Notes under the pieces: model-generated
Database searches by the model: none
The model's input: only the letters and a program-made list of their open reading frames with translations
What the model was told of the DNA's origin: nothing
DNA from: Aliikangiella coralliicola
GTDB taxonomy: Bacteria > Pseudomonadota > Gammaproteobacteria > Enterobacterales > Kangiellaceae
NCBI RefSeq assembly: GCF_007004725.1
Contig: NZ_ML660171.1
Span: forward strand, 186,001 to 250,000
Reading direction: 5' to 3'
Length of the DNA: 64,000 nucleotides
Shown: piece after piece, positions 1 through 64,000 of the stretch
Layout: every line of letters starts with the position of its first letter
How positions within the stretch are numbered: position 1 is the stretch's first letter
Program-made: the position numbers and the translations under genes

Positions 1-268
1 GAATGCCAGCGTCAAGTACCGCTTCTTGAGTTGCAATTAAGGCGTACTGGATGAATGGATCAAAGTGTTTTATTTCCTTGCCTTCAATAAAATCTTGTAC
101 GTTAGCTTTAACTTCTCCTGCGATTTTTATCGGGAAGTTTTCTGTGTCAAATTTCTGGATAAAATCGATACCTGATTTACCGGCCACGACACTCTGCCAA
201 TTTTCTTCAACGGTATTACCGGCGGGCGTGATAGCGCCTAAACCTGTGATTGCAACTCGATTTAACAT
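1..268 (-). CDS. fabF: 3-oxoacyl-ACP synthase II (FabF), N-terminal part
   Basis: The first 89 codons of a beta-ketoacyl-ACP synthase run off the left edge of the window on the minus strand. The start ATG lies at 266-268. The translation opens MLNRVAITGLGAITPAGNTV, the typical N-terminal strand and glycine-rich turn of FabF thiolase-fold enzymes, which extend acyl-ACP with malonyl-ACP in fatty acid synthesis. The catalytic Cys-His-His residues would lie beyond the window and cannot be checked. It is divergent from the MBOAT gene at 597. FabF is favoured over FabB by the start of the protein; identity as a KAS enzyme is secure, the subclass slightly less so. Confidence 0.88.
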   Translation of the reverse strand, partial: MLNRVAITGLGAITPAGNTVEENWQSVVAGKSGIDFIQKFDTENFPIKIAGEVKANVQDFIEGKEIKHFDPFIQYALIATQEAVLDAGI

Positions 269-596
269 AAGTATTTCTCATACTGCTAACATATTACATA
301 AATTATCAGCTTGTAATGTTTCAGCAATGTGGCTAAATTATGTACGTTTGGTGACAACGAAAAACGATTTTAATACGTCTAAGTTGCTGACGGTTTATTA
401 AATGATACTTGGCAGGTGAGTGTTTGGTAGATGATTGCTTGGCAGGTGGTTAGACTGTCACTTTCAGATATCGATTGAGGAAATTAATCGATTATAAAGT
501 CGGTGGCTATCCTGAGCTTGCTGAATAAGTGGCTGTGAGAAACTGATTCAAAGAATAAAAATTTTATTTCAAACATTTTCTGGGGAATAACCAACG
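269..596. other. Divergent intergenic region, fabF / MBOAT
   Basis: This 328-base divergent spacer must hold the promoters of fabF and the acyltransferase gene. The only structure I see is an 11-base direct repeat, CTTGGCAGGTG, at 408-418 and 438-448, exactly 30 bases apart and with ATGAT just before each copy. No RNA gene or convincing small gene was found. Confidence 0.4.
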
Positions 597-2009
597 ATGA
601 TATTTAACACCCCGATATTTTTTGCTTTCTTTATTATTTTTCTATTTTTTTATGGTTTTGTCTTTCTCAGACAGACACCAAAAGTTTACTTTACTCTGGT
701 GGCAAGCCTCGTTTTCTACGGTGCGTGGAATTATAATTTTATTCCGCTATTGGTCGGCAGTGCCATCGCTGATTATTTCATCGCTCAAGCGATTGGTGCG
801 TCGTCGGATAAGCGGGCTCGAAAAGGATTGGTGACGCTTTCAATTGCAATCAATCTCGGTATTTTAGGCTTATTTAAGTACGCTGACTTTGTATTAGTTT
901 CGGTTGCAGATTTTTTAACACTGTTTAATTATCAGGCTTCCTTACCGGCGCTTGAATGGATATTACCTGTCGGTATTTCTTTTTACACTTTTCAAAGTTT
1001 GAGTTACACCATTGATGTCTATCGTGGTGATATGAAGCCGCGTAAAGGACTCGTTGAATTTACCGCAGCATTATCTTTTTTTCCGCAGCTGGTGGCGGGG
1101 CCAATTTTAAGGGCGCGACAAATATTGCCACAAATGCATGCCATAAAGGTTCCTCAATGGGAGCAGGTAAAGCATGGCTTTTTATTAATAACTGTTGGGC
1201 TGATGAAGAAGACGACTGCCGACTTGTTAGCGGGGCCGGCGCAACTTGCATTTGATGCTGAACAATCGGTTAGTCTTATCGAAACATGGACTGGTGTGCT
1301 GGCATTTGCCGGTCAGATTTATGGGGATTTTTCTGGCTACAGCGATATGGCTATTGGGCTCGCCTTGCTACTAGGATTTCAAATTCCTTTAAACTTTCGT
1401 GTTCCTTATTTTGCATTGTCCCCAGTTGATTTTTGGCGTCGTTGGCATATCTCGCTGTCTACCTGGCTGCGTGATTATCTGTATATTTCATTAGGTGGAA
1501 ATCGAAATAACCGATATCGCAATGTGATGCTCACCATGTTATTGGGTGGATTATGGCACGGAGCTGCGTGGACTTTTCTCGCTTGGGGAGTATTTCATGG
1601 CATTATTATTAGCGTCACTCATTATTTAGCGGGATTACCGAAATTCGCTAGCTTTGTCGAAAATAAATCCAAAGGAATTGTAATCATAAAGTGGGCGATG
1701 ACCTTTTACTTGGTATTGCTCGGATGGGTATTGTTCCGTGCGCCAGATTTATCAAGTGCCTGGTTAATGCTTATCGAAATGCATGGATTGAGCGCGCCGC
1801 TACCTGAATCTGGAAATGTTGCTTTGTTAATTTTTGGATTGGCGATACTCGCTTTGTTGTTAATGCATTTGTTAGATTATTTTGTATTGAATCACTCGGA
1901 AAAATTGAAGAAAAAAGCTTGGCTATTCTGGTCTTTATTGGTGATTGGTCAAGGCTTATGTTTACTCGTTGGAGAACCCAGTAATGAATTCATCTATTTC
2001 CAATTCTAA
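597..2009 (+). CDS. MBOAT family O-acyltransferase (AlgI/DltB-like)
   Basis: A 470-residue polytopic membrane protein of the MBOAT family, which moves an acyl (often acetyl) group across the inner membrane for O-acylation of an exported polymer. Visible hallmarks are the FWRRWHISLSTWLRDY block with YISLGGNR following, and the invariant MBOAT histidine in LGGLWHGAAW (His321). About ten hydrophobic segments are apparent and length matches AlgI (about 470-520). The stop overlaps the downstream SGNH-like gene by 26 bases, so the two are probably translationally coupled. No alginate, cellulose or teichoic acid synthesis genes adjoin, so the substrate is unknown. Family assignment is firm; AlgI itself is not implied. 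Confidence 0.93.
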   Translation: MIFNTPIFFAFFIIFLFFYGFVFLRQTPKVYFTLVASLVFYGAWNYNFIPLLVGSAIADYFIAQAIGASSDKRARKGLVTLSIAINLGILGLFKYADFVLVSVADFLTLFNYQASLPALEWILPVGISFYTFQSLSYTIDVYRGDMKPRKGLVEFTAALSFFPQLVAGPILRARQILPQMHAIKVPQWEQVKHGFLLITVGLMKKTTADLLAGPAQLAFDAEQSVSLIETWTGVLAFAGQIYGDFSGYSDMAIGLALLLGFQIPLNFRVPYFALSPVDFWRRWHISLSTWLRDYLYISLGGNRNNRYRNVMLTMLLGGLWHGAAWTFLAWGVFHGIIISVTHYLAGLPKFASFVENKSKGIVIIKWAMTFYLVLLGWVLFRAPDLSSAWLMLIEMHGLSAPLPESGNVALLIFGLAILALLLMHLLDYFVLNHSEKLKKKAWLFWSLLVIGQGLCLLVGEPSNEFIYFQF

Positions 2010-3258
2010 TTCAAACCCTGATTCAGGTTCTGATTCAAATTCCGGTTCAGAACAAGATGGAAGTGTGGCTCTCAATCCCAGAAAAGCCTATTTGAAAATC
2101 TGGCTAGTCGCTTTGCTGGGCATGGCGGCAGCCATGCTACTCGTTAGACTGTTTACCTTTGCCATGGGAGTTAAAGGAGAGAACTTTCTGTCACGGGTTT
2201 TTGAAGCTGTTCATGCATTGCCGGTTATGACCGAAGAAAAAGTAGACCATGTGATGGTGTTTGGTTCATCAATGGTACATGCTGGATTTTCACCGCGTCA
2301 GTTTGACCGTGAAATGAAAGAGAAGGGGATCGATATTAAATCTTATAACTTTGGATTCGGTGGACTCAACCCTTATTTTCAGGATTATTTGTCGCGGAGG
2401 ATTAAGGAAAATTATCAAAAAAATAATAAACGAGTTAAGTTGGCAATTTTAGAATTTAATCCATTTCAAACAACTAAAAATCGATTTAACGGCGCAAAGG
2501 CAATTATGGACGCTTATGTTGGAATGCTGGCAAGTGAAGAAGAGCTTAAAGAAGTTGCTTTGTCTGATCCGACGAGAGGTGCGTTAATCTACAATATTCA
2601 TTATATTCGTGACAATATTTCTGCAGAAATGATTACCTTTTATTTTGGCAGAGGTTTGTTCAGCCAGGAACGCCCGAAACCTGAGGCGGAAAAAGACTCT
2701 CAGGAGATCATTGACCGGCGTCGAGAGTTAGGCGATGAGCTATCAACCAGGTTTAAGCAAGATTACCCAGATTATAAAGATGAGGATTGGTCGTTATCGT
2801 GGCAGGGAGGGGGAACTATTCCAGAAGAAAGATCGGCGGAAACAATCGCGGTATTCAAAGAGTATTATGAAACCTTGCGTACGCCTTATCGAATGGAGAG
2901 TGATAAACTCTGGCGTGAACGCTCGGCGGACATTACTCATCTTCACTTTGAGGAAGAATTAGTTAAAGCTTTTATTCGTATTGTTAAAAACTTTCAACAG
3001 TTTTCCGATCAGGTCGAAGTTATTTTATTGCCAAAAAATTCTAAATGGATAGTCAATACGCCAGAAGCGCTTGAAAGGCAAAATAGGGTTTTACGACGGA
3101 TTGAAATGGAAACAGGTATTAAGATTAAGGATTTTCAAAACATACCATCGATAACGCCTGAAATGTTCAGCGATACGACTCATCTGGCGCGTTACTCTGG
3201 AGATATTGCCTTTACTCACGCTTTGGTTGAAAACTACGCGAATGATTTAAAAGAGTAA
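1984..3258 (+). CDS. Membrane-anchored SGNH-hydrolase-like protein, MBOAT partner
   Basis: A 424-residue protein with a Ser/Asn-rich N-terminus, one signal-anchor segment (around residues 35-60) and a large periplasmic part. I see a GSS motif at Gly94-Ser96 (VMVFGSSMVHAGFSP) and a C-terminal DTTH at Asp397-His400, the arrangement of the SGNH catalytic Ser and Asp-x-x-His. Paired with an MBOAT protein this resembles AlgI/AlgJ-AlgX and PatA/PatB systems, where the SGNH protein finishes the transfer of the acyl group to the polymer. ATG 1984 is chosen over the upstream GTG at 1945, which would overlap the MBOAT gene more deeply. Substrate unknown; the SGNH assignment rests on motifs only. Confidence 0.72.
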   Translation: MNSSISNSNSNPDSGSDSNSGSEQDGSVALNPRKAYLKIWLVALLGMAAAMLLVRLFTFAMGVKGENFLSRVFEAVHALPVMTEEKVDHVMVFGSSMVHAGFSPRQFDREMKEKGIDIKSYNFGFGGLNPYFQDYLSRRIKENYQKNNKRVKLAILEFNPFQTTKNRFNGAKAIMDAYVGMLASEEELKEVALSDPTRGALIYNIHYIRDNISAEMITFYFGRGLFSQERPKPEAEKDSQEIIDRRRELGDELSTRFKQDYPDYKDEDWSLSWQGGGTIPEERSAETIAVFKEYYETLRTPYRMESDKLWRERSADITHLHFEEELVKAFIRIVKNFQQFSDQVEVILLPKNSKWIVNTPEALERQNRVLRRIEMETGIKIKDFQNIPSITPEMFSDTTHLARYSGDIAFTHALVENYANDLKE

Positions 3259-3284
3259 AGGAGTAAAAGAGTAATAGAGTAAAA
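3253..3284 (+). repeat. 8-bp tandem repeat across a stop codon (4 units)
   Basis: Four successive octamers, GAGTAAAG, GAGTAAAA, GAGTAATA, GAGTAAAA, begin at the last codon (GAG TAA) of the SGNH-like gene. Every unit reproduces the Glu-stop hexamer. It looks like a small slippage-type array in the convergent spacer. Confidence 0.8.
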
Positions 3285-3332
3285 GATGAACAGTTCTATT
3301 TAACCGAATACAGTCTATTTTTTACAGAGCGA

Positions 3333-5315
3333 TTAACTTCGCTCAGATTTTAAATTTCGGACATTAGATATGACCGAAGCCAGCGCCTGATCGAAAAGGT
3401 CGTTTTTCTGCTTGAGTTGAAGTCTATCTGCTCGATACATAATTGCTAGTTCTTCGAGAGAGCATTCCTTTACTTTAACCCCGGTTCGGTCAGCAAAAAT
3501 CATTTTCCCGGATGACGCTATTTTAGCCGCCAGCCGACATTTTTTCATCACGTTATCAACTTGAATTTCAACCCAGCTGCCAACAGTTAGATGAGATAGA
3601 CTTTCCATCACTTGTAGCACTTGTTTTTGTTCTTCTTCTTGTGCTTTTTGTTCAGCAATTAACCTCGCTTTTTCGGCAGCTAATCTCGCTTCTTCCTGTT
3701 GTTTTTTGAGTTTCTCAAGTTCGGCTTCTTCTTCCGCTCGCTTGAGCGCTTGCTGTTTTAGGTGCGTGGCAACTACCTGATCAATAACTGAGCCGTATGC
3801 GCGCTCAAACAGGGGAGTATTATCAAGAATAATGACGTGCTTATTTTGGTAATAGTCAATCAGTGTTTCACTGTCTAGCTCTGCTATTTTGGCGCCGCTG
3901 CCACTGACAAAAATATACTGGTCAGTTTGGTCCAGGTAAGTCGCTAGCTTGCACCGTGTAAAATCGCCATTCATTTCAATATCAAACCACCGCCCCGGTT
4001 TTAACAGCTTAATTAATTTCTTGCTAGCCGCAGCATCTTTTTCTTGTCTGAATGGAATATTTTCAATAATGATTTCATTGTCAGTCGAATTTTCCGGCAA
4101 TCGATTAAACATATATTCGGTCCAGGTTTCGAGTGACATTTTTTCTACATCGACATTTTCTATTGGCTCAATTTGTTGTTGTGTTTCGGATGAATGATCT
4201 TCCTGGTTCATATCAAAGGGATCGGCAGGTTTTAACCTGAGGATTTCTTCTTCCGGTTCTTTTTCAATAAAAGTTTGTACTTGCATCACCAGGTTGGTGT
4301 GAAAGGAGTCTAGCTCTTCCATGAAAGCATCGGTTTCTGCAAATGAATAGGAAGTTTTTTCTAAGCCATTTTTTAACGCGTCGAGTAAAATGGGTTGGAG
4401 TTCGAGAAACTTATCCAGTTCATCAACTGAGTTTAAAGGTTGTAAGCTGACGAGTAGTTGTTTTGCAGTATTAATTGAAACAATTGGCTTAGATTGATCG
4501 TTGTCACCAGATTTTAATAATTCCAAATAAACCACGTGTTTCCAAGCGTCGTGAATTAGCTTTTGAACAAATTCCGGCGTATTTTGTTTGTTGATTATTT
4601 GGTTAAGCGCTTGGTCCGCTCTTGATTGTGCCAACTTGGCCTTGGCTCTACCATGTTCGGCTTCGCGTATGCGTTTTTCGAAGATCTCAGTTCGTTTTAT
4701 CAAACTACTTGAAAACTGTGTAAATTGCTCGCAAGCCGTTTCGAACAGGCTGGCTAAATCTTGTTCGATACTTGCCTTAAGAATTTGAGCTGTAACCTTA
4801 TTGATTTGTTCTTTAATTAAATTTGTCTTCGAATCTTTCACTTCCCAGAGTAAGCCGACTTTACTCATTTCATTAAGTAATATTCGAGCTGGGTGACTTT
4901 GATCCAGAAATACACTGTTGTCGATGAGTGATAGCTTTAAAAATGGGACACGTAAACGAGCGATTAAATCAATGATTTCTAATCTCAGGTTTTTGTCGTT
5001 CAAGATAAAGTCGAATAGATTATCGAGCAAAGAAATTACGTTTTTAAATGGTGCAGATAATTGAATATCCTGTTTTGACTCCAGCGACTCTAGTAAGCTT
5101 ATTGAAGAATAATCTTCTAATAGTGTTTGCGATTGCTTGACTTGTTTGTGCAATAAATCGTCAATTTCAGCAATTATCGCTGTTTGACTGGCCGATGAAT
5201 TATCATTTTCTGAAATCGCATCAAATAACTGTTGAATAAACACATATTTGTCGACTTTTTGATTATCATTGTTCGGTAAGTTGACGTCTTGTTGACCGAA
5301 TGAGTTGTTTGACAT
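3333..5315 (-). CDS. DUF1631 family protein
   Basis: A 660-residue cytosolic protein of the DUF1631 family, sometimes mislabelled thymidine phosphorylase. The diagnostic segment is around residues 110-155: LRVPFLKLSLIDNSVFLD followed by SHPARILLNEMSKVGL. A second half has two similar blocks, GRWFDIEMNGDFTRCKLA and GSWVEIQVDNVMKKCRLA, each followed by an aromatic strand and an SxxELAxxYR-like end; this internal duplication resembles a PilZ-like beta fold but that is my inference. A Glu/Lys/Ala-rich coiled coil of about 45 residues sits between the two copies. Function is unknown in the family; no enzymatic motif is seen. Convergent to the SGNH-like gene, alone in its transcript. Confidence 0.85.
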   Translation of the reverse strand: MSNNSFGQQDVNLPNNDNQKVDKYVFIQQLFDAISENDNSSASQTAIIAEIDDLLHKQVKQSQTLLEDYSSISLLESLESKQDIQLSAPFKNVISLLDNLFDFILNDKNLRLEIIDLIARLRVPFLKLSLIDNSVFLDQSHPARILLNEMSKVGLLWEVKDSKTNLIKEQINKVTAQILKASIEQDLASLFETACEQFTQFSSSLIKRTEIFEKRIREAEHGRAKAKLAQSRADQALNQIINKQNTPEFVQKLIHDAWKHVVYLELLKSGDNDQSKPIVSINTAKQLLVSLQPLNSVDELDKFLELQPILLDALKNGLEKTSYSFAETDAFMEELDSFHTNLVMQVQTFIEKEPEEEILRLKPADPFDMNQEDHSSETQQQIEPIENVDVEKMSLETWTEYMFNRLPENSTDNEIIIENIPFRQEKDAAASKKLIKLLKPGRWFDIEMNGDFTRCKLATYLDQTDQYIFVSGSGAKIAELDSETLIDYYQNKHVIILDNTPLFERAYGSVIDQVVATHLKQQALKRAEEEAELEKLKKQQEEARLAAEKARLIAEQKAQEEEQKQVLQVMESLSHLTVGSWVEIQVDNVMKKCRLAAKIASSGKMIFADRTGVKVKECSLEELAIMYRADRLQLKQKNDLFDQALASVISNVRNLKSERS

Positions 5316-5468
5316 TTTTTGATTTAAAATCGTGTTAAAAGTACCGAGTGTTTAGAGTGAATCAGGAATCTGACCTATTTTATCAATTATTCCTTCCGTG
5401 ACAATAGTTACAAGTATAGTCACAAAATAACTGGGTGACATTGAAAATGAACGAATCAAATAAGTTAT

Positions 5469-5999
5469 TTAGTCGTCCAGTCGGCGCTCCATTCGGGCGG
5501 GGTTACCTAAGTACAAACAATTGCTGTCGAGGTCACGAGTGACAACGCTGGCAGCGCCAATAACAGCGCCATCGCCAATAGTGACGCCTGGTAGAATAAT
5601 TGCACTAGCACCAATCCAGACATTTTTACCGATAATGACGTCTTGACAAAAATTCTCTTTTTTCAACCTTTCTTTGGGAGAAAGTGCATGGTTGATGGTT
5701 AATATTTGGACTTTGGGGCCGATTAAACAATCATCGCCAATGGCGATTTTTCCACCATCTAACAAGGTACAATCAACATTTATGTAGACACGATCACCCA
5801 GCCTGATTCGGTCACCATAATCACAATAAAAACCTTGTTCAATAAAAACTTCATCGCCACAGCGAGAGAAGATCGTTTTTAATTTCTTGAGGTTGCCCTT
5901 GCTGGGGCTTCGATTAAATTGTCTACATATGTCGTGGACCCGGTTTCGCTGCTCTCTCAATTCAGGAAGGCGACTGTCAAATTGTTCCATTTTAGGCAT
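5469..5999 (-). CDS. Maltose-acetyltransferase-type hexapeptide acetyltransferase
   Basis: A left-handed beta-helix acetyltransferase using acetyl-CoA to acetylate a sugar or similar hydroxyl compound. Hexapeptide repeats run through the C-terminal two thirds (GDRVYINVDC, IAIGDDCLIGPKV, VIIGKNVWIGASAIILPGVT), with the active-site His in LTINHALSP and the terminal GNPARMERRL typical of maltose/nodulation (Maa/NodL) transferases. An N-terminal alpha segment of about 60 residues fits the Maa fold. I prefer ATG at 5999 (MPKMEQFDSR); an in-frame TTG at 6041 would add 14 residues. The length (176 aa) is normal. Single gene; substrate not predictable. Confidence 0.82.
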   Translation of the reverse strand: MPKMEQFDSRLPELREQRNRVHDICRQFNRSPSKGNLKKLKTIFSRCGDEVFIEQGFYCDYGDRIRLGDRVYINVDCTLLDGGKIAIGDDCLIGPKVQILTINHALSPKERLKKENFCQDVIIGKNVWIGASAIILPGVTIGDGAVIGAASVVTRDLDSNCLYLGNPARMERRLDD

Positions 6000-6253
6000 A
6001 TTGTTGATCACCGATAACGGTAAGTAACTGATTGTGGTCAATATGAGTAGTTTACTTTGTTTTTTTAATATTGATAGAGACTACAGCTATCTTTCATGAT
6101 GATTTGGCATGCAACTAAACGGTTAGCACAAAGAGAATTATTATTGAGACTAAAATATGGAACGACGAAGCGGTTTTATGTGAGATCTTGTTGAGTTTAA
6201 TTACAAGGCGTATTAAGGTGCGTCAATCGACGACCAATATCAATTAATTTCCT

Positions 6254-6829
6254 ATGAACTTTGATGCTAATACGCTTAACTTCTGGCAACAGCAAGTATT
6301 CGCGGCTGCGCTGATGCAAAGAATGTTGCCGAATTATGCGTATTTTTCTCAAACTGCTGAGTTTGGCGATTATTCGATTCTGACTAATCAACTCGACCTG
6401 GTTTGGCAAAAATTAGCCGGGTTATCTATCAAGTTTAATGTCGACGCTCAACTGGATAAACTCCAACAAGAAACACCCAACGATTCCAGCTTTGAAATCT
6501 ACGCTGTTTACCCTGCTATTGATGTTTGTACTGGCATGGAGTGTTTATTTCTGTCATTTCAGGATAAAGAAATAAATTGCGCTCGGGAAATCAGTCAACT
6601 GTCGCAAAGTTCTGTCTTGGCCTACCTGGAATTTATCACAATGCAACAATCGCAGCGGCAGGCTGACGAGGCCACTTTGAAAGAAGACAACTTGTTTTTA
6701 TGGGAAATGGAAACACAAAGAGAAGTTTTTGATTTAGTCACTTTGATTAAACCCAACAAACAAGGTTGCCAAAAAATAAAGTCATTAGTCATGAATGAGC
6801 GATTATCTAGCCTGGCCATTGAGTATTAA
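6254..6829 (+). CDS. yjaG: DUF416 family protein YjaG
   Basis: 191 residues, clearly homologous to E. coli YjaG (DUF416). Recognisable blocks are QRMLPNYAYFSQTAEFGD near the N-terminus, ILTNQLDLVWQKL, KFNVDAQLDKLQQETP, and the highly conserved YAVYPAIDVC, all in the expected order and spacing. A small cytosolic helical protein, function undetermined. Neighbours do not suggest a role: it is monocistronic, with a hairpin at 6854-6881 just after the stop. Confidence 0.9.
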   Translation: MNFDANTLNFWQQQVFAAALMQRMLPNYAYFSQTAEFGDYSILTNQLDLVWQKLAGLSIKFNVDAQLDKLQQETPNDSSFEIYAVYPAIDVCTGMECLFLSFQDKEINCAREISQLSQSSVLAYLEFITMQQSQRQADEATLKEDNLFLWEMETQREVFDLVTLIKPNKQGCQKIKSLVMNERLSSLAIEY

Positions 6830-6853
6830 CGACCAAATTCTAGCCGCTAATCG

Positions 6854-6881
6854 CTACCAATAACATGGATTACGTTGGTAG
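6854..6881 (+). terminator. Hairpin after yjaG
   Basis: Perfect 7-bp arms CTACCAA (6854-6860) and TTGGTAG (6875-6881) enclose 14 bases. It lies 25 bases after the yjaG stop, but no T run follows, so it is at best a weak or Rho-assisted terminator. Confidence 0.3.
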
Positions 6882-7224
6882 TAACATTAGTACTTTGAGT
6901 CACTCGAATTTGCCTGTTTTGGACGCGAGTAACACTTTGAATGTTAAGAAAATATCTGCCTCGAATTCAGGCTATCTAAAGTATTGGTATAGTGAAAAAG
7001 CCTCTTTTCCTATTTTTGTTTAATTGTTAAAACAATTGATTGACTCCTGGTTGAGGCAAGACTTTTCATCGAAATTGCGCTTAAGGCATTGAAACATGGG
7101 CCTTTTAACTGAAATTTGAGGCTATGAATCACTTAAAAGCTGTTAGGCGTAAATCATTGAATTAGCCATTGTGCAAACCATTCGGAAATTATTACGTCTT
7201 AATAGTCGTCCTCGGCGGCTATTT

Positions 7225-7242
7225 TTATCCCGAATTCAGGTT
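7225..7242 (+). repeat. Dispersed 18-bp repeat, copy 1
   Basis: TTATCCCGAATTCAGGTT. The copy at 41249-41266 differs at one base (A for G after CCC). Both lie in intergenic DNA. Confidence 0.5.
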
Positions 7243-7361
7243 ACATAGTATACTTAAGGACTGTTATTGATCCGAAAATGTAAATATTCGTAAATAACTA
7301 AGAAACTCTTTTTTACTTTTAAGATAATAGATTTCAATTCATTATAAGGCCTGTTTACCGT

Positions 7362-8501
7362 ATGAGTATTTTGTTTAAACGACCTCACTCCTTTGTTTAC
7401 CTGCTTATTCTTTCGATCTTTTGTTTGGCTGCCTGTTCAGATAACAGTGCTAATTCTAAAAGCAACGCTAAGGCAAAAGGGAAAGGCCGAGGGGCCGCCA
7501 AATCTGTTCCTGTCGAAGTTGGCCATGCAGAAATTGGTACTGCGGCTTCTTATTACCTGACCACTGCAACGATTGAACCCAGCAGCGATGCACAGATTTA
7601 CGCGAGGGGAGCGGGTGTTGTCAGGCAGATATTTCGAGAAGAGGGAGATGATGTTAAAGCGGGCGAAATTCTTCTGCAATTAGAAGATGATGACCAGAAG
7701 TTAAGATTAAAACAAGCCAAACAAAAATTGGCGAGTGCTGAGCGAGAGTTTAATCGTCTCAATAAAATGCGCAATGCAGGGGCGGTTTCTCCGAACGAGT
7801 GGGAAGTTGCGAATACCAACTACCTGACAGCACAAACCGATCTGGAACTCGCTGAACTCGCGCTATCTTACACCAAGGTTGCCGCGCCATTTGATGGTCG
7901 CCTGGTATGGAGAGATGTTGACCTGGGTGCACATGTGCTAAACGGTAATTTATTGTTCAGAGTGATGGCGATTGATCCACTGCTGGTAAGAGTTCATGTG
8001 CCGGCTAATCGAATAGGAAAGGTCGCGAAAGGACAGTTGGTTGATTTAAAAGTAGATAGTACACCAGACACTCTACAGGGCGTGATTGATCTGGTTAGTC
8101 CCATCGTTGACCCGACGACAGGTACGGTAAAGGTAACAGTGCGTTTAGATCAATATCCCGCAAGTGTACGACCTGGGGATTTCACTGAAGTAAAAATGAT
8201 CACCGATCAACGTGAGAATGCGTTGCTCTTACCTAGTGTTGCTTTAATTGAAGAGCGTGGTCAGTACTATTTATTTGTGGAGGAAAACAATAAGGCCGTA
8301 CGAAAAAATATTGTTGCCGGTTACATTATTGATGATAAGACTGAAGTGGTTAGCGGCATTAGTCAGAGTGACAAGATTGTTGTCAAAGGACAGAGAAATC
8401 TGAACGAGGGTAATGATATTCGTGTTTTAGATCCTGAAGCTAAGTCACCACAACAAGCAGAAAAAGACAAACCAAAGAAAAAGCAGGGACGTGATTCATG
8501 A
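7362..8501 (+). CDS. RND efflux periplasmic adaptor (membrane fusion lipoprotein)
   Basis: 379-residue HlyD/AcrA-type adaptor that would join an inner-membrane RND pump to an outer-membrane channel. An N-terminal lipoprotein signal ends in the lipobox FCLAAC with Cys25 as lipidation site. Then follow a barrel-sandwich half-motif (GVVRQIFREEGDDVKAGEIL), a helical hairpin of about 70 residues rich in Lys/Glu/Leu, the second lipoyl half (KVAAPFDGRLVWRDVDLGA), and a beta-barrel domain. The end is a charged Lys-rich tail. It overlaps the downstream RND gene by 4 bases (ATGA), implying coupling. No outer-membrane TolC homologue lies in the operon. Confidence 0.92.
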   Translation: MSILFKRPHSFVYLLILSIFCLAACSDNSANSKSNAKAKGKGRGAAKSVPVEVGHAEIGTAASYYLTTATIEPSSDAQIYARGAGVVRQIFREEGDDVKAGEILLQLEDDDQKLRLKQAKQKLASAEREFNRLNKMRNAGAVSPNEWEVANTNYLTAQTDLELAELALSYTKVAAPFDGRLVWRDVDLGAHVLNGNLLFRVMAIDPLLVRVHVPANRIGKVAKGQLVDLKVDSTPDTLQGVIDLVSPIVDPTTGTVKVTVRLDQYPASVRPGDFTEVKMITDQRENALLLPSVALIEERGQYYLFVEENNKAVRKNIVAGYIIDDKTEVVSGISQSDKIVVKGQRNLNEGNDIRVLDPEAKSPQQAEKDKPKKKQGRDS

Positions 8502-11500
8502 TCCGTCAGGCGGTCGAGTTTTCAGTAAAACGTAAAGTCACCGTGCTGATGGTTGCGGTTGCGACCCTGGCATTCGGTATGGTTGGTTTTTCTCGATTAC
8601 CGATTAATTTACTTCCTTCGTTAAGTTATCCCTCGTTAACCGTGCAAACCGAGTTTCCTAATGCAGCCCCTGCAGAAGTCGAACAATTAATTACTCGGCC
8701 TGTGGAAGAAGTTGTCGGCGTTTTAAAAGGACTTAAAGAAATTCATTCAGTTTCCCGCTCTGGCATCTCAGAGGTAACGCTTGAGTTTGGTTGGGGGGCT
8801 GACATGAGCGAGCTCGCTATGGATATCAGGGAAAAACTCGATCGTCTATTTTTGCCGCTTGAAGCTGAAACGCCGATTGTTTTGCGATTTGACCCATCAT
8901 TAGATCCGGTTTTGAAATTAAGTATTAGCGGCGACTTGCCGTTAACCCAGCTCAGGCTTTTAGGCGACAAGGAAATTAAAGAAGGTCTTGAGCGAATTGA
9001 AGGTGTTGCGTCTGCGAAAATTCAAGGTGGTGAAGAAGAAGAAATTCATGTGAACATTAATCAGGGAAAAGTTGCCGCAATGGGAATTTCTCCTCAAGAA
9101 CTCGAATTGCTGTTACGAAACTCCAATATCAACCGGCCTGGCGGCTCGTTAAAAAACAAACAAACTCAATTATTGGTCAGAACTCTCAATGAATATGACA
9201 ACCTTCAGGAAATTCGAGACTTGCGAATTACACCGCCTGGAAAAGTTGCCGTGCGACTGGGAGATGTAGCTGAAGTTATCTGGTCGAGCAAAGACCGAGA
9301 AGAAATTGCACGCTTTAATTCCCAAGAAGGTATCTTGGTATCCCTGTACAAAGAAGGTGATGCTAACACTGTTGAAGTGGCGGCAGAGGTTAAAAAGCAA
9401 TTAAAGGCATTAAAGCGTAAGTTGCCCAAAGGGGCCTCGATTGATGTTCAGTTTGATCAGTCTCGCTTTATCGAACAGTCAATTGATGAAGTAAAAAAAT
9501 CGTTGTTGATTGGCGGTCTGTTAGCAATTTGCGTTTTGTGGATCTTTTTACGGGATTTCCGTTTAACTGCGATTATTACCACGGCGATACCATTGTCTGT
9601 AGTAGCGACATTTATTTTTATGTACCGCTCCGATGTTTCCCTCAACATTATGTCATTAGGCGGACTAACGCTTGGTGTCGGAATGTTGGTTGATTCAGCG
9701 ATTGTCGTGTTGGAATCAATCCACCGACAACGTGAAAAAGGATTAAGTATTGCTCAAGCGGCAATTGTTGGAACCAGTGAAGTTGGCGGCGCAGTGACGG
9801 CTTCAGTGTTAACCACTATTGCCGTATTTATCCCTATTGTTTTTGTCGAAGGAATCGCCGGTCAGTTGTTTCGTGATCAGGCATTGACGGTGACTTTTAG
9901 CTTATTAGCTTCGCTAGTGGTTTCCTTTACACTAATTCCGATGTTAGCCTCACTGGGGAAGTCGTCAGCTCGAAAAAAGTCCGCTGTTGATGATTTAAAA
10001 TCAGTTGATTCCTCAACAACAAAAATAGAAAACGCTAATCAAACTGACAAAATAACAAAAGCAGACAGAGAGTCCTTAGGTTTCTTTTCACGATGGTACG
10101 AATCGGTTTTGCGTAAAGCGCTAGCGATAAAATGGTTAACCGTTAGTAGCGGTTTTATTGCGCTATTTTTTGCAGTACAACTGCTACCTGGAATTCCCAC
10201 TGCACTGATTCCGCAGATGAGTGAAGGTGAGTTCTATTTTGATATCAGTTTGCCTGAAGGAACTGCATTACCAACAACCAATCAAGTCTTAACCGGCATG
10301 GAAAATGTCGCCCTGGCTCATCCCGATGTTGCTAAAGTGTATACGTCGGTTGGTAGTCGTAATGTTAGTGGTGGGCTTTCGTTAAAAACCAAAGATGAAA
10401 ATCTGGGGCAAATCAGCGTGGTTATTAAAGATCGTAGCGATGCCCAAATGGAAGAGCGTGTCGCTGAGCATTTAAGGCAACAATTTAATGATATTCCACA
10501 AGCTGATGTGCAGTTTGGCAGACCTTCCTTTTTCAGTTTAAAAACACCGTTGGAATTATTATTTTTTGGCGAAGATATCAATTTGTTGCGTGAGTACAGC
10601 ATGCAACTTTTACCCGAGCTTGAAAAAGTTGAAGGGTTGGTAGACATTCAGGCGTCGTTAGAAACCGGCAACCCAGAACTGATGATCCAGTTTGATCGCC
10701 AAAAGTTGGCGCGCTTGGGATTCTCTATCCAAAATGTGGCAGAGACATTAAATCAACGGGTGAACGGCAGCATTGTTTCACGATTTCAACAGCCGGATCG
10801 ACAAATCGATATTCGATTACGCAATCGCGAAGTTGATAGAGATAGTGTGACCGATATTGAAAATATTGTCATTGGTCAAGCACAACAAAGGCCGGTTACC
10901 TTAAGCGCCGTTGCAACGGTAACATCAGCACAAGGTCCAGCTGCTATTGATCGAATACAGCAATCCAGGGTGGCGATAATCGCAGCCAATTTTAAGCAAC
11001 GAAGCTTAGATGATGTGGTTGAAGAATTAGCGCAGGTCATTCGAAATAATCCTCCGCCGATCGGTATTGTTTTTGAGTTCGGCGGTCAGAAAAAAGAAAT
11101 GGAAAAATCTTTTGATAGTATGTTATTTGCGGTGCTGTTGGCGATTTTCCTGGTTTACCTGGTGATGGCGGCGACCTTTGAACACTTAGGACATCCGTTT
11201 GTTATTTTGTTTACCATTCCATTAGCGATGATTGGTGTGATCGGCGGGCTCTACGTTAGTGGTTACGCCATTAGTGTTATCTCCTTAATCGGTGCTGTCT
11301 TTTTAGTTGGTGTGGTAGTCAATAACGCAATCGTTTTGGTTGATGCCATTAACCAGAGTCGACGTAGTGGGCGAGATAAATTTGAGGCCATTGTCGAGGC
11401 TAGCAAGTCCAGATTGAGACCCATTTTAATGACCACTTGCACCACTGTGTTAGGGCTGTTGCCGATGGCTATCGGATTTGGAGAGGGGGCTGAACTCAGG

Positions 11501-11740
11501 GCTCCGCTGGCTGTGGTTGTATCTTTCGGATTAGTCATCGCTACAGGATTAACCTTATTTATTATTCCTGCAGCTTATCTAATCATGCCATCTCATGTTA
11601 CCACTGATGAAGAACTACAAATTCTTGATGAAAGGGTGGCAAAAGCAGAAGAAATTGAGAGTCATCACGAGCAACCAAATGAAGCGTCGAAAGATAATCC
11701 GATTGCCGATAAATCGATCGAACCTGCACCCGGCCGTTAA
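8498..11740 (+). CDS. RND efflux permease 1
   Basis: 1080-residue AcrB/HAE-type RND transporter: TM1, a large periplasmic loop, TM2-7, a second loop, TM8-12. N-terminal FSVKRKVTVLMVAVATLAFG and QTEFPNAAPAEVEQLITRPV are typical. TM4 reads GVGMLVDSAIVVLESI, so only one of the two AcrB TM4 aspartates is present (Asp399-Ser400). TM10 has VGVVVNNAIVLVDAI. A polar insert of about 45 residues rich in Ser/Lys/Asp (coding 9960-10080) lies between TM6 and TM7. The last 60 residues are a charged cytosolic tail. Second gene of a three-gene operon with its adaptor and a second pump; a heteromeric (MdtBC-like) pump is possible. Substrate unknown. Confidence 0.93.
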   Translation: MIRQAVEFSVKRKVTVLMVAVATLAFGMVGFSRLPINLLPSLSYPSLTVQTEFPNAAPAEVEQLITRPVEEVVGVLKGLKEIHSVSRSGISEVTLEFGWGADMSELAMDIREKLDRLFLPLEAETPIVLRFDPSLDPVLKLSISGDLPLTQLRLLGDKEIKEGLERIEGVASAKIQGGEEEEIHVNINQGKVAAMGISPQELELLLRNSNINRPGGSLKNKQTQLLVRTLNEYDNLQEIRDLRITPPGKVAVRLGDVAEVIWSSKDREEIARFNSQEGILVSLYKEGDANTVEVAAEVKKQLKALKRKLPKGASIDVQFDQSRFIEQSIDEVKKSLLIGGLLAICVLWIFLRDFRLTAIITTAIPLSVVATFIFMYRSDVSLNIMSLGGLTLGVGMLVDSAIVVLESIHRQREKGLSIAQAAIVGTSEVGGAVTASVLTTIAVFIPIVFVEGIAGQLFRDQALTVTFSLLASLVVSFTLIPMLASLGKSSARKKSAVDDLKSVDSSTTKIENANQTDKITKADRESLGFFSRWYESVLRKALAIKWLTVSSGFIALFFAVQLLPGIPTALIPQMSEGEFYFDISLPEGTALPTTNQVLTGMENVALAHPDVAKVYTSVGSRNVSGGLSLKTKDENLGQISVVIKDRSDAQMEERVAEHLRQQFNDIPQADVQFGRPSFFSLKTPLELLFFGEDINLLREYSMQLLPELEKVEGLVDIQASLETGNPELMIQFDRQKLARLGFSIQNVAETLNQRVNGSIVSRFQQPDRQIDIRLRNREVDRDSVTDIENIVIGQAQQRPVTLSAVATVTSAQGPAAIDRIQQSRVAIIAANFKQRSLDDVVEELAQVIRNNPPPIGIVFEFGGQKKEMEKSFDSMLFAVLLAIFLVYLVMAATFEHLGHPFVILFTIPLAMIGVIGGLYVSGYAISVISLIGAVFLVGVVVNNAIVLVDAINQSRRSGRDKFEAIVEASKSRLRPILMTTCTTVLGLLPMAIGFGEGAELRAPLAVVVSFGLVIATGLTLFIIPAAYLIMPSHVTTDEELQILDERVAKAEEIESHHEQPNEASKDNPIADKSIEPAPGR

Positions 11741-11804
11741 TAGCTGATAGCTAAGTAAGACTTCGAATTGCCAGGTATTGTTTAAGAGTGAAGAGGTAAA
11801 GATC

Positions 11805-14800
11805 ATGACCTTACCAGAAATAGCTGTTAAAAAGCCCATAGGCACCTTAATGGCGCTGATTAGCATTTTGGTGCTTGGTATTATTGCTTTATTCAAACTT
11901 GAACTGGCGTTCATGCCTGAGTCAGAGCAAAGAAATTTATTTGTAGTGGTCAACTATCCCAATGCTTCGCCAAAAGCGATCGAGCGGATGATTGTTAAAC
12001 CCATCGAAGAGAGCCTTGCGTCAATGAATGGCCTTGAACACATGTGGTCTAACAGTGATTCTCGCGGTGGCCGAATTAATCTTAATTTTTCATTTAACGT
12101 CAACATGGCTTTGGCCAGGGTGGAAATACACGAACGACTCGATCGTATTAAAGATGAGCTACCCGAAGATCTGGAAAGAATTGTTATATCTGAAAACTGG
12201 AATCCGCGTGAGTCCGGCGAAACCATTATGGAAGCGCGTTTAAGTTCCGGCAGAGACTTAAGTAAAAACTATGATTTACTCGACCGGAAAATCGTTAAAC
12301 CACTAGAAAGAATTGCGGGCGTTGCAGTGGTGTCACTTGATGGTGTTAACCCGCGAGAAGTCAGAATAAATCTCGACCTGCAAAAACTTAAACGACATCG
12401 TATTGATGCCAGATCTGTGTGGCGTGACATTGCTCAGAATAATCAGAATGCTGCCATCGGTGTCGTCAGAAATTCACAGTCTAAAGTGTTATTGCGGTCG
12501 GTTGGCGCGTTTAAAACTGCCGATGAAATTGGTCGTTTGCCCTTAACTGGATCGCAATTAAGATTATCAGATGTTGCAGAGATTAGTTATGAAGAGCCGC
12601 CACTGGAATATGGTAGACACCTTGACGGTGATTTTGCAATTGGACTAAATGTTGCCAAGGAATCATCAGCAAATACGATTACAATCACTGATGCGGTTTA
12701 CCAGAAAATCGATGAAATGCAAAACGATCCTGAATTGGATGGAATTAATTTCCTGGTTTGGCAAGATCAGGGCAAAGAAATTCGCAACACTTTGGGAGAC
12801 TTAGAGCAAACCGGCTTCTTCGGCGCGATACTTGCCACTATTGTTTTATTTTTATTCTTAAGAAAAGTTTCGACTACAATTGTGGCCGTTGCCTGTATTC
12901 CATTTTCACTGATTGTGGCTTGTGGCGTTATCTGGTTGCAAGGCAAGTCATTGAATACTATTTCGTTATTAGGTCTTATTGTTGGCCTCGGAATGTTAGT
13001 GGATAACGCCGTTGTCGTAATGGAAAATATTGACCGTTATCAAAAGAAAGGCTATGACGGTCGAGTCGCGGCAATATTAGGTTCGAAAGAAGTTTCAATC
13101 GCTGTTATGACAGCAACTCTGACGTCACTGATCGTTTTTTTACCAATGATTTTTTCCAAGCCTACGAACATGAATATTGTTTTGCAGGAGCTTGGTTTAA
13201 CCATTTGTATTACCTTGATTGCCTCCCTGGTAATTAGCCAGACTTTGATTCCACTCGCATCAACGCGACTATTAAAGAAAAAGAAAACGGTGACTAAAAC
13301 GCCAATCATGGACTGGTTACAAAAGGTTTATTCGAGAATACTTGGGTTTACATTGAAACATCGCTGGATGGCTGTGGTATCAGGATTCGGTGTTTTGCTC
13401 GCCACTATTTATCCGGTCAAAAATATTAACTTTAATTTTGATGCCGCACCCACCGAAATGTTTGTAGGGATCCGAATTGATATTAGTGAACCTATGTCAT
13501 TACAGGCAAAAGAAGCCCTTGTTACTCGTGTCGAAAAATCTTTAGCGCCTTACAAAGAACAACTTAATATTAAGTCCATTTATAGCTGGTGGAGTGAACA
13601 AAACTCGATTACTCGTTTATATATGAAACAAGGTTTCCAGAATGAGGAAGAAATGAACAAAGTTCGCCGTCAGTTACCTGAGTTGCTCCCTGTTATTCCC
13701 GGCGTTAAGCTTCAGGTCCAGGACAATGGGCCATTTTGGCGTCGTAATAGTGGTAAGCGCGTTGCAGTTCGGTTAAACGGACCTGATACTGAAACTTTAG
13801 GTGAGCTTTCTGAGAAGGCGCTTCTAAGAATTGAAAATATACCAGGTTTATTTGATTTTTACTCCACCGCAGAAGGGGGAAGATTGGAGCTTCACGCTGA
13901 ACTCGATCGCGATCGAATGTCTGGTTATGGTGTTGCTTCTAATCAGCCCGCCAGTTTAGTTGAAATGACTTTTAGAGGTCGAAACTTACCGCGCTTTAAA
14001 AGTGAAAATGGTGAAGTTGAAATGCGATTATTGCTCGGAGAAGATCAGGACACTCATGTTTCTGATGTGAAAAATTTAACCCTGGAAAAGTCTGACGGTT
14101 CAGCAATTGCACTGGATAGTATTTCGAATTTTGCGACGCGCAAAGGCCCAGGACGAATTCAGCGGCAAAACAAAGTATCCAGCATTTGGGTTGGAGCTAG
14201 ATTTGAAGAGGGTAAACGTAAGGAGTATCACAAGCAGATTGTTGAGCTATTAAAAGACATGCCGCTTCCGACAGGTTATCAATGGCAGTTTAATAATCGT
14301 TGGCGAGGAGCTGAACAGAGTCAGGAGGAGTTTGTGCTGAATCTGCTGTTGGCGCTCGGTTTAATTTTCGCGGTGATGGCGAGTTTATTTGAGTCAATGC
14401 GTCAGGCAATAGCGCTGATGATTAGTTTACCCTTTGCGCTTGCCGGGGCTTTCTGGACCTTGTTTTTATTTGGCATTGATTTCGACCAACCTGCTTCAGT
14501 GGCGGTTTTGTTGTTGTTAGGCATTGTGGTGAATAATGGCATTGTGATGATCGAACACATCAATCTTTATCGTCGCGAAGGCTGGGAGCGATCAAAAGCG
14601 ATGATTCAAGGAGGGAAGGAACGACTAAGGCCGATTATTATGACCGCTTTAACTACATTGGTGGGTTTGATTCCTATCGTGATTCAAAAGCCTTCGCTAG
14701 GCGGTGTGTACTATTATTCCATGGCTTACGTCATTATCGGTGGGTTATTGTTTTCAACAGTGTTAACAACGGTGTTTTTGCCGGCGACAATTTCTCTGGT

Positions 14801-14882
14801 TGAGGATACGCCGGGCAGGGTTGCCGCGCTTTTTCGGTGGATTGGGTCTGCGTTTAGAAGGAAACAGCCTGCGAGTCAGTGA
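11805..14882 (+). CDS. RND efflux permease 2
   Basis: A 1025-residue RND permease, clearly divergent from the first pump. Start chosen at ATG 11805 (MTLPEIAVKKPIGTLMALIS) because GAAGAGG lies about 9 bases upstream; an in-frame TTG at 11778 is unlikely. VNYPNASPKAIERMIVKPI matches the first periplasmic helix of the family. TM4 reads GLGMLVDNAVVVMENI (Asp400-Asn401), again lacking the second aspartate; TM10 has LLGIVVNNGIVMIEHI. It follows the first pump by 64 bases. Two unlike pumps with one adaptor suggest a hetero-trimer or two alternative pumps sharing the adaptor. Confidence 0.92.
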   Translation: MTLPEIAVKKPIGTLMALISILVLGIIALFKLELAFMPESEQRNLFVVVNYPNASPKAIERMIVKPIEESLASMNGLEHMWSNSDSRGGRINLNFSFNVNMALARVEIHERLDRIKDELPEDLERIVISENWNPRESGETIMEARLSSGRDLSKNYDLLDRKIVKPLERIAGVAVVSLDGVNPREVRINLDLQKLKRHRIDARSVWRDIAQNNQNAAIGVVRNSQSKVLLRSVGAFKTADEIGRLPLTGSQLRLSDVAEISYEEPPLEYGRHLDGDFAIGLNVAKESSANTITITDAVYQKIDEMQNDPELDGINFLVWQDQGKEIRNTLGDLEQTGFFGAILATIVLFLFLRKVSTTIVAVACIPFSLIVACGVIWLQGKSLNTISLLGLIVGLGMLVDNAVVVMENIDRYQKKGYDGRVAAILGSKEVSIAVMTATLTSLIVFLPMIFSKPTNMNIVLQELGLTICITLIASLVISQTLIPLASTRLLKKKKTVTKTPIMDWLQKVYSRILGFTLKHRWMAVVSGFGVLLATIYPVKNINFNFDAAPTEMFVGIRIDISEPMSLQAKEALVTRVEKSLAPYKEQLNIKSIYSWWSEQNSITRLYMKQGFQNEEEMNKVRRQLPELLPVIPGVKLQVQDNGPFWRRNSGKRVAVRLNGPDTETLGELSEKALLRIENIPGLFDFYSTAEGGRLELHAELDRDRMSGYGVASNQPASLVEMTFRGRNLPRFKSENGEVEMRLLLGEDQDTHVSDVKNLTLEKSDGSAIALDSISNFATRKGPGRIQRQNKVSSIWVGARFEEGKRKEYHKQIVELLKDMPLPTGYQWQFNNRWRGAEQSQEEFVLNLLLALGLIFAVMASLFESMRQAIALMISLPFALAGAFWTLFLFGIDFDQPASVAVLLLLGIVVNNGIVMIEHINLYRREGWERSKAMIQGGKERLRPIIMTALTTLVGLIPIVIQKPSLGGVYYYSMAYVIIGGLLFSTVLTTVFLPATISLVEDTPGRVAALFRWIGSAFRRKQPASQ

Positions 14883-14942
14883 TTGTTGTATGAGTTGTGA
14901 TCTTAGACTCGTTCGGGTTAATTGTCTGAAAGCTAATTCATG

Positions 14943-14968
14943 GTTCCACTTTTTTTAGAAAGTGGAAC
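14943..14968. terminator. Strong hairpin between convergent genes
   Basis: Perfect 10-bp arms GTTCCACTTT (14943-14952) and AAAGTGGAAC (14959-14968) with a 6-base loop. It sits between the end of the RND operon and the end of the minus-strand gene at 15007. There is no T tract outside the stem, so the terminator role is probable from position, not proven. Confidence 0.55.
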
Positions 14969-15006
14969 TGTCAATATGATAAAGCTAGTTAACCTCTAGC
15001 TAGATA

Positions 15007-15339
15007 TTACTTAATCAAATATATGTGCTTGATTTTAGGGATCCCTTCATGACAGCCATCAATCCAGAACTTTATTTTGCTTCCTGAATGGTATGCGGCA
15101 AGAACTGTAGAATAAGCTTCTTTAAACATTGTTCGAGTCTCAGGCAAAATATAATAGTCATTTCTACCACAGTTGTCGGGATCGACCATATCAGTCTGCT
15201 TAATTAAAACTCCAGTATGTCCCTCATATAGTTGAATTTGCTTTATTTCCTGATCATGTGAATAGCTTCCCGCTGCAGAGGAAATGGTGGATACAGTTAA
15301 AAAGCTCAAACTGCCCACTAACTTAGTAAATGAATTCAT
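15007..15339 (-). CDS. Small secreted two-cysteine protein
   Basis: 110 residues with a clear Sec signal peptide (LVGSLSFLTVSTISSAAG, cleavage around residue 23) and a mature domain of about 87 residues holding two cysteines (in PDNCGRND and WIDGCHEG) that could form one disulfide. The start is backed by a strong Shine-Dalgarno, AAAGGAGT, 6 bases upstream of the ATG. I do not recognise the family. The pattern Cys...YYxLP...FKxxYSxxLxAxxxGxKxxFxxxGC resembles small periplasmic proteins of unknown role in marine gammaproteobacteria, and loosely toxin-B-subunit-like (SubB-like) proteins; that is a weak impression. Monocistronic, convergent with the RND operon. Confidence 0.72.
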   Translation of the reverse strand: MNSFTKLVGSLSFLTVSTISSAAGSYSHDQEIKQIQLYEGHTGVLIKQTDMVDPDNCGRNDYYILPETRTMFKEAYSTVLAAYHSGSKIKFWIDGCHEGIPKIKHIYLIK

Positions 15340-15702
15340 TGATTACTCCTTTAGTTACTACCAAATCGACCATACTGGATCCCAATTCTTGTACCGGCCG
15401 AAAAACTGCGGTGATTATAGCGAAGTGATGATCAACGCGCATTAAAATATCAGGGGGAGATTTGTTTTTTATTGTGATTTGGTGAGAATGCTGCGGAATG
15501 AATTTAAAAGCCAACAAAAATGAAACCTGAGCCATTTTCCAAAAAAGCACTCAATACACTAATATTAAACGAAATAGTAAAGTTATTTTTATATGCCCAA
15601 GAGATATTTTGAAGATTTATCGAAAATTGTACACTTAGCCTGACTCGATAACCGCTAGAGTTATCGATTGAACATTCTATTTTTAATACGAGAATTACTG
15701 CA
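15340..15702. other. Divergent intergenic region before the amidotransferase
   Basis: 363 bases between the small secreted gene (minus) and the amidotransferase (plus). It holds the SD of the minus-strand gene and a perfect 8-bp inverted repeat at 15645-15667. A possible 75-codon minus-strand frame at 15323-15550 is not credible as a gene. Confidence 0.4.
15645..15667. promoter_or_regulatory. Inverted repeat upstream of the amidotransferase (candidate operator)
   Basis: Perfect arms TCGATAAC (15645-15652) and GTTATCGA (15660-15667) around the 7-base loop CGCTAGA, ending about 35 bases before the start codon. The dyad and its position suit an operator; a leader hairpin is the alternative. The binding factor is unknown. 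Confidence 0.4.
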
Positions 15703-16455
15703 TTGGCAAAAATAATGGTCTTCCAACATGTCCCTTACGAACCTTTAGGCACGTTGGATCCGCTCATTCGTTCCCAGAGACACCGTATTCGATACGTTAA
15801 CTTTGGCCGTAACCCAGACGCTCAGCCTAGTATTGAGGGATATGACGCGTTAATTATTCTGGGTGGCCCGATGAATATTGGTCAAGAAGCAGAGTATCCG
15901 CATCTGGACGTTGAAAAGCAGGTTATTCGCGAAGCAATTGAGCAAAATATTCCAATCCTTGGAATTTGCCTCGGCGCACAATTAATTGCCGCAGCACTGG
16001 GGGCAGAGGTTTACCGGGCAAAACAGAGTGAAATTGGTTGGTATAAAATGCTACCGACGATTGCTGGGCGAGATGATTCAGTAACACAGGCCTTCGGCGA
16101 ACAGGAAAATATATTCCAATGGCATGGTTATACCTTTGATTTACCAAAAGATGCTGAGTTGCTTATTCAAGGCGAAGAAATTGTGAATCAGGCCTATCGA
16201 GTTAAAGATAATGTTTATGGTTTTCAGTTTCACCTTGAAGCGAGTTCAGCACTAATTCAACGCTGGCTTAATTTACCGGTGCATCAGCGAGAGTTGGGAT
16301 TGGATAAATCTCAAGATCGTATTGCTCAAATTAAACAGCAGACAGAAAATGAAATTGCTCGATCGTTATCGCTCAGCGAAAAAGTTTTCGGTGCATTTTT
16401 AGCGAAGCTGCCAAAAGTAAATGAAAAACATTGTTTTAACCACCGTCATTTTTAG
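15703..16455 (+). CDS. Class I glutamine amidotransferase
   Basis: 250-residue stand-alone class I (triad) glutamine amidotransferase, the type often annotated as GMP synthase-like. The nucleophile is Cys89 in ILGICLGAQLIAAALG, with His177 and Glu179 in YGFQFHLEAS, and the oxyanion glycines in LIILGGPMNIG. No synthetase domain follows, so it lacks the ATP-pyrophosphatase of true GuaA; such proteins may hydrolyse gamma-glutamyl compounds or supply ammonia to an unknown partner. The first codon may be TTG 15703 or ATG 15715, differing by four residues. Nothing in the neighbourhood identifies the acceptor. Confidence 0.88.
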   Translation: MAKIMVFQHVPYEPLGTLDPLIRSQRHRIRYVNFGRNPDAQPSIEGYDALIILGGPMNIGQEAEYPHLDVEKQVIREAIEQNIPILGICLGAQLIAAALGAEVYRAKQSEIGWYKMLPTIAGRDDSVTQAFGEQENIFQWHGYTFDLPKDAELLIQGEEIVNQAYRVKDNVYGFQFHLEASSALIQRWLNLPVHQRELGLDKSQDRIAQIKQQTENEIARSLSLSEKVFGAFLAKLPKVNEKHCFNHRHF

Positions 16456-16772
16456 CCGCAGTCGTCATTTATTTTTATTCAGCCTCATTTTAAATCTTGC
16501 TCCAACTATTAACGTGTCCTGCGTTTTAAATAACTTGAGATATTTTTTAAATATTGTCGAGAACAATTTGGTATTTTACACATTGAATACTGCAAGGTTG
16601 GTCGATATGCTAAATACATGTTTCGGGTAAGTATGCAGGTACAGTCCTTGTCATCTCGACCGAAGTGGAGAGAACTCCTACTGGTTTTGAATACCTATCA
16701 GTGTAGGTGAACCTGTTTGGAACATTTATTAATAAAATAACAATCTAGAAAAACAACAAACGGTGCGACATA
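16456..16772. other. Intergenic region with a dispersed-repeat-like motif
   Basis: 317 bases. From 16648 to about 16684 it contains GTCATCTCGACCGAAGTG followed by GAGAGAACTCC, a pattern I associate with short repeats scattered in intergenic DNA of many bacteria. No second copy was seen in this window. A 69-codon frame at 16421-16630 overlaps the amidotransferase end and has no coding character. Confidence 0.35.
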
Positions 16773-17723
16773 ATGGAACTCATAAACAAACATATACTCG
16801 CTTTCGGTGCAATTTCATTTTTATTGGCGAGTGTTTCTCTTTCAGCAAACTCGGCTGACAAAAATAAATCGATCGAAAAAGTCAAAAAAGCAGCAACACC
16901 TAAAGTTCAAATTAATAGTTACGACTGGGAAGGAAAAATTCCTGAATCACGACTGGTGGTTTTAAAAAATCCTTACGGGAGCATTCGTTCTCGTAATCAT
17001 AGTGGCGAAAAAATATTTATGCATGCGACTTATCAGGAAATTGGTAAGTATCCGGTTAGACCTGAATTTAAAATCGAGCAAAAGGAAGGTCGTTTATTGA
17101 TAGAAGTTGTGTATTTAGAAAACGTTCACGATAAAAAAGGTAAGTTACGTGGCCGAACAGATGTGTCAATACTTTTTCCTGATACTGTGAGCATTTACGC
17201 AGAAACTGACAGTGGTTTAATTAAAATAGACAAATCTGCTAGTCATGTTGAAGCTGTTTCAAAAAGTGGTGATATAAAACTGACCACAACTGGTTTGTTT
17301 GCAGCGAGAACTGATAGCGGAGAAATTGCGCTGAGGTTACGTGGCATAAAACAAATGGGGCATTCATCTGCAAAATCAAAAAGCGGATTGATTAAAGCCG
17401 ATGTTTTTAGCGATATGGATATTCATTTAACTGGAGAGACAGCGGGAAAGATTACTCTTAATCGAAAACAACAATCGAAATTAAACTTTCAGCAAGGTAA
17501 TAATCAGTCGTTAGTTAAATTAATTTCAGACGATGGAGATATCAAAGTTAAAATTATTTCTCCACCGGAATTAATTCAATCAGTTAAACCTTCAAATGTT
17601 CATGCAGTGGATGTTGATCTTCGTAATCTACCAAAAGCCAAGTTATGGAAACCTGGTGATCCTGTCTTTGATCGTGATGATAAAAGAGATAATTCAAAAA
17701 ATAAAAGTCGCAAAAAATCCTGA
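16773..17723 (+). CDS. Secreted beta-repeat (DUF4097/adhesin-like) protein
   Basis: 316 residues with a Sec signal peptide (LAFGAISFLLASVSLSANS, cleavage near residue 27). The mature part has repeated short strands of the kind SGLIKID, SGDIKLTT, SGEIALRL, SGLIKADV, DGDIKVKI, as in the DUF4097 putative adhesin fold, a right-handed beta-solenoid. The C-terminal tail carries VDLRNLPKAKLWKPGDPV (residues 281-298) and then a Lys/Asp/Arg-rich end. A nearly identical pattern occurs near the N-terminus of the next secreted protein (residues 52-66), which suggests a shared targeting or docking role. A Rho-independent terminator follows, so it is a separate transcript. Function unknown. Confidence 0.7.
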   Translation: MELINKHILAFGAISFLLASVSLSANSADKNKSIEKVKKAATPKVQINSYDWEGKIPESRLVVLKNPYGSIRSRNHSGEKIFMHATYQEIGKYPVRPEFKIEQKEGRLLIEVVYLENVHDKKGKLRGRTDVSILFPDTVSIYAETDSGLIKIDKSASHVEAVSKSGDIKLTTTGLFAARTDSGEIALRLRGIKQMGHSSAKSKSGLIKADVFSDMDIHLTGETAGKITLNRKQQSKLNFQQGNNQSLVKLISDDGDIKVKIISPPELIQSVKPSNVHAVDVDLRNLPKAKLWKPGDPVFDRDDKRDNSKNKSRKKS

Positions 17724-18029
17724 TTGTTTTTTCCATTTATTAAATTATTTATAACCTATTTTAAGGCTGATTTATTCAGCCTTATTTTGTTTATGCGTAA
17801 CAAAAAATAGTTATCTCTTTTTTAATATAAGTAAACGCGGTTAGATTAATTTCTTGTTTATTTTCTGTGCATTATTTACGTACTTTGTAACATTTGCATT
17901 ATGTATATTGATTTTGCACAAGGGATATGAGGTACCAAGGAGAACGTTTTTTAAATAGCGAATCGAGTTACCAGATTTTAATTTAAAAAACAGTCTACAA
18001 CATTTCTATAAACAAAAAGGACCAAGAAA
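17724..18029. other. Intergenic region between the two secreted-protein genes
   Basis: 306 bases: a strong terminator at 17762-17784, then AT-rich DNA that should carry the promoter of the PKD/PPC protein gene, and the Shine-Dalgarno AAAGGA near 18015-18020 for its GTG start. Confidence 0.5.
17762..17792 (+). terminator. Rho-independent terminator
   Basis: Arms TAAGGCTGA (17762-17770) and TCAGCCTTA (17776-17784), perfect 9-bp stem, loop TTTAT, followed by TTTTGTTT. Lies 38 bases after the stop of the adhesin-like gene. Confidence 0.88.
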
Positions 18030-20582
18030 GTGACAACAACAAATAATTCTCATTCACTTTTGAAGTTTTCAGCGATCGCACTATTGACAACAAGTATTGG
18101 TGTTAGTGCAAGTTCGCAAGATGAAACACTTCATGCGGACAGCTTGTGGAGTTCTAAGCAAGTGAGTCCTAAGAACGTGAACGTCGACCTCCGAAGTTTA
18201 CCAACCGCTGATTCATGGCAGGCTGGTATGGCAATCAAAGATATGCCTCGCCGTCGTTTTCGCGAAGACTATGTTTTACCTGCAGCGCCTAAAAACAAAG
18301 TCGCCAATAAAAATGACAAGTTGATGGCAAAACAAGTTATCGCTTCACAATTACCGGCAGTTGAAGCGAGGGCTTTAGAGCAAAATTTTGAAGGTAATGG
18401 TTTTACTGGTGTTAACCCGCCGGATCCGACAGGTGATGTTGGTCTTAATTATTATATCCAATCTATCAATGGCAATAGCGGATCGATTTTTTCAGTCTAC
18501 AATAAATCAAATGGTAGTTTAGTCAGTGGACCGACTAACATGGAAACTTTGGGTAGCGGTAGCTGTGCAAGCGGCGCTGGCGATCCCATTGTGTTGTTTG
18601 ATGATATGGCACAGCGCTGGTTATTGAGCGAGTTTTCTTCTTCAGGAAACTATCTTTGTGTTTATATTTCAAAAACTTCAGATCCAGTTAGTGGCGGTTG
18701 GTACGCTTATGCATTCCAGTCACCAACCTTCCCGGATTATCCAAAGTATGGTGTTGGTGTTGACGCTTATTATGTTGGCACTAACGAAAGTTCTCCAACT
18801 GTTTATGCGTTAAATCGAACAGCAATGTTAAGCGGTGCTTCTGCAAATTTTGTTCGTTTAACTGCACCCAATTTAGCGGGTTTCGGTTTCCAGATGTTGC
18901 AGCCGGTTGATCACGATGGAACAACGGCAATGCCAAATGGTACGCCGGGATATTTCTTACGTCATCGTGATGACGAAGTTCACAATTCTAGCTCCAATAA
19001 TCCTAGCCAGGACTACATTGAGTTGTGGCAGTTTAACGCTGATTTCAACACCACTAGTAATTCAAGCTTTACTAAAGTTCTTGATATCCCTGTGGCTGAA
19101 TTCGATTCTTCGCTTTGTGGACTAACTTCGTTTTCTTGTTTCCCACAATCAGGTTCTTCTTCAAACCTGGATCCATTACGTGAAGTCGTAATGTTCCGCG
19201 CACAATATCGTAACTTCGGTAGCTATGAAACCATCGTTGGTAACTATGTCACCGATGTGAACGGCAACGACCGTGGCGGTATTCGATGGTTTGAATTACG
19301 ACGTTCTGGCGGCGGGGCATGGGGTCTTCATCAAGAAGGTACTTACTCTCCAGATAGCAAAAACCGCTGGATGGGTTCAATCGGCATGGATAAAGATGGA
19401 AACATCGCGCTGGCTTATAGCTGGGGAAGTAGTTCTGACTTTGCCGGTTTACGCTACACTGGACGCTTAGCTAACGACGCAAGCGGCACCATGACTCAAG
19501 CCGAAGCTGTGCTAGTGAACGGTACTTCAGGCGTTTCCAGTAACCGTTACGGCGACTATAGCCATTTAGCACTGGATCCAGCTGACGGTTGCACTTTCTG
19601 GTACACCGGTGAATATGGTAAGTCTGGTGGTCAATGGAGCACCTATATTTCTAGCTTTAAGTTCAACAGCTGTGGCGGAGGCGGTGGTAACCAATCTCCA
19701 ACGGCATCTTTTACCAATTCTTGTACCGATCTAGCTTGTACATTTGATGGTTCTGCAAGTTCAGACCCAGATGGTAGCATTGCTAGTTACGCGTGGAATT
19801 TCGGCGATAGCAACACTGGTACTGGGGCAAATGCGTCTCACACTTATTCTACAGCTGGTACTTACAATGTGCAGTTAACTGTAACTGATAATCAGGGCGC
19901 GACTAACACAACTTCTAAGTCTATTACTGTGACCGGCGGTGGTGGCGGTGGCGACAATGTATTGGAAAATGGCGTTGCTAAAACTAACTTATCTGGAACG
20001 ACTGGTGACGAAGACTTCTACACCATGGAAGTGCCGGCCGGTGCGACCAATCTAAGCTTTGTCATTAGCGGTGGAAGTGGTGATGCTGACCTTTATGTTC
20101 GCTTCGGTGCAGCACCAACCCAGACAACTTACGATTGTCGTCCATACAGAAATGGTAACTCAGAAACCTGCACCATTTCGAATGTACAGGCGGGTACTTA
20201 TCACGTCATGTTACGCGCCTATAGTAGCTACTCAGGCGTTAGCTTAACTGGTTCATTCTCTGATGGCTCTGGCGGTACAGGCGGTAGCTTAACTGAGAGT
20301 GATTTATCAGGTGCGAGAAGATCATGGACTCACTTCACCGTTGAAATTCCAGTGGGAATGGGGAGTTTAGATGTCAACATTGCTGATGGTACTGGCGACG
20401 CTGATCTTTACGTTCGTGAAGGCGCTCAACCGACTACTGGCTCGTATGACTGCAGACCTTACAGAAACGGAAACGTAGAGTCTTGTAGTTTTAATAATCC
20501 TGCTGCAGGTACATGGCACATCAGTATTCGTGGTTATAGAGCGTTTACAGGTGTCAATCTGAATGCTGAATGGAAGCCATAG
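18030..20582 (+). CDS. Secreted PKD/PPC-domain protein, no protease domain
   Basis: 850 residues, GTG start supported by AAAGGA about 9 bases upstream. Signal peptide (LLKFSAIALLTTSIGVSASS), then the motif VDLRSLPTADSWQAG at residues 52-66 shared with the preceding gene. Residues about 110-550 form a repeat-poor, Trp/Tyr/Gly-rich domain (blocks NPPDPTGDVG, GDPIVLFDDMAQRWLLSEF) of a kind seen in large secreted proteins and probably beta-propeller-like. Then a PKD domain (about 553-638; YAWNFGDSN, VQLTVTDNQGAT) and two PPC domains (about 640-745 and 752-850) with DADLYVRxGAxPT and CRPYRNGN in both. PPC and PKD usually decorate secreted peptidases, but no catalytic motif is visible here. Probably exported and surface- or polymer-binding. 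Confidence 0.82.
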   Translation: MTTTNNSHSLLKFSAIALLTTSIGVSASSQDETLHADSLWSSKQVSPKNVNVDLRSLPTADSWQAGMAIKDMPRRRFREDYVLPAAPKNKVANKNDKLMAKQVIASQLPAVEARALEQNFEGNGFTGVNPPDPTGDVGLNYYIQSINGNSGSIFSVYNKSNGSLVSGPTNMETLGSGSCASGAGDPIVLFDDMAQRWLLSEFSSSGNYLCVYISKTSDPVSGGWYAYAFQSPTFPDYPKYGVGVDAYYVGTNESSPTVYALNRTAMLSGASANFVRLTAPNLAGFGFQMLQPVDHDGTTAMPNGTPGYFLRHRDDEVHNSSSNNPSQDYIELWQFNADFNTTSNSSFTKVLDIPVAEFDSSLCGLTSFSCFPQSGSSSNLDPLREVVMFRAQYRNFGSYETIVGNYVTDVNGNDRGGIRWFELRRSGGGAWGLHQEGTYSPDSKNRWMGSIGMDKDGNIALAYSWGSSSDFAGLRYTGRLANDASGTMTQAEAVLVNGTSGVSSNRYGDYSHLALDPADGCTFWYTGEYGKSGGQWSTYISSFKFNSCGGGGGNQSPTASFTNSCTDLACTFDGSASSDPDGSIASYAWNFGDSNTGTGANASHTYSTAGTYNVQLTVTDNQGATNTTSKSITVTGGGGGGDNVLENGVAKTNLSGTTGDEDFYTMEVPAGATNLSFVISGGSGDADLYVRFGAAPTQTTYDCRPYRNGNSETCTISNVQAGTYHVMLRAYSSYSGVSLTGSFSDGSGGTGGSLTESDLSGARRSWTHFTVEIPVGMGSLDVNIADGTGDADLYVREGAQPTTGSYDCRPYRNGNVESCSFNNPAAGTWHISIRGYRAFTGVNLNAEWKP

Positions 20583-20620
20583 TCTGTTCAGTTAGTTCAG
20601 AATAATCATCCCCGATGATT

Positions 20621-20655
20621 GAGGCTGGTGAAATAATTGCCAGCCTCTTTTTTTT
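20621..20655 (+). terminator. Rho-independent terminator
   Basis: Perfect arms GAGGCTGG (20621-20628) and CCAGCCTC (20640-20647) followed by a run of T residues. A smaller ATCATC-CCC-GATGAT hairpin lies just before it. Confidence 0.92.
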
Positions 20656-20813
20656 ACCCAGATAAAAATATAATTGCTTGCTCAAGAAGACTCGAATTGT
20701 TTAGAGTTTCTCTATCACTTAAATGTCGTTATGCTGTATAAAATAATCTGAGTATTGGATACAATCAGTCATCCTGAATTCACAAATAAGCTTTTTAGTC
20801 AGCTCTAAAGATC

Positions 20814-21434
20814 ATGCCTTCAAATAAAAACACGAATCATTTTACCTTTCTTTTTGCCCATGGTGCCGGTGCAGATAAAGATTCTGACTGGATGTTGGCG
20901 ATGGATAAATTGTTAACTGTTAATGGAGTTGAAGTCATACGGTTTAATTTTCCCTATATGAACAAACGGTTAGAAGACGGAAAACGACGGCCGCCGGACA
21001 GAATGCCAAAATTATTAGAAGCGTTTAAGTTAGAAGTGGAAAAAATATCAGAAAATAAAAAGTTAATTATTGGTGGTAAGTCGATGGGGGGAAGAGTGGC
21101 CAGCCACCTGGTTTGTGAGCCTGAATTTGCATATAGGGTTGCCGCCGTGGTTTGTTTTGGATTTCCTTTCCATCCGCCAGGTAAACCCGAGAAATATCGT
21201 GGAGAACACCTGCAAACGATACAAACTCCAACGCTGATTTTACAGGGAGAAAGAGATACTTTCGGGAGCAGGGAAGAGGTCGTCGAATTTGATTTGTCTG
21301 AAAAAGTGAGCACTGAATTTCTATTCGATGGCGATCATAGTTTTAAGCCAAGGGTTAAGTCGGGGACAACACTCGATAAAAATCTGCAGCTCGCTACCGA
21401 AAAAGTCATTACATTTTGTAAAAAGCTAAAGTAA
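20814..21434 (+). CDS. TEX30/KANSL3-type alpha/beta hydrolase
   Basis: 206-residue alpha/beta hydrolase of the small bacterial TEX30/KANSL3-like family. The N-terminus has FLFAHGAGADKDSDWM (oxyanion His-Gly region), the nucleophile elbow GGKSMGGR (Ser90), Asp148 in LQGERDTFG and His175 in DGDHSFKP complete a catalytic triad in the right order and spacing. No signal peptide, so cytosolic. Length is typical (about 200). Esterase or thioesterase activity is likely but the substrate is unknown. Its transcript is separate from the strong terminator upstream and convergent to the histidine kinase gene. Confidence 0.85.
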   Translation: MPSNKNTNHFTFLFAHGAGADKDSDWMLAMDKLLTVNGVEVIRFNFPYMNKRLEDGKRRPPDRMPKLLEAFKLEVEKISENKKLIIGGKSMGGRVASHLVCEPEFAYRVAAVVCFGFPFHPPGKPEKYRGEHLQTIQTPTLILQGERDTFGSREEVVEFDLSEKVSTEFLFDGDHSFKPRVKSGTTLDKNLQLATEKVITFCKKLK

Positions 21435-21497
21435 TCTCAACTCGGCGTAAAATAGTTAATTTTATTTACACGAAGAGTTAGCGTGAAAAAATTAAGC

Positions 21498-24400
21498 TCA
21501 TACTGCTTTTAACTCAATAGTAATCGATACACCTTCTTCATTCTCGTTGGTTGTGATTGATATGTCTCCTTGTAGTTCATTGACGATCAAAGAGTATGCG
21601 GTGTGTAATCCCAGTCCAATATGCCGATCAATTCGTTTGGTGGTAAAAAAAGGATCGAACGCTTGATCGAGATGCTTTTGTTTCATTCCAATACCATTAT
21701 CGGAAAATGTGAGTAATACTTTCCCTTGAGCCATTTTAGCTGTAATGGTGATTTTTCCTGAAGTCCGATTGAGAAAGCCGTGTTCGATGCTGTTATCAAA
21801 GAAAATATCCAGTACTTGTTTTAAGATCAGCGGTTCACCTAAAACCAGGATGTCGTCTCGGCACTCTATATGATATTGGAGCGGTAAAGGGAGTTGATAA
21901 GAGCGAAACTGAGCTTCGCAGTCGTTTAAGACTTCGATTAGTTTAAAGGCGTATTTTCTGACGCCGGAAAATTCTGCGAGCTTCTTAAACTCTGTAATCA
22001 GGCGAGATATTCTAAAAAGATTTCCTTCAATCAACTGACATGCATCTTCCATAGTTTCATTAAGCTCTGGTTTGCCGGCTAATTGTTGGTTTTCTTGTGA
22101 CTCCGATTTCATCTCAGCTTTTAATTCATTATTCACCAGCGATATCGCGGTAATACTAACACCTAATGGCGTATTGATTTCATGGGCGACCCCGGTGATT
22201 AATTTTCGAATGGAAAGTACCCGGTTGATTTCCGCGACTTTTAAGTCATTAATATCGGCTAAGATACCTCGCATGACGACAGCTTCATTTTTTTCATTCC
22301 ATTCCACTACCTGACCTCTGTCCATAACCCAGCGCCACTCTTCTTTATGTGACTTTATTCGGTAAGAGGTTTCAAGAAATTGGCTTTTTCTATTCAAGTG
22401 ATCATTAAACGCGTTAACAAATGTCGTTCGATCATCTTCATGAATTAATGCAATAAAGTCCTTTGGAAATTTGGCCGGCCCCGATATCTTGATAATGTCA
22501 GGTAACAGGTTCTCTCTTTCAACTATTTCTTTTTGTATGTGCCATTCCCACATTTCACTACGACTGCCCCAAAGCGCGGTTGAGAGTCTTTGTTGGCTGA
22601 TTGCAATTGCTTTCGCTGCCTGCCTCTCCAACATCAATTGCTGCCATTTTACGCGAATGAAACTGCCTGAAATGATGCTGAAGAGAGTCACGTAAATTAA
22701 GTAAGCCCACCAGGTTCGCCATGGTGCAGGTTCAATTTCGATAGTAATCATTTTTGGAGTCTTACTCCAGATACCGTCGGCATTACTGGCTTTAAATTGA
22801 AAAAGGTAAGAGCCGGATGGTAAATTGGTGTAGGTTATTCGTCGGTGGGCAGCATCGGTATTGATCCAGTTCTCATCAAACCCTTTTAGCTGATAGGCAT
22901 ATTGGTTTTGTAACGGGCTTGAAAAATGTAAGGCAGAAATGTCGAATGAGAAAACGGAGTTCTTATAAGTCAAATTGAGTTTGTGGGTTTCGGATATGAC
23001 TCGGTCGAGTGGTGAAGTCGGGTTTTCGTTGCTTAAACCTGGTAGTCGATTTGATAATAAAAAGTCGCTGATAATTAGTTTTGGGGGAAAAGGGTTGTCC
23101 ACAATGTTTTCAGGATGAAATCGGTTAAAGCCATTGATGCCGCCGAAGAATAACTCGCCATCGCTCGATTTAAAAAATGCTCCATTATTGAATTCATTGG
23201 ATTGCGCTCCACGACTTTCATCGTAACTTTTAAAAGTTTCATTTCTGGGGTCAAATCGCGCCAGCCCGCGGTTAGTGCTGATCCAGATAAAACCTCGACT
23301 GTCACCGGTTACCGCGTAAACTTTTTCATTCGGTATTCCATATTTCTTGCTATATAGTTTAAAAACATTCGTCCCTGGAATATGTTTATTCAGTCCATTG
23401 GAGGTTGCTAACCAAAGGGTTTGATTCACATCTAGATAGAGTGCGAATATTCGGTTGTGACTTATGCTGTTTGGATTGTTTGCGTCGTGAATAAATTTCT
23501 CGAAATGGCCTGTCGATAGATTGAGTCGGTTTAATCCATGGTTTCTTGTTGCAACCCAAATATTGCCGGACTTATCTTCCAATGTTGAATAAATTTCATT
23601 ATCACTAATTGATTCCGGATCTTGTGGATCATGTTTAAACTGCTTGAACGTTCTTTTTTCAGGGTCAAATTGAAATAAGCCATTCAATGTTCCTACCCAT
23701 AGTTGCCCATTTCGATCTTCCTTAATAGAGTAAACCCGATTTAAGTTTGTTTTACGCTGTGAATTTTCGTTGTAGTCAATGTGTTCGAAGTGGTTGTTTT
23801 CAGGGATAAATAAATCCAATCCGCCGTCACTCGTACCAACCCAGGTACGTTCCTTTCGATCGACCAGAACAGACATAACTAGACCGGAACTAATCGAATT
23901 ATTATCATCCGGGTTGTGTACAAAATATGTGTATTGCTTTGATATTGGATCATAGCGATTAAGACCATTGTCAACGCCAATCCACAAGGTACCATTGTTT
24001 GATTTATGTAGTGATCTGACGCGTTTGTGACTGAGTCCATTTTTCCGCCTGGTTGCTTCGGTTTGATGGCCAAATTGACGCGACCCCAGATCAACTCGAT
24101 TGATGCCATTTCCGGTGCCGAACCATAGTCCACCGCTGAAGTCTTCTGCGATACTCCAAACTCTATCATCGCTTAAACTATATTTGTTGACCGGATCATG
24201 CTGATAACGAGAAAAATTTTCGCTACTGCGGTCAAATAAGTTAAGGCCTTTAAATGTCCCTACCCAAAGGTCTCCAGATTGATCCAGAAACATGGAGATG
24301 ACGCGATCACTTGCAATACTATATTGATTATTGGAGTCATATCGAAAGTTCTTTATTTGGCCCGATTCTGGATTAAACCGGAACAATCCTGAATTGTAAG

Positions 24401-25127
24401 TGCCAATCCAGATATTTCCTATTTTGTCCTGGAGTAGTATGGTAATGATATCGTCAATAATATGAGACTCACCCTGCAAAAAGTATTGGAATCTTGAAAA
24501 AGAATTAGTTTCTGGATTAAAAATATCCAATCCACCTTGCGTGCCAACCCAGAGATGTTTTTTTTGATCGAGCATCATGGTAAAAACGCGATTACTGATT
24601 AGCGAGTTCGCGTCTTTTTCCTGATGAGAAAATTGATGTGAAGTTAGACTAGTTGGATCAAATAAAAATAAACCGCCCAGTGTTCCTGCCCATAACTTTC
24701 CGTTTACTGCTGGGGATAACTCTTTAATGAATTGACTGCCAATATATTCTCGACTCTCACCCGCTAAATTGATACGCGTGAAGCTTTCTGTAGTGCGTTC
24801 AAATCGATTGAGGCCATTACTGGTTCCAACCCATAAAACGCCATTCTTGTCTTCATAAAGTGAATCAACAAAGCTGGATGATAAGGAATGACTGTTTTCG
24901 GGATCATGGGTAAAAACTTTAAATGTGTAGCCGTCAAATCGATTTAAACCGTCTTGCGTTCCTATCCAGATAAAACCTTGTTGATCTTGAAGCACGCAGT
25001 TGACAGTCCCCTGTGACAGTCCCTGGCTTAATGAATAGGGTTCGAACCTCAGCGCATTGTTAGCATCGGCTGGTTTTGCTAACACTAAATGAATGAAAGT
25101 AAAGGCGAATAGCAAGTATTTAATCAT
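21498..25127 (-). CDS. Double-propeller sensor histidine kinase
   Basis: About 1209 residues. A signal peptide (MIKYLLFAFTFIHLVLA) is followed by some 14 reg_prop blades, each with a GxxWxGTxxGLNRFD-like core, enough for two seven-bladed propellers, then a Y_Y_Y domain (YQLKGFDENWINTDA...YTNLPSGSYLFQFKA), one TM (WWAYLIYVTLFSIISGSFI), a PAS-like domain, and the kinase: GVAHEINTPLG with phospho-acceptor His about residue 982, and HATPase motifs DNSIEHGF, FSDNGIGM, GLGLHTAYSL. Unlike the usual hybrid (Reg_prop) kinases, there is no receiver and no AraC HTH at the end. ATG 25127 is preferred over TTG 25151. Ligand unknown; such propellers often sense extracellular glycans. Confidence 0.9.
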   Translation of the reverse strand: MIKYLLFAFTFIHLVLAKPADANNALRFEPYSLSQGLSQGTVNCVLQDQQGFIWIGTQDGLNRFDGYTFKVFTHDPENSHSLSSSFVDSLYEDKNGVLWVGTSNGLNRFERTTESFTRINLAGESREYIGSQFIKELSPAVNGKLWAGTLGGLFLFDPTSLTSHQFSHQEKDANSLISNRVFTMMLDQKKHLWVGTQGGLDIFNPETNSFSRFQYFLQGESHIIDDIITILLQDKIGNIWIGTYNSGLFRFNPESGQIKNFRYDSNNQYSIASDRVISMFLDQSGDLWVGTFKGLNLFDRSSENFSRYQHDPVNKYSLSDDRVWSIAEDFSGGLWFGTGNGINRVDLGSRQFGHQTEATRRKNGLSHKRVRSLHKSNNGTLWIGVDNGLNRYDPISKQYTYFVHNPDDNNSISSGLVMSVLVDRKERTWVGTSDGGLDLFIPENNHFEHIDYNENSQRKTNLNRVYSIKEDRNGQLWVGTLNGLFQFDPEKRTFKQFKHDPQDPESISDNEIYSTLEDKSGNIWVATRNHGLNRLNLSTGHFEKFIHDANNPNSISHNRIFALYLDVNQTLWLATSNGLNKHIPGTNVFKLYSKKYGIPNEKVYAVTGDSRGFIWISTNRGLARFDPRNETFKSYDESRGAQSNEFNNGAFFKSSDGELFFGGINGFNRFHPENIVDNPFPPKLIISDFLLSNRLPGLSNENPTSPLDRVISETHKLNLTYKNSVFSFDISALHFSSPLQNQYAYQLKGFDENWINTDAAHRRITYTNLPSGSYLFQFKASNADGIWSKTPKMITIEIEPAPWRTWWAYLIYVTLFSIISGSFIRVKWQQLMLERQAAKAIAISQQRLSTALWGSRSEMWEWHIQKEIVERENLLPDIIKISGPAKFPKDFIALIHEDDRTTFVNAFNDHLNRKSQFLETSYRIKSHKEEWRWVMDRGQVVEWNEKNEAVVMRGILADINDLKVAEINRVLSIRKLITGVAHEINTPLGVSITAISLVNNELKAEMKSESQENQQLAGKPELNETMEDACQLIEGNLFRISRLITEFKKLAEFSGVRKYAFKLIEVLNDCEAQFRSYQLPLPLQYHIECRDDILVLGEPLILKQVLDIFFDNSIEHGFLNRTSGKITITAKMAQGKVLLTFSDNGIGMKQKHLDQAFDPFFTTKRIDRHIGLGLHTAYSLIVNELQGDISITTNENEEGVSITIELKAV

Positions 25128-25293
25128 GCAGAAAACGGCAAAGATCGACAAGGTTAAATACTGATTATAGTTGAAAATAGATAATTGGCGTTAACTTCAA
25201 TGTTATTACTAATGGTATATTGGCCTAATCGACGGCTTGATTTTTAACGTACTATTCGTGAGTATCAAGTTATCGTTTCAGTTGATTATTTGC

Positions 25294-25923
25294 TCATGGG
25301 AAAAATTTAAGCATAATGTAAATCATAATCGCTGTAGTCCAGCACATCAATAAATGAGTGAAAAGTTGTTTGCACAACTTGCTTAAATTGATATTGGCGA
25401 GTCTTTTTTTAATTTTCCCTCGATTGTAAAGCTTGAAGTTTTTGACTTTCGAATGAGCAGATGTTGGTGTGTTATTCGGAACACGATGTCTTTGGTTTAT
25501 TGATTTTTCGGCTGTTCCAATTTCAATGTTGTCATTGAGTAAGTAACCTTTTCTCGGCACTGTTTGAATACAATTGTTGAGAGCTTTATTTTTACCTAAT
25601 ATTTTTCTCAGTTGCCAAATTGCATTGCTAACACCTTTTTTTCCAATAATATAATCGTCATTCCAGATTTTTTTTATCAGATAGTCATGACTGATCACTT
25701 CGCCCTGGCAGCTTACTAACAAACATAAAGTGTGCATCACTTTCCCGGCCAGAATGATTTCTTCTCCATCGTGGTTTACTTTTCGATCGCGGGGGCAGAA
25801 TAAGTAACCGCCGATTTCAAAGTCAGGATAATTTAACCTGTTTGAATTACGAGTGCCGGATTTGTATACGGCCTGTTTTTTTGTGTAAAGGATTTCCGAG
25901 TTATCAATAATTTCAGTGTCCAT
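25294..25923 (-). CDS. ToxR/CadC-type membrane-anchored winged-helix regulator
   Basis: 209 residues. An OmpR-type winged helix occupies residues about 30-135 (FEIGGYLFCPRDRKVNHDGEE, GVSNAIWQLRKIL, IQTVPRKGYLL), followed by a basic linker and one C-terminal TM segment (LLMCWTTAIMIYIMLKFF) that ends the protein. It thus resembles ToxR/CadC but has no periplasmic sensor domain, so signalling must come through the membrane or a partner. It lies 507 bases from, and divergent to, the giant RHS gene, and just downstream in the same direction comes the histidine kinase gene (142 bases). Regulation of either neighbour is plausible, not shown. Confidence 0.86.
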   Translation of the reverse strand: MDTEIIDNSEILYTKKQAVYKSGTRNSNRLNYPDFEIGGYLFCPRDRKVNHDGEEIILAGKVMHTLCLLVSCQGEVISHDYLIKKIWNDDYIIGKKGVSNAIWQLRKILGKNKALNNCIQTVPRKGYLLNDNIEIGTAEKSINQRHRVPNNTPTSAHSKVKNFKLYNRGKIKKRLANINLSKLCKQLFTHLLMCWTTAIMIYIMLKFFP

Positions 25924-26430
25924 GTTCAGTTTTTTTGCGTCTTTTTGTTGGGTTTTAGTAGCCAGTATTTTGTCTAGTAATAATGAATAATACTTGAATC
26001 TAACAAAATATTTTAGGAGATTTTGTTACTGAAATGAAATTCAACCTTTTTTTAATAAATCAAGCTGGAGAAGGTTGGTTAGCGAAACTTTTTTGTGAAA
26101 TATTAACTAATGTTAATCTCTTTTTGAGAATTGTTTATGGTTGGAGTTTCATCGATTAAACACTTGCAAAATCTAAGTTGTTTCAGCCTCTTAACAGTGA
26201 TTTTTCTAATTGTTAAGCGTAAGTGAACTTTTCACATGAACTAATTTTTTCTGAATAGACTTTTATTCACTTTATTAAATATTGCTGTGGCAATTATATT
26301 GATAGTCTACCAATGGAAGTGTTTTTCTTTATTTGAAAGAAACAAGGGAACGTCAGCCGGCAGATTGAAAAAGTCGGCTTGAAAAAAATAAAAATAGAAA
26401 TTTACTTCAAATCTGACCACAGGAATCAAT
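25924..26430. other. Divergent intergenic region, ToxR-like regulator / RHS gene
   Basis: 507 AT-rich bases without a gene. A 7-bp hairpin (AGCCGGC / GTCGGCT, one G-U pair) lies at 26355-26379 in the presumed leader of the RHS gene. An AGGA Shine-Dalgarno precedes ATG 26431. The size of this region suits a complex promoter for both flanking genes. Confidence 0.4.
26355..26379 (+). promoter_or_regulatory. Leader hairpin before the RHS gene
   Basis: Arms AGCCGGC (26355-26361) and GTCGGCT (26373-26379), 11-base loop, followed by an A-rich stretch, not T-rich, so a terminator is unlikely. It is 51 bases upstream of the start codon; an RNA stability or control element is possible. Confidence 0.3.
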
Positions 26431-29400
26431 ATGAGCCTATCAATCTTTTATCACTTAATGAGAATACGAAAGTGGATGCTAAATCTGATCGTGATATTGT
26501 GTACGCTACTGATTAGTTTGAATAGTTTCGCTGTTAAAAATAGCCCTCAAGATGAGAGTGCATCCGATAGTCGAGCAGCTAATAAATTCGGGGCTGGCCT
26601 GTCAGTTAATGCACCGAATGCGACACGGCCGGATGGAAATTATCCGAATTATCGTCTGAATGATAGAGCAATTTTGAGGCTAACCACTAATCCGGTGCAA
26701 GCTGAACAGCCGGTCTTTGCCTGGCGAGTCAAAGATGGTGTCGTACAGAGAAATGGCGATGAAATAGGGGAGACTAATTCACAGGGAGTATTTGAAGTTG
26801 ATGTCACTTTGGAGGCTACCGACTTATGTGGCCAATATAGTGGCGAACAGTTTTCGGTGGGCGCGGTGAGTAATCCTCGTTCTGCTTCATTAAGTTATAA
26901 AATTATTTGCCCGGCTCCTGACGCCGATCGAAACGACAGCCACTTTCCGAACTACGAAATCGGCGATGTTGCACAGCTGGAAATCAGAACCAGCCCAGTG
27001 ATGGCGAATGCACCGGTTTTTTCATGGCGTCGGAAAAATGGTTCGGTTGAGAGAAATGGCGAGGAAATTGGCCGAACTAATGCTAGCGGCGTGTTTATCA
27101 ACAGCCTCACCATTGATGATCCTGACGCCTGTGGTAGTTATACGAATGAACAATTTGCGGTTGGCAATATCATTAATGACCGTTCCACTTCGATGAGTTA
27201 CACCGTGACCTGCCCAACGCCGGTTGCACAAAGAAACGATAATAACTATCCCAATTATGATTTAGGAGATTTCGCGCGGGTTACTGTGTCAACAACGCCG
27301 GCGTTACCTAATGAACCTGTTTATACCTGGCGATACAAAGACGGTCAGCTACAACGCAATGGTGAACATTTAGGATATACAAATTCTCAGGGAGTTTTTG
27401 TCAACGAACTCTATTTAACTGATCCGGATGTTTGTGGACAGTACTCTGGAGAAAAATTTGCGGTAGGTTCACGCTCAAATCCTCGGTCATCTTCGCTTTC
27501 CTATACGGTAACCTGTCCACCACCAGGCAGGCCAGTAGCCACGCGCCCGGATGGCCACTACCCCGACTATCAATTGGGACAAACAGCTCAGCTCAGGGTG
27601 GTGACCAACCCGAAACAGCCTGAAGAACCGGTTTACACCTGGCGTTTAAAAGACGGTCAGGTTCAACGAAATGCTGAATATCTTGGAGATACCGATGCCA
27701 ACGGGATTTTTGTTAATACGCTGGTTTTAGAGGATCCTGACGTTTGCGGTGAGTACAGCGGCGAACAATTTGCCGTGGGTAGCACAAATGGGCTTCGTTC
27801 GACCGCGTTGTCTTATCGTATCACTTGTCCTCAAGCGCCTCATGTGGAAAGAACTGATACAAACTTTCCTAACTATGTGATCGGTCAAACAGCGACATTA
27901 CGACTGACTACTAACCCCATTCAGTCCAATGAAGATGTCTTTGGGTGGCGTTTTAAGGACGGTCAGTTGGAACGTAACGGAGACTTTGTTGGAAAAACAA
28001 ATGCCGCCGGCATTTTCGAAAATACGCTGGTGTTAGAAGATCCGTCAATTTGCGGTAGTTATAGCGGAGAGCAATTTAGTGTAGGCTCCAGTACCGGCCC
28101 GCGTTCAAATTCGCTGACATATACTATTTCTTGTGATGTCCCTGAAGCGCCTGTTGCGACGCGCCCTGATGAGTTTTTCCCAACTTACCGCCTGGGCAAT
28201 ACCGCACAGTTAAAAATAACGACCGATCCCGTTCAAGCCAATCAGAATATTTATAGCTGGCGTTTGAAAGACGGCGAAGTAGAAAGAGATGGTGTGGTCA
28301 TTGGCAAAACTAACAGTAATGGTATTTTCGAAAATAGCGGCGTATTAACTTCCCCGGAGTTATGTGGGGCGTATACCGATGAAACTTTTGCGGTTGGGAG
28401 TATTAACAACCCGCGATCAGCATCATTAAACTATGACATTCTTTGCAGTGATTTACTGATTAGTTTTACCGATGTAGATGCGGCAGTGCCGGATACTTTT
28501 TATACTTCGAACACGATAGTGTTAGCTGGTTTGGACAGTCCCGTTAATGTCAGCATTCAGGGAGGTGCTAACAGTACATTGATTAAAAATGACAATGTTG
28601 TCGGTAGTTCAGCACAAGTTGACAACGGCGATACACTAGCCATTCGCAGCCGATCAGCAACGGGTACCGGCATGCAGACTATCACCATGACACTCAATGG
28701 TGCACAAACTTCCTGGAACATTAAGAGCGCTGTTTTACCGACGTTACCACCGGTTTCCGGCAGCCGATTTGGTTATACTCCAGCAGAGTTTAGCGTTGAT
28801 GCAACAGGCAGTGCTAACTATAAAGTACCATTAATTGTTTCTCCGGGTGTACAAGGAATTCAGCCATTATTATCTTTAAATTATACCAGCCAGGTTAGCT
28901 CTGGGTTACTTGGCATTGGTTGGAATCTATCTGGTTTGTCAGGGATCTCTCGATGTGCAGCGACCCAGGCGCAAGATGGTTTTGTTGATGGGGTTGATTT
29001 TGACGGCAATGACCGATTTTGCCTTGATGGTCAGCGCTTAATCGCAATTAGTGGCGTGTATGGAGAAGATGGTACTGAATATCGGACCGAACGAGAAACT
29101 TTCAGTCGAATTATTTCTTATGGCGTTGCGGGTAATGGTCCAGCTTATTTTAAAGTGTGGTATCAAAGCGGCGAAATTGTTGAATATGGTGGGAATGCAA
29201 ACAGCGACGTCGGGCGAATTGAAGCGAGCGGTCGCGCTGATATTTTTTCCTGGGCAATGAGCAAACTATCTGATAGGAGCGGCAATTATTTAACGGTTGA
29301 ATACTTTGAAAATAGTAAAGACGGTGAATATTATCCCACTCGAATCAATTATACCGGTAATGAAGTTGCCGGCACACTGCCGTTTGCACATGTGGCATTT

Positions 29401-32400
29401 AATTATCAGAGTCGAGTTGACCGTCGAGTTAGATTTGTTTCCGGGTCGCCGGTGACAATCAGTAAACGACTAGCAACAATTCAGAGTTATTTCGGTAACA
29501 GTATTGTCAGGGAATATCGATTGCAATACGTTAATACGCAAACAAAAGAATCGAACTTTGATGACTCAGATTTTAATCGCAATATGGTTGAAACGAATGA
29601 TCTAGAAGCGATGAATATAGAAACGTCGGCGCTGGAAAAAAATGGATTACAACTTGATCGAACCTATCTCGAATCGATAACAGAGTGCGGCAACAACGGG
29701 CAATGTCATGAGCCGATTAATCTTACATGGCAAGATCCTGGTGACGGCAGCTACGATTCATTCCAGGGATTATTAACGGAAATAGGTGGTTCGGCGGAAC
29801 GCGCTTTTCTGGACTCATCTCGAATTAAGTTTGCTGATTTTAACGGTGACGGACAGTCAGATATTTATCAAGTGATCGGATGGGATACCAGCCAGGCGCC
29901 TTCACCTGATCCCGATAATGTTTATCTATCAAATAGTGATGGCAGTTATCACCGAGTTGATGGATTGGTGACGCGTATCGGAGATACCGTGAGTGGTGCG
30001 CAACTCGATATTGATCGCTTAAAGTTTGGCGATTTCAACGGCGATGGCCGGACTGATATTTATCAAATTAACGGTTGGGGAAACAACGCGATTGATAAAG
30101 TTTATTTTGCCCAAGAGGACGGGACATTCGGTACGCCGGTTAATGCTATCAATACCTACATTTCAAATGATGTGAGTGAAGCTCGGGTTGATTTATCACG
30201 AATTAAATTAGGGGATTTTAATGGTGATGGGCGCACTGACTTGTATTATGTGAGAGGTGGTTGGGGGTCACCGGGTTCTTTCACTGATTACGTTTATTAT
30301 TCGTTAGGTAACACTGGGCAAACTCGTGCAGATCTATTTGCCAATCCAGTAACTGGGCCTTCAACCATCGTTAATAGCGGGCGTGAACGAGCGAGTGTTG
30401 ATCTTTCGAGAATAATTCCAGGTGACTTTAACGGTGACGGTTTAGCCGATATTTATTATGTGAACGGATGGGGAAATTATTTCACCAATGACTGGTTGCA
30501 TTTGAATACAGGGAATACAACATTTACCCGTGTCAATGGTATTTCAACCAAAGTAAGGAGCAATGTTTCCCAGGCAAATGTTGATTTGGCGCGTCTTAAA
30601 TTTGGTGACTTTAACGGTGATGGAAATCTTGATATTTATTATGTTGATGGGTGGCGTAACGACAATCTTAGCACCCGTGATTATATTCACCTGTCGAAAG
30701 GTGATGGACAATTTCATCGCATACTCGGGCTTAATACGTCAGTCAATAACTCCTCAACTCAAGGCGCTGGTGTTGATATCGCGCGGATCAAATTATTTCA
30801 TTTTAACGCTGACTCAAAAACCGATCTTTATCGGGTACGCGGTTGGGGGAACTATCAGGTTGATACGATTTATCTGACACTTGGAAATGGTCAATTTGTG
30901 ACAAAAGATGGTTTGAATACTTTTGTCAGTAATGATCTGGGAAGAGCGCGATACGATGTCTCAACTTTAAAGCATGGAGACTTTTCCGGCGACGGTAAAA
31001 CCGATATTTACAAGGTCAATGGATGGGGAAATACACGGCGTGATTTTATTTATTCTCAAGATTTCCAATTGCCGTTAATTAAAAGTATTACCAATGCCGA
31101 TGGTTTTAATTTTGATATCGAGTACTCGCCTTTAACCAACGACGCTATTTACGCTAAAGGGCAGGGTGCTGTTTATCCAAAAGCGAATATTCAGCCATCA
31201 ACTTATGTTGTGTCGCGATATTTAACGCCAAACGGTATTGGTGGAAATTTCGAAAACGCTTTTCAATATAAAGATGGGCAGTACGATTTCAGCCGCAAAC
31301 AATTTTTAGGTTTTAGCGAAGTGACAGAAACCCGCAGCGGCGAACAAAAAACCATAAAAAATCAGTACAGTCACGATTATCGCCTGTCTGATATGCCGGT
31401 AAAAACATTCCACTATGTCGGAAATGATATTTTAGTTGAGCGAGTTGATAACACCCTGGATATTAATTCTCTTGGTGGAAACGGTCATTATTTTAGTTAC
31501 ATTTCTCGCAGTGAAAGTCGCCAATATGAATTGGATTCGAGTCTTTACCGGCATGTTATTCGAACTAGTATTTATGACGACTTTGGTCACCAGATAGATA
31601 CCACGGTTGACTGGAATGATGGTAACAAGGAGCGAGTTCAGACTTCGTTTGATAATAATGTCAATGCTTGGCTGTTGTCGCAAATGAAAGGACAATCAAC
31701 CACTGCTGAATCCAATTTTTCTTCTCCTCAAACGCGAACGATGGCTTACGATTATGATGATTATGGTCGACTGATTACTGAAACGGTCCAACCTGATCAC
31801 GCCAATTTGAAACTGATCAATCAGTTTACTTTAGATGACTTTGGCAATCGTACCAAAGTAACCATTAGTGGTAATGGAATTGTCAGCCGTTCCCAGGAAA
31901 TTACTTACGATAGTTATGGACGATTCCAAACCGGAAGAAAAAATTCTTTAGGGCATAGTGAAACTTTATCTCATGAACCTTTGCTTGGTAAACTCAGTCA
32001 ACAAACCGACGCTAACTTGTTGACCACGCGATATTCCTATGATGCGTTCGGCCGGGTTGTTTTACAAACATCGCCCAGCGGAGAGCAGGTTCGTACCAGT
32101 TATTTTAAGTGCGACCTGACTTGTCCAGGCGATGCTGTTTATTTCATTCGTGAAGATGGTAGCGGCAAAGCGAGTAAAGTTGATTACTTTGATCGTTTAG
32201 GCCGAGTGATCAGAAACCAGGTTAGTGGTTTTGACGGCAACGCGATTTATGTTGATACGCAGTTTAATGGGCAAGGTGAGAAGTACCGTATTTCGGAACC
32301 GCACTTTGCTGGTAGCTCAGCGATATTCACTGTGTTTAATTATGATGCGCTTCAAAGAATTACCACCCAAACCGCCCCAGGTAATCGAGTCACGCGGCAT

Positions 32401-34989
32401 CAATATCAAGGGTTGGAAACCACGATTACTAATGCTAAAAACCAAACGGCAAAACGCGTTGTTGACGCTCGGGGACGACTGGTTACCTCATACGATGATA
32501 GCAACAAAGCTTTAACGTACCAGTACGATGGTTTTGGTAATGTTATTCAGTCGAGTGATCCAGAAAATAACAGGATCACCATGCGCTATGATATTCGCGG
32601 TAATAAAACTCAAATAACTGAGGGCGACACAGGAACAACAAACTACACCTATAACGGGTTGGGCGAAATGCTGACCCAGCAAGATGCAAAACAACAATGG
32701 GTGCGGAGTAGTTACGATAAACTTGGGCGAGTTAGTCGAGTCATTTCGCCTGAAGGGACGACAATCTATCAATATGATACAGCGGCATTTGGTGTTGGTC
32801 AGCTGGATTATGTTCGTGGACCAAACGGCAACAAAGAATCTTATCATTATGATAGTTTCGGTCGATTGTCTGAAGTGATTCGCCAAATTGATAACGAATC
32901 TTTTCCCAGCTCGCGAACTCATAATCGTGCAGGACATGTTGATAGTTATACTTATCCAACCGGGTTTGCCGTCCGTCATGCTTACAACGCTGATGGCTAT
33001 CAAACTAAGTTGACCAGTAAAGACAAAAGCCACACATACTGGCAAGCGAAACGCGTCAATGCGCGCGGACAAATAGAACAGGTATCTTTGGGTAATGGTA
33101 TTAACACCACCAAAAGCTATCGTTCAGATACCGGTTGGTTGGAATCTATTCAATCTACTGGTGCGCTGAAATTCGGCAAAAAACTTTCTTCATCGGTTCA
33201 ATCGCTAAGTTACCGGTATGATTCGCTGGGCAATATGGAGTATCGGGCTGATGCCACTCAAGGCGTATCTGAAAGTTTCATTTATGATAATCTAAATCGG
33301 TTAACTCGAGCGACGGTTTCAGGCCAGTCTGCGATTGTCGTCAATTACGATGATATCGGCAATATTACTTATAAATCTGATGTCGGTAACTATACCTATG
33401 ACAGCCAGAGACCGCATGCGGTGGTGCGTGCCGGCAATCGATATTTTAGTTATGACGCTAATGGTAATCGTATTAGCCACGCGTCGGATTTAAGTAGCGG
33501 AAGTTTCGGCAGCGTGGTTTTTAGCTCGTTTAATAAGGCTCGTCGAATTAGCAATAATGGCTCGCTGGTCGAGTTTGAATATGGTCCGCTTAATCATCGT
33601 GTTAAAAAGACTGACACTCAGGCCGCTCAAACGAAAACGACGATTTATGTTGAGGGCCGCTACGAAAGAGAGACTTCAGGTAATGAAGTTAAGCACATTC
33701 ACTTCATTCAGCAAGGTAGTGAAACTATTGCTATTTACACCGAGTCGAATAATGCACAATCTGGCATCGAATCGAATACAAAATACCTGCATAAGGATCA
33801 TTTGGGCTCGATTGAATCGGTGACCGATGAAGCTGGCACGTTACTTGAGAGATTAAGTTTTGATGCCTGGGGTAAACGGCGACAGAGTAATTGGAAGCCC
33901 TCAGAAAAAGTTTCATCAATTATCACTCGTGGATTTACTGGCCATGAACAATTGGATACCGTCAAACTCATTCATATGAATGGTCGATTATATGATGCGG
34001 AGATTGGTCGATTTGTCAGTGCTGATCCACAAGTGAAAACTCCTGAAGATTTACAAAGTTTAAATCGTTACAGTTATGTGAATAACAACCCCTTGTCCTA
34101 CACGGATCCTTCCGGTTATTTTCTAAGTGGCGTTAAGAGTTTTCTAAAAAAATGGTGGCGGCCAATTGTCGCGATTGTTCTGACTGTGGTGACTTATGGC
34201 GCCATGTCCAGCGTAGCGGCGGCCTGGGCTGCCGGTGCCGGGTTTACTGGAACTGCCGCATCAGTGGCCGCCGGTGTAATTCAGGGGGCGGTAGCAGGCT
34301 TTGTCGGTGGCGCAGTGATGGGGGGCTCTCTTGAAGCAGCGCTCAAAGGCGCCGTATCGGGAGCCTTGTTTGGTGGGATTTCCGGTTATTATCAAAAGGT
34401 TTATAGTTTTGGTCGAGCGCTAGCTGAAGGAACCGCTTCGGGGATTTCATCAGAAATGGATGGCGGAAAATTTATCGATGGATTTAAAACCGTTTTTGTA
34501 CAGGGGATGTTAAAAGCTGCCGCGATTAAAATGCGAAAAATTATGATAGCCCAATCAAAACTCAACCCGTTAAATGCGACAGGAATTAGCGTGGGTTTTA
34601 TGGGAGATGGATTTAAGTTAGGGGGAGGGCGCTGGGATTGGAAGCGCTTCTTTAAAGCGCCAACGAGTCGTAATTTCGGTCAAATGAGAAGCGTGTTGGG
34701 AGGGATGCAAGGTGGAACCGGTAAGTTTTTATTCTTTGATTATAAACCGGGATCTATCTGGGATCGAATTGTAGAAGCCTTTGCTGGACCACACGACTAT
34801 TTAAATCAATTCTTCGGTTATGATGCAATGGGAAATGTTAACGCCGCACGTGGACCTTTATTCAGAGCCTTTGGTGGTTTTATGAATGGGATCAATGTGG
34901 TGGTGGCAACACCTTTTGTTGTATCTTCAGTGCTTCCTGCTAACATGACTCCGTTGTTGATGCAGACATATCAACAGTCCAGAAAATAA
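26431..34989 (+). CDS. Giant secreted SpvB/RHS polymorphic-toxin-like protein
   Basis: 2852 residues in one frame. Order of parts: signal peptide (WMLNLIVILCTLLISLNSFA); six repeats of about 100 residues (about 62-672); a short linker domain; an SpvB/TcdB-like start (SANYKVPLIVSPG, GLLGIGWNLSGLSGISRC) from about 775; seven FG-GAP/VCBS-like repeats FGDFNGDGxxDIYxVxGWG (about 1128-1540); many YD/RHS repeats; the RHS-core end GRFVSADP and YVNNNPLSYTDPSG (about 2525-2562); and a unique 290-residue tip with an Ala/Gly-rich hydrophobic stretch. The layout mimics a fused insecticidal TcB-TcC shell enclosing a C-terminal effector, but with a Sec signal. The tip domain is not one I recognise. No immunity gene follows. 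Confidence 0.9.
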   Translation: MSLSIFYHLMRIRKWMLNLIVILCTLLISLNSFAVKNSPQDESASDSRAANKFGAGLSVNAPNATRPDGNYPNYRLNDRAILRLTTNPVQAEQPVFAWRVKDGVVQRNGDEIGETNSQGVFEVDVTLEATDLCGQYSGEQFSVGAVSNPRSASLSYKIICPAPDADRNDSHFPNYEIGDVAQLEIRTSPVMANAPVFSWRRKNGSVERNGEEIGRTNASGVFINSLTIDDPDACGSYTNEQFAVGNIINDRSTSMSYTVTCPTPVAQRNDNNYPNYDLGDFARVTVSTTPALPNEPVYTWRYKDGQLQRNGEHLGYTNSQGVFVNELYLTDPDVCGQYSGEKFAVGSRSNPRSSSLSYTVTCPPPGRPVATRPDGHYPDYQLGQTAQLRVVTNPKQPEEPVYTWRLKDGQVQRNAEYLGDTDANGIFVNTLVLEDPDVCGEYSGEQFAVGSTNGLRSTALSYRITCPQAPHVERTDTNFPNYVIGQTATLRLTTNPIQSNEDVFGWRFKDGQLERNGDFVGKTNAAGIFENTLVLEDPSICGSYSGEQFSVGSSTGPRSNSLTYTISCDVPEAPVATRPDEFFPTYRLGNTAQLKITTDPVQANQNIYSWRLKDGEVERDGVVIGKTNSNGIFENSGVLTSPELCGAYTDETFAVGSINNPRSASLNYDILCSDLLISFTDVDAAVPDTFYTSNTIVLAGLDSPVNVSIQGGANSTLIKNDNVVGSSAQVDNGDTLAIRSRSATGTGMQTITMTLNGAQTSWNIKSAVLPTLPPVSGSRFGYTPAEFSVDATGSANYKVPLIVSPGVQGIQPLLSLNYTSQVSSGLLGIGWNLSGLSGISRCAATQAQDGFVDGVDFDGNDRFCLDGQRLIAISGVYGEDGTEYRTERETFSRIISYGVAGNGPAYFKVWYQSGEIVEYGGNANSDVGRIEASGRADIFSWAMSKLSDRSGNYLTVEYFENSKDGEYYPTRINYTGNEVAGTLPFAHVAFNYQSRVDRRVRFVSGSPVTISKRLATIQSYFGNSIVREYRLQYVNTQTKESNFDDSDFNRNMVETNDLEAMNIETSALEKNGLQLDRTYLESITECGNNGQCHEPINLTWQDPGDGSYDSFQGLLTEIGGSAERAFLDSSRIKFADFNGDGQSDIYQVIGWDTSQAPSPDPDNVYLSNSDGSYHRVDGLVTRIGDTVSGAQLDIDRLKFGDFNGDGRTDIYQINGWGNNAIDKVYFAQEDGTFGTPVNAINTYISNDVSEARVDLSRIKLGDFNGDGRTDLYYVRGGWGSPGSFTDYVYYSLGNTGQTRADLFANPVTGPSTIVNSGRERASVDLSRIIPGDFNGDGLADIYYVNGWGNYFTNDWLHLNTGNTTFTRVNGISTKVRSNVSQANVDLARLKFGDFNGDGNLDIYYVDGWRNDNLSTRDYIHLSKGDGQFHRILGLNTSVNNSSTQGAGVDIARIKLFHFNADSKTDLYRVRGWGNYQVDTIYLTLGNGQFVTKDGLNTFVSNDLGRARYDVSTLKHGDFSGDGKTDIYKVNGWGNTRRDFIYSQDFQLPLIKSITNADGFNFDIEYSPLTNDAIYAKGQGAVYPKANIQPSTYVVSRYLTPNGIGGNFENAFQYKDGQYDFSRKQFLGFSEVTETRSGEQKTIKNQYSHDYRLSDMPVKTFHYVGNDILVERVDNTLDINSLGGNGHYFSYISRSESRQYELDSSLYRHVIRTSIYDDFGHQIDTTVDWNDGNKERVQTSFDNNVNAWLLSQMKGQSTTAESNFSSPQTRTMAYDYDDYGRLITETVQPDHANLKLINQFTLDDFGNRTKVTISGNGIVSRSQEITYDSYGRFQTGRKNSLGHSETLSHEPLLGKLSQQTDANLLTTRYSYDAFGRVVLQTSPSGEQVRTSYFKCDLTCPGDAVYFIREDGSGKASKVDYFDRLGRVIRNQVSGFDGNAIYVDTQFNGQGEKYRISEPHFAGSSAIFTVFNYDALQRITTQTAPGNRVTRHQYQGLETTITNAKNQTAKRVVDARGRLVTSYDDSNKALTYQYDGFGNVIQSSDPENNRITMRYDIRGNKTQITEGDTGTTNYTYNGLGEMLTQQDAKQQWVRSSYDKLGRVSRVISPEGTTIYQYDTAAFGVGQLDYVRGPNGNKESYHYDSFGRLSEVIRQIDNESFPSSRTHNRAGHVDSYTYPTGFAVRHAYNADGYQTKLTSKDKSHTYWQAKRVNARGQIEQVSLGNGINTTKSYRSDTGWLESIQSTGALKFGKKLSSSVQSLSYRYDSLGNMEYRADATQGVSESFIYDNLNRLTRATVSGQSAIVVNYDDIGNITYKSDVGNYTYDSQRPHAVVRAGNRYFSYDANGNRISHASDLSSGSFGSVVFSSFNKARRISNNGSLVEFEYGPLNHRVKKTDTQAAQTKTTIYVEGRYERETSGNEVKHIHFIQQGSETIAIYTESNNAQSGIESNTKYLHKDHLGSIESVTDEAGTLLERLSFDAWGKRRQSNWKPSEKVSSIITRGFTGHEQLDTVKLIHMNGRLYDAEIGRFVSADPQVKTPEDLQSLNRYSYVNNNPLSYTDPSGYFLSGVKSFLKKWWRPIVAIVLTVVTYGAMSSVAAAWAAGAGFTGTAASVAAGVIQGAVAGFVGGAVMGGSLEAALKGAVSGALFGGISGYYQKVYSFGRALAEGTASGISSEMDGGKFIDGFKTVFVQGMLKAAAIKMRKIMIAQSKLNPLNATGISVGFMGDGFKLGGGRWDWKRFFKAPTSRNFGQMRSVLGGMQGGTGKFLFFDYKPGSIWDRIVEAFAGPHDYLNQFFGYDAMGNVNAARGPLFRAFGGFMNGINVVVATPFVVSSVLPANMTPLLMQTYQQSRK
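26621..28446 (+). repeat. Six ~300-bp in-frame repeats in the RHS gene
   Basis: Units start at about 26621, 26921, 27221, 27536, 27841 and 28151. Each encodes about 100 residues: RPDxxYPNYxLGxxAxL near the start, then TWRxKDGxxxRNGExxGxTN, NxGxF, DPDxCGxYSGExFAVGS, PRSxSLSYxxTCP at the end. Two conserved cysteines per unit (CGxYS and TCP) could form a disulfide. Units are diverged at DNA level, so this is an old protein repeat, not a recent amplification. The fold looks like an Ig/beta-sandwich; I know no named family for it. Confidence 0.85.
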
Positions 34990-35595
34990 TGTTGCGATAG
35001 CAAAATACAACCCTGCATTTAGCTGCACTTAGTTTAACAGAATACTGTAGGGTTGTATTTTCTTAAAGGTGAATGAGGAATTCACGCTGAAATTTTTCAG
35101 AGTTTTAAATTAATTCACCTGACTTGTTGGCAAAAACGGTTTTCATCGAATAGACAAAGCCGGCTTTTAATTGACGAAGCCATCTAATTGCCGCTTTAAG
35201 TTCTCTGACAAAAATCAAATCTAAATCAATTTTTCAATCGAAAAGCAAATTCAAACGAAACGAATATTTATCTTGTTTTGAGATTGTAGGATTCACGTTT
35301 TTTAAAAAATTTTATCAACGCTATTGTGAAAATTTTGTGATAGAACAAATTCATATAAAGTTCATACAAAAGTTCTTGTTAAAAAAAATTTAGATCGATA
35401 GACTAAAGCCACTTCTAGCCGCCGCGTTAATTTTTTCGAGCGCTGCAACTGGTAAACTTTCATTTTAGCCGAGTGACTGAAATGAAATTGAATACAACTC
35501 TCACGCCTGCTTCCACTGAGGAATGACGACAACGGAAGTTGGAATCAAATCGAAACCATAGAAATTGTAAAGTATCACATTAAGAGGATTTTGTT
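34990..35595. other. Intergenic region after the RHS gene
   Basis: 606 bases. I looked for an immunity gene and found no open frame longer than a few dozen codons with coding character on either strand. The region has a strong terminator (35002-35064) and then AT-rich DNA leading to the SD (AGAGGA, 35583-35588) of the SET-like transporter. Confidence 0.55.
35002..35064 (+). terminator. Long-stem terminator after the RHS gene
   Basis: Arms AAAATACAACCCTGCA (35002-35017) and TGTAGGGTTGTATTTT (35046-35061): 15 Watson-Crick pairs plus one G-U pair, 28-base loop, ending in TTTTCTT. Because the stem begins with AAAA, it could also act on the minus strand. Confidence 0.78.
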
Positions 35596-36795
35596 TTGTT
35601 TAAAAAAATAAGGATGTTTGAATATAAGGACTCAATGACAGCGCTGTTTTTTAATAAGCAGGTCCTGGCTATCTTTCTGTTTGCGAGTGCATGTGCGGCA
35701 GTCAATCCATACAAAAATATTTTCGGCGTCAAAGTCATCGGGTTACCAGAGTTGTATTATGGTATCGTTATGCTGTTATCTGGCATTGTGATCACTTTTT
35801 TTAGTATCTACTTTGGCATTAAGTCAGATAAAGAAGGTAGTTTTGTTAAATATATACTCGCTTGCTGTGTTTGTGGGCTAGTTGGGAATATTGCGCTTTA
35901 TATTTGGCCAAATCAGCTCATTTATTTTATTTCAAACTGTTTGCTGTTGCCTGTATTTTCCGTGCTCAACTCCTTGATATTTGGTTATGCCGCAGCGAAG
36001 AAACAGCAATCTGAAAACCATGAAATACACAACGAAAATGCGGCTTTACGTTCTACTTATTCACTTGGCTATGTACTAACTTTAGGCGTGATAGGCTCTA
36101 TCGCTTTAGTTAAAGATGATCTGGTTTTAGTGTGGCTTTTTGCGGGAATATTCGCGGGGTTGATTTTTTTACTATTCTCAAATGAAAAGCTAGTCTGCCC
36201 TCGGCAAAAGTCTTCTTTAGCATCAGAATCTATTCTTAAAGTTTTTACCAAAAAGAACTTAATGAAGCTGGTTAGTGTATCGTTAGTGACTAACATGCTT
36301 TTCACCTTAGATGCGACTGTTCCGCTGATAATAGTAGGGCAGGCTGGTGGTGAGTATTCTAGCATTGGAATATTTGAAGCGGGAATCGCTGTTTTTGAAG
36401 TATTTTTTATTTTTTATTGGTCAAAACAAGCAACCAGTAGAAAAGCGTCAAACGTTATCATCGTAGGTGCGTTGCTGTTCGCGCTGTCCAACGTATTATT
36501 ATCAATGACTCAAAATATGATCCATGTGTATTTGTTGGTACCGTTAGTAGCGCTCGGGGCTTCCTGCCTCATTAGTATTCCCATTGGATATTTACAGTCA
36601 TTAGCGACAGGACGCGCGGGCGTGGGAAGTTCTCTTCTTTCAATTTCATTTTTTATTTCTTCGTCAGTTTCATCTCTGGTTTATTTTTCTGGAACCTACT
36701 TTTTCGAAACCAAAGGTGCGATCTGGTTTTCATCGGCGGTAGGTGTTATTGGCCTGGCAGCATTGTATTTATTTAATAGAGAACGAGTCAGCTAA
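35596..36795 (+). CDS. SET-like (sugar efflux) MFS transporter
   Basis: 399 residues, about 12 TM segments. The block ALRSTYSLGYVLTLGVIG after TM4 matches the R-xx-YSL-x-W/Y region of sugar efflux transporters (SetA/SetB), and DATVPLIIV at the start of the second half fits the same family. I choose the TTG at 35596 because AGAGGA sits 8 bases upstream; the in-frame ATG at 35614 has no properly spaced SD. It heads a cluster with a GMC-like dehydrogenase, an aminotransferase and another MFS protein, though 286 bases separate it from the next gene. Export of a sugar-like product is the likely job; MFS membership is sure, the subfamily moderate. Confidence 0.75.
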   Translation: MFKKIRMFEYKDSMTALFFNKQVLAIFLFASACAAVNPYKNIFGVKVIGLPELYYGIVMLLSGIVITFFSIYFGIKSDKEGSFVKYILACCVCGLVGNIALYIWPNQLIYFISNCLLLPVFSVLNSLIFGYAAAKKQQSENHEIHNENAALRSTYSLGYVLTLGVIGSIALVKDDLVLVWLFAGIFAGLIFLLFSNEKLVCPRQKSSLASESILKVFTKKNLMKLVSVSLVTNMLFTLDATVPLIIVGQAGGEYSSIGIFEAGIAVFEVFFIFYWSKQATSRKASNVIIVGALLFALSNVLLSMTQNMIHVYLLVPLVALGASCLISIPIGYLQSLATGRAGVGSSLLSISFFISSSVSSLVYFSGTYFFETKGAIWFSSAVGVIGLAALYLFNRERVS

Positions 36796-36866
36796 TAAAG
36801 AACAGTTCAGTTCATAAAAAACATATCAGCTTGTAAAAAAGCAAGTCAGTTAATAGAAAGTCGAAC
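36789..36866 (+). repeat. Degenerate 19-20 bp tandem repeat from a stop codon
   Basis: Four loose units begin CAGCTAATAAAG (36789), CAGTTCATAAAA (36808), CAGCTTGTAAAA (36827), CAGTTAATAGAA (36847). The first overlaps the TAA stop of the transporter. Consensus CAGYTNATAAA plus 8-9 variable bases. AT-rich composition makes chance similarity possible. Confidence 0.4.
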
Positions 36867-37017
36867 CACTATCTGAAAACAAAATCGTTAACGGAAAGTA
36901 TAAAAGCGATCAGAAAAAATATTAGACAATAAATAGCAATAGAATTCGGACAATCACAAAAATAGCACGTTTGATCAATTACAGTCAGTTTCACTCAATT
37001 TGAGGTTCGTAGGAATA

Positions 37018-37035
37018 TTGGAATCGCGAATCCAA
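37018..37035. promoter_or_regulatory. Near-perfect palindrome before the GMC-like gene
   Basis: TTGGAATCGCGAATCCAA: an 18-base dyad with a single mismatched pair, 46 bases upstream of ATG 37082. It may be the operator of the dehydrogenase-aminotransferase pair. No regulator gene is in the cluster. Confidence 0.35.
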
Positions 37036-37081
37036 AATTATTTTTCTGTACTTGAAGACTACTTGAATAAAAGGAGCGTAT

Positions 37082-38458
37082 ATGAGTAAGTTGTGTGTTG
37101 TGGGTGGGGGGCTTTCAGGGCTGGAGTTTGCGCTCCATGCTGCAATTAAAGGAAAGCGAGTCCACATTTATGAGGCAGGCCCAAGCTTAAGGAAAAAACA
37201 TGTCAATTTTGATACTCGAAAGTTAGCGGGAGACGAGAAAAAAAGACACTGGACATCGGATGAAAACTGGGGGCTCGGCGGCGGTATTAGCGAACGATTG
37301 GGCGGCCGTTCCCTTTGTTACCACGGCGTTATGATTCCGATTGAAGATGAGGCTCTTTCTTCTTGGCCGGTTGCGTGGAGAAGAATTCTAACTGGAGAAA
37401 AGGGGTTATATCGCCAGGTGTCTAATTTACTATCGCAAAGCTATCCTGAAATGTCCCGCAAACAAAAAGAAGGAACTCAACTTTCCCACACGCCACAGGC
37501 GGCTAAGTTGACCGATGATGGTAAGTTTTTTGCCTACAGCCCTCTCTACTCTCTTGAGTCATTTTTAAATGATGGTGTTATAACGATTGAGAGAGCAAAC
37601 ATTGCTAAAATTAGTCAGTCGACCGATGGGTTTTACTTAACGGATAACCAGGGAAAAACGGTTAATCGGTCGGGGTTTTCCAAGTGTGTACTGGCGACTT
37701 CTGCCATTGTCAATAACGCGATTATCGCTAACTCGATAGAGAAAAGTTTTAGCTCAAAGATTACTGATCATTATTGTTTAGGAATTTTTGTGAAAGTTGA
37801 CGGTGGTAAGCCCGTTGGAGAGTTTCGGCACCAAATGATTTGGACCGGCTATAGCGAGCATCACGATCTCAGCTCAAATATATTTGTGCTGGAAAGACCG
37901 CGCGCGGAGGATGGTGATCGTATTTTAGAATTTATGGCGGTTATGGAACAGAGTCCACTTCACTCTGATTTAAGTCAACTTAACTGTCACTACAGCGGTG
38001 GAAAAGCGAGTTTAAAAATTGATTCTCATCACTCGAAATCCGATATCGACATTTTTAATAAAATCGCGAAGAGATTAGTTGCATTCGCTTCTGAAGTATT
38101 AGGCGTAGAACTAAAACCACTTACCGGTAGTGTCGAAGTTGAAAGTTCTGGAAAGTTTTTCAAATCTTCGGGAAAAGATATTCGATGGGATGAATACAAC
38201 CATTCACTCGATACGCTAAATACAACTGAGCAAAGCAATGTTTATTCGCGCTTTTCACTTCCTTATGGCTCATTTGAACATGAAAGTTGTTGTCACGCTA
38301 TTGGGAGTGAAGGGCCGAGCGCACTAACAGAAGAACTTGAACTAACGACTATGCCTGGGGTTTACGCGATTGGGCCTGGTGCTTTTCCTCGATTAGGAAT
38401 TGCCAATCCAGCTTTAACCATTTGCGCCGTCTCTCGCTGGCTAGCATCAAATATTTAA
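37082..38458 (+). CDS. GMC-like FAD-dependent oxidoreductase
   Basis: 458 residues. The Rossmann FAD fingerprint VVGGGLSGLEFALHA is at the N-terminus with IYEAG as the acidic end of beta2. The C-terminal part has CHAIGSEGP (His about 405) and GVYAIGPGAFPRLGIANPALTICA, the equivalent of the GMC HPxGTxRMG and SxFPxxxxxNPTLTI motifs. GMC enzymes oxidise alcohols to aldehydes or ketones. It is 12 bases from a DegT-type aminotransferase gene, a pairing known from aminoglycoside pathways (neomycin Neo-11/Neo-18 type) in which an OH is oxidised and then aminated. The length is short for GMC (usually above 500), and the substrate is not deducible from sequence. Start ATG with AAGGAG upstream. Confidence 0.75.
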   Translation: MSKLCVVGGGLSGLEFALHAAIKGKRVHIYEAGPSLRKKHVNFDTRKLAGDEKKRHWTSDENWGLGGGISERLGGRSLCYHGVMIPIEDEALSSWPVAWRRILTGEKGLYRQVSNLLSQSYPEMSRKQKEGTQLSHTPQAAKLTDDGKFFAYSPLYSLESFLNDGVITIERANIAKISQSTDGFYLTDNQGKTVNRSGFSKCVLATSAIVNNAIIANSIEKSFSSKITDHYCLGIFVKVDGGKPVGEFRHQMIWTGYSEHHDLSSNIFVLERPRAEDGDRILEFMAVMEQSPLHSDLSQLNCHYSGGKASLKIDSHHSKSDIDIFNKIAKRLVAFASEVLGVELKPLTGSVEVESSGKFFKSSGKDIRWDEYNHSLDTLNTTEQSNVYSRFSLPYGSFEHESCCHAIGSEGPSALTEELELTTMPGVYAIGPGAFPRLGIANPALTICAVSRWLASNI

Positions 38459-38470
38459 TTAGGGATTAAA

Positions 38471-39733
38471 ATGAACAATACATTAGCTATTCATGGTGGT
38501 ACACCGATTAACAAAACAGCTTTTCCGGCATGGCCGAGTTTTGACAAGACTATCGTTGAAGATATTGCTGAAATTATCGAAACTGGAAAAGTAAACTATT
38601 GGACCGGCGATAAGGGAAAGCAGTTTGAATCGAGTTTACAATCCTATTTAGGAGAAGGTTATGCTATAAGTACAACCAACGGAACCTCGGCACTGCATAC
38701 GGCAATTTCGTCTCTTGGAATTGGCCCGGGTGATGAGGTGATTTGTCAGCCTTATACTTTTATCGCCACCGCATTTTCGATTATGCAAGCGGGCGCTTTG
38801 CCGGTTTTTGCAGACGTTGATCTGTCACACACTTTGGATCCCGAATCGGTTTTAGAGAATATTAATGAACGAACAAAGGCAATTTTAGTTGTTCATACTT
38901 TTGGTGTTGCAACCGATATGGAGGCAATAATGCAGATTGCCAGGAAACATAATCTGTTAGTGATAGAAGATTGTGCTCAGGCGCTCGGTTCGAAGTTCGG
39001 TAACCAACATTTAGGCACAATTGGCGATGCGGGTTGTTATAGTTTTTGTCAAAGTAAACATATTACGACCGGCGGAGAAGGGGGCGCAATTTTTGTTTCA
39101 TCTGAGGAGCTTGCCTGGAAATGTCGCTCCTTTAGAGATCATGGATTTGATGTGGCTAAGCGGATTGAATTACTAGAGCTTGAACAAAAATTGCCCTATA
39201 TCCATCCGAGACTTGGTTTCAACTACCGAATGACCGAGGTTCAATCTGCCATTGGCATAAAGGAGATGGCCAGGTTTGAAGATTGGAACTTGGCACAAAG
39301 AAAGAAAAATGGAAAATACCTCTCGGCTCAATTAGGGGAACACCCGTTAGTGCTTCATCCGCCAGTTGATGATGACATCAGAGTCAACTCTTTCTGGTGG
39401 GCGCCTTTCGTTTTAGATATGCAATTAATCAGCTGTGACATAAAAACATTTGCTGAATCGATTGCAGCCGAAGGGGTACCATCGTTTCATGTGCCCTGGC
39501 CAGAAATATATTATGAAGAGGCATTTACAAAAACTCAGGGCGCAGGGCTTAAGAACTATCCTTTCAATGATCCGGCTCACAGACACATTGATTATAGCCA
39601 GTTCGATTGTAAAACTGCCAGATTCCTTGGTGAGAGCACATTGGTTTTTCCTGCCCATCCCGTTTATTGTGAAAGTCACATGGAATTGATGTTCGCGGCG
39701 TTTAACAAGGCTTATGAATATTACAAAAAATAA
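38471..39733 (+). CDS. DegT/DnrJ/EryC1 (AHBA synthase-type) aminotransferase
   Basis: 420-residue PLP enzyme of the DegT/DnrJ/EryC1/StrS family (sugar/cyclitol aminotransferases). N-terminal LAIHGGTPIN and the region WTGDKGKQFE resemble AHBA synthase and StsC/inosose-type aminotransferases more than 4-amino-deoxysugar ones. NGTSALHTAISSLGIGPGDEV is the phosphate-binding region, VIEDCAQALGS carries the PLP-ring Asp, and YSFCQSKHITTGGEGG holds the Schiff-base Lys196. It would aminate a keto sugar or cyclitol made by the upstream dehydrogenase, using Glu or Gln as donor. Co-directional and 12 bases from that gene, surely in one operon. The family is firm; the substrate unknown. Confidence 0.9.
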   Translation: MNNTLAIHGGTPINKTAFPAWPSFDKTIVEDIAEIIETGKVNYWTGDKGKQFESSLQSYLGEGYAISTTNGTSALHTAISSLGIGPGDEVICQPYTFIATAFSIMQAGALPVFADVDLSHTLDPESVLENINERTKAILVVHTFGVATDMEAIMQIARKHNLLVIEDCAQALGSKFGNQHLGTIGDAGCYSFCQSKHITTGGEGGAIFVSSEELAWKCRSFRDHGFDVAKRIELLELEQKLPYIHPRLGFNYRMTEVQSAIGIKEMARFEDWNLAQRKKNGKYLSAQLGEHPLVLHPPVDDDIRVNSFWWAPFVLDMQLISCDIKTFAESIAAEGVPSFHVPWPEIYYEEAFTKTQGAGLKNYPFNDPAHRHIDYSQFDCKTARFLGESTLVFPAHPVYCESHMELMFAAFNKAYEYYKK

Positions 39734-39781
39734 GCCGTTAGTTGTTTAACTCTGATTAGTCTATTTACCACCTCGTAATCT

Positions 39782-39816
39782 GTTCAGACTTGTCTATCAA
39801 TAAGACTGGTCTGAAC
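39782..39816 (+). terminator. Hairpin after the aminotransferase
   Basis: Arms GTTCAGAC (39782-39789) and GTCTGAAC (39809-39816), extended inwards by further pairs (TGTCT/AGAC). It closes the dehydrogenase-aminotransferase transcript by position, but only a broken T tract follows (GCGTTTTAC), so it is a probable terminator. Confidence 0.5.
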
Positions 39817-39952
39817 TATGGCTGCGTTTTACTGGAAAAAACAACAAGATGATAGCTGCTAAGCACTATTTCTAGCCCCTAAGCAAATATGGGTTGAATT
39901 CTAATAAGATTAATCTAGTATAGGCTGCTCACTTCTTAGCGAATAATCATTA

Positions 39953-41218
39953 ATGTCTGTACCTACTTTAGCGGCCCGAATTCGGACCGAAATGGCTACC
40001 TGGACCAGCTTAGCTTTTGCCCTGGCGTTATTGGAAGGGGGCGTTGTCGGTGTCCTCATAAAAAATGGGTTTAATGGGTTGGTTTCTGACTGGTTACTTA
40101 ACTTGTCTGTTGCGATTGCGACCGGTGCACCATTTTATTCCAACCTGGTTAGTTTTATCTGGGTAAAAATTAGCCACGGAAGAGACAAAGCCAAAGTTGT
40201 GTCTGACCTGGCCGTGATTTGTTGCTTATGCACTTTTGGGATCAGTTTCATTTCATTTAGCGCAGTTGGGTTGTGTTTTTTATTAGTATTGTTAATCGTT
40301 GCGAGGACCTGCTGGTCAGGAATAATGACGATCCGCTCTCCAATCTGGCGTGCCAATTATCCCCGTTATATTCGTGGCAAAGTCACCGCAAAATTAGCAA
40401 CCTTCGCCTCACTACTGATGTCGATAGCCGCTATTTTCGCCGGCTGGGTTCTTGATTGGAATTTCCAGGCGTTCCAATGGTTATATATCGGCTTTGCCAT
40501 ACTATCCCTGGCTGGAGCTTATCGATATCGCTTCTTGTCAGTGAGACATCAACAAAAGTCGATTTCAATGGAGCAAACAGCGACGCAAAAAATCTCTTTC
40601 GCCAAGATATTTTCGGTGCTGAAAAATAACAAACCCTTCGCCAGGTATATGTTGTCGATGTTTGTTCTGGGCAGTGGAAACTTGATGTTTATGGCACCGC
40701 TAATCGTGTACCTCAATGAATATACTGAACTAAGTAAAAGTAGTCAGATACTTATCACAACGGCCATTCCGTTAGCCCTGATTCCGGTGGCTGTCGGCTG
40801 GTGGGCAAGATTGCTCGATGGTAACCACATCTTCCACTACCGCTCCATCCATAGCTGGGGGTTTGTATTGGCGCTTGTTGCTTTTGTTGTCGCCCAGTTG
40901 TCAGGAATAGACTGGTTGTTTTTTATTGGTGCCTGTTGTTATGGTATCGCTATTTCCGGCGGCGTCATAGGATGGAATTTAGGCCATAATGACTTTGTTG
41001 GCAATGCCAGTCCGATGGAATATATGGCCGTTCATGTGACTTTGACAGGGGTTCGTGGGCTAATTATGCCTTTGATTGGTATTAGTTTTTATCAATGGCT
41101 AGAGTCTCTACATTCCGGTTATGGCAAGTATGCGCTATTATTACCCTTAAGTATTACCACCACAGGCGGACTCTTGTTTGTGTGGTTTAATCGTCAGTTT
41201 CAGCTAAAAACCAACTAG
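39953..41218 (+). CDS. MFS transporter
   Basis: 421-residue major facilitator protein with 10-12 TM segments. The N-terminal half has MATWTSLAFALALLEGGVVGVLI and a loop 2-3 region WVKISHGRDK in the place of the MFS motif A (GxLaDrxGrk). The second half has VGWWARLLDGNHIFHYR after TM8. Unlike the SET-like gene upstream, its subfamily is unclear (loosely like PUCC/UhpC-like or 'MFS_1' proteins). It follows the aminotransferase by 219 bases with a hairpin between, so it may have its own promoter but still serve the same cluster. A terminator follows. Confidence 0.75.
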   Translation: MSVPTLAARIRTEMATWTSLAFALALLEGGVVGVLIKNGFNGLVSDWLLNLSVAIATGAPFYSNLVSFIWVKISHGRDKAKVVSDLAVICCLCTFGISFISFSAVGLCFLLVLLIVARTCWSGIMTIRSPIWRANYPRYIRGKVTAKLATFASLLMSIAAIFAGWVLDWNFQAFQWLYIGFAILSLAGAYRYRFLSVRHQQKSISMEQTATQKISFAKIFSVLKNNKPFARYMLSMFVLGSGNLMFMAPLIVYLNEYTELSKSSQILITTAIPLALIPVAVGWWARLLDGNHIFHYRSIHSWGFVLALVAFVVAQLSGIDWLFFIGACCYGIAISGGVIGWNLGHNDFVGNASPMEYMAVHVTLTGVRGLIMPLIGISFYQWLESLHSGYGKYALLLPLSITTTGGLLFVWFNRQFQLKTN

Positions 41219-41237
41219 GATCTGGCAGATCTTAGTT

Positions 41238-41269
41238 AACCTGAGTTCTTATCCCAAATTCAGGTTTTT
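41238..41269 (+). terminator. Probable terminator after the MFS gene; contains repeat copy 2
   Basis: Arms AACCTGA (41238-41244) and TCAGGTT (41260-41266), 15-base loop, then TTT. The right arm is part of the 18-base dispersed repeat (41249-41266). Confidence 0.5.
41249..41266 (+). repeat. Dispersed 18-bp repeat, copy 2
   Basis: TTATCCCAAATTCAGGTT, 17 of 18 identical to the copy at 7225-7242. Confidence 0.5.
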
Positions 41270-41320
41270 AGACATTGGATCGAATACCAACTTATCAAAG
41301 CAATTGAGAAGAGTAATTGA

Positions 41321-43129
41321 ATGATTCACTATACCGTCAGTTTCGAAAACGCTAATGCCCATTTATTTGATGTAAAACTGAATATCAATTTTACGCTCCA
41401 TAAGGGACAGCAATTTTATTTGCCCAACTGGATTCCGGGCAGCTATATGATCAGAGATTTTGCTCGAAACCTGATTACAGTTAAAGGGAATACGAAGGGC
41501 TTCCCGGTATCACTGGAAAAAGTAGATAAATCAACCTGGCAGTTACTGGAAGATGTGGAATGCCTGGAAATTAATTACCAGGTTTACGCCTGGGATTTAT
41601 CGGTTCGTTCTGCCCATCTAGATAACCAACACGGATTTTTTAACGGCACCAGTTTGTTTTTAGGTATTAAAGGGTACGAAGCAGAGAAACATACGGTCAT
41701 TCTGAACGCCTCAGACCATGCTGTTGAAAATAACTGGCAGGTGGCAACTGCGATGATGGCTAAACAAATTAATCAACAGGGATTTGGTAAATATACCAGC
41801 GAAAACTATGACGAATTAATCGATCATCCCTTTGAAATCGGAGATTTAACTTCTGTGGAATTCGAAGTTTTTGGTGTGCCCCATAAGATGGTTTTCACTG
41901 AAGCGCCTGCCCGAGTTGACTTACAAAGAATTGCGAAAGATATCAAACAAATTTGTGAAACTGAAATCACTTTTTTTGGCGATGAAAAGCCACCTTTTGA
42001 AAATTATGTGTTTATGACATTTGTGCAGAAAAAAGGTTTTGGCGGTTTAGAGCATATGGCATCCACGGCCCTGCACTGTAGTTTCGAAGATTTACCACTC
42101 ATTGGAGATTCGCCGGAAGTCATAGACGCAAATTATCGCACTTTTCTGTCACTTTGTTGCCATGAGTATTTTCATAGTTGGAATGTTAAGCGGATAAAGC
42201 CCGCGCGATTTATTCCAATGGATATGTCGCAAGAAGTTCACACAGAACTCCTGTGGTTTTTTGAAGGGGTCACTTCTTATTATGACGAATTGCTACTGGC
42301 TCGATCAAAAGTCATTGAACCTTCATCTTATCTTGACATGTTGGCACAAACACTCACTAAAACATTGCGCAGTCGAGGACGGTTAAAACAAACCGTCACT
42401 GAATCCAGTTTTGATACCTGGACCCGGTTTTATAAGCAAGATGAAAATGCCGTTAACGCGATTGTCAGTTATTATACGAAAGGGGCAATGGTGGCCTTAG
42501 GACTAGATTTTGAAATACGCCGACTTTCGGAAGGAAAAAAGTCCCTCGATGATTTAATGCGTCTGGTATGGAATCAACATGGTAAGTCAGGTAAAGGTGT
42601 TGGTGAAACGCAAATCCAACTGTTAGCGAAAGAATTGGTCGGGCAGTCGTTAAACGATTTTTTCGCTGACGCGCTTTATTCAACTAAAGATCTCGATTTA
42701 AAATCCTACTTTGAATCGGTAGATATTGAGTTTCAAGTTATTCCCCAGTATTTACATAATGAAAAAGGTGGTTTTGCGGCCAAAGCCAAAGACCGAAAAT
42801 CAGTAGCCTTTTTGGGCATCACCCACAAGGCTGATGCACTTGGTGCGAAAGTTCATTCGGTCACGGAAAACTCCTGTGCTGCCGTCGCTGGATTATCCAA
42901 TGATGATATTATTATTGCTGTCGATAACATCAGAATCGCTTCAAGTGAACTCGATCAAGTGATTGCAAGAGTGCCGATTGGAACAGAGGTTTTGATTAGT
43001 TACTTTAGAAGAGAGCGGCTTTACCATACACAAGTTAAACTCACCGAAGGTGAAGCAAATACTTGTTATTTAAGTTTTAAAAATGAAAAAGCGAGTGATG
43101 CATTTTTACAATGGGCGGTTGGACACTGA
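41321..43129 (+). CDS. M61 family metallopeptidase with PDZ domain
   Basis: 602 residues, matching glycyl-aminopeptidase-like M61 proteins. An N-terminal beta domain (residues 1-180, with LPNWIPGSYMIRDFARN) precedes the catalytic domain with the zinc motif HEYFHSWNVKRIKP (His281, Glu282, His285) and third ligand Glu315 in LLWFFEGVTSYYDE. YTKGAMVALGLDFEIR follows as in family members. The C-terminal 100 residues hold a PDZ domain (AAVAGLSNDDIIIAVDN). It releases N-terminal Gly/Ala from peptides. No signal peptide, so cytosolic. Single gene, 52 bases ahead of xthA, possibly co-transcribed. Confidence 0.92.
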   Translation: MIHYTVSFENANAHLFDVKLNINFTLHKGQQFYLPNWIPGSYMIRDFARNLITVKGNTKGFPVSLEKVDKSTWQLLEDVECLEINYQVYAWDLSVRSAHLDNQHGFFNGTSLFLGIKGYEAEKHTVILNASDHAVENNWQVATAMMAKQINQQGFGKYTSENYDELIDHPFEIGDLTSVEFEVFGVPHKMVFTEAPARVDLQRIAKDIKQICETEITFFGDEKPPFENYVFMTFVQKKGFGGLEHMASTALHCSFEDLPLIGDSPEVIDANYRTFLSLCCHEYFHSWNVKRIKPARFIPMDMSQEVHTELLWFFEGVTSYYDELLLARSKVIEPSSYLDMLAQTLTKTLRSRGRLKQTVTESSFDTWTRFYKQDENAVNAIVSYYTKGAMVALGLDFEIRRLSEGKKSLDDLMRLVWNQHGKSGKGVGETQIQLLAKELVGQSLNDFFADALYSTKDLDLKSYFESVDIEFQVIPQYLHNEKGGFAAKAKDRKSVAFLGITHKADALGAKVHSVTENSCAAVAGLSNDDIIIAVDNIRIASSELDQVIARVPIGTEVLISYFRRERLYHTQVKLTEGEANTCYLSFKNEKASDAFLQWAVGH

Positions 43130-43181
43130 GTCGAACAAGCGCTTTTGAATAATAACCGGCATAAAAATAAGAGAAGAAATA

Positions 43182-43991
43182 ATGAAAATTATCAGTTTTA
43201 ATATCAATAGCCTTAGAGCAAGACCACACCAGATAGAAGCAATTGTTGATGCTCATTCTCCAGATGTCATTGCGCTTCAGGAAACCAAAGTCGATGATCC
43301 TGATTTCCCACACGAGATTGTTGAATCAATTGGATATCATGCTGTTTTTCACGGGCAAAAAGGACACTATGGCGTGGCGACGTTAAGTAAAGAGGCACCG
43401 GTTTCTTTTGAAAAAGGTTATCCTGGTGATGAGGCTCACGCTCAACGCCGTGCGATAATCACTGAGCACAAAGGCAAAAAAGAAAATGTATTTGTGTTTA
43501 ACGGATATTTTCCGCAGGGCGAAAATCGAGATCACCCAACTAAATTTCCAGCTAAACAAAAATTTTATCAAGATTTGAATAAATACCTGACCAAAAGCAA
43601 GCTTAATAAAAACTGGGCTGTTGTTGGTGACATGAACATATCGTTTAAAGATCAAGATATTGGTATTGGCGCACCGAATGCCAAACGTTGGTTAAAGACT
43701 GGCAAGTGTAGCTTTTTACCGGAAGAACGTGAGTGGTTGCAAGCGTTAGTTGATAAAGGCTTTGGCGATACATTCCGCAAACACTACCCAGAAGTCGAAG
43801 ATCGCTTCAGTTGGTTTGATTATCGTAGTAAAGGATTTGCTGACGATCCTAAAAGAGGGCTGCGTATTGATTTAATTCTGGCGACGATGGGACTCTACGA
43901 TAAATGCACCGATGCGGGAATTGACTATGATATTCGTGGCATGGAGAAGCCAAGCGATCATGCGCCTATTTGGGCTGAGTTTGATATCTAA
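43182..43991 (+). CDS. xthA: Exodeoxyribonuclease III
   Basis: 269 residues, a complete XthA (AP endonuclease/3'-5' exonuclease for base-excision repair). Metal and catalytic motifs are visible: [14 protein letters not shown] (Asn), LQETKV (Glu), [13 protein letters not shown] (Tyr), [14 protein letters not shown] (Asp-x-Asn), RIDLILAT (Asp) and [11 protein letters not shown] (Asp-His). Length matches the E. coli enzyme (268). The SD AGAAGAAAT is poor to fair. Confidence 0.96.
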
Positions 43992-44055
43992 AATTCACAC
44001 AATGGCGGTTTAACCTTTTTCGAAATCGATTTAAAACTGAAATGGATTAATACAA

Positions 44056-45204
44056 TTGAATAATTTTCAGAGCAAATTACCTCACGTCGGCACGACTATT
44101 TTCACGGAAATGTCTGTGCTGGCAAATCAACACAACGCGATCAACTTGTCGCAGGGGTTTCCCGAGTTTGACACGCCAGACTTCTTAAAGTCTGCGATAA
44201 ATCAAGCAATAACCGACGGGAAAAATCAATATGCTCATTCAACAGGAATGCCAGAGCTATTGGAGGAAGTTGGATTATTAATCAAACGACAGTATGAGTT
44301 TGAATTAGATCCGCAAAAAACTGTGACGATTACTTCGGGCGCAACCGAAGCACTTTGGGTCGCTATCCAGACGATTATTCGTCAAGGTGATGAAGTGATT
44401 GTTTTTGACCCGGCGTATGATTCCTATGAACCCTCGGTAGAGTTGGCGGGCGGCAAGTGTGTGCATATTCCATTGCATGCACCTGATTATCGGGTTGATT
44501 GGGAACAGGTTAAATCGGTAATCAATTCGAATACCAGGGCGATTATTATTAATAGTCCTCATAACCCAACGGGCAGCTTGTTACGTGAAAATGATATGCA
44601 AATCTTGCAGCAATTAGTGCTCGATAATGAACTGTTTTTAATTAGTGATGAGGTGTACGAGTTTATTACTTTTGACGGCGAGAGACACGAAAGCGTATTA
44701 AGATATCCAGATTTATTTGAGCGAGCTTTTGTGGTGTCCAGTTTTGGTAAAACATTTCATTGTACTGGCTGGAAGTTGGGGTATTGTACTGCACCAGAGG
44801 CATTATCAGCTGAATTTCGAAAGATTCATCAGTATGTGACTTTTTGCAGTTTTACGCCGGCTCAAATCGGTATCGCGAGTATGCTTCAAAACCACACTGA
44901 ACATGTTAGTGAGTTGTCGAGTTTTTATCAGCAAAAGCGAGATTTTTTGATTAATTCCTTAGCCGATTCCAGGTTTAAGCTTTTAGATTCAAAAGGGACT
45001 TACTTTCTTCTGGTTGATTATAGTGATATTTCAGACTTGAATGACCGAGAATTTTGCCATTGGCTCACTAAAGAAATAGGAGTTGCTGCAATTCCTCTTA
45101 GCCCCTTTTATCAAAATCCTGAACAGGATAAAGTGATTCGGCTTTGTTTTGCGAAAAGCGAGAAAACTTTACTGGAGGCAGCTGAGAAATTATGTCAACT
45201 TTGA
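44056..45204 (+). CDS. ybdL: Methionine/2-oxo acid aminotransferase (YbdL-like)
   Basis: 382-residue class I/II PLP aminotransferase. The N-terminal SKLPHVGTTIFTEMSVLA and INLSQGFPEFDTP match YbdL/kynurenine-aminotransferase-III-like enzymes, which fixes the start: the frame begins at TTG 44056, since the first in-frame ATG (44110) would remove conserved residues. NSPHNPTGSLL and SSFGKTFHCTGWKLGY contain the PLP-binding Asn and Lys. With the overlapping omega-amidase (13 bases) this forms the glutamine transaminase-omega-amidase pair that salvages methionine keto acid and removes alpha-ketoglutaramate. The TTG start may limit translation. Confidence 0.88.
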   Translation: MNNFQSKLPHVGTTIFTEMSVLANQHNAINLSQGFPEFDTPDFLKSAINQAITDGKNQYAHSTGMPELLEEVGLLIKRQYEFELDPQKTVTITSGATEALWVAIQTIIRQGDEVIVFDPAYDSYEPSVELAGGKCVHIPLHAPDYRVDWEQVKSVINSNTRAIIINSPHNPTGSLLRENDMQILQQLVLDNELFLISDEVYEFITFDGERHESVLRYPDLFERAFVVSSFGKTFHCTGWKLGYCTAPEALSAEFRKIHQYVTFCSFTPAQIGIASMLQNHTEHVSELSSFYQQKRDFLINSLADSRFKLLDSKGTYFLLVDYSDISDLNDREFCHWLTKEIGVAAIPLSPFYQNPEQDKVIRLCFAKSEKTLLEAAEKLCQL

Positions 45205-45974
45205 AGGTAGCTGCGGTTCAGTATGATATTGACTGGCTGGATAAGGAATCCAATATTCAAAAACTGGATTCCCTATTAAAGAATTTGCCATCGGTTGATT
45301 TATTATTGCTACCGGAAACTTTCTCCACCGGGTTTTCAATCGACGTTCAAGGCTGTGAAGAGCCTTCGGGTGGCGGACAAGTTCTCGAATGGATGAAGGC
45401 GAAAGCATCCGAGTTGGGTGTAGTGATTGCTGGCTCTGTGTTAGTGAAAGTGGACGACAAAAAAGCGAATCGTTTCTATTGGGTCACACCTGAAGGTGAG
45501 GTTGACTATTACGACAAACGCCACCTGTTTCGATTAGGTAATGAGCAAGATTATGTTGTTCAGGGAGAACAGAGGAAAATTCTGGAAGTTAATGGGATCA
45601 GAATTTTGCCGCTAGTTTGTTATGATTTGCGGTTTCCGGTTTGGTCTCGAAATCAGAATGATTATGAGTTAATGGTCAATGTTGCCAACTGGCCGGCGGT
45701 GAGAAGGAATGTCTGGGATACTTTGTTAAAAGCTAGGGCAATGGAAAATCAGACCTATGTGATTGGCGTTAATCGTGTGGGAGAAGATGGTAAAGGAACA
45801 CCACATTCAGGTGGAACGGCTATTTATGATTTTTGTGGCGAGACCATTGAATCGGCAAGCGATGATAATGAGCAAGTCATTATTGCTGAGTTAGATTTTT
45901 CAAAGCAAAAAGCATTTAGAGATAAGTTTCCTGCTTATCTGGATGCTGATGAATTTGTTATAAAGATGGGTTAA
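45192..45974 (+). CDS. yafV: Omega-amidase (YafV/NIT2-like nitrilase family)
   Basis: 260-residue carbon-nitrogen hydrolase. The triad is complete: Glu42 in LLLPETFSTGF, Lys109 in YYDKRHLFR, Cys143 in PLVCYDLRFPVW. The TGF after the Glu and the PHSGGTAIYDFCG block match YafV, which hydrolyses alpha-ketoglutaramate and alpha-ketosuccinamate to the diacid plus ammonia. The gene overlaps the aminotransferase by 13 bases, so translation is coupled. A 6-bp hairpin (45975-45992) follows without T tract. Confidence 0.9.
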   Translation: MSTLKVAAVQYDIDWLDKESNIQKLDSLLKNLPSVDLLLLPETFSTGFSIDVQGCEEPSGGGQVLEWMKAKASELGVVIAGSVLVKVDDKKANRFYWVTPEGEVDYYDKRHLFRLGNEQDYVVQGEQRKILEVNGIRILPLVCYDLRFPVWSRNQNDYELMVNVANWPAVRRNVWDTLLKARAMENQTYVIGVNRVGEDGKGTPHSGGTAIYDFCGETIESASDDNEQVIIAELDFSKQKAFRDKFPAYLDADEFVIKMG

Positions 45975-46329
45975 GCCATTTGCTTGAATGGCGATAGTTG
46001 TCAAAAAAAAACTCTATAAGAGATATTTCTTGATCAATCCAATTCGTATTTAATTAGATAATCAAGTTCAAATATTGGCGTCATCATTCGGCATGGCGTT
46101 AATATTCAGAACAATTGACCAATTAATATTGAGTTACATCAATTTTTCAAAAAAACACCCTAGAATCATCGACATAGTAGAAAATCTCTACTAGTCTTAA
46201 TTATCAATGCCTTATCTGTTTATGCAGTTTGGAATGAGTTGTAGTTAAGCGGAAATAATAAAGGGCATGATAATCCTGCTTCAGCTTTCAGGATAAAAGA
46301 ATAAAAATCACTGAAGGACACATCTAAAG
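45975..46329. other. Intergenic region before the sigma/CHAT locus
   Basis: 355 bases, AT-rich. It holds a small hairpin just after yafV (GCCATT / AATGGC) and a perfect 7-bp inverted repeat at 46175-46193. The promoter of the whole 46.3-53.2 kb operon must lie here and, if the sigma factor is autoregulated, so must its own recognition sequence. No gene seen. Confidence 0.45.
46175..46193. promoter_or_regulatory. Inverted repeat upstream of the sigma factor gene
   Basis: TAGTAGAAAATCTCTACTA: 7-bp arms with loop AAATC, 137 bases before the sigma start codon. Candidate operator or leader structure; role unknown. Confidence 0.35.
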
Positions 46330-47124
46330 ATGGATACTAGTTTCAAAACAAATGATTTGTCGGAAAACCTAGTTACTCAAATTGCCAATGGGGTAAAAGC
46401 CGCAGAACAAAAGCTCGTCGATCAATATTGGCGCGGGCTCTACTTTATTCTCAATCGCAGAACTAACGATCCCGATCTTTCCGCCGACCTTGCGCAAGAC
46501 ACTTTTATCGTGGTGATAGAAAGTGCAAGAAAGGGCAAAATCGAAAACCCCGATGCTTTGTCTGGGTATATCAGGCAAGTCGGGGTTAATTTAATGATTG
46601 CTCACTACAGAAAAGAAAAACGGAGGGCAACTCAAACTGAGTCTGACATTCAGGTTTACGCACCTGATGATAGTCCGTCGCTTTATCGCTGTATTCACTC
46701 AGAGAAAATGTTGGAAAAGGTGCAGCAGCTAGTGGACGAAATGACGGTCGAAAGGGATCGCCTGTTGCTAAAGTCTTATTATCTGGAAGAAAAAGATAAA
46801 AAAGATATCTGTAGCGAATTAGACCTTACGCCCCAGCATTTTGATCGTGTGTTGTTTCGAGCAAGGACGCGATTAAAACAGTTGATTTTAATGAATATAA
46901 GTACTGGCAGTTCCAATCCTTCATCTCAGGAAATCCTAAGTATTGTGTTTGTCTTTATTGTTGTCTCGTCAGGCACTTATGAAGCACATTATGATAATTC
47001 TAAAAACTTTCAAACTCTGCTGAGAGATATTGGCGGAGCGCAGCACTTAATGGGTAAGAATGTAAACGGATTCACATTTAACTCAGATAGAAGTCAACAT
47101 CGAAAACCGATGTTAGTTGAGTGA
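46330..47124 (+). CDS. ECF-type RNA polymerase sigma factor with C-terminal extension
   Basis: 264 residues. Region sigma2 at about 25-100 (YFILNRRTNDPDLSADLAQDTFI, then GYIRQVGVNLMIAHYRKEKRR) and sigma4 at about 130-194 (DKKDICSELDLTPQHFDRVLFRARTRLKQ). No sigma3, so it is group IV/ECF. Beyond a normal ECF end it has about 70 extra residues with a hydrophobic stretch EILSIVFVFIVVSS (about 200-215), perhaps a membrane hairpin or anchor, then a polar tail. It heads a tight one-strand run: the downstream anti-sigma-like gene overlaps its stop (GTGA). It probably drives this locus in answer to an unknown signal. Confidence 0.86.
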   Translation: MDTSFKTNDLSENLVTQIANGVKAAEQKLVDQYWRGLYFILNRRTNDPDLSADLAQDTFIVVIESARKGKIENPDALSGYIRQVGVNLMIAHYRKEKRRATQTESDIQVYAPDDSPSLYRCIHSEKMLEKVQQLVDEMTVERDRLLLKSYYLEEKDKKDICSELDLTPQHFDRVLFRARTRLKQLILMNISTGSSNPSSQEILSIVFVFIVVSSGTYEAHYDNSKNFQTLLRDIGGAQHLMGKNVNGFTFNSDRSQHRKPMLVE

Positions 47125-47132
47125 GAAAAGAA

Positions 47133-47801
47133 ATGGATAAAACATATATCGACGAAAATGACATAGTAGCTAAATATTTACGCGGGCAATTGACGCCTGA
47201 GGAAACAATCGACTTCGAAACATACTTGATAGATAAGCCCGAGTTGGTTGAGTTGGTGGAGATGGATAGTGTTTTGTATAAAGCGCTACCAGAAGTTAAA
47301 ACTAAAAATAAAAAAAACCACATAGGTCGTGAGACTCGTTGGTTTGGTGTTTTTAGCCCCTTTTCTGGTTTAGCTGCAGTGTTGATTGTTTTTGTTGGGT
47401 TTCAATTATTTTTCTTTGATGTATTCGATTCAAATCGAGTAAGAAATATGGAGATATCTATCGGAGATATAGAATTTCCTGAATCTTCATACGAGTCTAC
47501 TAGAGGAGTAAGTGATTCAGGAATTATTACTTCTATCCCAATCTCTAATGACAAGAAATTTATTGCTCTAGCAGTTGAGACTGGTAGCTTTGAAATATCG
47601 AAATTTGATGTTGTAATTAGAGAGCGAGCGGAAATGAAAATTATTAAGAAGCGTTCTTCTGTGTCTCTGGGAAGAACAGGATATTTTTCAGTAATAATTC
47701 CAACTGTTCTCGTTGAGAATGCTGATTACGTTTTGGAAGTATATGAAGCTAACAGCTCGACGATTTTAGAAAGCTATACTTTTAGGTTTGAACGAGAATA
47801 A
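47133..47801 (+). CDS. Anti-sigma-factor-like membrane protein
   Basis: 222 residues from ATG 47133 (a GTG at 47121, overlapping the sigma stop, would add four). The N-terminal helical segment DIVAKYLRGQLTPEETIDFETYLIDKPEL looks like the sigma-binding domain of membrane anti-sigma factors without the zinc-finger Cys/His. One TM follows (SGLAAVLIVFVGFQLFFF, about 77-95), then about 125 periplasmic residues, strand-rich (SFEISKFDVVIRE, TGYFSVIIPTVLVENADYVLEVYE). Order and topology suit an anti-sigma that holds the sigma factor at the membrane. No homologue is recognised for the periplasmic part. Confidence 0.65.
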   Translation: MDKTYIDENDIVAKYLRGQLTPEETIDFETYLIDKPELVELVEMDSVLYKALPEVKTKNKKNHIGRETRWFGVFSPFSGLAAVLIVFVGFQLFFFDVFDSNRVRNMEISIGDIEFPESSYESTRGVSDSGIITSIPISNDKKFIALAVETGSFEISKFDVVIRERAEMKIIKKRSSVSLGRTGYFSVIIPTVLVENADYVLEVYEANSSTILESYTFRFERE

Positions 47802-47854
47802 TTGTAATCACTACTTAAACTTTGTTGATACCAAGAAAAACAGCAGGGGGTATC

Positions 47855-49459
47855 ATGAATAATCATGGTGACAAAATAAGCGGTAGTTTTTTTTCTATTT
47901 TTGAGCTGCCTGAAACTAGGTATAAGAAAGACATTCTTGAAGAGCTAGGCCAGGCGATGACAAATACAGTTGTACATGGAACTAGCAGATTATTTTCAGG
48001 GTATGCGTATTTCGGACAATTTATTGATCACGATATTACTCGGTTGAAATCCGGTAAAGAGCCTCCAGGTGAACGACCGAAAGAGCTTGATTCGTTAAAG
48101 CAGTTAAGGACTCCCGCATTGGACTTAGAGAGTCTTTATGGTAAAGGCTTTGACGACCCAGATATACCTGTTGATAAAACTAACGGAAAAATGTTTCTAG
48201 GTAAAACTGTTAACAAAGATGGAAGTAGCAGAAAGGACATTTTGAGGGAAGACGACTTGCCAAGAAATCTAAAGACAGGAAAAGCCCTGATAGGAGATGA
48301 TAGAAATGACGAGAATTTAATTATTGCTCAGTTGCATGTTCAATTTTTACGTTTGCACAATCTGTTTGTTGACAAGCTTAAAACTTCTAATAGCTCAATT
48401 CATGACGTTAAAGATAAAAAGCTTAGCACTATTGTTAAAGAGGTCGGTTGTAAAAGCCCTCGCCAACTATATTGTGAAGCACGACGACAGGTAATATTGC
48501 ATTATCAGTATTCTGTTTTATACGATTTTCTTCATAAGATTATTGATCCTCATGTATGGAACTATTTTTTTCAAGAAGATCTTGAACTTATGGGGGAAAA
48601 AAAGAAACGTAAAGACTCTCATATTTCTATGGCTATAGGTAAAAGGTTTTTATTAGATTCATTTTGTTTTGAAGAGCCTAGGATGCCAATTGAATTTTCG
48701 GCTGCTACCTTTAGATTTGGGCACTCAATGATAAGAGGTGAGTATAGGATCAATGATCAGGTATCTCTAACTATTGCGGGACTATTTCGAATGACTGGTA
48801 ATGGCGGCTTTTTAGGTATTCGAACTCTTCCGGAAACACATGTCATAGACTGGAGATACTTTTTTGACTTAGCTGGTAGTGGGAATGATAGAACTAGGTT
48901 TAGAGAAAATTTTGCGCGGCGTATTGATACGGATGTTCAACTTCTGCTTGGACCAATTAATAATTCTAGCAACAACGTCGCCGTACGGAATCTATTGAGA
49001 GGAAATGAACTCAAACTGCCAAATGGCAGGGCTGTTGCAAACCACATTCTCTCAAAGTTGAGAAAAAAGCAAGGTGAGGAAGAGCAACGTTTATACGAAT
49101 ACATAAATGATAGTCTTTCAAAAATTGATTTTGAGCCGAGTTTACCTGAATTAAAAGAGTGCGCGCCGGAGAAACGCCGACGGCTATATAAATGTCTTAA
49201 GGAAATAGGTAACAAGCCTCCTCTATGGTACTTTGTACTCTGTGAGGCTGCCTCGATTCATAAAGGTGAGCGTTTGGGACCATTTGCTAGTTTAATCATC
49301 GCGGAAACTTTTTGTACTTTAATCAATCAAAGCGAACCATCAATTTATCACAGTGATTGGTACTTGTTCGATGTTATTGGTAAGCCCAGAAATGTAAAGC
49401 GAAATACTACTAATGCGATAACTGAGTTACTTAAATATGCTAAGTCATACAATGGTTAG
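47855..49459 (+). CDS. Animal-type haem peroxidase family protein
   Basis: 534 residues of the peroxidase-cyclooxygenase (animal haem peroxidase) superfamily. ATG 47855 is chosen for AGGGGG just upstream; TTG 47822 is unlikely. Key residues are in order: YFGQFIDHDITR with Asp58 (haem link), distal His59 and Ca-ligand Asp60; GDDRNDENLIIAQLHVQFLRLHN with the catalytic Arg and, three residues on, the haem-linking Glu; FRFGHSMIRGEYRI with the proximal His. It should therefore bind haem and use H2O2, perhaps to make hypohalous acids or oxidise an organic substrate. No signal peptide is visible, unusual for the superfamily. The gene is rich in AGA/AGG arginine codons, unlike most neighbours. Confidence 0.87.
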   Translation: MNNHGDKISGSFFSIFELPETRYKKDILEELGQAMTNTVVHGTSRLFSGYAYFGQFIDHDITRLKSGKEPPGERPKELDSLKQLRTPALDLESLYGKGFDDPDIPVDKTNGKMFLGKTVNKDGSSRKDILREDDLPRNLKTGKALIGDDRNDENLIIAQLHVQFLRLHNLFVDKLKTSNSSIHDVKDKKLSTIVKEVGCKSPRQLYCEARRQVILHYQYSVLYDFLHKIIDPHVWNYFFQEDLELMGEKKKRKDSHISMAIGKRFLLDSFCFEEPRMPIEFSAATFRFGHSMIRGEYRINDQVSLTIAGLFRMTGNGGFLGIRTLPETHVIDWRYFFDLAGSGNDRTRFRENFARRIDTDVQLLLGPINNSSNNVAVRNLLRGNELKLPNGRAVANHILSKLRKKQGEEEQRLYEYINDSLSKIDFEPSLPELKECAPEKRRRLYKCLKEIGNKPPLWYFVLCEAASIHKGERLGPFASLIIAETFCTLINQSEPSIYHSDWYLFDVIGKPRNVKRNTTNAITELLKYAKSYNG

Positions 49460-49504
49460 TTTAATATGAAAAACTATTGATGGCTTTGATAAGGAGACGA
49501 TGAA

Positions 49505-49912
49505 ATGTCAGATCAGAAAGTTTTGGACACTTTTTTAGGTTGCTGGCAAGTGTTTGATGTAAAAAATCCAGATCACCCTGTTAGAAAAGAGTGGTATCCA
49601 AACCCAGATGTAATGTTCGAAGTAAATCAAATTGAGGATAAACTCGCAGTTAAAATTAGTGTGCTGCCAACTGGGGGAACCTATGATGGCGAAAGGTATC
49701 TAGAAGAAGTCGAGTTTATTTTGGAAGGCAATGAAATAATTGCTCCAAGGAAAGAGGTTGGTAATGAACTAGAGTTTCAAGAAAAGGCTAGTATGGATGA
49801 TGAAGGTTATATGGTTCACTGGTTAGATTGGTTCTCAAATATTAATGGAGAGATAACTAAAATTTCTACCGGGTCATACAAATGTAAACAGATCAGCTGT
49901 AATGATAAATAG
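49505..49912 (+). CDS. Uncharacterised 135-residue protein of the CHAT locus
   Basis: 135 residues, no signal peptide or TM, acidic, and rich in aromatic residues and strands (GCWQVFDVKNPD, VMFEVNQIEDKLAVKISVLP, GYMVHWLDWFSN). A lipocalin-like small beta-barrel would fit (a GxW near residue 12-14 is lipocalin-like), but this is a guess. The start ATG 49505 has AAGGAG 8 bases upstream. It ends TAG over the GTG start of the CHAT protease (TAGTG), i.e. fully coupled to it. Its position suggests a partner, substrate or inhibitor of the protease or the peroxidase. No family recognised. Confidence 0.72.
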   Translation: MSDQKVLDTFLGCWQVFDVKNPDHPVRKEWYPNPDVMFEVNQIEDKLAVKISVLPTGGTYDGERYLEEVEFILEGNEIIAPRKEVGNELEFQEKASMDDEGYMVHWLDWFSNINGEITKISTGSYKCKQISCNDK

Positions 49913-52900
49913 TGGGGTACTCCCTCGCCTTGAAAAAGATTAGCTTTTCGTTATTATTACTTTTTTGCTTTAGCGTCTTTGCTGTAAGTGGAGAGGCTTG
50001 CCCTCATGCTCCTAGGGGTAAGCCACTTCGCGAGGTAAAACTAGAGACGCCTAATGAATCTAACTTATTGGTTTCAATTATACCGCGAAATACTAAATTA
50101 GTTACTCTGCTTATACATAGCAAAGGGAAAAACTGGTATCGGAATCCATTAGGAAATAACGTCAAACAAGTTATTTTTATCGATAAAAATAAAATTCAAT
50201 CTGAAGCGACCTTGTGCATCTATTCTCAATACAGTAACTCGGGTAAAAGCATTGAAGGCATTTCTTTTGAGAAAATTAAAGAAATTAGAGGAAGTGTACG
50301 AGAGTCATTACTTCTTTTAAATGAGGCTAGTTCGTTATGGCATAAAAATGACAAACATTCAAAGTTGAACTCCATTAGTGCCTATGCAACGCTGTTCGAA
50401 AACAACACAAGAGAATTTGACTTGTCACTGCTAGCTTTTCTTAACCTTTTGGAAGCTAATTTCAATCTGTACAATTATGATGAAGTATTTCGCCTCTATA
50501 AAGTATTACCCACGAGGCTGAAGCTCAATGAATATTTTTATTATCATGTTTTACGGATAAAAGCAAAAGCGCTTGTTAGACAACATAAATTACATGAAGC
50601 ACTTCCTGTCGCAGAAAACGCGTTATTAACACTTGAGCTGTATGTAAAAAAACATAAATATTCTTTCCGTGCTGACGAAGCCGAAATTCGAAACTTAATT
50701 GGAGAAATACTTCTTTCACAATCGAGAGGCTTAGTTGGAAATACTGCTTATAAGAAAATGCATCATGGAAAACTTTTTTTAGATAAAGCTTATATGTTTG
50801 CTATAGGAAACAGTCAGTTGTTAGCACACATACATAATAATAAAGGACTTTATCATATTTTAAAAAGTCGAATTGTTACAAGGGAAGTTAGACTTGAAGA
50901 GTTGTTGATTTCGATTGGCGAGCACGAAAGAGCAAAAGAGTACGCTGTATCTGCAAACGATAACTTTTCTTTACCTCTAATTGAAAACAATCTAGGGAGT
51001 TTATATTTAAAAACTAGGCAATTAGGCAAGTCCTTGAGAAGCTATCAGAGTGCGTTAAGCCGAATCGATAATGAAAAAGAATCTGAATTATTAGCATTGT
51101 TATATAAAAACTTGGGTAAGGTTTACCAAAGCTTAGGCGATTACTCTAAATCAGAAGCTTTTTTATCAAAGGCAGTTTCATTATCAGAAAAAGCGTCCAC
51201 TATTGAGGTTGCAAATATCAAGTGTATTCAAGGAACAACTTTAAGGCTTATGGGAGAGGTTTTGAAGGCTCGGCGACTACATGAGTCTTGTTTGGAACTA
51301 TTGAAAGTCGAGTCGGAAGAAAGTGTTGAGAATGATATTGTTAATGCAAGGCTTCAGCTGGCAGAAGACCACTTAATAAATGGTAATGGCTCAGAGTCTA
51401 AGGCACAAGTTATGTTAGCTATGAATGAGCTAAACATGATTACTAGTTTCGATTTGAAAGCTCAACTTTTAATTCAGTTTTCTCGAATGTTAGATGCGGA
51501 TGGAAAACAAAGTCAAGCAATAAATGCCATACACGAAGCTATCGAGAGCTCGAAGAAGGCACAATTACCAGCTTCCTACATTGACAGTTTAGAATTCGCT
51601 ATTAACTATTTTAAATCAATTAATAAGTTTCAAGAACTGAATAACTATGGAGAGCTAGCGTTAAAGGAAATAGAGTACTTACATGAACAGTTAGATTCAG
51701 AGAGATTAGGGCCTGCTTGGAGTAATAAAACTAATGCAATTTATATGACGCTTGCAGATGTAAGATTAAGTCAATACAGAGATAATGAAAGTGAAGAGGG
51801 ATTAGCTTTAATATTTAACTTAATTGAAAGATCAAAAGCAATTAGCCTTCGATTAAGTATAGCTTCTGATAAGGCAAACTCTAGCTTAAAAGAAATGAAT
51901 GATAAAGCTGACTATATAAGTGAGATCGCAAAGGAAGAAGCTGTAAGCAAGACTAAAGAGCAGCGTAAAAAATTAATGGTTGAACGTTTTCATGAACAGG
52001 AAATAAATACTTATGGGAGAATGAGTGAAAGAACGAAGAGTAAGTTGCCACCTCTGATTGAGTTGGTTAAAGCTAGAGAGAAGCTTTCCGAAAAACAAAT
52101 GGTTATCTACTATTTGCTACTATCTGAAAATATTATTGCTTTTACTTTAACTCGTAATGATGCAAATGTGCAGTTGATAGGACACGCTGACGAAATTTTC
52201 GAAACTCATTCTTCCACTAGAGATATATTGACAAGTAAAAACTTGATAAAAACTTATCAGCATTTAGATAAAATTTCGTCCAAACTGATTAAGCCTATAA
52301 ATATTGGGAAACATATATCTGAGTTATTATTTGTTCCCCATCTATCTTTGCACTCGATTCCTTTTTCAGCATTGTCAAATTCAAAAGTTGCAGGGAAATA
52401 CGAACCATTAATAGAAAATTATACTGTAAAAGTCATTCCTTCGCTAAATACATACCTGATGAAAAAAAATAAAATAGATTACGAGTTTTCAAAATACTTA
52501 GCAGTCATTGCAAATCCAGTCTTCAGTAAGAGTAATAAATTAGCTAAAGACGAGAGCAATGATAAATCAGAAACTTTTCGAAGTTGGTCGCGAGAACTAA
52601 AGCCTTTGCCTTATACTCATATCGAATCGGAGAAGCTAAAAGAGCTTTTAAATGATAATGCTATTGTCTTCGGTCAAGAAAAAGCCACTAGGCAAAATTT
52701 ATATAGTGATGTAGCCCGACGAGCGAAGATTTTGCATATTTCTACACACGGTTATTTTAGAGAGAGCAACTCGGATAATGTTGGATTAGCACTTTCTATC
52801 GTTGACGAATTTGGGAATTCTATTCCGGGATTTGTGACTGTCACTGATTTGTTTAATAATGAGTTCCTTAACGAACTTGTCGTCATTAATGGTTGTGATA

Positions 52901-53196
52901 CTGCAATGGGGGAACCTCAAGCGGGCGAAGGAATTACCGGGTTAACAAGAGGATTTCTTGCACAAGGGGCTAAACATGTGATCTCTACTTTGTGGCCAGT
53001 TACGGATAAAGCTTCCGCTAAGTTTATGGAGTATTTTTATGGTCATTTGATTAAGGAAGGGGATATTTCAAAAGCTCTTCGATTAGCGCAAAGCCAGTTA
53101 AGAAAGAACAGAAAATATAGAGATCCTTTTTACTGGGCGCCGTACATCCTGACCACAGTAAGTCCCGATGAAAACATAATCTTAAGGCGTAAATAA
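49912..53196 (+). CDS. Exported TPR-CHAT protease-like protein
   Basis: 1094 residues with a Sec signal peptide (SFSLLLLFCFSVFAVSGEAC), a small strand-rich N-domain (about 30-115), tandem TPR-like helices (about 125-640, e.g. LYKNLGKVYQSLGDYSKSEAFLSKAV), a charged coiled segment, and a C-terminal CHAT domain (about 705-1090). The caspase-like dyad is intact: His946 in HISTHGYF and Cys995 in INGCDTAMGE, with GITGLTRGFLAQGAKHVIST and DPFYWAPYIL as in CHAT proteins. CHAT peptidases usually act on a neighbouring protein after activation of the TPR sensor (as in Craspase TPR-CHAT). Here the protein appears periplasmic. GTG start overlaps the previous stop. Confidence 0.88.
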   Translation: MGYSLALKKISFSLLLLFCFSVFAVSGEACPHAPRGKPLREVKLETPNESNLLVSIIPRNTKLVTLLIHSKGKNWYRNPLGNNVKQVIFIDKNKIQSEATLCIYSQYSNSGKSIEGISFEKIKEIRGSVRESLLLLNEASSLWHKNDKHSKLNSISAYATLFENNTREFDLSLLAFLNLLEANFNLYNYDEVFRLYKVLPTRLKLNEYFYYHVLRIKAKALVRQHKLHEALPVAENALLTLELYVKKHKYSFRADEAEIRNLIGEILLSQSRGLVGNTAYKKMHHGKLFLDKAYMFAIGNSQLLAHIHNNKGLYHILKSRIVTREVRLEELLISIGEHERAKEYAVSANDNFSLPLIENNLGSLYLKTRQLGKSLRSYQSALSRIDNEKESELLALLYKNLGKVYQSLGDYSKSEAFLSKAVSLSEKASTIEVANIKCIQGTTLRLMGEVLKARRLHESCLELLKVESEESVENDIVNARLQLAEDHLINGNGSESKAQVMLAMNELNMITSFDLKAQLLIQFSRMLDADGKQSQAINAIHEAIESSKKAQLPASYIDSLEFAINYFKSINKFQELNNYGELALKEIEYLHEQLDSERLGPAWSNKTNAIYMTLADVRLSQYRDNESEEGLALIFNLIERSKAISLRLSIASDKANSSLKEMNDKADYISEIAKEEAVSKTKEQRKKLMVERFHEQEINTYGRMSERTKSKLPPLIELVKAREKLSEKQMVIYYLLLSENIIAFTLTRNDANVQLIGHADEIFETHSSTRDILTSKNLIKTYQHLDKISSKLIKPINIGKHISELLFVPHLSLHSIPFSALSNSKVAGKYEPLIENYTVKVIPSLNTYLMKKNKIDYEFSKYLAVIANPVFSKSNKLAKDESNDKSETFRSWSRELKPLPYTHIESEKLKELLNDNAIVFGQEKATRQNLYSDVARRAKILHISTHGYFRESNSDNVGLALSIVDEFGNSIPGFVTVTDLFNNEFLNELVVINGCDTAMGEPQAGEGITGLTRGFLAQGAKHVISTLWPVTDKASAKFMEYFYGHLIKEGDISKALRLAQSQLRKNRKYRDPFYWAPYILTTVSPDENIILRRK

Positions 53197-53231
53197 TAAA
53201 TAGAGTTTAAACAATAGACCGCTAATTTCCA

Positions 53232-53253
53232 TTGACCAATCGGTCGACCAATC
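53232..53253. promoter_or_regulatory. TetR operator-like site upstream of its gene
   Basis: TTGACCAATCGGTCGACCAA, an imperfect dyad sharing 16 of 22 positions with the perfect palindrome at 53928-53945 (extended by 4 bases). It lies 39 bases before ATG 53292 and overlaps a TTG that would otherwise be an alternative start, arguing against that start. Suggests autoregulation. Confidence 0.55.
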
Positions 53254-53291
53254 CTACAATTAAAAAACTAAACTCTTACTCCCCAAAATCT

Positions 53292-53882
53292 ATGACCCAA
53301 ACCCGCCAACAAGCCGCTGAACAAACCCGTCTGAAAATCATCCAGGCAGCATTTGAAATCGTCGGCGAATCAGGCTATGAAGACCTTACGACCAACTCGC
53401 TAATTGCCAAGGCCGGTATCGCCAAGGGCACACTCTATCACCATTTCAATAATCTGGACGAAGTCGTTTATGCCATGATCAAATCTCTGGTTGAGCAGTC
53501 GTTAGATGGAGTTCCGGTAGAGAAATATGACAGTTTAGCTGAATATTTAGAGGCGATGGGAGAGTACCTGATGAGTGATTGTATCAACGATCCCAAGGTC
53601 TTAAACACGATTTACGGTTTTATTCCAAAAGGAATGAAAGACCCCAAATTCAAGAAATTGGCCGTTGAACTGTTAGAAGGGGCATGTGATCGCATTACAC
53701 CCGCTTTTCAGCGGTTTTATGGTGGAAAATTAACCAATGAAAAGATTGATCATGCCATAAGAATGGTCGATATGTTTGTCAGCGGTTTTTGTATTCACTA
53801 TGTCATTTTTGAGGATAAAAATAAGTATCAAAAATTGTGGTCTGAATTTAGCGAAATGCTCGTTCGGTTTCTTGAAAAATAG
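53292..53882 (+). CDS. TetR family repressor of the adjacent RND operon
   Basis: 196 residues from ATG 53292 (TTG 53232 would add 20 residues but overlaps an operator-like site). The N-terminal HTH (TRLKIIQAAFEIVGESGYEDLTTNSLIAKAG-type helix, then IAKGTLYHHFNNLDEVV) is typical. The C-terminal 130 residues form a ligand-binding helical domain (GAYxMSD... FVSGFCIHYVIF). It lies 318 bases upstream of the adaptor gene in the same direction, with a perfect palindrome in between, so it likely represses the RND genes and itself until an inducer binds. Ligand unknown. Confidence 0.88.
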   Translation: MTQTRQQAAEQTRLKIIQAAFEIVGESGYEDLTTNSLIAKAGIAKGTLYHHFNNLDEVVYAMIKSLVEQSLDGVPVEKYDSLAEYLEAMGEYLMSDCINDPKVLNTIYGFIPKGMKDPKFKKLAVELLEGACDRITPAFQRFYGGKLTNEKIDHAIRMVDMFVSGFCIHYVIFEDKNKYQKLWSEFSEMLVRFLEK

Positions 53883-53927
53883 ATAAAAATTCAATATAAA
53901 TGATAATTATTTCCATTTGAGTTTTGT

Positions 53928-53945
53928 TGACCGACCGGTCGGTCA
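53928..53945. promoter_or_regulatory. Perfect 18-bp TetR-type operator
   Basis: TGACCGACCGGTCGGTCA is its own reverse complement, a form typical of TetR family operators (half-site GACCGACC). It lies between the TetR gene and the adaptor gene it probably controls, 256 bases before the adaptor start. Confidence 0.82.
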
Positions 53946-53998
53946 GTGATAATATCCACTCTCGAAATGGTTCACCCCGGTTCGAAAAGACGAACAGA

Positions 53999-54063
53999 AA
54001 TGAGAAAAACGCTTTTTCATTTGCAACATGGCAAAAATCTGTTTCGCCACTCTTTTTCTCATT
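53999..54063 (+). promoter_or_regulatory. Alternative-pairing leader before the adaptor gene
   Basis: Arm AATGAGAAAAA (53999-54009) is perfectly complementary to TTTTTCTCATT (54053-54063), and its 3' half also to the near TTTTTC (54013-54018) with a 3-base loop. The two pairings exclude each other. Attenuation-like control is an inference from base pairing alone. Confidence 0.35.
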
Positions 54064-54200
54064 CGCTTTTTCGACAACCTGACAATAACTCTATTTTTAC
54101 GCGGTAAAAGGAGTGAAAAGAAGTCACTTACAGCGAGAAAATAGAATTAACTAAAGCGATTTCAAACCAGTTTGAAAATATAAAACTCAAAAATAGCACT

Positions 54201-55268
54201 ATGATGAAATTCACAAAATTTTTTTTGATAAAACTCTTGGGCACTCTCTTTCTTTTGTCAGCATTGATTACAACCAGATCGGTGAGCGCATTTGAAGAAA
54301 GCCAAAATACAAAGTTGACAACTAGTGTTACGACACAAGCATTCGAATCCTTACGCTTTAATCCTTCTAGAAATGCACCTGCTAAAGTTGAGTCGCTTAA
54401 TCGAAGCCGAATACCTGCAGAAGTTGGAGCAGTAGTTTCCAGGCTAACCGCGAAAGTAGGAAAAATAGTCGAGGCGGGCGAGTTACTTGCTGAGCTTGAT
54501 TGTCGTGATTTCGAGTTAAACTTTCAGGTTCAGTCTGCGCAGTTAGAGCAATTAAAAATACAGCAAGAATTTGAACAAAGAGAAGTCAAACGAGGCGAAA
54601 AACTATTAAAGCGAAAAAATCTTGGCGAAGCTGAACTTGATCGAAGAAAGACTATTTTACAAACAACTCAAGCACAAGCCCTTGCTCAACAGGCATCAGT
54701 TAACCGCGCCTTACTAGAAAAGTCTCGCTGTAAAATTTTGGCACCATTCGCCGGAGTAGTGATTTCTCGACTTGCTAGTGAAGGAGAGATGATAGAAAAG
54801 GGAGCGCCTGTCATTGAATTAGTTCAAACGGATGAATTGGAAGTCTCTGCCAACATTGCACTATCAGATGAAGTTTCCTTTGTCGGTGCCAATCAATATT
54901 ACCTTGAAGCCAACTCTCAGAACTACCCGGTTAAAGTGCGTCAGTTGACCGCGGCAGTTGTTGATAGTGCACGAAGCCGAGAGGCCCGGTTGGTTTTTCT
55001 GGATAAAAGTACTTTGCCGGGAGTCATCGGCCGACTAGTGTGGCGTTCTCCCACTCCTCATTTGCCTGCACACTTACTACAAAAAAGAGGCGAACAGTTT
55101 GGCGTATTTATTAGTAACGACTCTAATGCACACTTCATTGCCATTCCCGAGGCACAAGAAGGCAGGCCGATTCCGATACTTGATGAATCACAGTGGTCGG
55201 GCGCTCAACTTATCATTGATGGCCGCCATGGTTTACAAGACAAACAGAAAATTTCTATAAAAAAGTAA
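54201..55268 (+). CDS. RND efflux periplasmic adaptor (operon 2)
   Basis: 355 residues, HlyD/AcrA-type. A signal peptide or anchor (FFLIKLLGTLFLLSALITT) has no lipobox Cys, unlike the first operon's adaptor. Lipoyl halves: RIPAEVGAVVSRLTAKVGKIVEAGELLAELDCRDF and CKILAPFAGVVISRLASEGEMIEKG flank a helical hairpin (about 110-170). The following domain is beta-barrel-like. Cooperates with the RND pump at 55340, 71 bases downstream. No outer membrane channel gene is near. Length is at the short end of the family. Confidence 0.9.
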   Translation: MMKFTKFFLIKLLGTLFLLSALITTRSVSAFEESQNTKLTTSVTTQAFESLRFNPSRNAPAKVESLNRSRIPAEVGAVVSRLTAKVGKIVEAGELLAELDCRDFELNFQVQSAQLEQLKIQQEFEQREVKRGEKLLKRKNLGEAELDRRKTILQTTQAQALAQQASVNRALLEKSRCKILAPFAGVVISRLASEGEMIEKGAPVIELVQTDELEVSANIALSDEVSFVGANQYYLEANSQNYPVKVRQLTAAVVDSARSREARLVFLDKSTLPGVIGRLVWRSPTPHLPAHLLQKRGEQFGVFISNDSNAHFIAIPEAQEGRPIPILDESQWSGAQLIIDGRHGLQDKQKISIKK

Positions 55269-55339
55269 TAGGCTAAAAAAGCGCTAATTAGAGTTTTAGA
55301 CAAGAGAAAATATTTGTAGTTTGCAGGAGCGAATTATTT

Positions 55340-58300
55340 ATGTGGCTACGCCAGTTAATCCAAAATCATGTGTTAACCAATTTGTTGTTTGGCCTCATTT
55401 TATTGATGGGAACGATCACTTATTTTAGTTTGCCCCGAGAACAAGACCCAACGGTTAATTTTAACTGGGTGCAGATTACGACTTTTTTTCAGGGCGCTTC
55501 AGCGAAAGACGTTGAGCGGAAGGTCACTGATATTATCGAAGAGTCGATTGAAAAAATTCAAGATATTAAATTTGTTTCCAGTACCAGTCGCGAAAGTATC
55601 TCCAGTATCCTGGTACGTTTTAACGATATTGGTGATGACGCTTTCGATAAAAGACTCGCTGATTTACGGCGTGAAATTAATAATATTGAAGATCAATTAC
55701 CCGAAGAGTCAGAGCGCCCGGATATTTTTGAAGTAACTACGGCTAATGCCTATCCGACAGCAACGGTAGTTGTGAGTGGGCCGTCTGATGATGAAAATTT
55801 GCGTCGACATGCACGCATTCTGGAAAAAGATCTTGGCCGTATCAAAGGAGTCGACAGAGTTCAGCCTACCGGGTTAAAAGATCCTGAAATACAAGTTCAA
55901 TTTGATATCGAAAAAATCCAGTTGTTAAATATTTCGCCGGTGACCATCGCTGATTCAATTCGTAGTTTTTATCAAGATACTTCTGCGGGCTCTGCTCGAA
56001 TTGCTAACGACCAATGGTTAGTTCGAATTGAGGGAACGACCACCGAACCTGACAAGTTAGCGCAGATCCCAATTCTTTCCCGAGAAGGTAATAGACTCAT
56101 TAATAATACGGAGATACGTCTGGGTGATGTCGCACGAGTCGTGAGAGAGCGCTCGAAAGATGAACGTCTTGTAAGGTTAAATGGAAAACCGGCAGTTCTT
56201 TTTGCGGTGATGAAACAGGAAAATTCTAACACGCTTGAATTAGTAAAACGCATTAGTGAGTTCGTTGACCAACGCAACACCAATAGCGAAAAACTGGGCG
56301 TTGAATTTTCATTGGTTGATGACCAAACGCTGATCACACGTAATGCGCTAGATATCATGCAAACTAACGCGCTCTATGGATTAATTCTGGTTTTGTTTGT
56401 GACCTGGATTTTCCTGGGATCCAAAATTAGTTTACTGGTTACAATCGGCATCCCATTTACTTTAGCGGGAACTTTTATTGCGCTAAAAATATTTGGTCAA
56501 ACTTTAAATACCTCTGTGTTGCTCGCGATTGTGATTGCGCTCGGAATGTTGGTTGACGATGCGGTCGTGGTGGTCGAGTCTATCTATCACAAGTTACGTC
56601 GCGGCGCTAATGGAATTGAAGCGGCATGGAGTGGGCTAACTGAAGTTATCGGTCCGGTCACTGCTTCAGTGTTTACAACTATTGCCGCGTTTTTACCCTT
56701 GATGTTAATGCCTGGAATTTTAGGTAAATTTATGATGGTTATTCCATTGGTGGTTACCTTGGCATTGCTGATTAGTTTGATAGAAGCTTATTGGATGTTG
56801 CCGGGCCATGTAATGGCCGCGAAGGTCAGCTTTGATAACCCGTCGAAGATTGATGCGTATCGACGGCGATTTATTCATTGGATAAAGATTAAGTATGGAT
56901 TGGCACTGATTAAAGTCATGCGACATCCGAGGAAAACGCTCGCAGGTTTATTTGGTGTGTTAATTTTTGCTATGGGTTCTTTGGCGATCGGATTAGTCAG
57001 AGTCGATTTTTTCGCTGCAGACACCATTCGGTTATTTTATGTCAATGTCGAAATGCCAACGAGTAGTTCACTCGACGAGACTATGGAAAAAATATTACTG
57101 GTGGAAAAGCAAGCGAGAGAAAAATTAGACGAACAAGAAACACGATCGGTTGTGAGTTATGCTGGGCAAATGTTTACCGAAACCGCGCCAATGTACGCGG
57201 AAAATATCGGCCAGGTTTTGGTGAGTTTAAAACCTCGTAAAGGAGAGATGCGCACCGTCGAACAAATTATTGAAGAGATGCGGGGAGCAGTTACGTCTGT
57301 GGTGGGGCCGGTGAATGTTTCATTTACCAAGTTAGCAGGTGGACCGCCGACTAGTAAACCAATTAGTGTTAAAGTTCGCGGTGATGATTATGCAGAGTTA
57401 AGAGCGGCTACCGATACGCTAGGTGATTTTCTTAAGGCCGATGAAGAAAAGCGATTTATTGACGTCACCGATGATGACAGTAAAGGTCGACAAGGACTCA
57501 CTTTAAAATTGAATTACGATGCGATTAATCGTTTGGGCGTTTTGCCAAATACTGTTTATCGGATTATTAAGTCTCTGGTTGACGGCGAAATAGTCAGTTA
57601 TGTGCAGCACGAAGGTGATCGAATTGCGCTGAGGTTGAAGTCAACCCAGGCTGTCACAAACCGGTTTACAGATATTGATGCGCTACTCACTTTATCGGTG
57701 CCAACGCCCGGTGGCGAAAATGTGCCGTTACGTTCGCTGGTTGAAATTAAAGTCGAACAGGTTAAAGGTAACTTGCGTCATTATAATTTTCGCAGAACCA
57801 TCACACTCGAATCTGATATCAACAAACAATTGACCGACACGGTTGCAGCAAACAATTTATTAAAAGCGCACTGGGAAAAAATAGACGGAGATTACCCCAA
57901 CGTGTCACTCGACTTTTCAGGAGAGCTAGATGACATTCAGGAAAGTATGGATGCAATGGGCGTATTATTTTTATTTGGAATTGGTTTGATGTACTTGATC
58001 CTGAGCACGCAATTTCAGAGCTACTTTCAACCTTTAATGATGTTGTTTACAGTACCTATGGCATTTACAGGTGTTGTACTTGGCCTGATTGTTTCTGGTA
58101 ATCCACTCAGTTTATTTACATTGTATGGCGTCGTTGCGTTAGCCGGCATCGCGGTTAACGCGGCGATTGTTTTGATTTCGAGAGCCAATGCAAACCTGGA
58201 TAAGGGAATGAGTTTAATACATTCGACCTTTTACGCGGCAAGAAGAAGAGTTCTACCGATTATTATTACGACTTTAACAACTGTGGCCGGATTATTTTCA

Positions 58301-58489
58301 TTGGCTGTCGGGTTGGGAGGACATTCTTTAATCTGGGCGCCGGTGGCCACTGCAATTGTATGGGGATTAATTTTTTCGTCCATGTTGACTTTATTTGTTG
58401 TCCCGGTGCTTTACGAAACTTTTATGCAGCGTTCAAAACGTCGACAGAAATATCGTACTCAAGCGGTGGCGAGCGGTCATGCAAAGTAA
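55340..58489 (+). CDS. RND efflux permease 3
   Basis: 1049 residues, AcrB-like RND. N-terminal LFGLILLMGTITYFSLPREQDPTVNFNWVQI, the first periplasmic block FFQGASAKDVERKVTDIIEE, and TM4 ALGMLVDDAVVVVESI with both aspartates (Asp406, Asp407), unlike the two pumps at 8-15 kb. TM10 region ALAGIAVNAAIVLISRA. The sub-branch with LPREQDP is common in TetR-regulated pumps of proteobacteria (VexD/MexF-distant). Preceded by AGGAG 13 bases upstream. Likely repressed by the TetR protein; substrate unknown. Confidence 0.93.
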   Translation: MWLRQLIQNHVLTNLLFGLILLMGTITYFSLPREQDPTVNFNWVQITTFFQGASAKDVERKVTDIIEESIEKIQDIKFVSSTSRESISSILVRFNDIGDDAFDKRLADLRREINNIEDQLPEESERPDIFEVTTANAYPTATVVVSGPSDDENLRRHARILEKDLGRIKGVDRVQPTGLKDPEIQVQFDIEKIQLLNISPVTIADSIRSFYQDTSAGSARIANDQWLVRIEGTTTEPDKLAQIPILSREGNRLINNTEIRLGDVARVVRERSKDERLVRLNGKPAVLFAVMKQENSNTLELVKRISEFVDQRNTNSEKLGVEFSLVDDQTLITRNALDIMQTNALYGLILVLFVTWIFLGSKISLLVTIGIPFTLAGTFIALKIFGQTLNTSVLLAIVIALGMLVDDAVVVVESIYHKLRRGANGIEAAWSGLTEVIGPVTASVFTTIAAFLPLMLMPGILGKFMMVIPLVVTLALLISLIEAYWMLPGHVMAAKVSFDNPSKIDAYRRRFIHWIKIKYGLALIKVMRHPRKTLAGLFGVLIFAMGSLAIGLVRVDFFAADTIRLFYVNVEMPTSSSLDETMEKILLVEKQAREKLDEQETRSVVSYAGQMFTETAPMYAENIGQVLVSLKPRKGEMRTVEQIIEEMRGAVTSVVGPVNVSFTKLAGGPPTSKPISVKVRGDDYAELRAATDTLGDFLKADEEKRFIDVTDDDSKGRQGLTLKLNYDAINRLGVLPNTVYRIIKSLVDGEIVSYVQHEGDRIALRLKSTQAVTNRFTDIDALLTLSVPTPGGENVPLRSLVEIKVEQVKGNLRHYNFRRTITLESDINKQLTDTVAANNLLKAHWEKIDGDYPNVSLDFSGELDDIQESMDAMGVLFLFGIGLMYLILSTQFQSYFQPLMMLFTVPMAFTGVVLGLIVSGNPLSLFTLYGVVALAGIAVNAAIVLISRANANLDKGMSLIHSTFYAARRRVLPIIITTLTTVAGLFSLAVGLGGHSLIWAPVATAIVWGLIFSSMLTLFVVPVLYETFMQRSKRRQKYRTQAVASGHAK

Positions 58490-58554
58490 CCTGTGCTATT
58501 TCACAATGCAGAGGTATAATCGCCAGTATTGATTAGATCGTTAAGGAGAGATTT

Positions 58555-59460
58555 GTGGATTTGTGGCAGCATATCAGATTATCGATTAGTCAGGCCATTG
58601 ATGATGATCTTCAACTGGTTCAACATTCTCCTGTGTCCGGCGGTGACATCAATCAAGCGTACCGATTAGAGACCTCGAAGAGCACTTTTTTTATTAAGCT
58701 TAATCGAGCAGAATTATTGGAGATGTTTGTCGCTGAAGCAAATGGACTTGAGTGTATGGCGGCGACTAAAACTATCAAAGTTCCTTCGGTCATCACATCA
58801 GGTGAGTATTCGAACCAAAGTTTTCTGGTGTTAGAACATCTTCATTTAGGCGGGCTTCAGAACATTGGAAAATTTGCAGTGGAACTGGCCGAATTGCATC
58901 GATGCTCAAATGCAAACTTTGGTTTTTCCAGCGACAATTATATCGGTTCAACACCGCAGTCTAATCAGCAAAGTGATAACTGGTTAGAGTTTTACGCGGA
59001 GCAGAGGATAGGGTTCCAATTATCAATGTTATCAAAAAAAGGTGCGAGTAGCCGTTTGCTAGAAAAGGGCAAAGCGGTACAGAAAAATATCGCTCAGTTT
59101 TTTGACGATTATTTACCCACGCCAGCTTTAATTCACGGCGATTTGTGGCAAGGTAATTATGGATATATGCGGGGCAACTCAGGTCAATATTCAAATGCTG
59201 AGTCCCATACAGGACGCCCGGTCATTTATGATCCTGCTTGTTATTTTGCCGATCATGAAGCGGAGCTCGCGATGCTTGAATTATTCGGAAACCCTGGCGA
59301 AGTTTTTTTTCGAGAGTATCACCAGGTTTTCCCGATTGATCGAGGTTATCCGGTTCGGCGAACCCTCTACAACTTGTACCACATCTTAAACCATGTCAAT
59401 TTATTTGGCGGTGGCTATGAAAATCAGGCTGAACGAATGATGGATGAACTATTAAAGTGA
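58555..59460 (+). CDS. Fructosamine kinase family protein
   Basis: 301 residues, aminoglycoside-phosphotransferase fold of the fructosamine/ketosamine-3-kinase family. GTG start with TAAGGAGA 6 bases upstream. N-terminal lobe FFIKLNRAELLEMFVAEANGL (ATP-binding Lys and Glu), catalytic ALIHGDLWQGNYG (Asp196 and Asn201), metal Asp in VIYDPACYFADHEAELAMLELFG. It would phosphorylate protein- or sugar-bound fructosamine or ribulosamine for deglycation. Monocistronic, 65 bases after RND operon 2. Confidence 0.92.
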   Translation: MDLWQHIRLSISQAIDDDLQLVQHSPVSGGDINQAYRLETSKSTFFIKLNRAELLEMFVAEANGLECMAATKTIKVPSVITSGEYSNQSFLVLEHLHLGGLQNIGKFAVELAELHRCSNANFGFSSDNYIGSTPQSNQQSDNWLEFYAEQRIGFQLSMLSKKGASSRLLEKGKAVQKNIAQFFDDYLPTPALIHGDLWQGNYGYMRGNSGQYSNAESHTGRPVIYDPACYFADHEAELAMLELFGNPGEVFFREYHQVFPIDRGYPVRRTLYNLYHILNHVNLFGGGYENQAERMMDELLK

Positions 59461-59678
59461 TAGATAAAAATTTAGAGTGGTGCTATTTATTAATTTAGAG
59501 CAAGACTGTTTATCTGTTAACGCCGTTGACCACCAAAATTTTAGCCACTAATCTAAATATCTCGATTTGATACAAATTGTGACGAATTTCTAAGATTCGG
59601 GCTTGCAATATCTCCGGGCTTATCCCATTCTCAGTCTGTATCTTTCACTTTTAAAGGTAAATAGGCTTTAATTAACTT

Positions 59679-60596
59679 ATGCATCAACAACTTGAAACTG
59701 TCGTCAATCAATTAAACGAAATTATTCTGGGCAAAAAAGATCAAATCAAATTAGCCCTTGTCTGCTTACTGGCGAAAGGTCACTTGTTGATTGAAGACCT
59801 TCCCGGCATGGGAAAAACAACTCTCGCTCATGCGCTGGCAAAGGTACTTGGGCTGGATTTTCAGCGTATTCAGTTCACCAGTGATTTATTACCGGCAGAT
59901 ATTATTGGATCGGCAATTTATCGTCGCAGCGATGAGACATTTAAGTTTCATCAAGGACCTATTTTCACCCAGGTCATTCTTGCCGATGAGGTGAATAGAG
60001 CGACACCAAAATCTCAGAGTGCTTTGTTGGAAGCGATGGAAGAATACCAGGTGACCTCGGAAGGGGTTAGCCGAAAACTGCCAGAGCCGTTTTTTGTTAT
60101 CGCAACACAAAATCCATTCCATCAGATAGGAACTTACCCATTGCCTGAGTCTCAGCTTGATCGTTTTCTGATCAGAATTTCATTAGGGTATCCTGCCCAG
60201 GAAGTAGAGCGGCTGTTGTTCAAAGGACAGGAAACAAGAATTCAGATCGAGGCATTGCAATCGGTATTGAATGCTGAAAAATTATTGGCGTTTCAACGTG
60301 AAGTTGAGGCTGTCACCGTAACCGATACTTTGCTCGATTATTTACAAGCGCTGGTTGCAGCGACTAGAAACAGCACCCAATGGTCCCATGGGCTATCCCC
60401 AAGAGGCGGACTAGCGTTACTAAAAGCGGCAAAGGCCTGGGCTTTGCTTGAAGGTCGGGATTTTGTTGTGCCTGAAGATATTCAAGCGGTTTGGGAACCG
60501 GTGGCGAGCCACCGACTTATGAACCAGACAGGCACTAGCGCTGCTGGCAGTTCGCCGGTTCTGGCTATATTAGAATCGACAGAAATTCCTAGATAG
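59679..60596 (+). CDS. MoxR-family AAA+ ATPase
   Basis: 305 residues: Walker A DLPGMGKTTLAH, Walker B VILADEVNRATPK, sensor-1 IATQNPFHQIGTYPLPESQLDRF, sensor-2 WSHGLSPRGGLALLKAA. MoxR ATPases act as chaperones with VWA/DUF58 partners. First gene of the conserved trio with DUF58 (22-base gap) and a transglutaminase-like membrane protein; the exact substrate of the trio is unknown in most bacteria. Confidence 0.94.
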   Translation: MHQQLETVVNQLNEIILGKKDQIKLALVCLLAKGHLLIEDLPGMGKTTLAHALAKVLGLDFQRIQFTSDLLPADIIGSAIYRRSDETFKFHQGPIFTQVILADEVNRATPKSQSALLEAMEEYQVTSEGVSRKLPEPFFVIATQNPFHQIGTYPLPESQLDRFLIRISLGYPAQEVERLLFKGQETRIQIEALQSVLNAEKLLAFQREVEAVTVTDTLLDYLQALVAATRNSTQWSHGLSPRGGLALLKAAKAWALLEGRDFVVPEDIQAVWEPVASHRLMNQTGTSAAGSSPVLAILESTEIPR

Positions 60597-60618
60597 GTGA
60601 AGGTAAGCAGACCTTAAC

Positions 60619-61587
60619 GTGAAAATACCAAAATCGATAAAAAACTCAGTGGGTCGTTGGTTTGGCAGCCGCATGCCGGTTGGCGACAGTGTCACATTAA
60701 ATCAGCGGTCGAGCTATATCTGGCCAACCAGGGCCGGCTATTTATTGTTAGGTATCGTCATTTTGATGATGATTGGCGCAACCAATTATCAAAATAACCT
60801 GGCATTTTTACTGACCTTTTTATTGATTGGTATTGGTTTGGTGACGATCGTTTACACGTTTAAAAACATGCAAGGTATTCAGTTTTCTGTGTTGCCTGTT
60901 AATGAAGCCTTTGTTGGGCAACCATTAGCGATATCAATGAGTCTGACAAGCAATTCGGGAAAAGAGCACTACAGCATTGGTATCGGCCAAAACAACAATG
61001 AGTTATTGGTGTGTGATGTTCCTGATACCGGCAATGCCACTGCGACTATCAATTTTGAGGCTTCCAGGCGAGGACATTTTGAGTTACCTCGATTAATGGT
61101 CACCAGCGAGTTTCCATTTGGCTGGCTGAAAACCTGGGCATATTTCCGATTTGTAACCCCGATCTTAATCTACCCAAAACCAATTGAACCACCCCAGCTT
61201 TATGAACAAGACCATGGTAAGGACAGTGATGAGGGCGTTAAAAGTGAAGGGAATGAAGATTTTTATGGATTAAAATCTTATCAGCCAGGTGAGTCTTTAT
61301 CGCGCATTGACTGGAAAGCTTATGCCCGTGAAAAAGGCATGTTTGTGCGCGAGTTCGTTGCCTACAAAGGACAGCAACTATGCTTTAACTGGCAGGATTT
61401 CCCTGGTAATGATGATGAAGTTCGACTGTCTTATCTAACTTTTATGGTGCTGCAGGCAGCTAGTCAAAATTTGACTTATACCCTTATTTTTCCGGGCACC
61501 CACATCGGGCCTGGCGATGGCGAAGAGCATCGAGCGCAGTGCCTGGAAGCATTAGCGCTATACGGCGAAAAGGTGGCACCGTCGTGA
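60619..61587 (+). CDS. DUF58 family protein
   Basis: 322 residues, GTG start. Two adjacent N-terminal TM segments (TRAGYLLLGIVILMMIGATN and NNLAFLLTFLLIGIGLVTIV) and the diagnostic DUF58 block FYGLKSYQPGESLSRIDWKAYAREKGMFV-type (YxPGxxxxxIDWKxxAR). A divergent VWA-like domain follows. Stop overlaps the next start (TGATG). Middle member of the MoxR-DUF58-TgpA operon. Confidence 0.93.
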   Translation: MKIPKSIKNSVGRWFGSRMPVGDSVTLNQRSSYIWPTRAGYLLLGIVILMMIGATNYQNNLAFLLTFLLIGIGLVTIVYTFKNMQGIQFSVLPVNEAFVGQPLAISMSLTSNSGKEHYSIGIGQNNNELLVCDVPDTGNATATINFEASRRGHFELPRLMVTSEFPFGWLKTWAYFRFVTPILIYPKPIEPPQLYEQDHGKDSDEGVKSEGNEDFYGLKSYQPGESLSRIDWKAYAREKGMFVREFVAYKGQQLCFNWQDFPGNDDEVRLSYLTFMVLQAASQNLTYTLIFPGTHIGPGDGEEHRAQCLEALALYGEKVAPS

Positions 61588-63611
61588 TGAATTCAGCGAT
61601 TAGTAAAAGGCAACTTCAAACCAGAGAGTTGCCAATCATTCCAATTGTCATCGCGCAACAATGTGTGCTGTTACCTTTGTACTTTTTTATACCTCTCTGG
61701 ATTGTCGCATTAAACTTGTTTGCTGCCGGATTAGTCGTCTGGTCGATGAAAAATAAAAGCTTTGAAGTGGACCGTTGGTTAAAACTTGTCATCACGGCTG
61801 CGGCAATTGTCGGCATTTTAGTGGTGTTTAGAAAGTTTTCGGGAAGAGACGCAGGTGTGGCACTCATCAGTGCGATGTATGGTTTGAAAATTTTGGAAAC
61901 CAAAAAGCTCAGAGACGCGAATTTATTATTATCGCTAGGCTTTTTTATGTTGGTGGCTGGCTTTCTGTTCACTCAGAAACCCTGGATAGCGCTTTATCAA
62001 TTTATCCCAATTATAGCCATACTTAATGCCCTGGTTTCAATGCAAAGTATTGGTCGGGGCAAAGTCGTGAAAAGGTCTTTGGGACAGGTAATAAGAAGCT
62101 TGTCTCAATATTTATTACTGGCATTGCCGATCATGATAGTTCTGTTTTTATTTTTCCCGCGCCTTGGTGGACCCATTTGGCGAATGCCTGGCGCGAGCAC
62201 TGCGGCGAGTGGGGTGTCTGACTCAATGACTCCCGGAGATGTAAGCAGTCTTCAACTATTTGATAAGGTGGCCTTCAGGGCTAAATTTAACGGCAGCGCG
62301 CCGAATGAAAAAGACTTGTACTGGCGAATGTTAACCCTGGGTGAGTATGACGGTATTACCTGGACAAGGGCTGGCACAACACCTTATAAATTGCCAGAGT
62401 CGGAGCTCACTGGTAAAGAATTAATCGATTACTCCATCACTCTGGAGGCTACCCGGTTAAACTATTTAGTCACACTGGACCGTCCGATTAAGGCTCCGCA
62501 AAGAAGTACTTTGCTGAAAGACTTTACCACCTATACGCCATTTCGAATTATGGATAGAACGCGCTATCAGGTGACTTCCGCGCCAACTTTGCCGATTGAA
62601 ACCCAGTTATCTGACACGCAACGCTCCTTCTACACCAATATACCGCAAGATGGCAATTTAAAGACCAAAAATTGGGCTCAGGAACAGCGGCAAAAATATC
62701 AGTCTGATGCCGAGTTTATTCATAGCGTCTTAGTACAAATCAACCAGCAGGAATATTTTTATACACTTCAACCGCCGATTATGAGAGAAGATGTGGTTGA
62801 TAGCTTCTGGTTTGATTATCAACGAGGTTTTTGTGAACACTATGCGGGGGCGCTGGTGTTTATTGCTCGAGCTGCCGGTATTCCGGCCAGAGTGGTGATT
62901 GGCTATCAGGGCGGTGAAAAAAATCCACTTTCAGATTACTGGATTGTCCGATATGCCAATGCCCATGCCTGGACCGAAATCTGGTATGAAGATCTTGGCT
63001 GGGTGAGAATTGATCCAACTGCGGCAATTGCCTCTCATCGCGTCGAGCAAGATTTGCTAACTGATTATCGCCAAAGGGAAAGCTTATTTGATAATTTTGA
63101 TATCGTTGATCTTGAAGATTTGGGATTGTTCAAACAGTTCGAATATTGGATGGACCAGGTAAACAACAATTGGAATGACTGGATTTTAGACTATAACAGC
63201 CAGCGTCAACGACAGCTTTTTTCAAATTGGGGCTTTTCCAAGATAACCAACGAACAATTAATTGCTTTCATGTTAATTATCGTAAGCTTATTTCTCGGTT
63301 TTATCAGCTTTCGCTGGTTGCATCAAAAAGATCGCAAAGACCAGGTCGCCCGCGCTTACGAAAAGTTTCAAAGTAAATTGGCGAAAGAAGGATTGGTGAA
63401 TGTCGACTCCACAACCGGACCGATGCAATTAATTAACCAACTGAAAGAGTTAGAGTATTCCGCATTGGTTCGCTCGCCGCATAAGTCTGTGCGCTCTAAG
63501 TATGAGCAACACATTAAAGCGATTGAGGCTTATATTCATTATCGTTACCAGAATGATAAACCAGACTTCAAAGCTAAAAAGAATCTATTGCTACAGTTTA
63601 GACAGGTTTAG
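61587..63611 (+). CDS. TgpA-like transglutaminase/protease membrane protein (DUF3488)
   Basis: 674 residues from ATG 61587, which overlaps the DUF58 stop. N-terminal DUF3488 with several TM segments (about residues 15-190, including FFPRLGGPIWRMPG at the last loop), then a periplasmic transglutaminase-like domain with full triad: Cys416 in RGFCEHYAG, His460 in ANAHAWTE, Asp476 in VRIDPT. One TM (LIAFMLIIVSLFLGFISF) and a DUF4129-like C-terminal segment follow. Homologous to Pseudomonas TgpA, an essential periplasmic transglutaminase. Cytosolic tail at the end. Confidence 0.93.
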   Translation: MNSAISKRQLQTRELPIIPIVIAQQCVLLPLYFFIPLWIVALNLFAAGLVVWSMKNKSFEVDRWLKLVITAAAIVGILVVFRKFSGRDAGVALISAMYGLKILETKKLRDANLLLSLGFFMLVAGFLFTQKPWIALYQFIPIIAILNALVSMQSIGRGKVVKRSLGQVIRSLSQYLLLALPIMIVLFLFFPRLGGPIWRMPGASTAASGVSDSMTPGDVSSLQLFDKVAFRAKFNGSAPNEKDLYWRMLTLGEYDGITWTRAGTTPYKLPESELTGKELIDYSITLEATRLNYLVTLDRPIKAPQRSTLLKDFTTYTPFRIMDRTRYQVTSAPTLPIETQLSDTQRSFYTNIPQDGNLKTKNWAQEQRQKYQSDAEFIHSVLVQINQQEYFYTLQPPIMREDVVDSFWFDYQRGFCEHYAGALVFIARAAGIPARVVIGYQGGEKNPLSDYWIVRYANAHAWTEIWYEDLGWVRIDPTAAIASHRVEQDLLTDYRQRESLFDNFDIVDLEDLGLFKQFEYWMDQVNNNWNDWILDYNSQRQRQLFSNWGFSKITNEQLIAFMLIIVSLFLGFISFRWLHQKDRKDQVARAYEKFQSKLAKEGLVNVDSTTGPMQLINQLKELEYSALVRSPHKSVRSKYEQHIKAIEAYIHYRYQNDKPDFKAKKNLLLQFRQV

Positions 63612-63728
63612 TTTTCAGATTGATCGTTATCGTGTGGAAAACGAGCTAAACCTCGTAAACGTCGGTCAATTCCCCTATAATCCGCCTAAATTTAAATCAG
63701 TCGTTTTTAAAGTAGTGCGTAAATCTTG

Positions 63729-64000
63729 ATGGATATCTCCCACATTCGTAATTTTCTAAAGTGTGATACACCCGCGGCATGGCTGGATTACGCAGTAAAG
63801 CATGTCGAAATATTGTTGGTTGACCATGCTAAATGTGAGAAAAAAGCCGCGTCAACGGCGCTCAGCTTAATGTTCAAGTATCCGGAACGAAGTGAGCTGC
63901 AGGTAAAAATGGCGCAACTGGCGCGGGAAGAAGTGCTTCATTTTGAGCAAGTTTTTGAAAAGATCCAGCAGCGAAACATCGAATACACCATTCTTTCACC
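63729..64000 (+). CDS. miaE: tRNA-(ms2io6A)-hydroxylase MiaE, N-terminal part
   Basis: The first 90 codons, cut by the window end. They contain CEKKAASTALSLMFKYPE and LAREEVLHFEQVF, with Glu-x-x-His-type iron ligands of the non-haem di-iron MiaE, which hydroxylates ms2i6A37 in tRNA. Start ATG 63729. Later ligands cannot be checked. Confidence 0.9.
   Translation, partial: MDISHIRNFLKCDTPAAWLDYAVKHVEILLVDHAKCEKKAASTALSLMFKYPERSELQVKMAQLAREEVLHFEQVFEKIQQRNIEYTILS

What the first reader, a model, noticed from the sequence alone, without database searches (positions are those of the whole stretch)
46330..53196. Compact sigma / anti-sigma-like / haem peroxidase / orphan / exported TPR-CHAT protease locus
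Five same-strand genes with overlaps or short gaps (GTGA overlap, 53, 45 and -1 bases) join an ECF sigma with an extra C-terminal segment, a membrane anti-sigma-like protein, an animal-type haem peroxidase with its key residues intact, an unknown 135-residue protein and a signal-peptide-bearing TPR-CHAT protein with His/Cys dyad. CHAT peptidases usually cut a neighbour-encoded partner; peroxidases make toxic oxidants. Inference: the CHAT protease or the periplasmic part of the anti-sigma senses damage, frees the sigma factor, and switches on a peroxidase-based response, or cuts the 135-residue protein or anti-sigma. I know of no described system with this combination.
Basis: partly seen in the sequence, partly recalled or inferred. 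Interest (0 to 1): 0.82.

Follow-up and report, generated by a model that had tools for sequence, protein, structure and literature searches.

The report
Five-gene sigma, peroxidase and protease module
Five neighbouring genes, for a gene switch, its membrane-bound blocker, a likely oxidant-making enzyme, a small partner and an exported protein-cutting enzyme, recur in the same order in several groups of bacteria, and the blocker carries an unvarying mark that looks like a cutting site, which suggests how the switch may be thrown.

Summary
In detail: five same-strand genes (46330-53196) with the stated gaps. They travel together: the same order (sigma, anti-sigma, peroxidase, small protein, TPR-CHAT) was found in 13 genomes of 4 families, one copy decayed. 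Eight further loci have sigma, anti-sigma and CHAT without the peroxidase. In 237 genomes of the order, all 6 strong peroxidase hits lie in the module. The window copy sits in a 12.5 kb insert, absent there from 4 of 5 same-genus genomes with the left flank gene.

Main new result: in 21 anti-sigmas only four residues are invariant. Three precede the membrane helix; the fourth, R128, lies 16-29 residues beyond it and is followed by G or S in 21 of 21. In 11 of 13 five-gene modules the site reads [E/D]xxR|[G/S], like the separase consensus. CHAT keeps His946 and Cys995 in 19 of 19 and looks exported.

Best model (0.55): CHAT cuts the anti-sigma there, freeing the sigma factor, which raises a cytoplasmic peroxidase. 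The small protein lacks such a site (12 of 12). Signal, cleavage and output are untested; no promoter motif was found.

The parts
46330..47124 (+). ECF-type sigma factor, 264 aa; region 2 and a weak region 4 plus a C-terminal extension with a hydrophobic segment (residues 202-218) and a (V/L/M)R(D/E)x(4-7)H motif
   Evidence: extension in 9 of 12 five-gene modules with an unbroken sigma gene and in 0 of 7 triads tested without peroxidase; motif, drawn after seeing the sequences, in 8 of those 9 and in the last 75 residues of 2 of 228 background ORFs
47121..47801 (+). membrane anti-sigma factor, 226 aa: N-terminal helical domain, TM helix ~80-104, juxtamembrane linker, C-terminal beta-sandwich
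   Evidence: no Pfam hit, weak NCBIfam anti-sigma hits far below cut-off
47502..47507 (+). codons of Arg128-Gly129: candidate cleavage site (E125-S-T-R128|G129) in the periplasmic linker of the anti-sigma
   Evidence: R followed by G/S in 21 of 21 anti-sigmas; DNA read
47855..49459 (+). animal-type (peroxidase-cyclooxygenase superfamily) haem peroxidase, 534 aa, no hydrophobic N-terminal signal seen
49505..49912 (+). small protein, 135 aa, predicted all-beta (lipocalin/avidin-like at low confidence), fast-evolving
49912..53196 (+). TPR-CHAT cysteine protease, 1094 aa, N-terminal signal-like hydrophobic stretch, His946/Cys995

Best explanation
A mobile, operon-like signalling module. The ECF sigma factor is held at the inner membrane by a single-pass anti-sigma factor (in most copies the sigma factor seems to have its own membrane-seeking tail too). 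The exported TPR-CHAT protease, set off in the periplasm by an unknown signal, perhaps through its TPR part, makes the first cut in the anti-sigma after the invariant juxtamembrane Arg ([E/D]xxR|[G/S] in most five-gene modules, as separase cuts). The rest of the anti-sigma is then removed by the cell's usual intramembrane and cytoplasmic proteases, the sigma factor is freed and transcribes its operon and perhaps other genes, raising a cytoplasmic MPO-type peroxidase and its beta-barrel partner. SHOWN by computation: the conserved gene order, active-site conservation, the signal-like start of CHAT, the invariant site. INFERRED: membrane topology, cleavage, sigma release, autoregulation, peroxidase output.
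For: Same order in 13 genomes; in the order-wide sigma search (394 genomes, 14 positive) 9 carry all five genes, 4 the triad without peroxidase, 1 no CHAT. Four invariant columns in 21 anti-sigmas, one being R128 beyond the membrane helix, followed by G/S in 21 of 21; P4 is E/D in 11 of 13 five-gene modules. In 10 of the 12 five-gene anti-sigmas scanned, [E/D]xxR[G/S] occurs exactly once, at this place; background 0.095 per 100 aa. No other module protein keeps such a site: at most 2 of 11 peroxidases and 2 of 12 CHATs share a column, 0 of 12 small proteins and 1 of 12 sigmas have one at all. R128 lies in the low-confidence linker (pLDDT<50 at 100-135) between TM helix and beta-sandwich. CHAT His/Cys 19 of 19. 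Anti-sigma and CHAT distances correlate (r 0.49, 1 of 2000 permutations as high). Separase consensus ExxR, cut after Arg (PMC6858450, passages). Craspase precedent: TPR-CHAT Csx29 cleaves Csx30, which inhibits an ECF sigma (PMC10028731, passages).
Against: No shared promoter motif upstream of 12 modules (best pair in 3 of 12, as in shuffles). P4 is E/D in 0 of 5 CHAT-first triads and not in G264, so the site there is only R|[G/S], and 2 of 13 five-gene modules (G692, G565) lack it too; the Arg could be structural. CHAT and peroxidase distances correlate more strongly (r 0.81) than CHAT and anti-sigma, and sigma-core distances with none clearly (r 0.02-0.34; whole-length sigma against peroxidase -0.34): not what a simple CHAT/anti-sigma partnership predicts. 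Csx30 is cut at about residues 427-429 and the passages seen name no ExxR, so CHAT proteases need not share separase specificity. The control for R[G/S] after a TM (1 of 7) is loose. All functional steps are untested.
Confidence: 0.55

Rival explanations
1. The CHAT protease's main target is the peroxidase or the small protein (maturation, release or inhibitor removal); the sigma/anti-sigma pair only sets the amount of operon product and answers to a host protease of the DegS type.
For: Peroxidase, small protein and CHAT distances correlate strongly (r 0.65-0.86, at most 1 of 2000 permutations as high); the three genes are adjacent in the five-gene modules.
Against: CHAT has a signal-like start while peroxidase and small protein show none, so they would sit in different compartments; no [E/D]xxR[G/S] conserved in either; CHAT stays with sigma and anti-sigma where no peroxidase lies beside them (8 loci). 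Distance correlation can simply reflect shared descent.
Confidence: 0.2
2. Oxidative-stress detoxification operon: the peroxidase consumes peroxide or oxidises a metabolite, with an ordinary envelope-stress ECF switch; R128 is a structural residue of the anti-sigma linker.
For: The superfamily's enzymes are peroxidases, and short bacterial peroxicins were proposed to cope with reactive oxygen (PMC4420034, passages); an ECF-dependent glutathione peroxidase (a different enzyme) is reported in Shewanella (PMC4336711, search listing only). 29 of 30 flanking proteins tested match no defence model, the other only weakly.
Against: Sporadic distribution (9 of 394 genomes of the order with all five genes), an insert at this place, very fast divergence of anti-sigma, CHAT and small protein (mean identity 18-23%), and triads with other or no cargo are unlike a housekeeping stress operon.
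Confidence: 0.17
3. Several independent recruitments with no functional link between the peroxidase and the CHAT/sigma triad.
For: The triad exists without peroxidase beside it in 8 loci; peroxidases exist on plasmids without an annotated triad nearby.
Against: Fixed order across 4 families; the 11 module peroxidases tested lie on one side of a 100/99-supported branch against 7 others; 6 of 6 strong order-wide hits are in the module.
Confidence: 0.05

Closest known systems
Type III-E CRISPR Craspase side arm (Csx29 TPR-CHAT, Csx30, CASP-sigma)
   Same: [quoted passage not shown] proteolysis relieves the inhibition (PMC10028731, passages)
   Different: None of 15 window proteins scanned (the five and ten flanking) matches a CRISPR model convincingly (one Cas2b hit to the sigma at 0.026); CHAT here has a signal-like start; the inhibitor is a single-pass membrane anti-sigma; peroxidase cargo. 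Sequence link weak: 8d9h_E, a CHAT domain protein, at E 0.85
RpoE/RseA/DegS-type regulated proteolysis (PMC8103513, passages)
   Same: Membrane anti-sigma with cytoplasmic sigma-binding and periplasmic part; site-1 cut in the periplasm proposed
   Different: The proposed site-1 protease is a separase-like cysteine protease encoded in the operon, not a host serine protease
Separase (clan CD)
   Same: Caspase-like cysteine protease; ExxR consensus, cut after Arg (PMC6858450, PMC4626109, passages)
   Different: Bacterial and apparently exported; specificity here is predicted only; that CHAT and separase domains are related is recalled
ECF sigma factor with caspase and TPR genes in TRADD-N/EACC2-type conflict loci (PMC8195603, passages)
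   Same: ECF sigma beside a caspase-like protease and a TPR protein
   Different: Pfam showed no such adaptor domain in the five proteins; the words peroxidase and CHAT do not occur as whole words in that main text
Bacterial peroxicin-like animal-type haem peroxidases (PMC4420034, passages)
   Same: PF03098, GQxxDHD, RxxE, proximal His with Asn in the window copy
   Different: Module lineage apart from 7 plasmid-borne relatives; 9 of 11 members lack the ester Asp

Membership tests
ECF sigma factor | regions sigma2 and sigma4, short protein | tested here: met
   PF04542 1.5e-9; TIGR02937 6.6e-18, above cut-off; region 4 of Pfam only weak (0.012)
ECF sigma factor | directs transcription of its own operon | tested here: inconclusive
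   no shared upstream motif
membrane anti-sigma factor | N-terminal sigma-binding helices, one TM, periplasmic domain, next to the sigma gene | tested here: met
   by sequence and prediction only; binding not tested; no curated family matched above cut-off
peroxidase-cyclooxygenase superfamily | GQxxDHD with distal His | tested here: met
   window FGQFIDHD; the ester Asp is kept in 2 of 11 module copies, distal His in 11 of 11
peroxidase-cyclooxygenase superfamily | RxxE | tested here: met
   window DRNDEN; Glu kept in 6 of 11 module copies, Arg in 11 of 11
peroxidase-cyclooxygenase superfamily | proximal His with Asn | tested here: met
   H290 in 11 of 11; Asn at the N379 column in 10 of 11
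CHAT peptidase (PF12770) | CHAT domain with His/Cys dyad | tested here: met
   2e-54; His and Cys 19 of 19
CHAT peptidase (PF12770) | peptidase activity | not testable with these tools
   -
Craspase (type III-E) | Cas7-11/gRAMP, CRISPR array and Csx30 in the locus | tested here: not met
   no match at 1e-5 in PADLOC for ten flanking window proteins; the five proteins give only BovA (3.8e-9) and weak hits; no array was sought with a CRISPR tool, only a repeat scan of 45000-54600
separase-like ExxR specificity | cleavage after Arg of ExxR | tested here: inconclusive
   motif present in the predicted substrate; cleavage not tested
known anti-phage system | match to a PADLOC system | tested here: not met
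   partial BovA hits of the CHAT region: model PDLC03832 in 2 of 12 CHATs, the window's among them; 1 of 30 flanking proteins of 11 modules matches, weakly

The most novel reading that the evidence does not exclude
A bacterial separase-like pathway: an exported TPR-CHAT protease cuts a membrane anti-sigma at an ExxR|G/S site to free a sigma factor that arms a cytoplasmic myeloperoxidase-type enzyme, making a horizontally spread conflict or suicide module in which the oxidant maker is one of several interchangeable cargos.
Probability: 0.27. Interest if true: 0.9.

Novelty: new variant of a known kind. Interest (0 to 1): 0.73.

Why it matters
If true, it would be a CRISPR-independent case of a TPR-CHAT protease switching on an ECF sigma factor, with the protease outside the membrane and a sharply predicted cleavage residue, and would give a group of bacterial relatives of myeloperoxidase a regulatory context. 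The cleavage claim can be tested with two proteins and one point mutant.

Tried and rejected
Promoter: a two-word motif search upstream of 12 modules gave 3 of 12 at best, as shuffles do; sigma70-type and terminator scans matched shuffles. Module edges: only short imperfect repeats; no tRNA in the window. Named relatives: the single genome-contig scan gave one CHAT (Prochlorococcus) with no sigma recognised beside it; viral contigs gave nothing for the peroxidase; plasmids nothing for the small protein. Replacement of the peroxidase by an unrelated lineage was considered because sigma is far better conserved than peroxidase; the tree put all 11 tested on one side of a 100/99 branch (two long branches, G240 and G474, meet; root not fixed), so I set it aside. 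Small protein: no Pfam, no PDB sequence match. Its family is weak: leave-one-out found 10 of 12 at rank 1 of 633, 9 of 12 with E<0.01, and the window's own at rank 11, E 5.4, though window and G011 match each other at 6.4e-9. Its tail motifs and the sigma-tail motif were drawn after seeing the sequences and are not independent tests. The control for R[G/S] (1 of 7 ORFs in or beside other ECF loci) is loose: some of the 7 are probably not anti-sigmas. The product of chances printed assumes independence and is not used. Defence context: nearest sizeable flanking ORFs of the window (10 proteins) and of ten other five-gene modules (20 proteins) gave 1 PADLOC match of 30 (2.3e-9, over 72 residues). 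Paper searches (all ten): 37 (CHAT domain, ECF sigma, anti-sigma, peroxidase: 0 papers), 39, 46 (one paper, Craspase), 47, 51, 83, 87, 105, 106, 113; none of the listings seen shows this combination. The main ECF reclassification paper is not held and supplements could not be read, so 'not in print' is limited to these open-licence searches.
Full report
OBSERVATION. In its own genome each of the CHAT protein and the peroxidase gives one match.

CONSERVATION. Searches of 99 relatives and of the 40 genomes of the family found the whole set in G011, another genus. Class, family and order searches with CHAT and with a sigma profile (A1), and reading of the neighbourhoods, gave the same five-gene order in 13 genomes: G000, G011, G240, G466 (peroxidase in two frames), G472 (decayed), G474, G537, G565, G584, G594, G622, G674, G692, in families f1, f7, f16 and f169. 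In the order search 14 of 394 genomes were positive at E<=1e-25: 9 with all five genes, 4 with the triad but no peroxidase beside it (G002, G666, G078, G097), 1 without CHAT (G054). G097 also has a second, weaker sigma match without CHAT. In the phylum sample 6 of 398 were positive; in the class sample 9 of 369 at the looser 1e-15, the weakest of them ordinary ECF background. G462 has four sigma matches with no CHAT or anti-sigma recognised beside them. Triads without peroxidase total 8: G352, G447, G476, G002 and G666 (CHAT, sigma, anti-sigma, then a 152-204-aa ORF), G078 and G097 (sigma, anti-sigma, CHAT, then a 134-148-aa ORF), and G264 (CHAT divergent). G078's CHAT is in two frames. Related CHAT proteins also occur without the sigma: of 11 genomes hit with the window CHAT in the class search, 5 had a sigma of this group beside it and 6 did not, some on short contigs.

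DOES THE PEROXIDASE OCCUR APART? A profile of 11 module peroxidases hit 7 of 237 genomes of the order. Six hits (E<1e-130) are the module copies. The seventh (G590, 1.2e-9) is a 107-position stretch in a 3919-aa frame. On plasmids 33 records carry a relative; I looked at 7, and the 5 with annotation show neither CHAT nor sigma within 4 kb, though one has TPR proteins and a C25 peptidase nearby. A tree of 18 puts the 11 module copies on one side of a 100/99 branch.

MOBILITY. Of 6 other same-genus genomes 5 have the left flank gene (45192). In 4 of these it is followed directly, or after one other gene, by genes matching 58555 or 59679 onward; in the fifth (G006) other genes follow and the contig soon ends. 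The window thus carries a 12.5 kb insert made of the module and a TetR/RND pump set. Module GC is 35-37% against 41-45% in the nearest flanks, but other stretches of the window also dip (35% at 16-18 kb, 38% at 4-6 kb), so GC is weak evidence. Sporadic occurrence and different neighbours fit horizontal spread.

PARTS. Sigma: 9 of 12 five-gene modules with an unbroken sigma gene carry a C-terminal extension with a hydrophobic segment (best 17-residue mean hydropathy 1.6-2.1 in 8, 0.86 in one) and, in 8 of the 9, a (V/L/M)R(D/E)x(4-7)H motif; G240, G466, G474 and the 7 triads tested lack it. This suggests a membrane-seeking tail; topology is untested. Peroxidase: Gln55, His59, Arg150 and His290 are invariant in 11; the ester Asp survives in 2 of 11, the ester Glu in 6 of 11; no export signal seen in 12. 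So the catalytic core is kept while the covalent haem links are often lost, which may mean a milder oxidant than in MPO (inference). Small protein: an all-beta prediction at low confidence (pLDDT 52) whose best, weak fold matches are lipocalin and avidin barrels (E 0.01 and worse). CHAT: His and Cys in 19 of 19, the acid of LWxVxD in 18 of 19, a hydrophobic stretch within the first 70 residues in 19 of 19, in G692 only from residue 45 of the frame as called.

THE CANDIDATE SWITCH. Aligned over 21 loci (13-29% identical to the window protein), the anti-sigma has four invariant residues: Y19, F32, E33 and R128. R128 lies 16-29 residues after the most hydrophobic 19-residue stretch and is followed by G or S in 21 of 21. 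P4 is E or D in 11 of 13 five-gene modules and in 2 of 2 sigma/anti-sigma/CHAT triads, but in 0 of 5 CHAT-first triads and not in G264. Of the 12 five-gene anti-sigmas scanned, 10 contain [E/D]xxR[G/S] exactly once and there; G692 and G565 lack it. The motif occurs 0.095 times per 100 residues in background ORFs. Small proteins of five-gene modules have none (0 of 12); sigma 1 of 12, peroxidase 4 of 12, CHAT 8 of 12 carry copies, but no column is shared by more than 2 rows in the peroxidase or CHAT alignment. The minimal separase consensus is ExxR, cut after Arg (PMC6858450, passages; (D/E)xxR in yeasts, PMC4626109, passages). In the single-sequence model the stretch is unstructured between helix and beta-sandwich. 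The economical reading is site-1 cleavage of the anti-sigma by the exported CHAT.

AGAINST. Distances between CHAT, peroxidase and small protein correlate more strongly (r 0.65-0.86) than CHAT with anti-sigma (r 0.49-0.53), and sigma core with none clearly. This can be shared descent, but it leaves room for a CHAT-peroxidase link despite the predicted compartments. No promoter motif was found. Nothing is known of the signal. A conflict role has no support from context: 1 of 30 flanking proteins of 11 modules matched a PADLOC model, weakly, and the CHAT's own best match there is a partial hit to BovA.

COMPARISON. It works like Craspase's sigma arm and like RseA/DegS but is filed under neither: no CRISPR parts were found, and the proposed protease is CHAT rather than DegS. 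I rate it a new variant of a known kind, protease-controlled anti-sigma signalling, with a gene set not seen in print within the searches named in Tried and rejected.

Noticed in passing
window 53232-58489: A TetR regulator plus RND efflux pair lies in the same 12.5 kb insert as the module; the TetR gene has no match at 1e-10 in the 6 other same-genus genomes searched.
   Followed up: partly
L023:7999-8694 (G002): Beside a CHAT-sigma-anti-sigma triad lies a 231-aa protein with HEIGHALG, weakly like matrixin (Pfam 7.6e-4, below cut-off): a possible alternative cargo.
   Followed up: partly
L039:12303-12764, L042:11891-12349, L071:8012-8473: Three CHAT-first triads carry a 152-153-aa protein with a Cys-rich stretch and a Gly-rich C-terminus, unlike the window's small protein.
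   Followed up: no
L117 (Rhizobium sophoriradicis plasmid): A related haem peroxidase sits near TPR proteins, a DyP-type peroxidase and a C25 (clan CD, recalled) peptidase: possibly a parallel peroxidase-protease pairing.
   Followed up: partly
L114 (Spirosoma plasmid): A related haem peroxidase is followed by a DUF1508 protein and a ThiF adenylyltransferase.
   Followed up: partly
L073:993-5289 (G472): A decayed copy of the module: sigma and peroxidase frames are broken and CHAT is shortened. Described only.
   Followed up: no
window P0005 residue 890; L022 CHAT residue 835: Two CHATs carry [E/D]xxR[G/S] (ETFRS, DHFRS) in one shared column, just before a conserved PLP stretch, a possible self-cleavage site; the other 10 aligned lack it there.
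   Followed up: partly
G590:C1:456816-457217: A haem-peroxidase-like stretch inside a 3919-aa open frame.
   Followed up: no
window 26431-34989: A 2852-aa open frame not examined.
   Followed up: no
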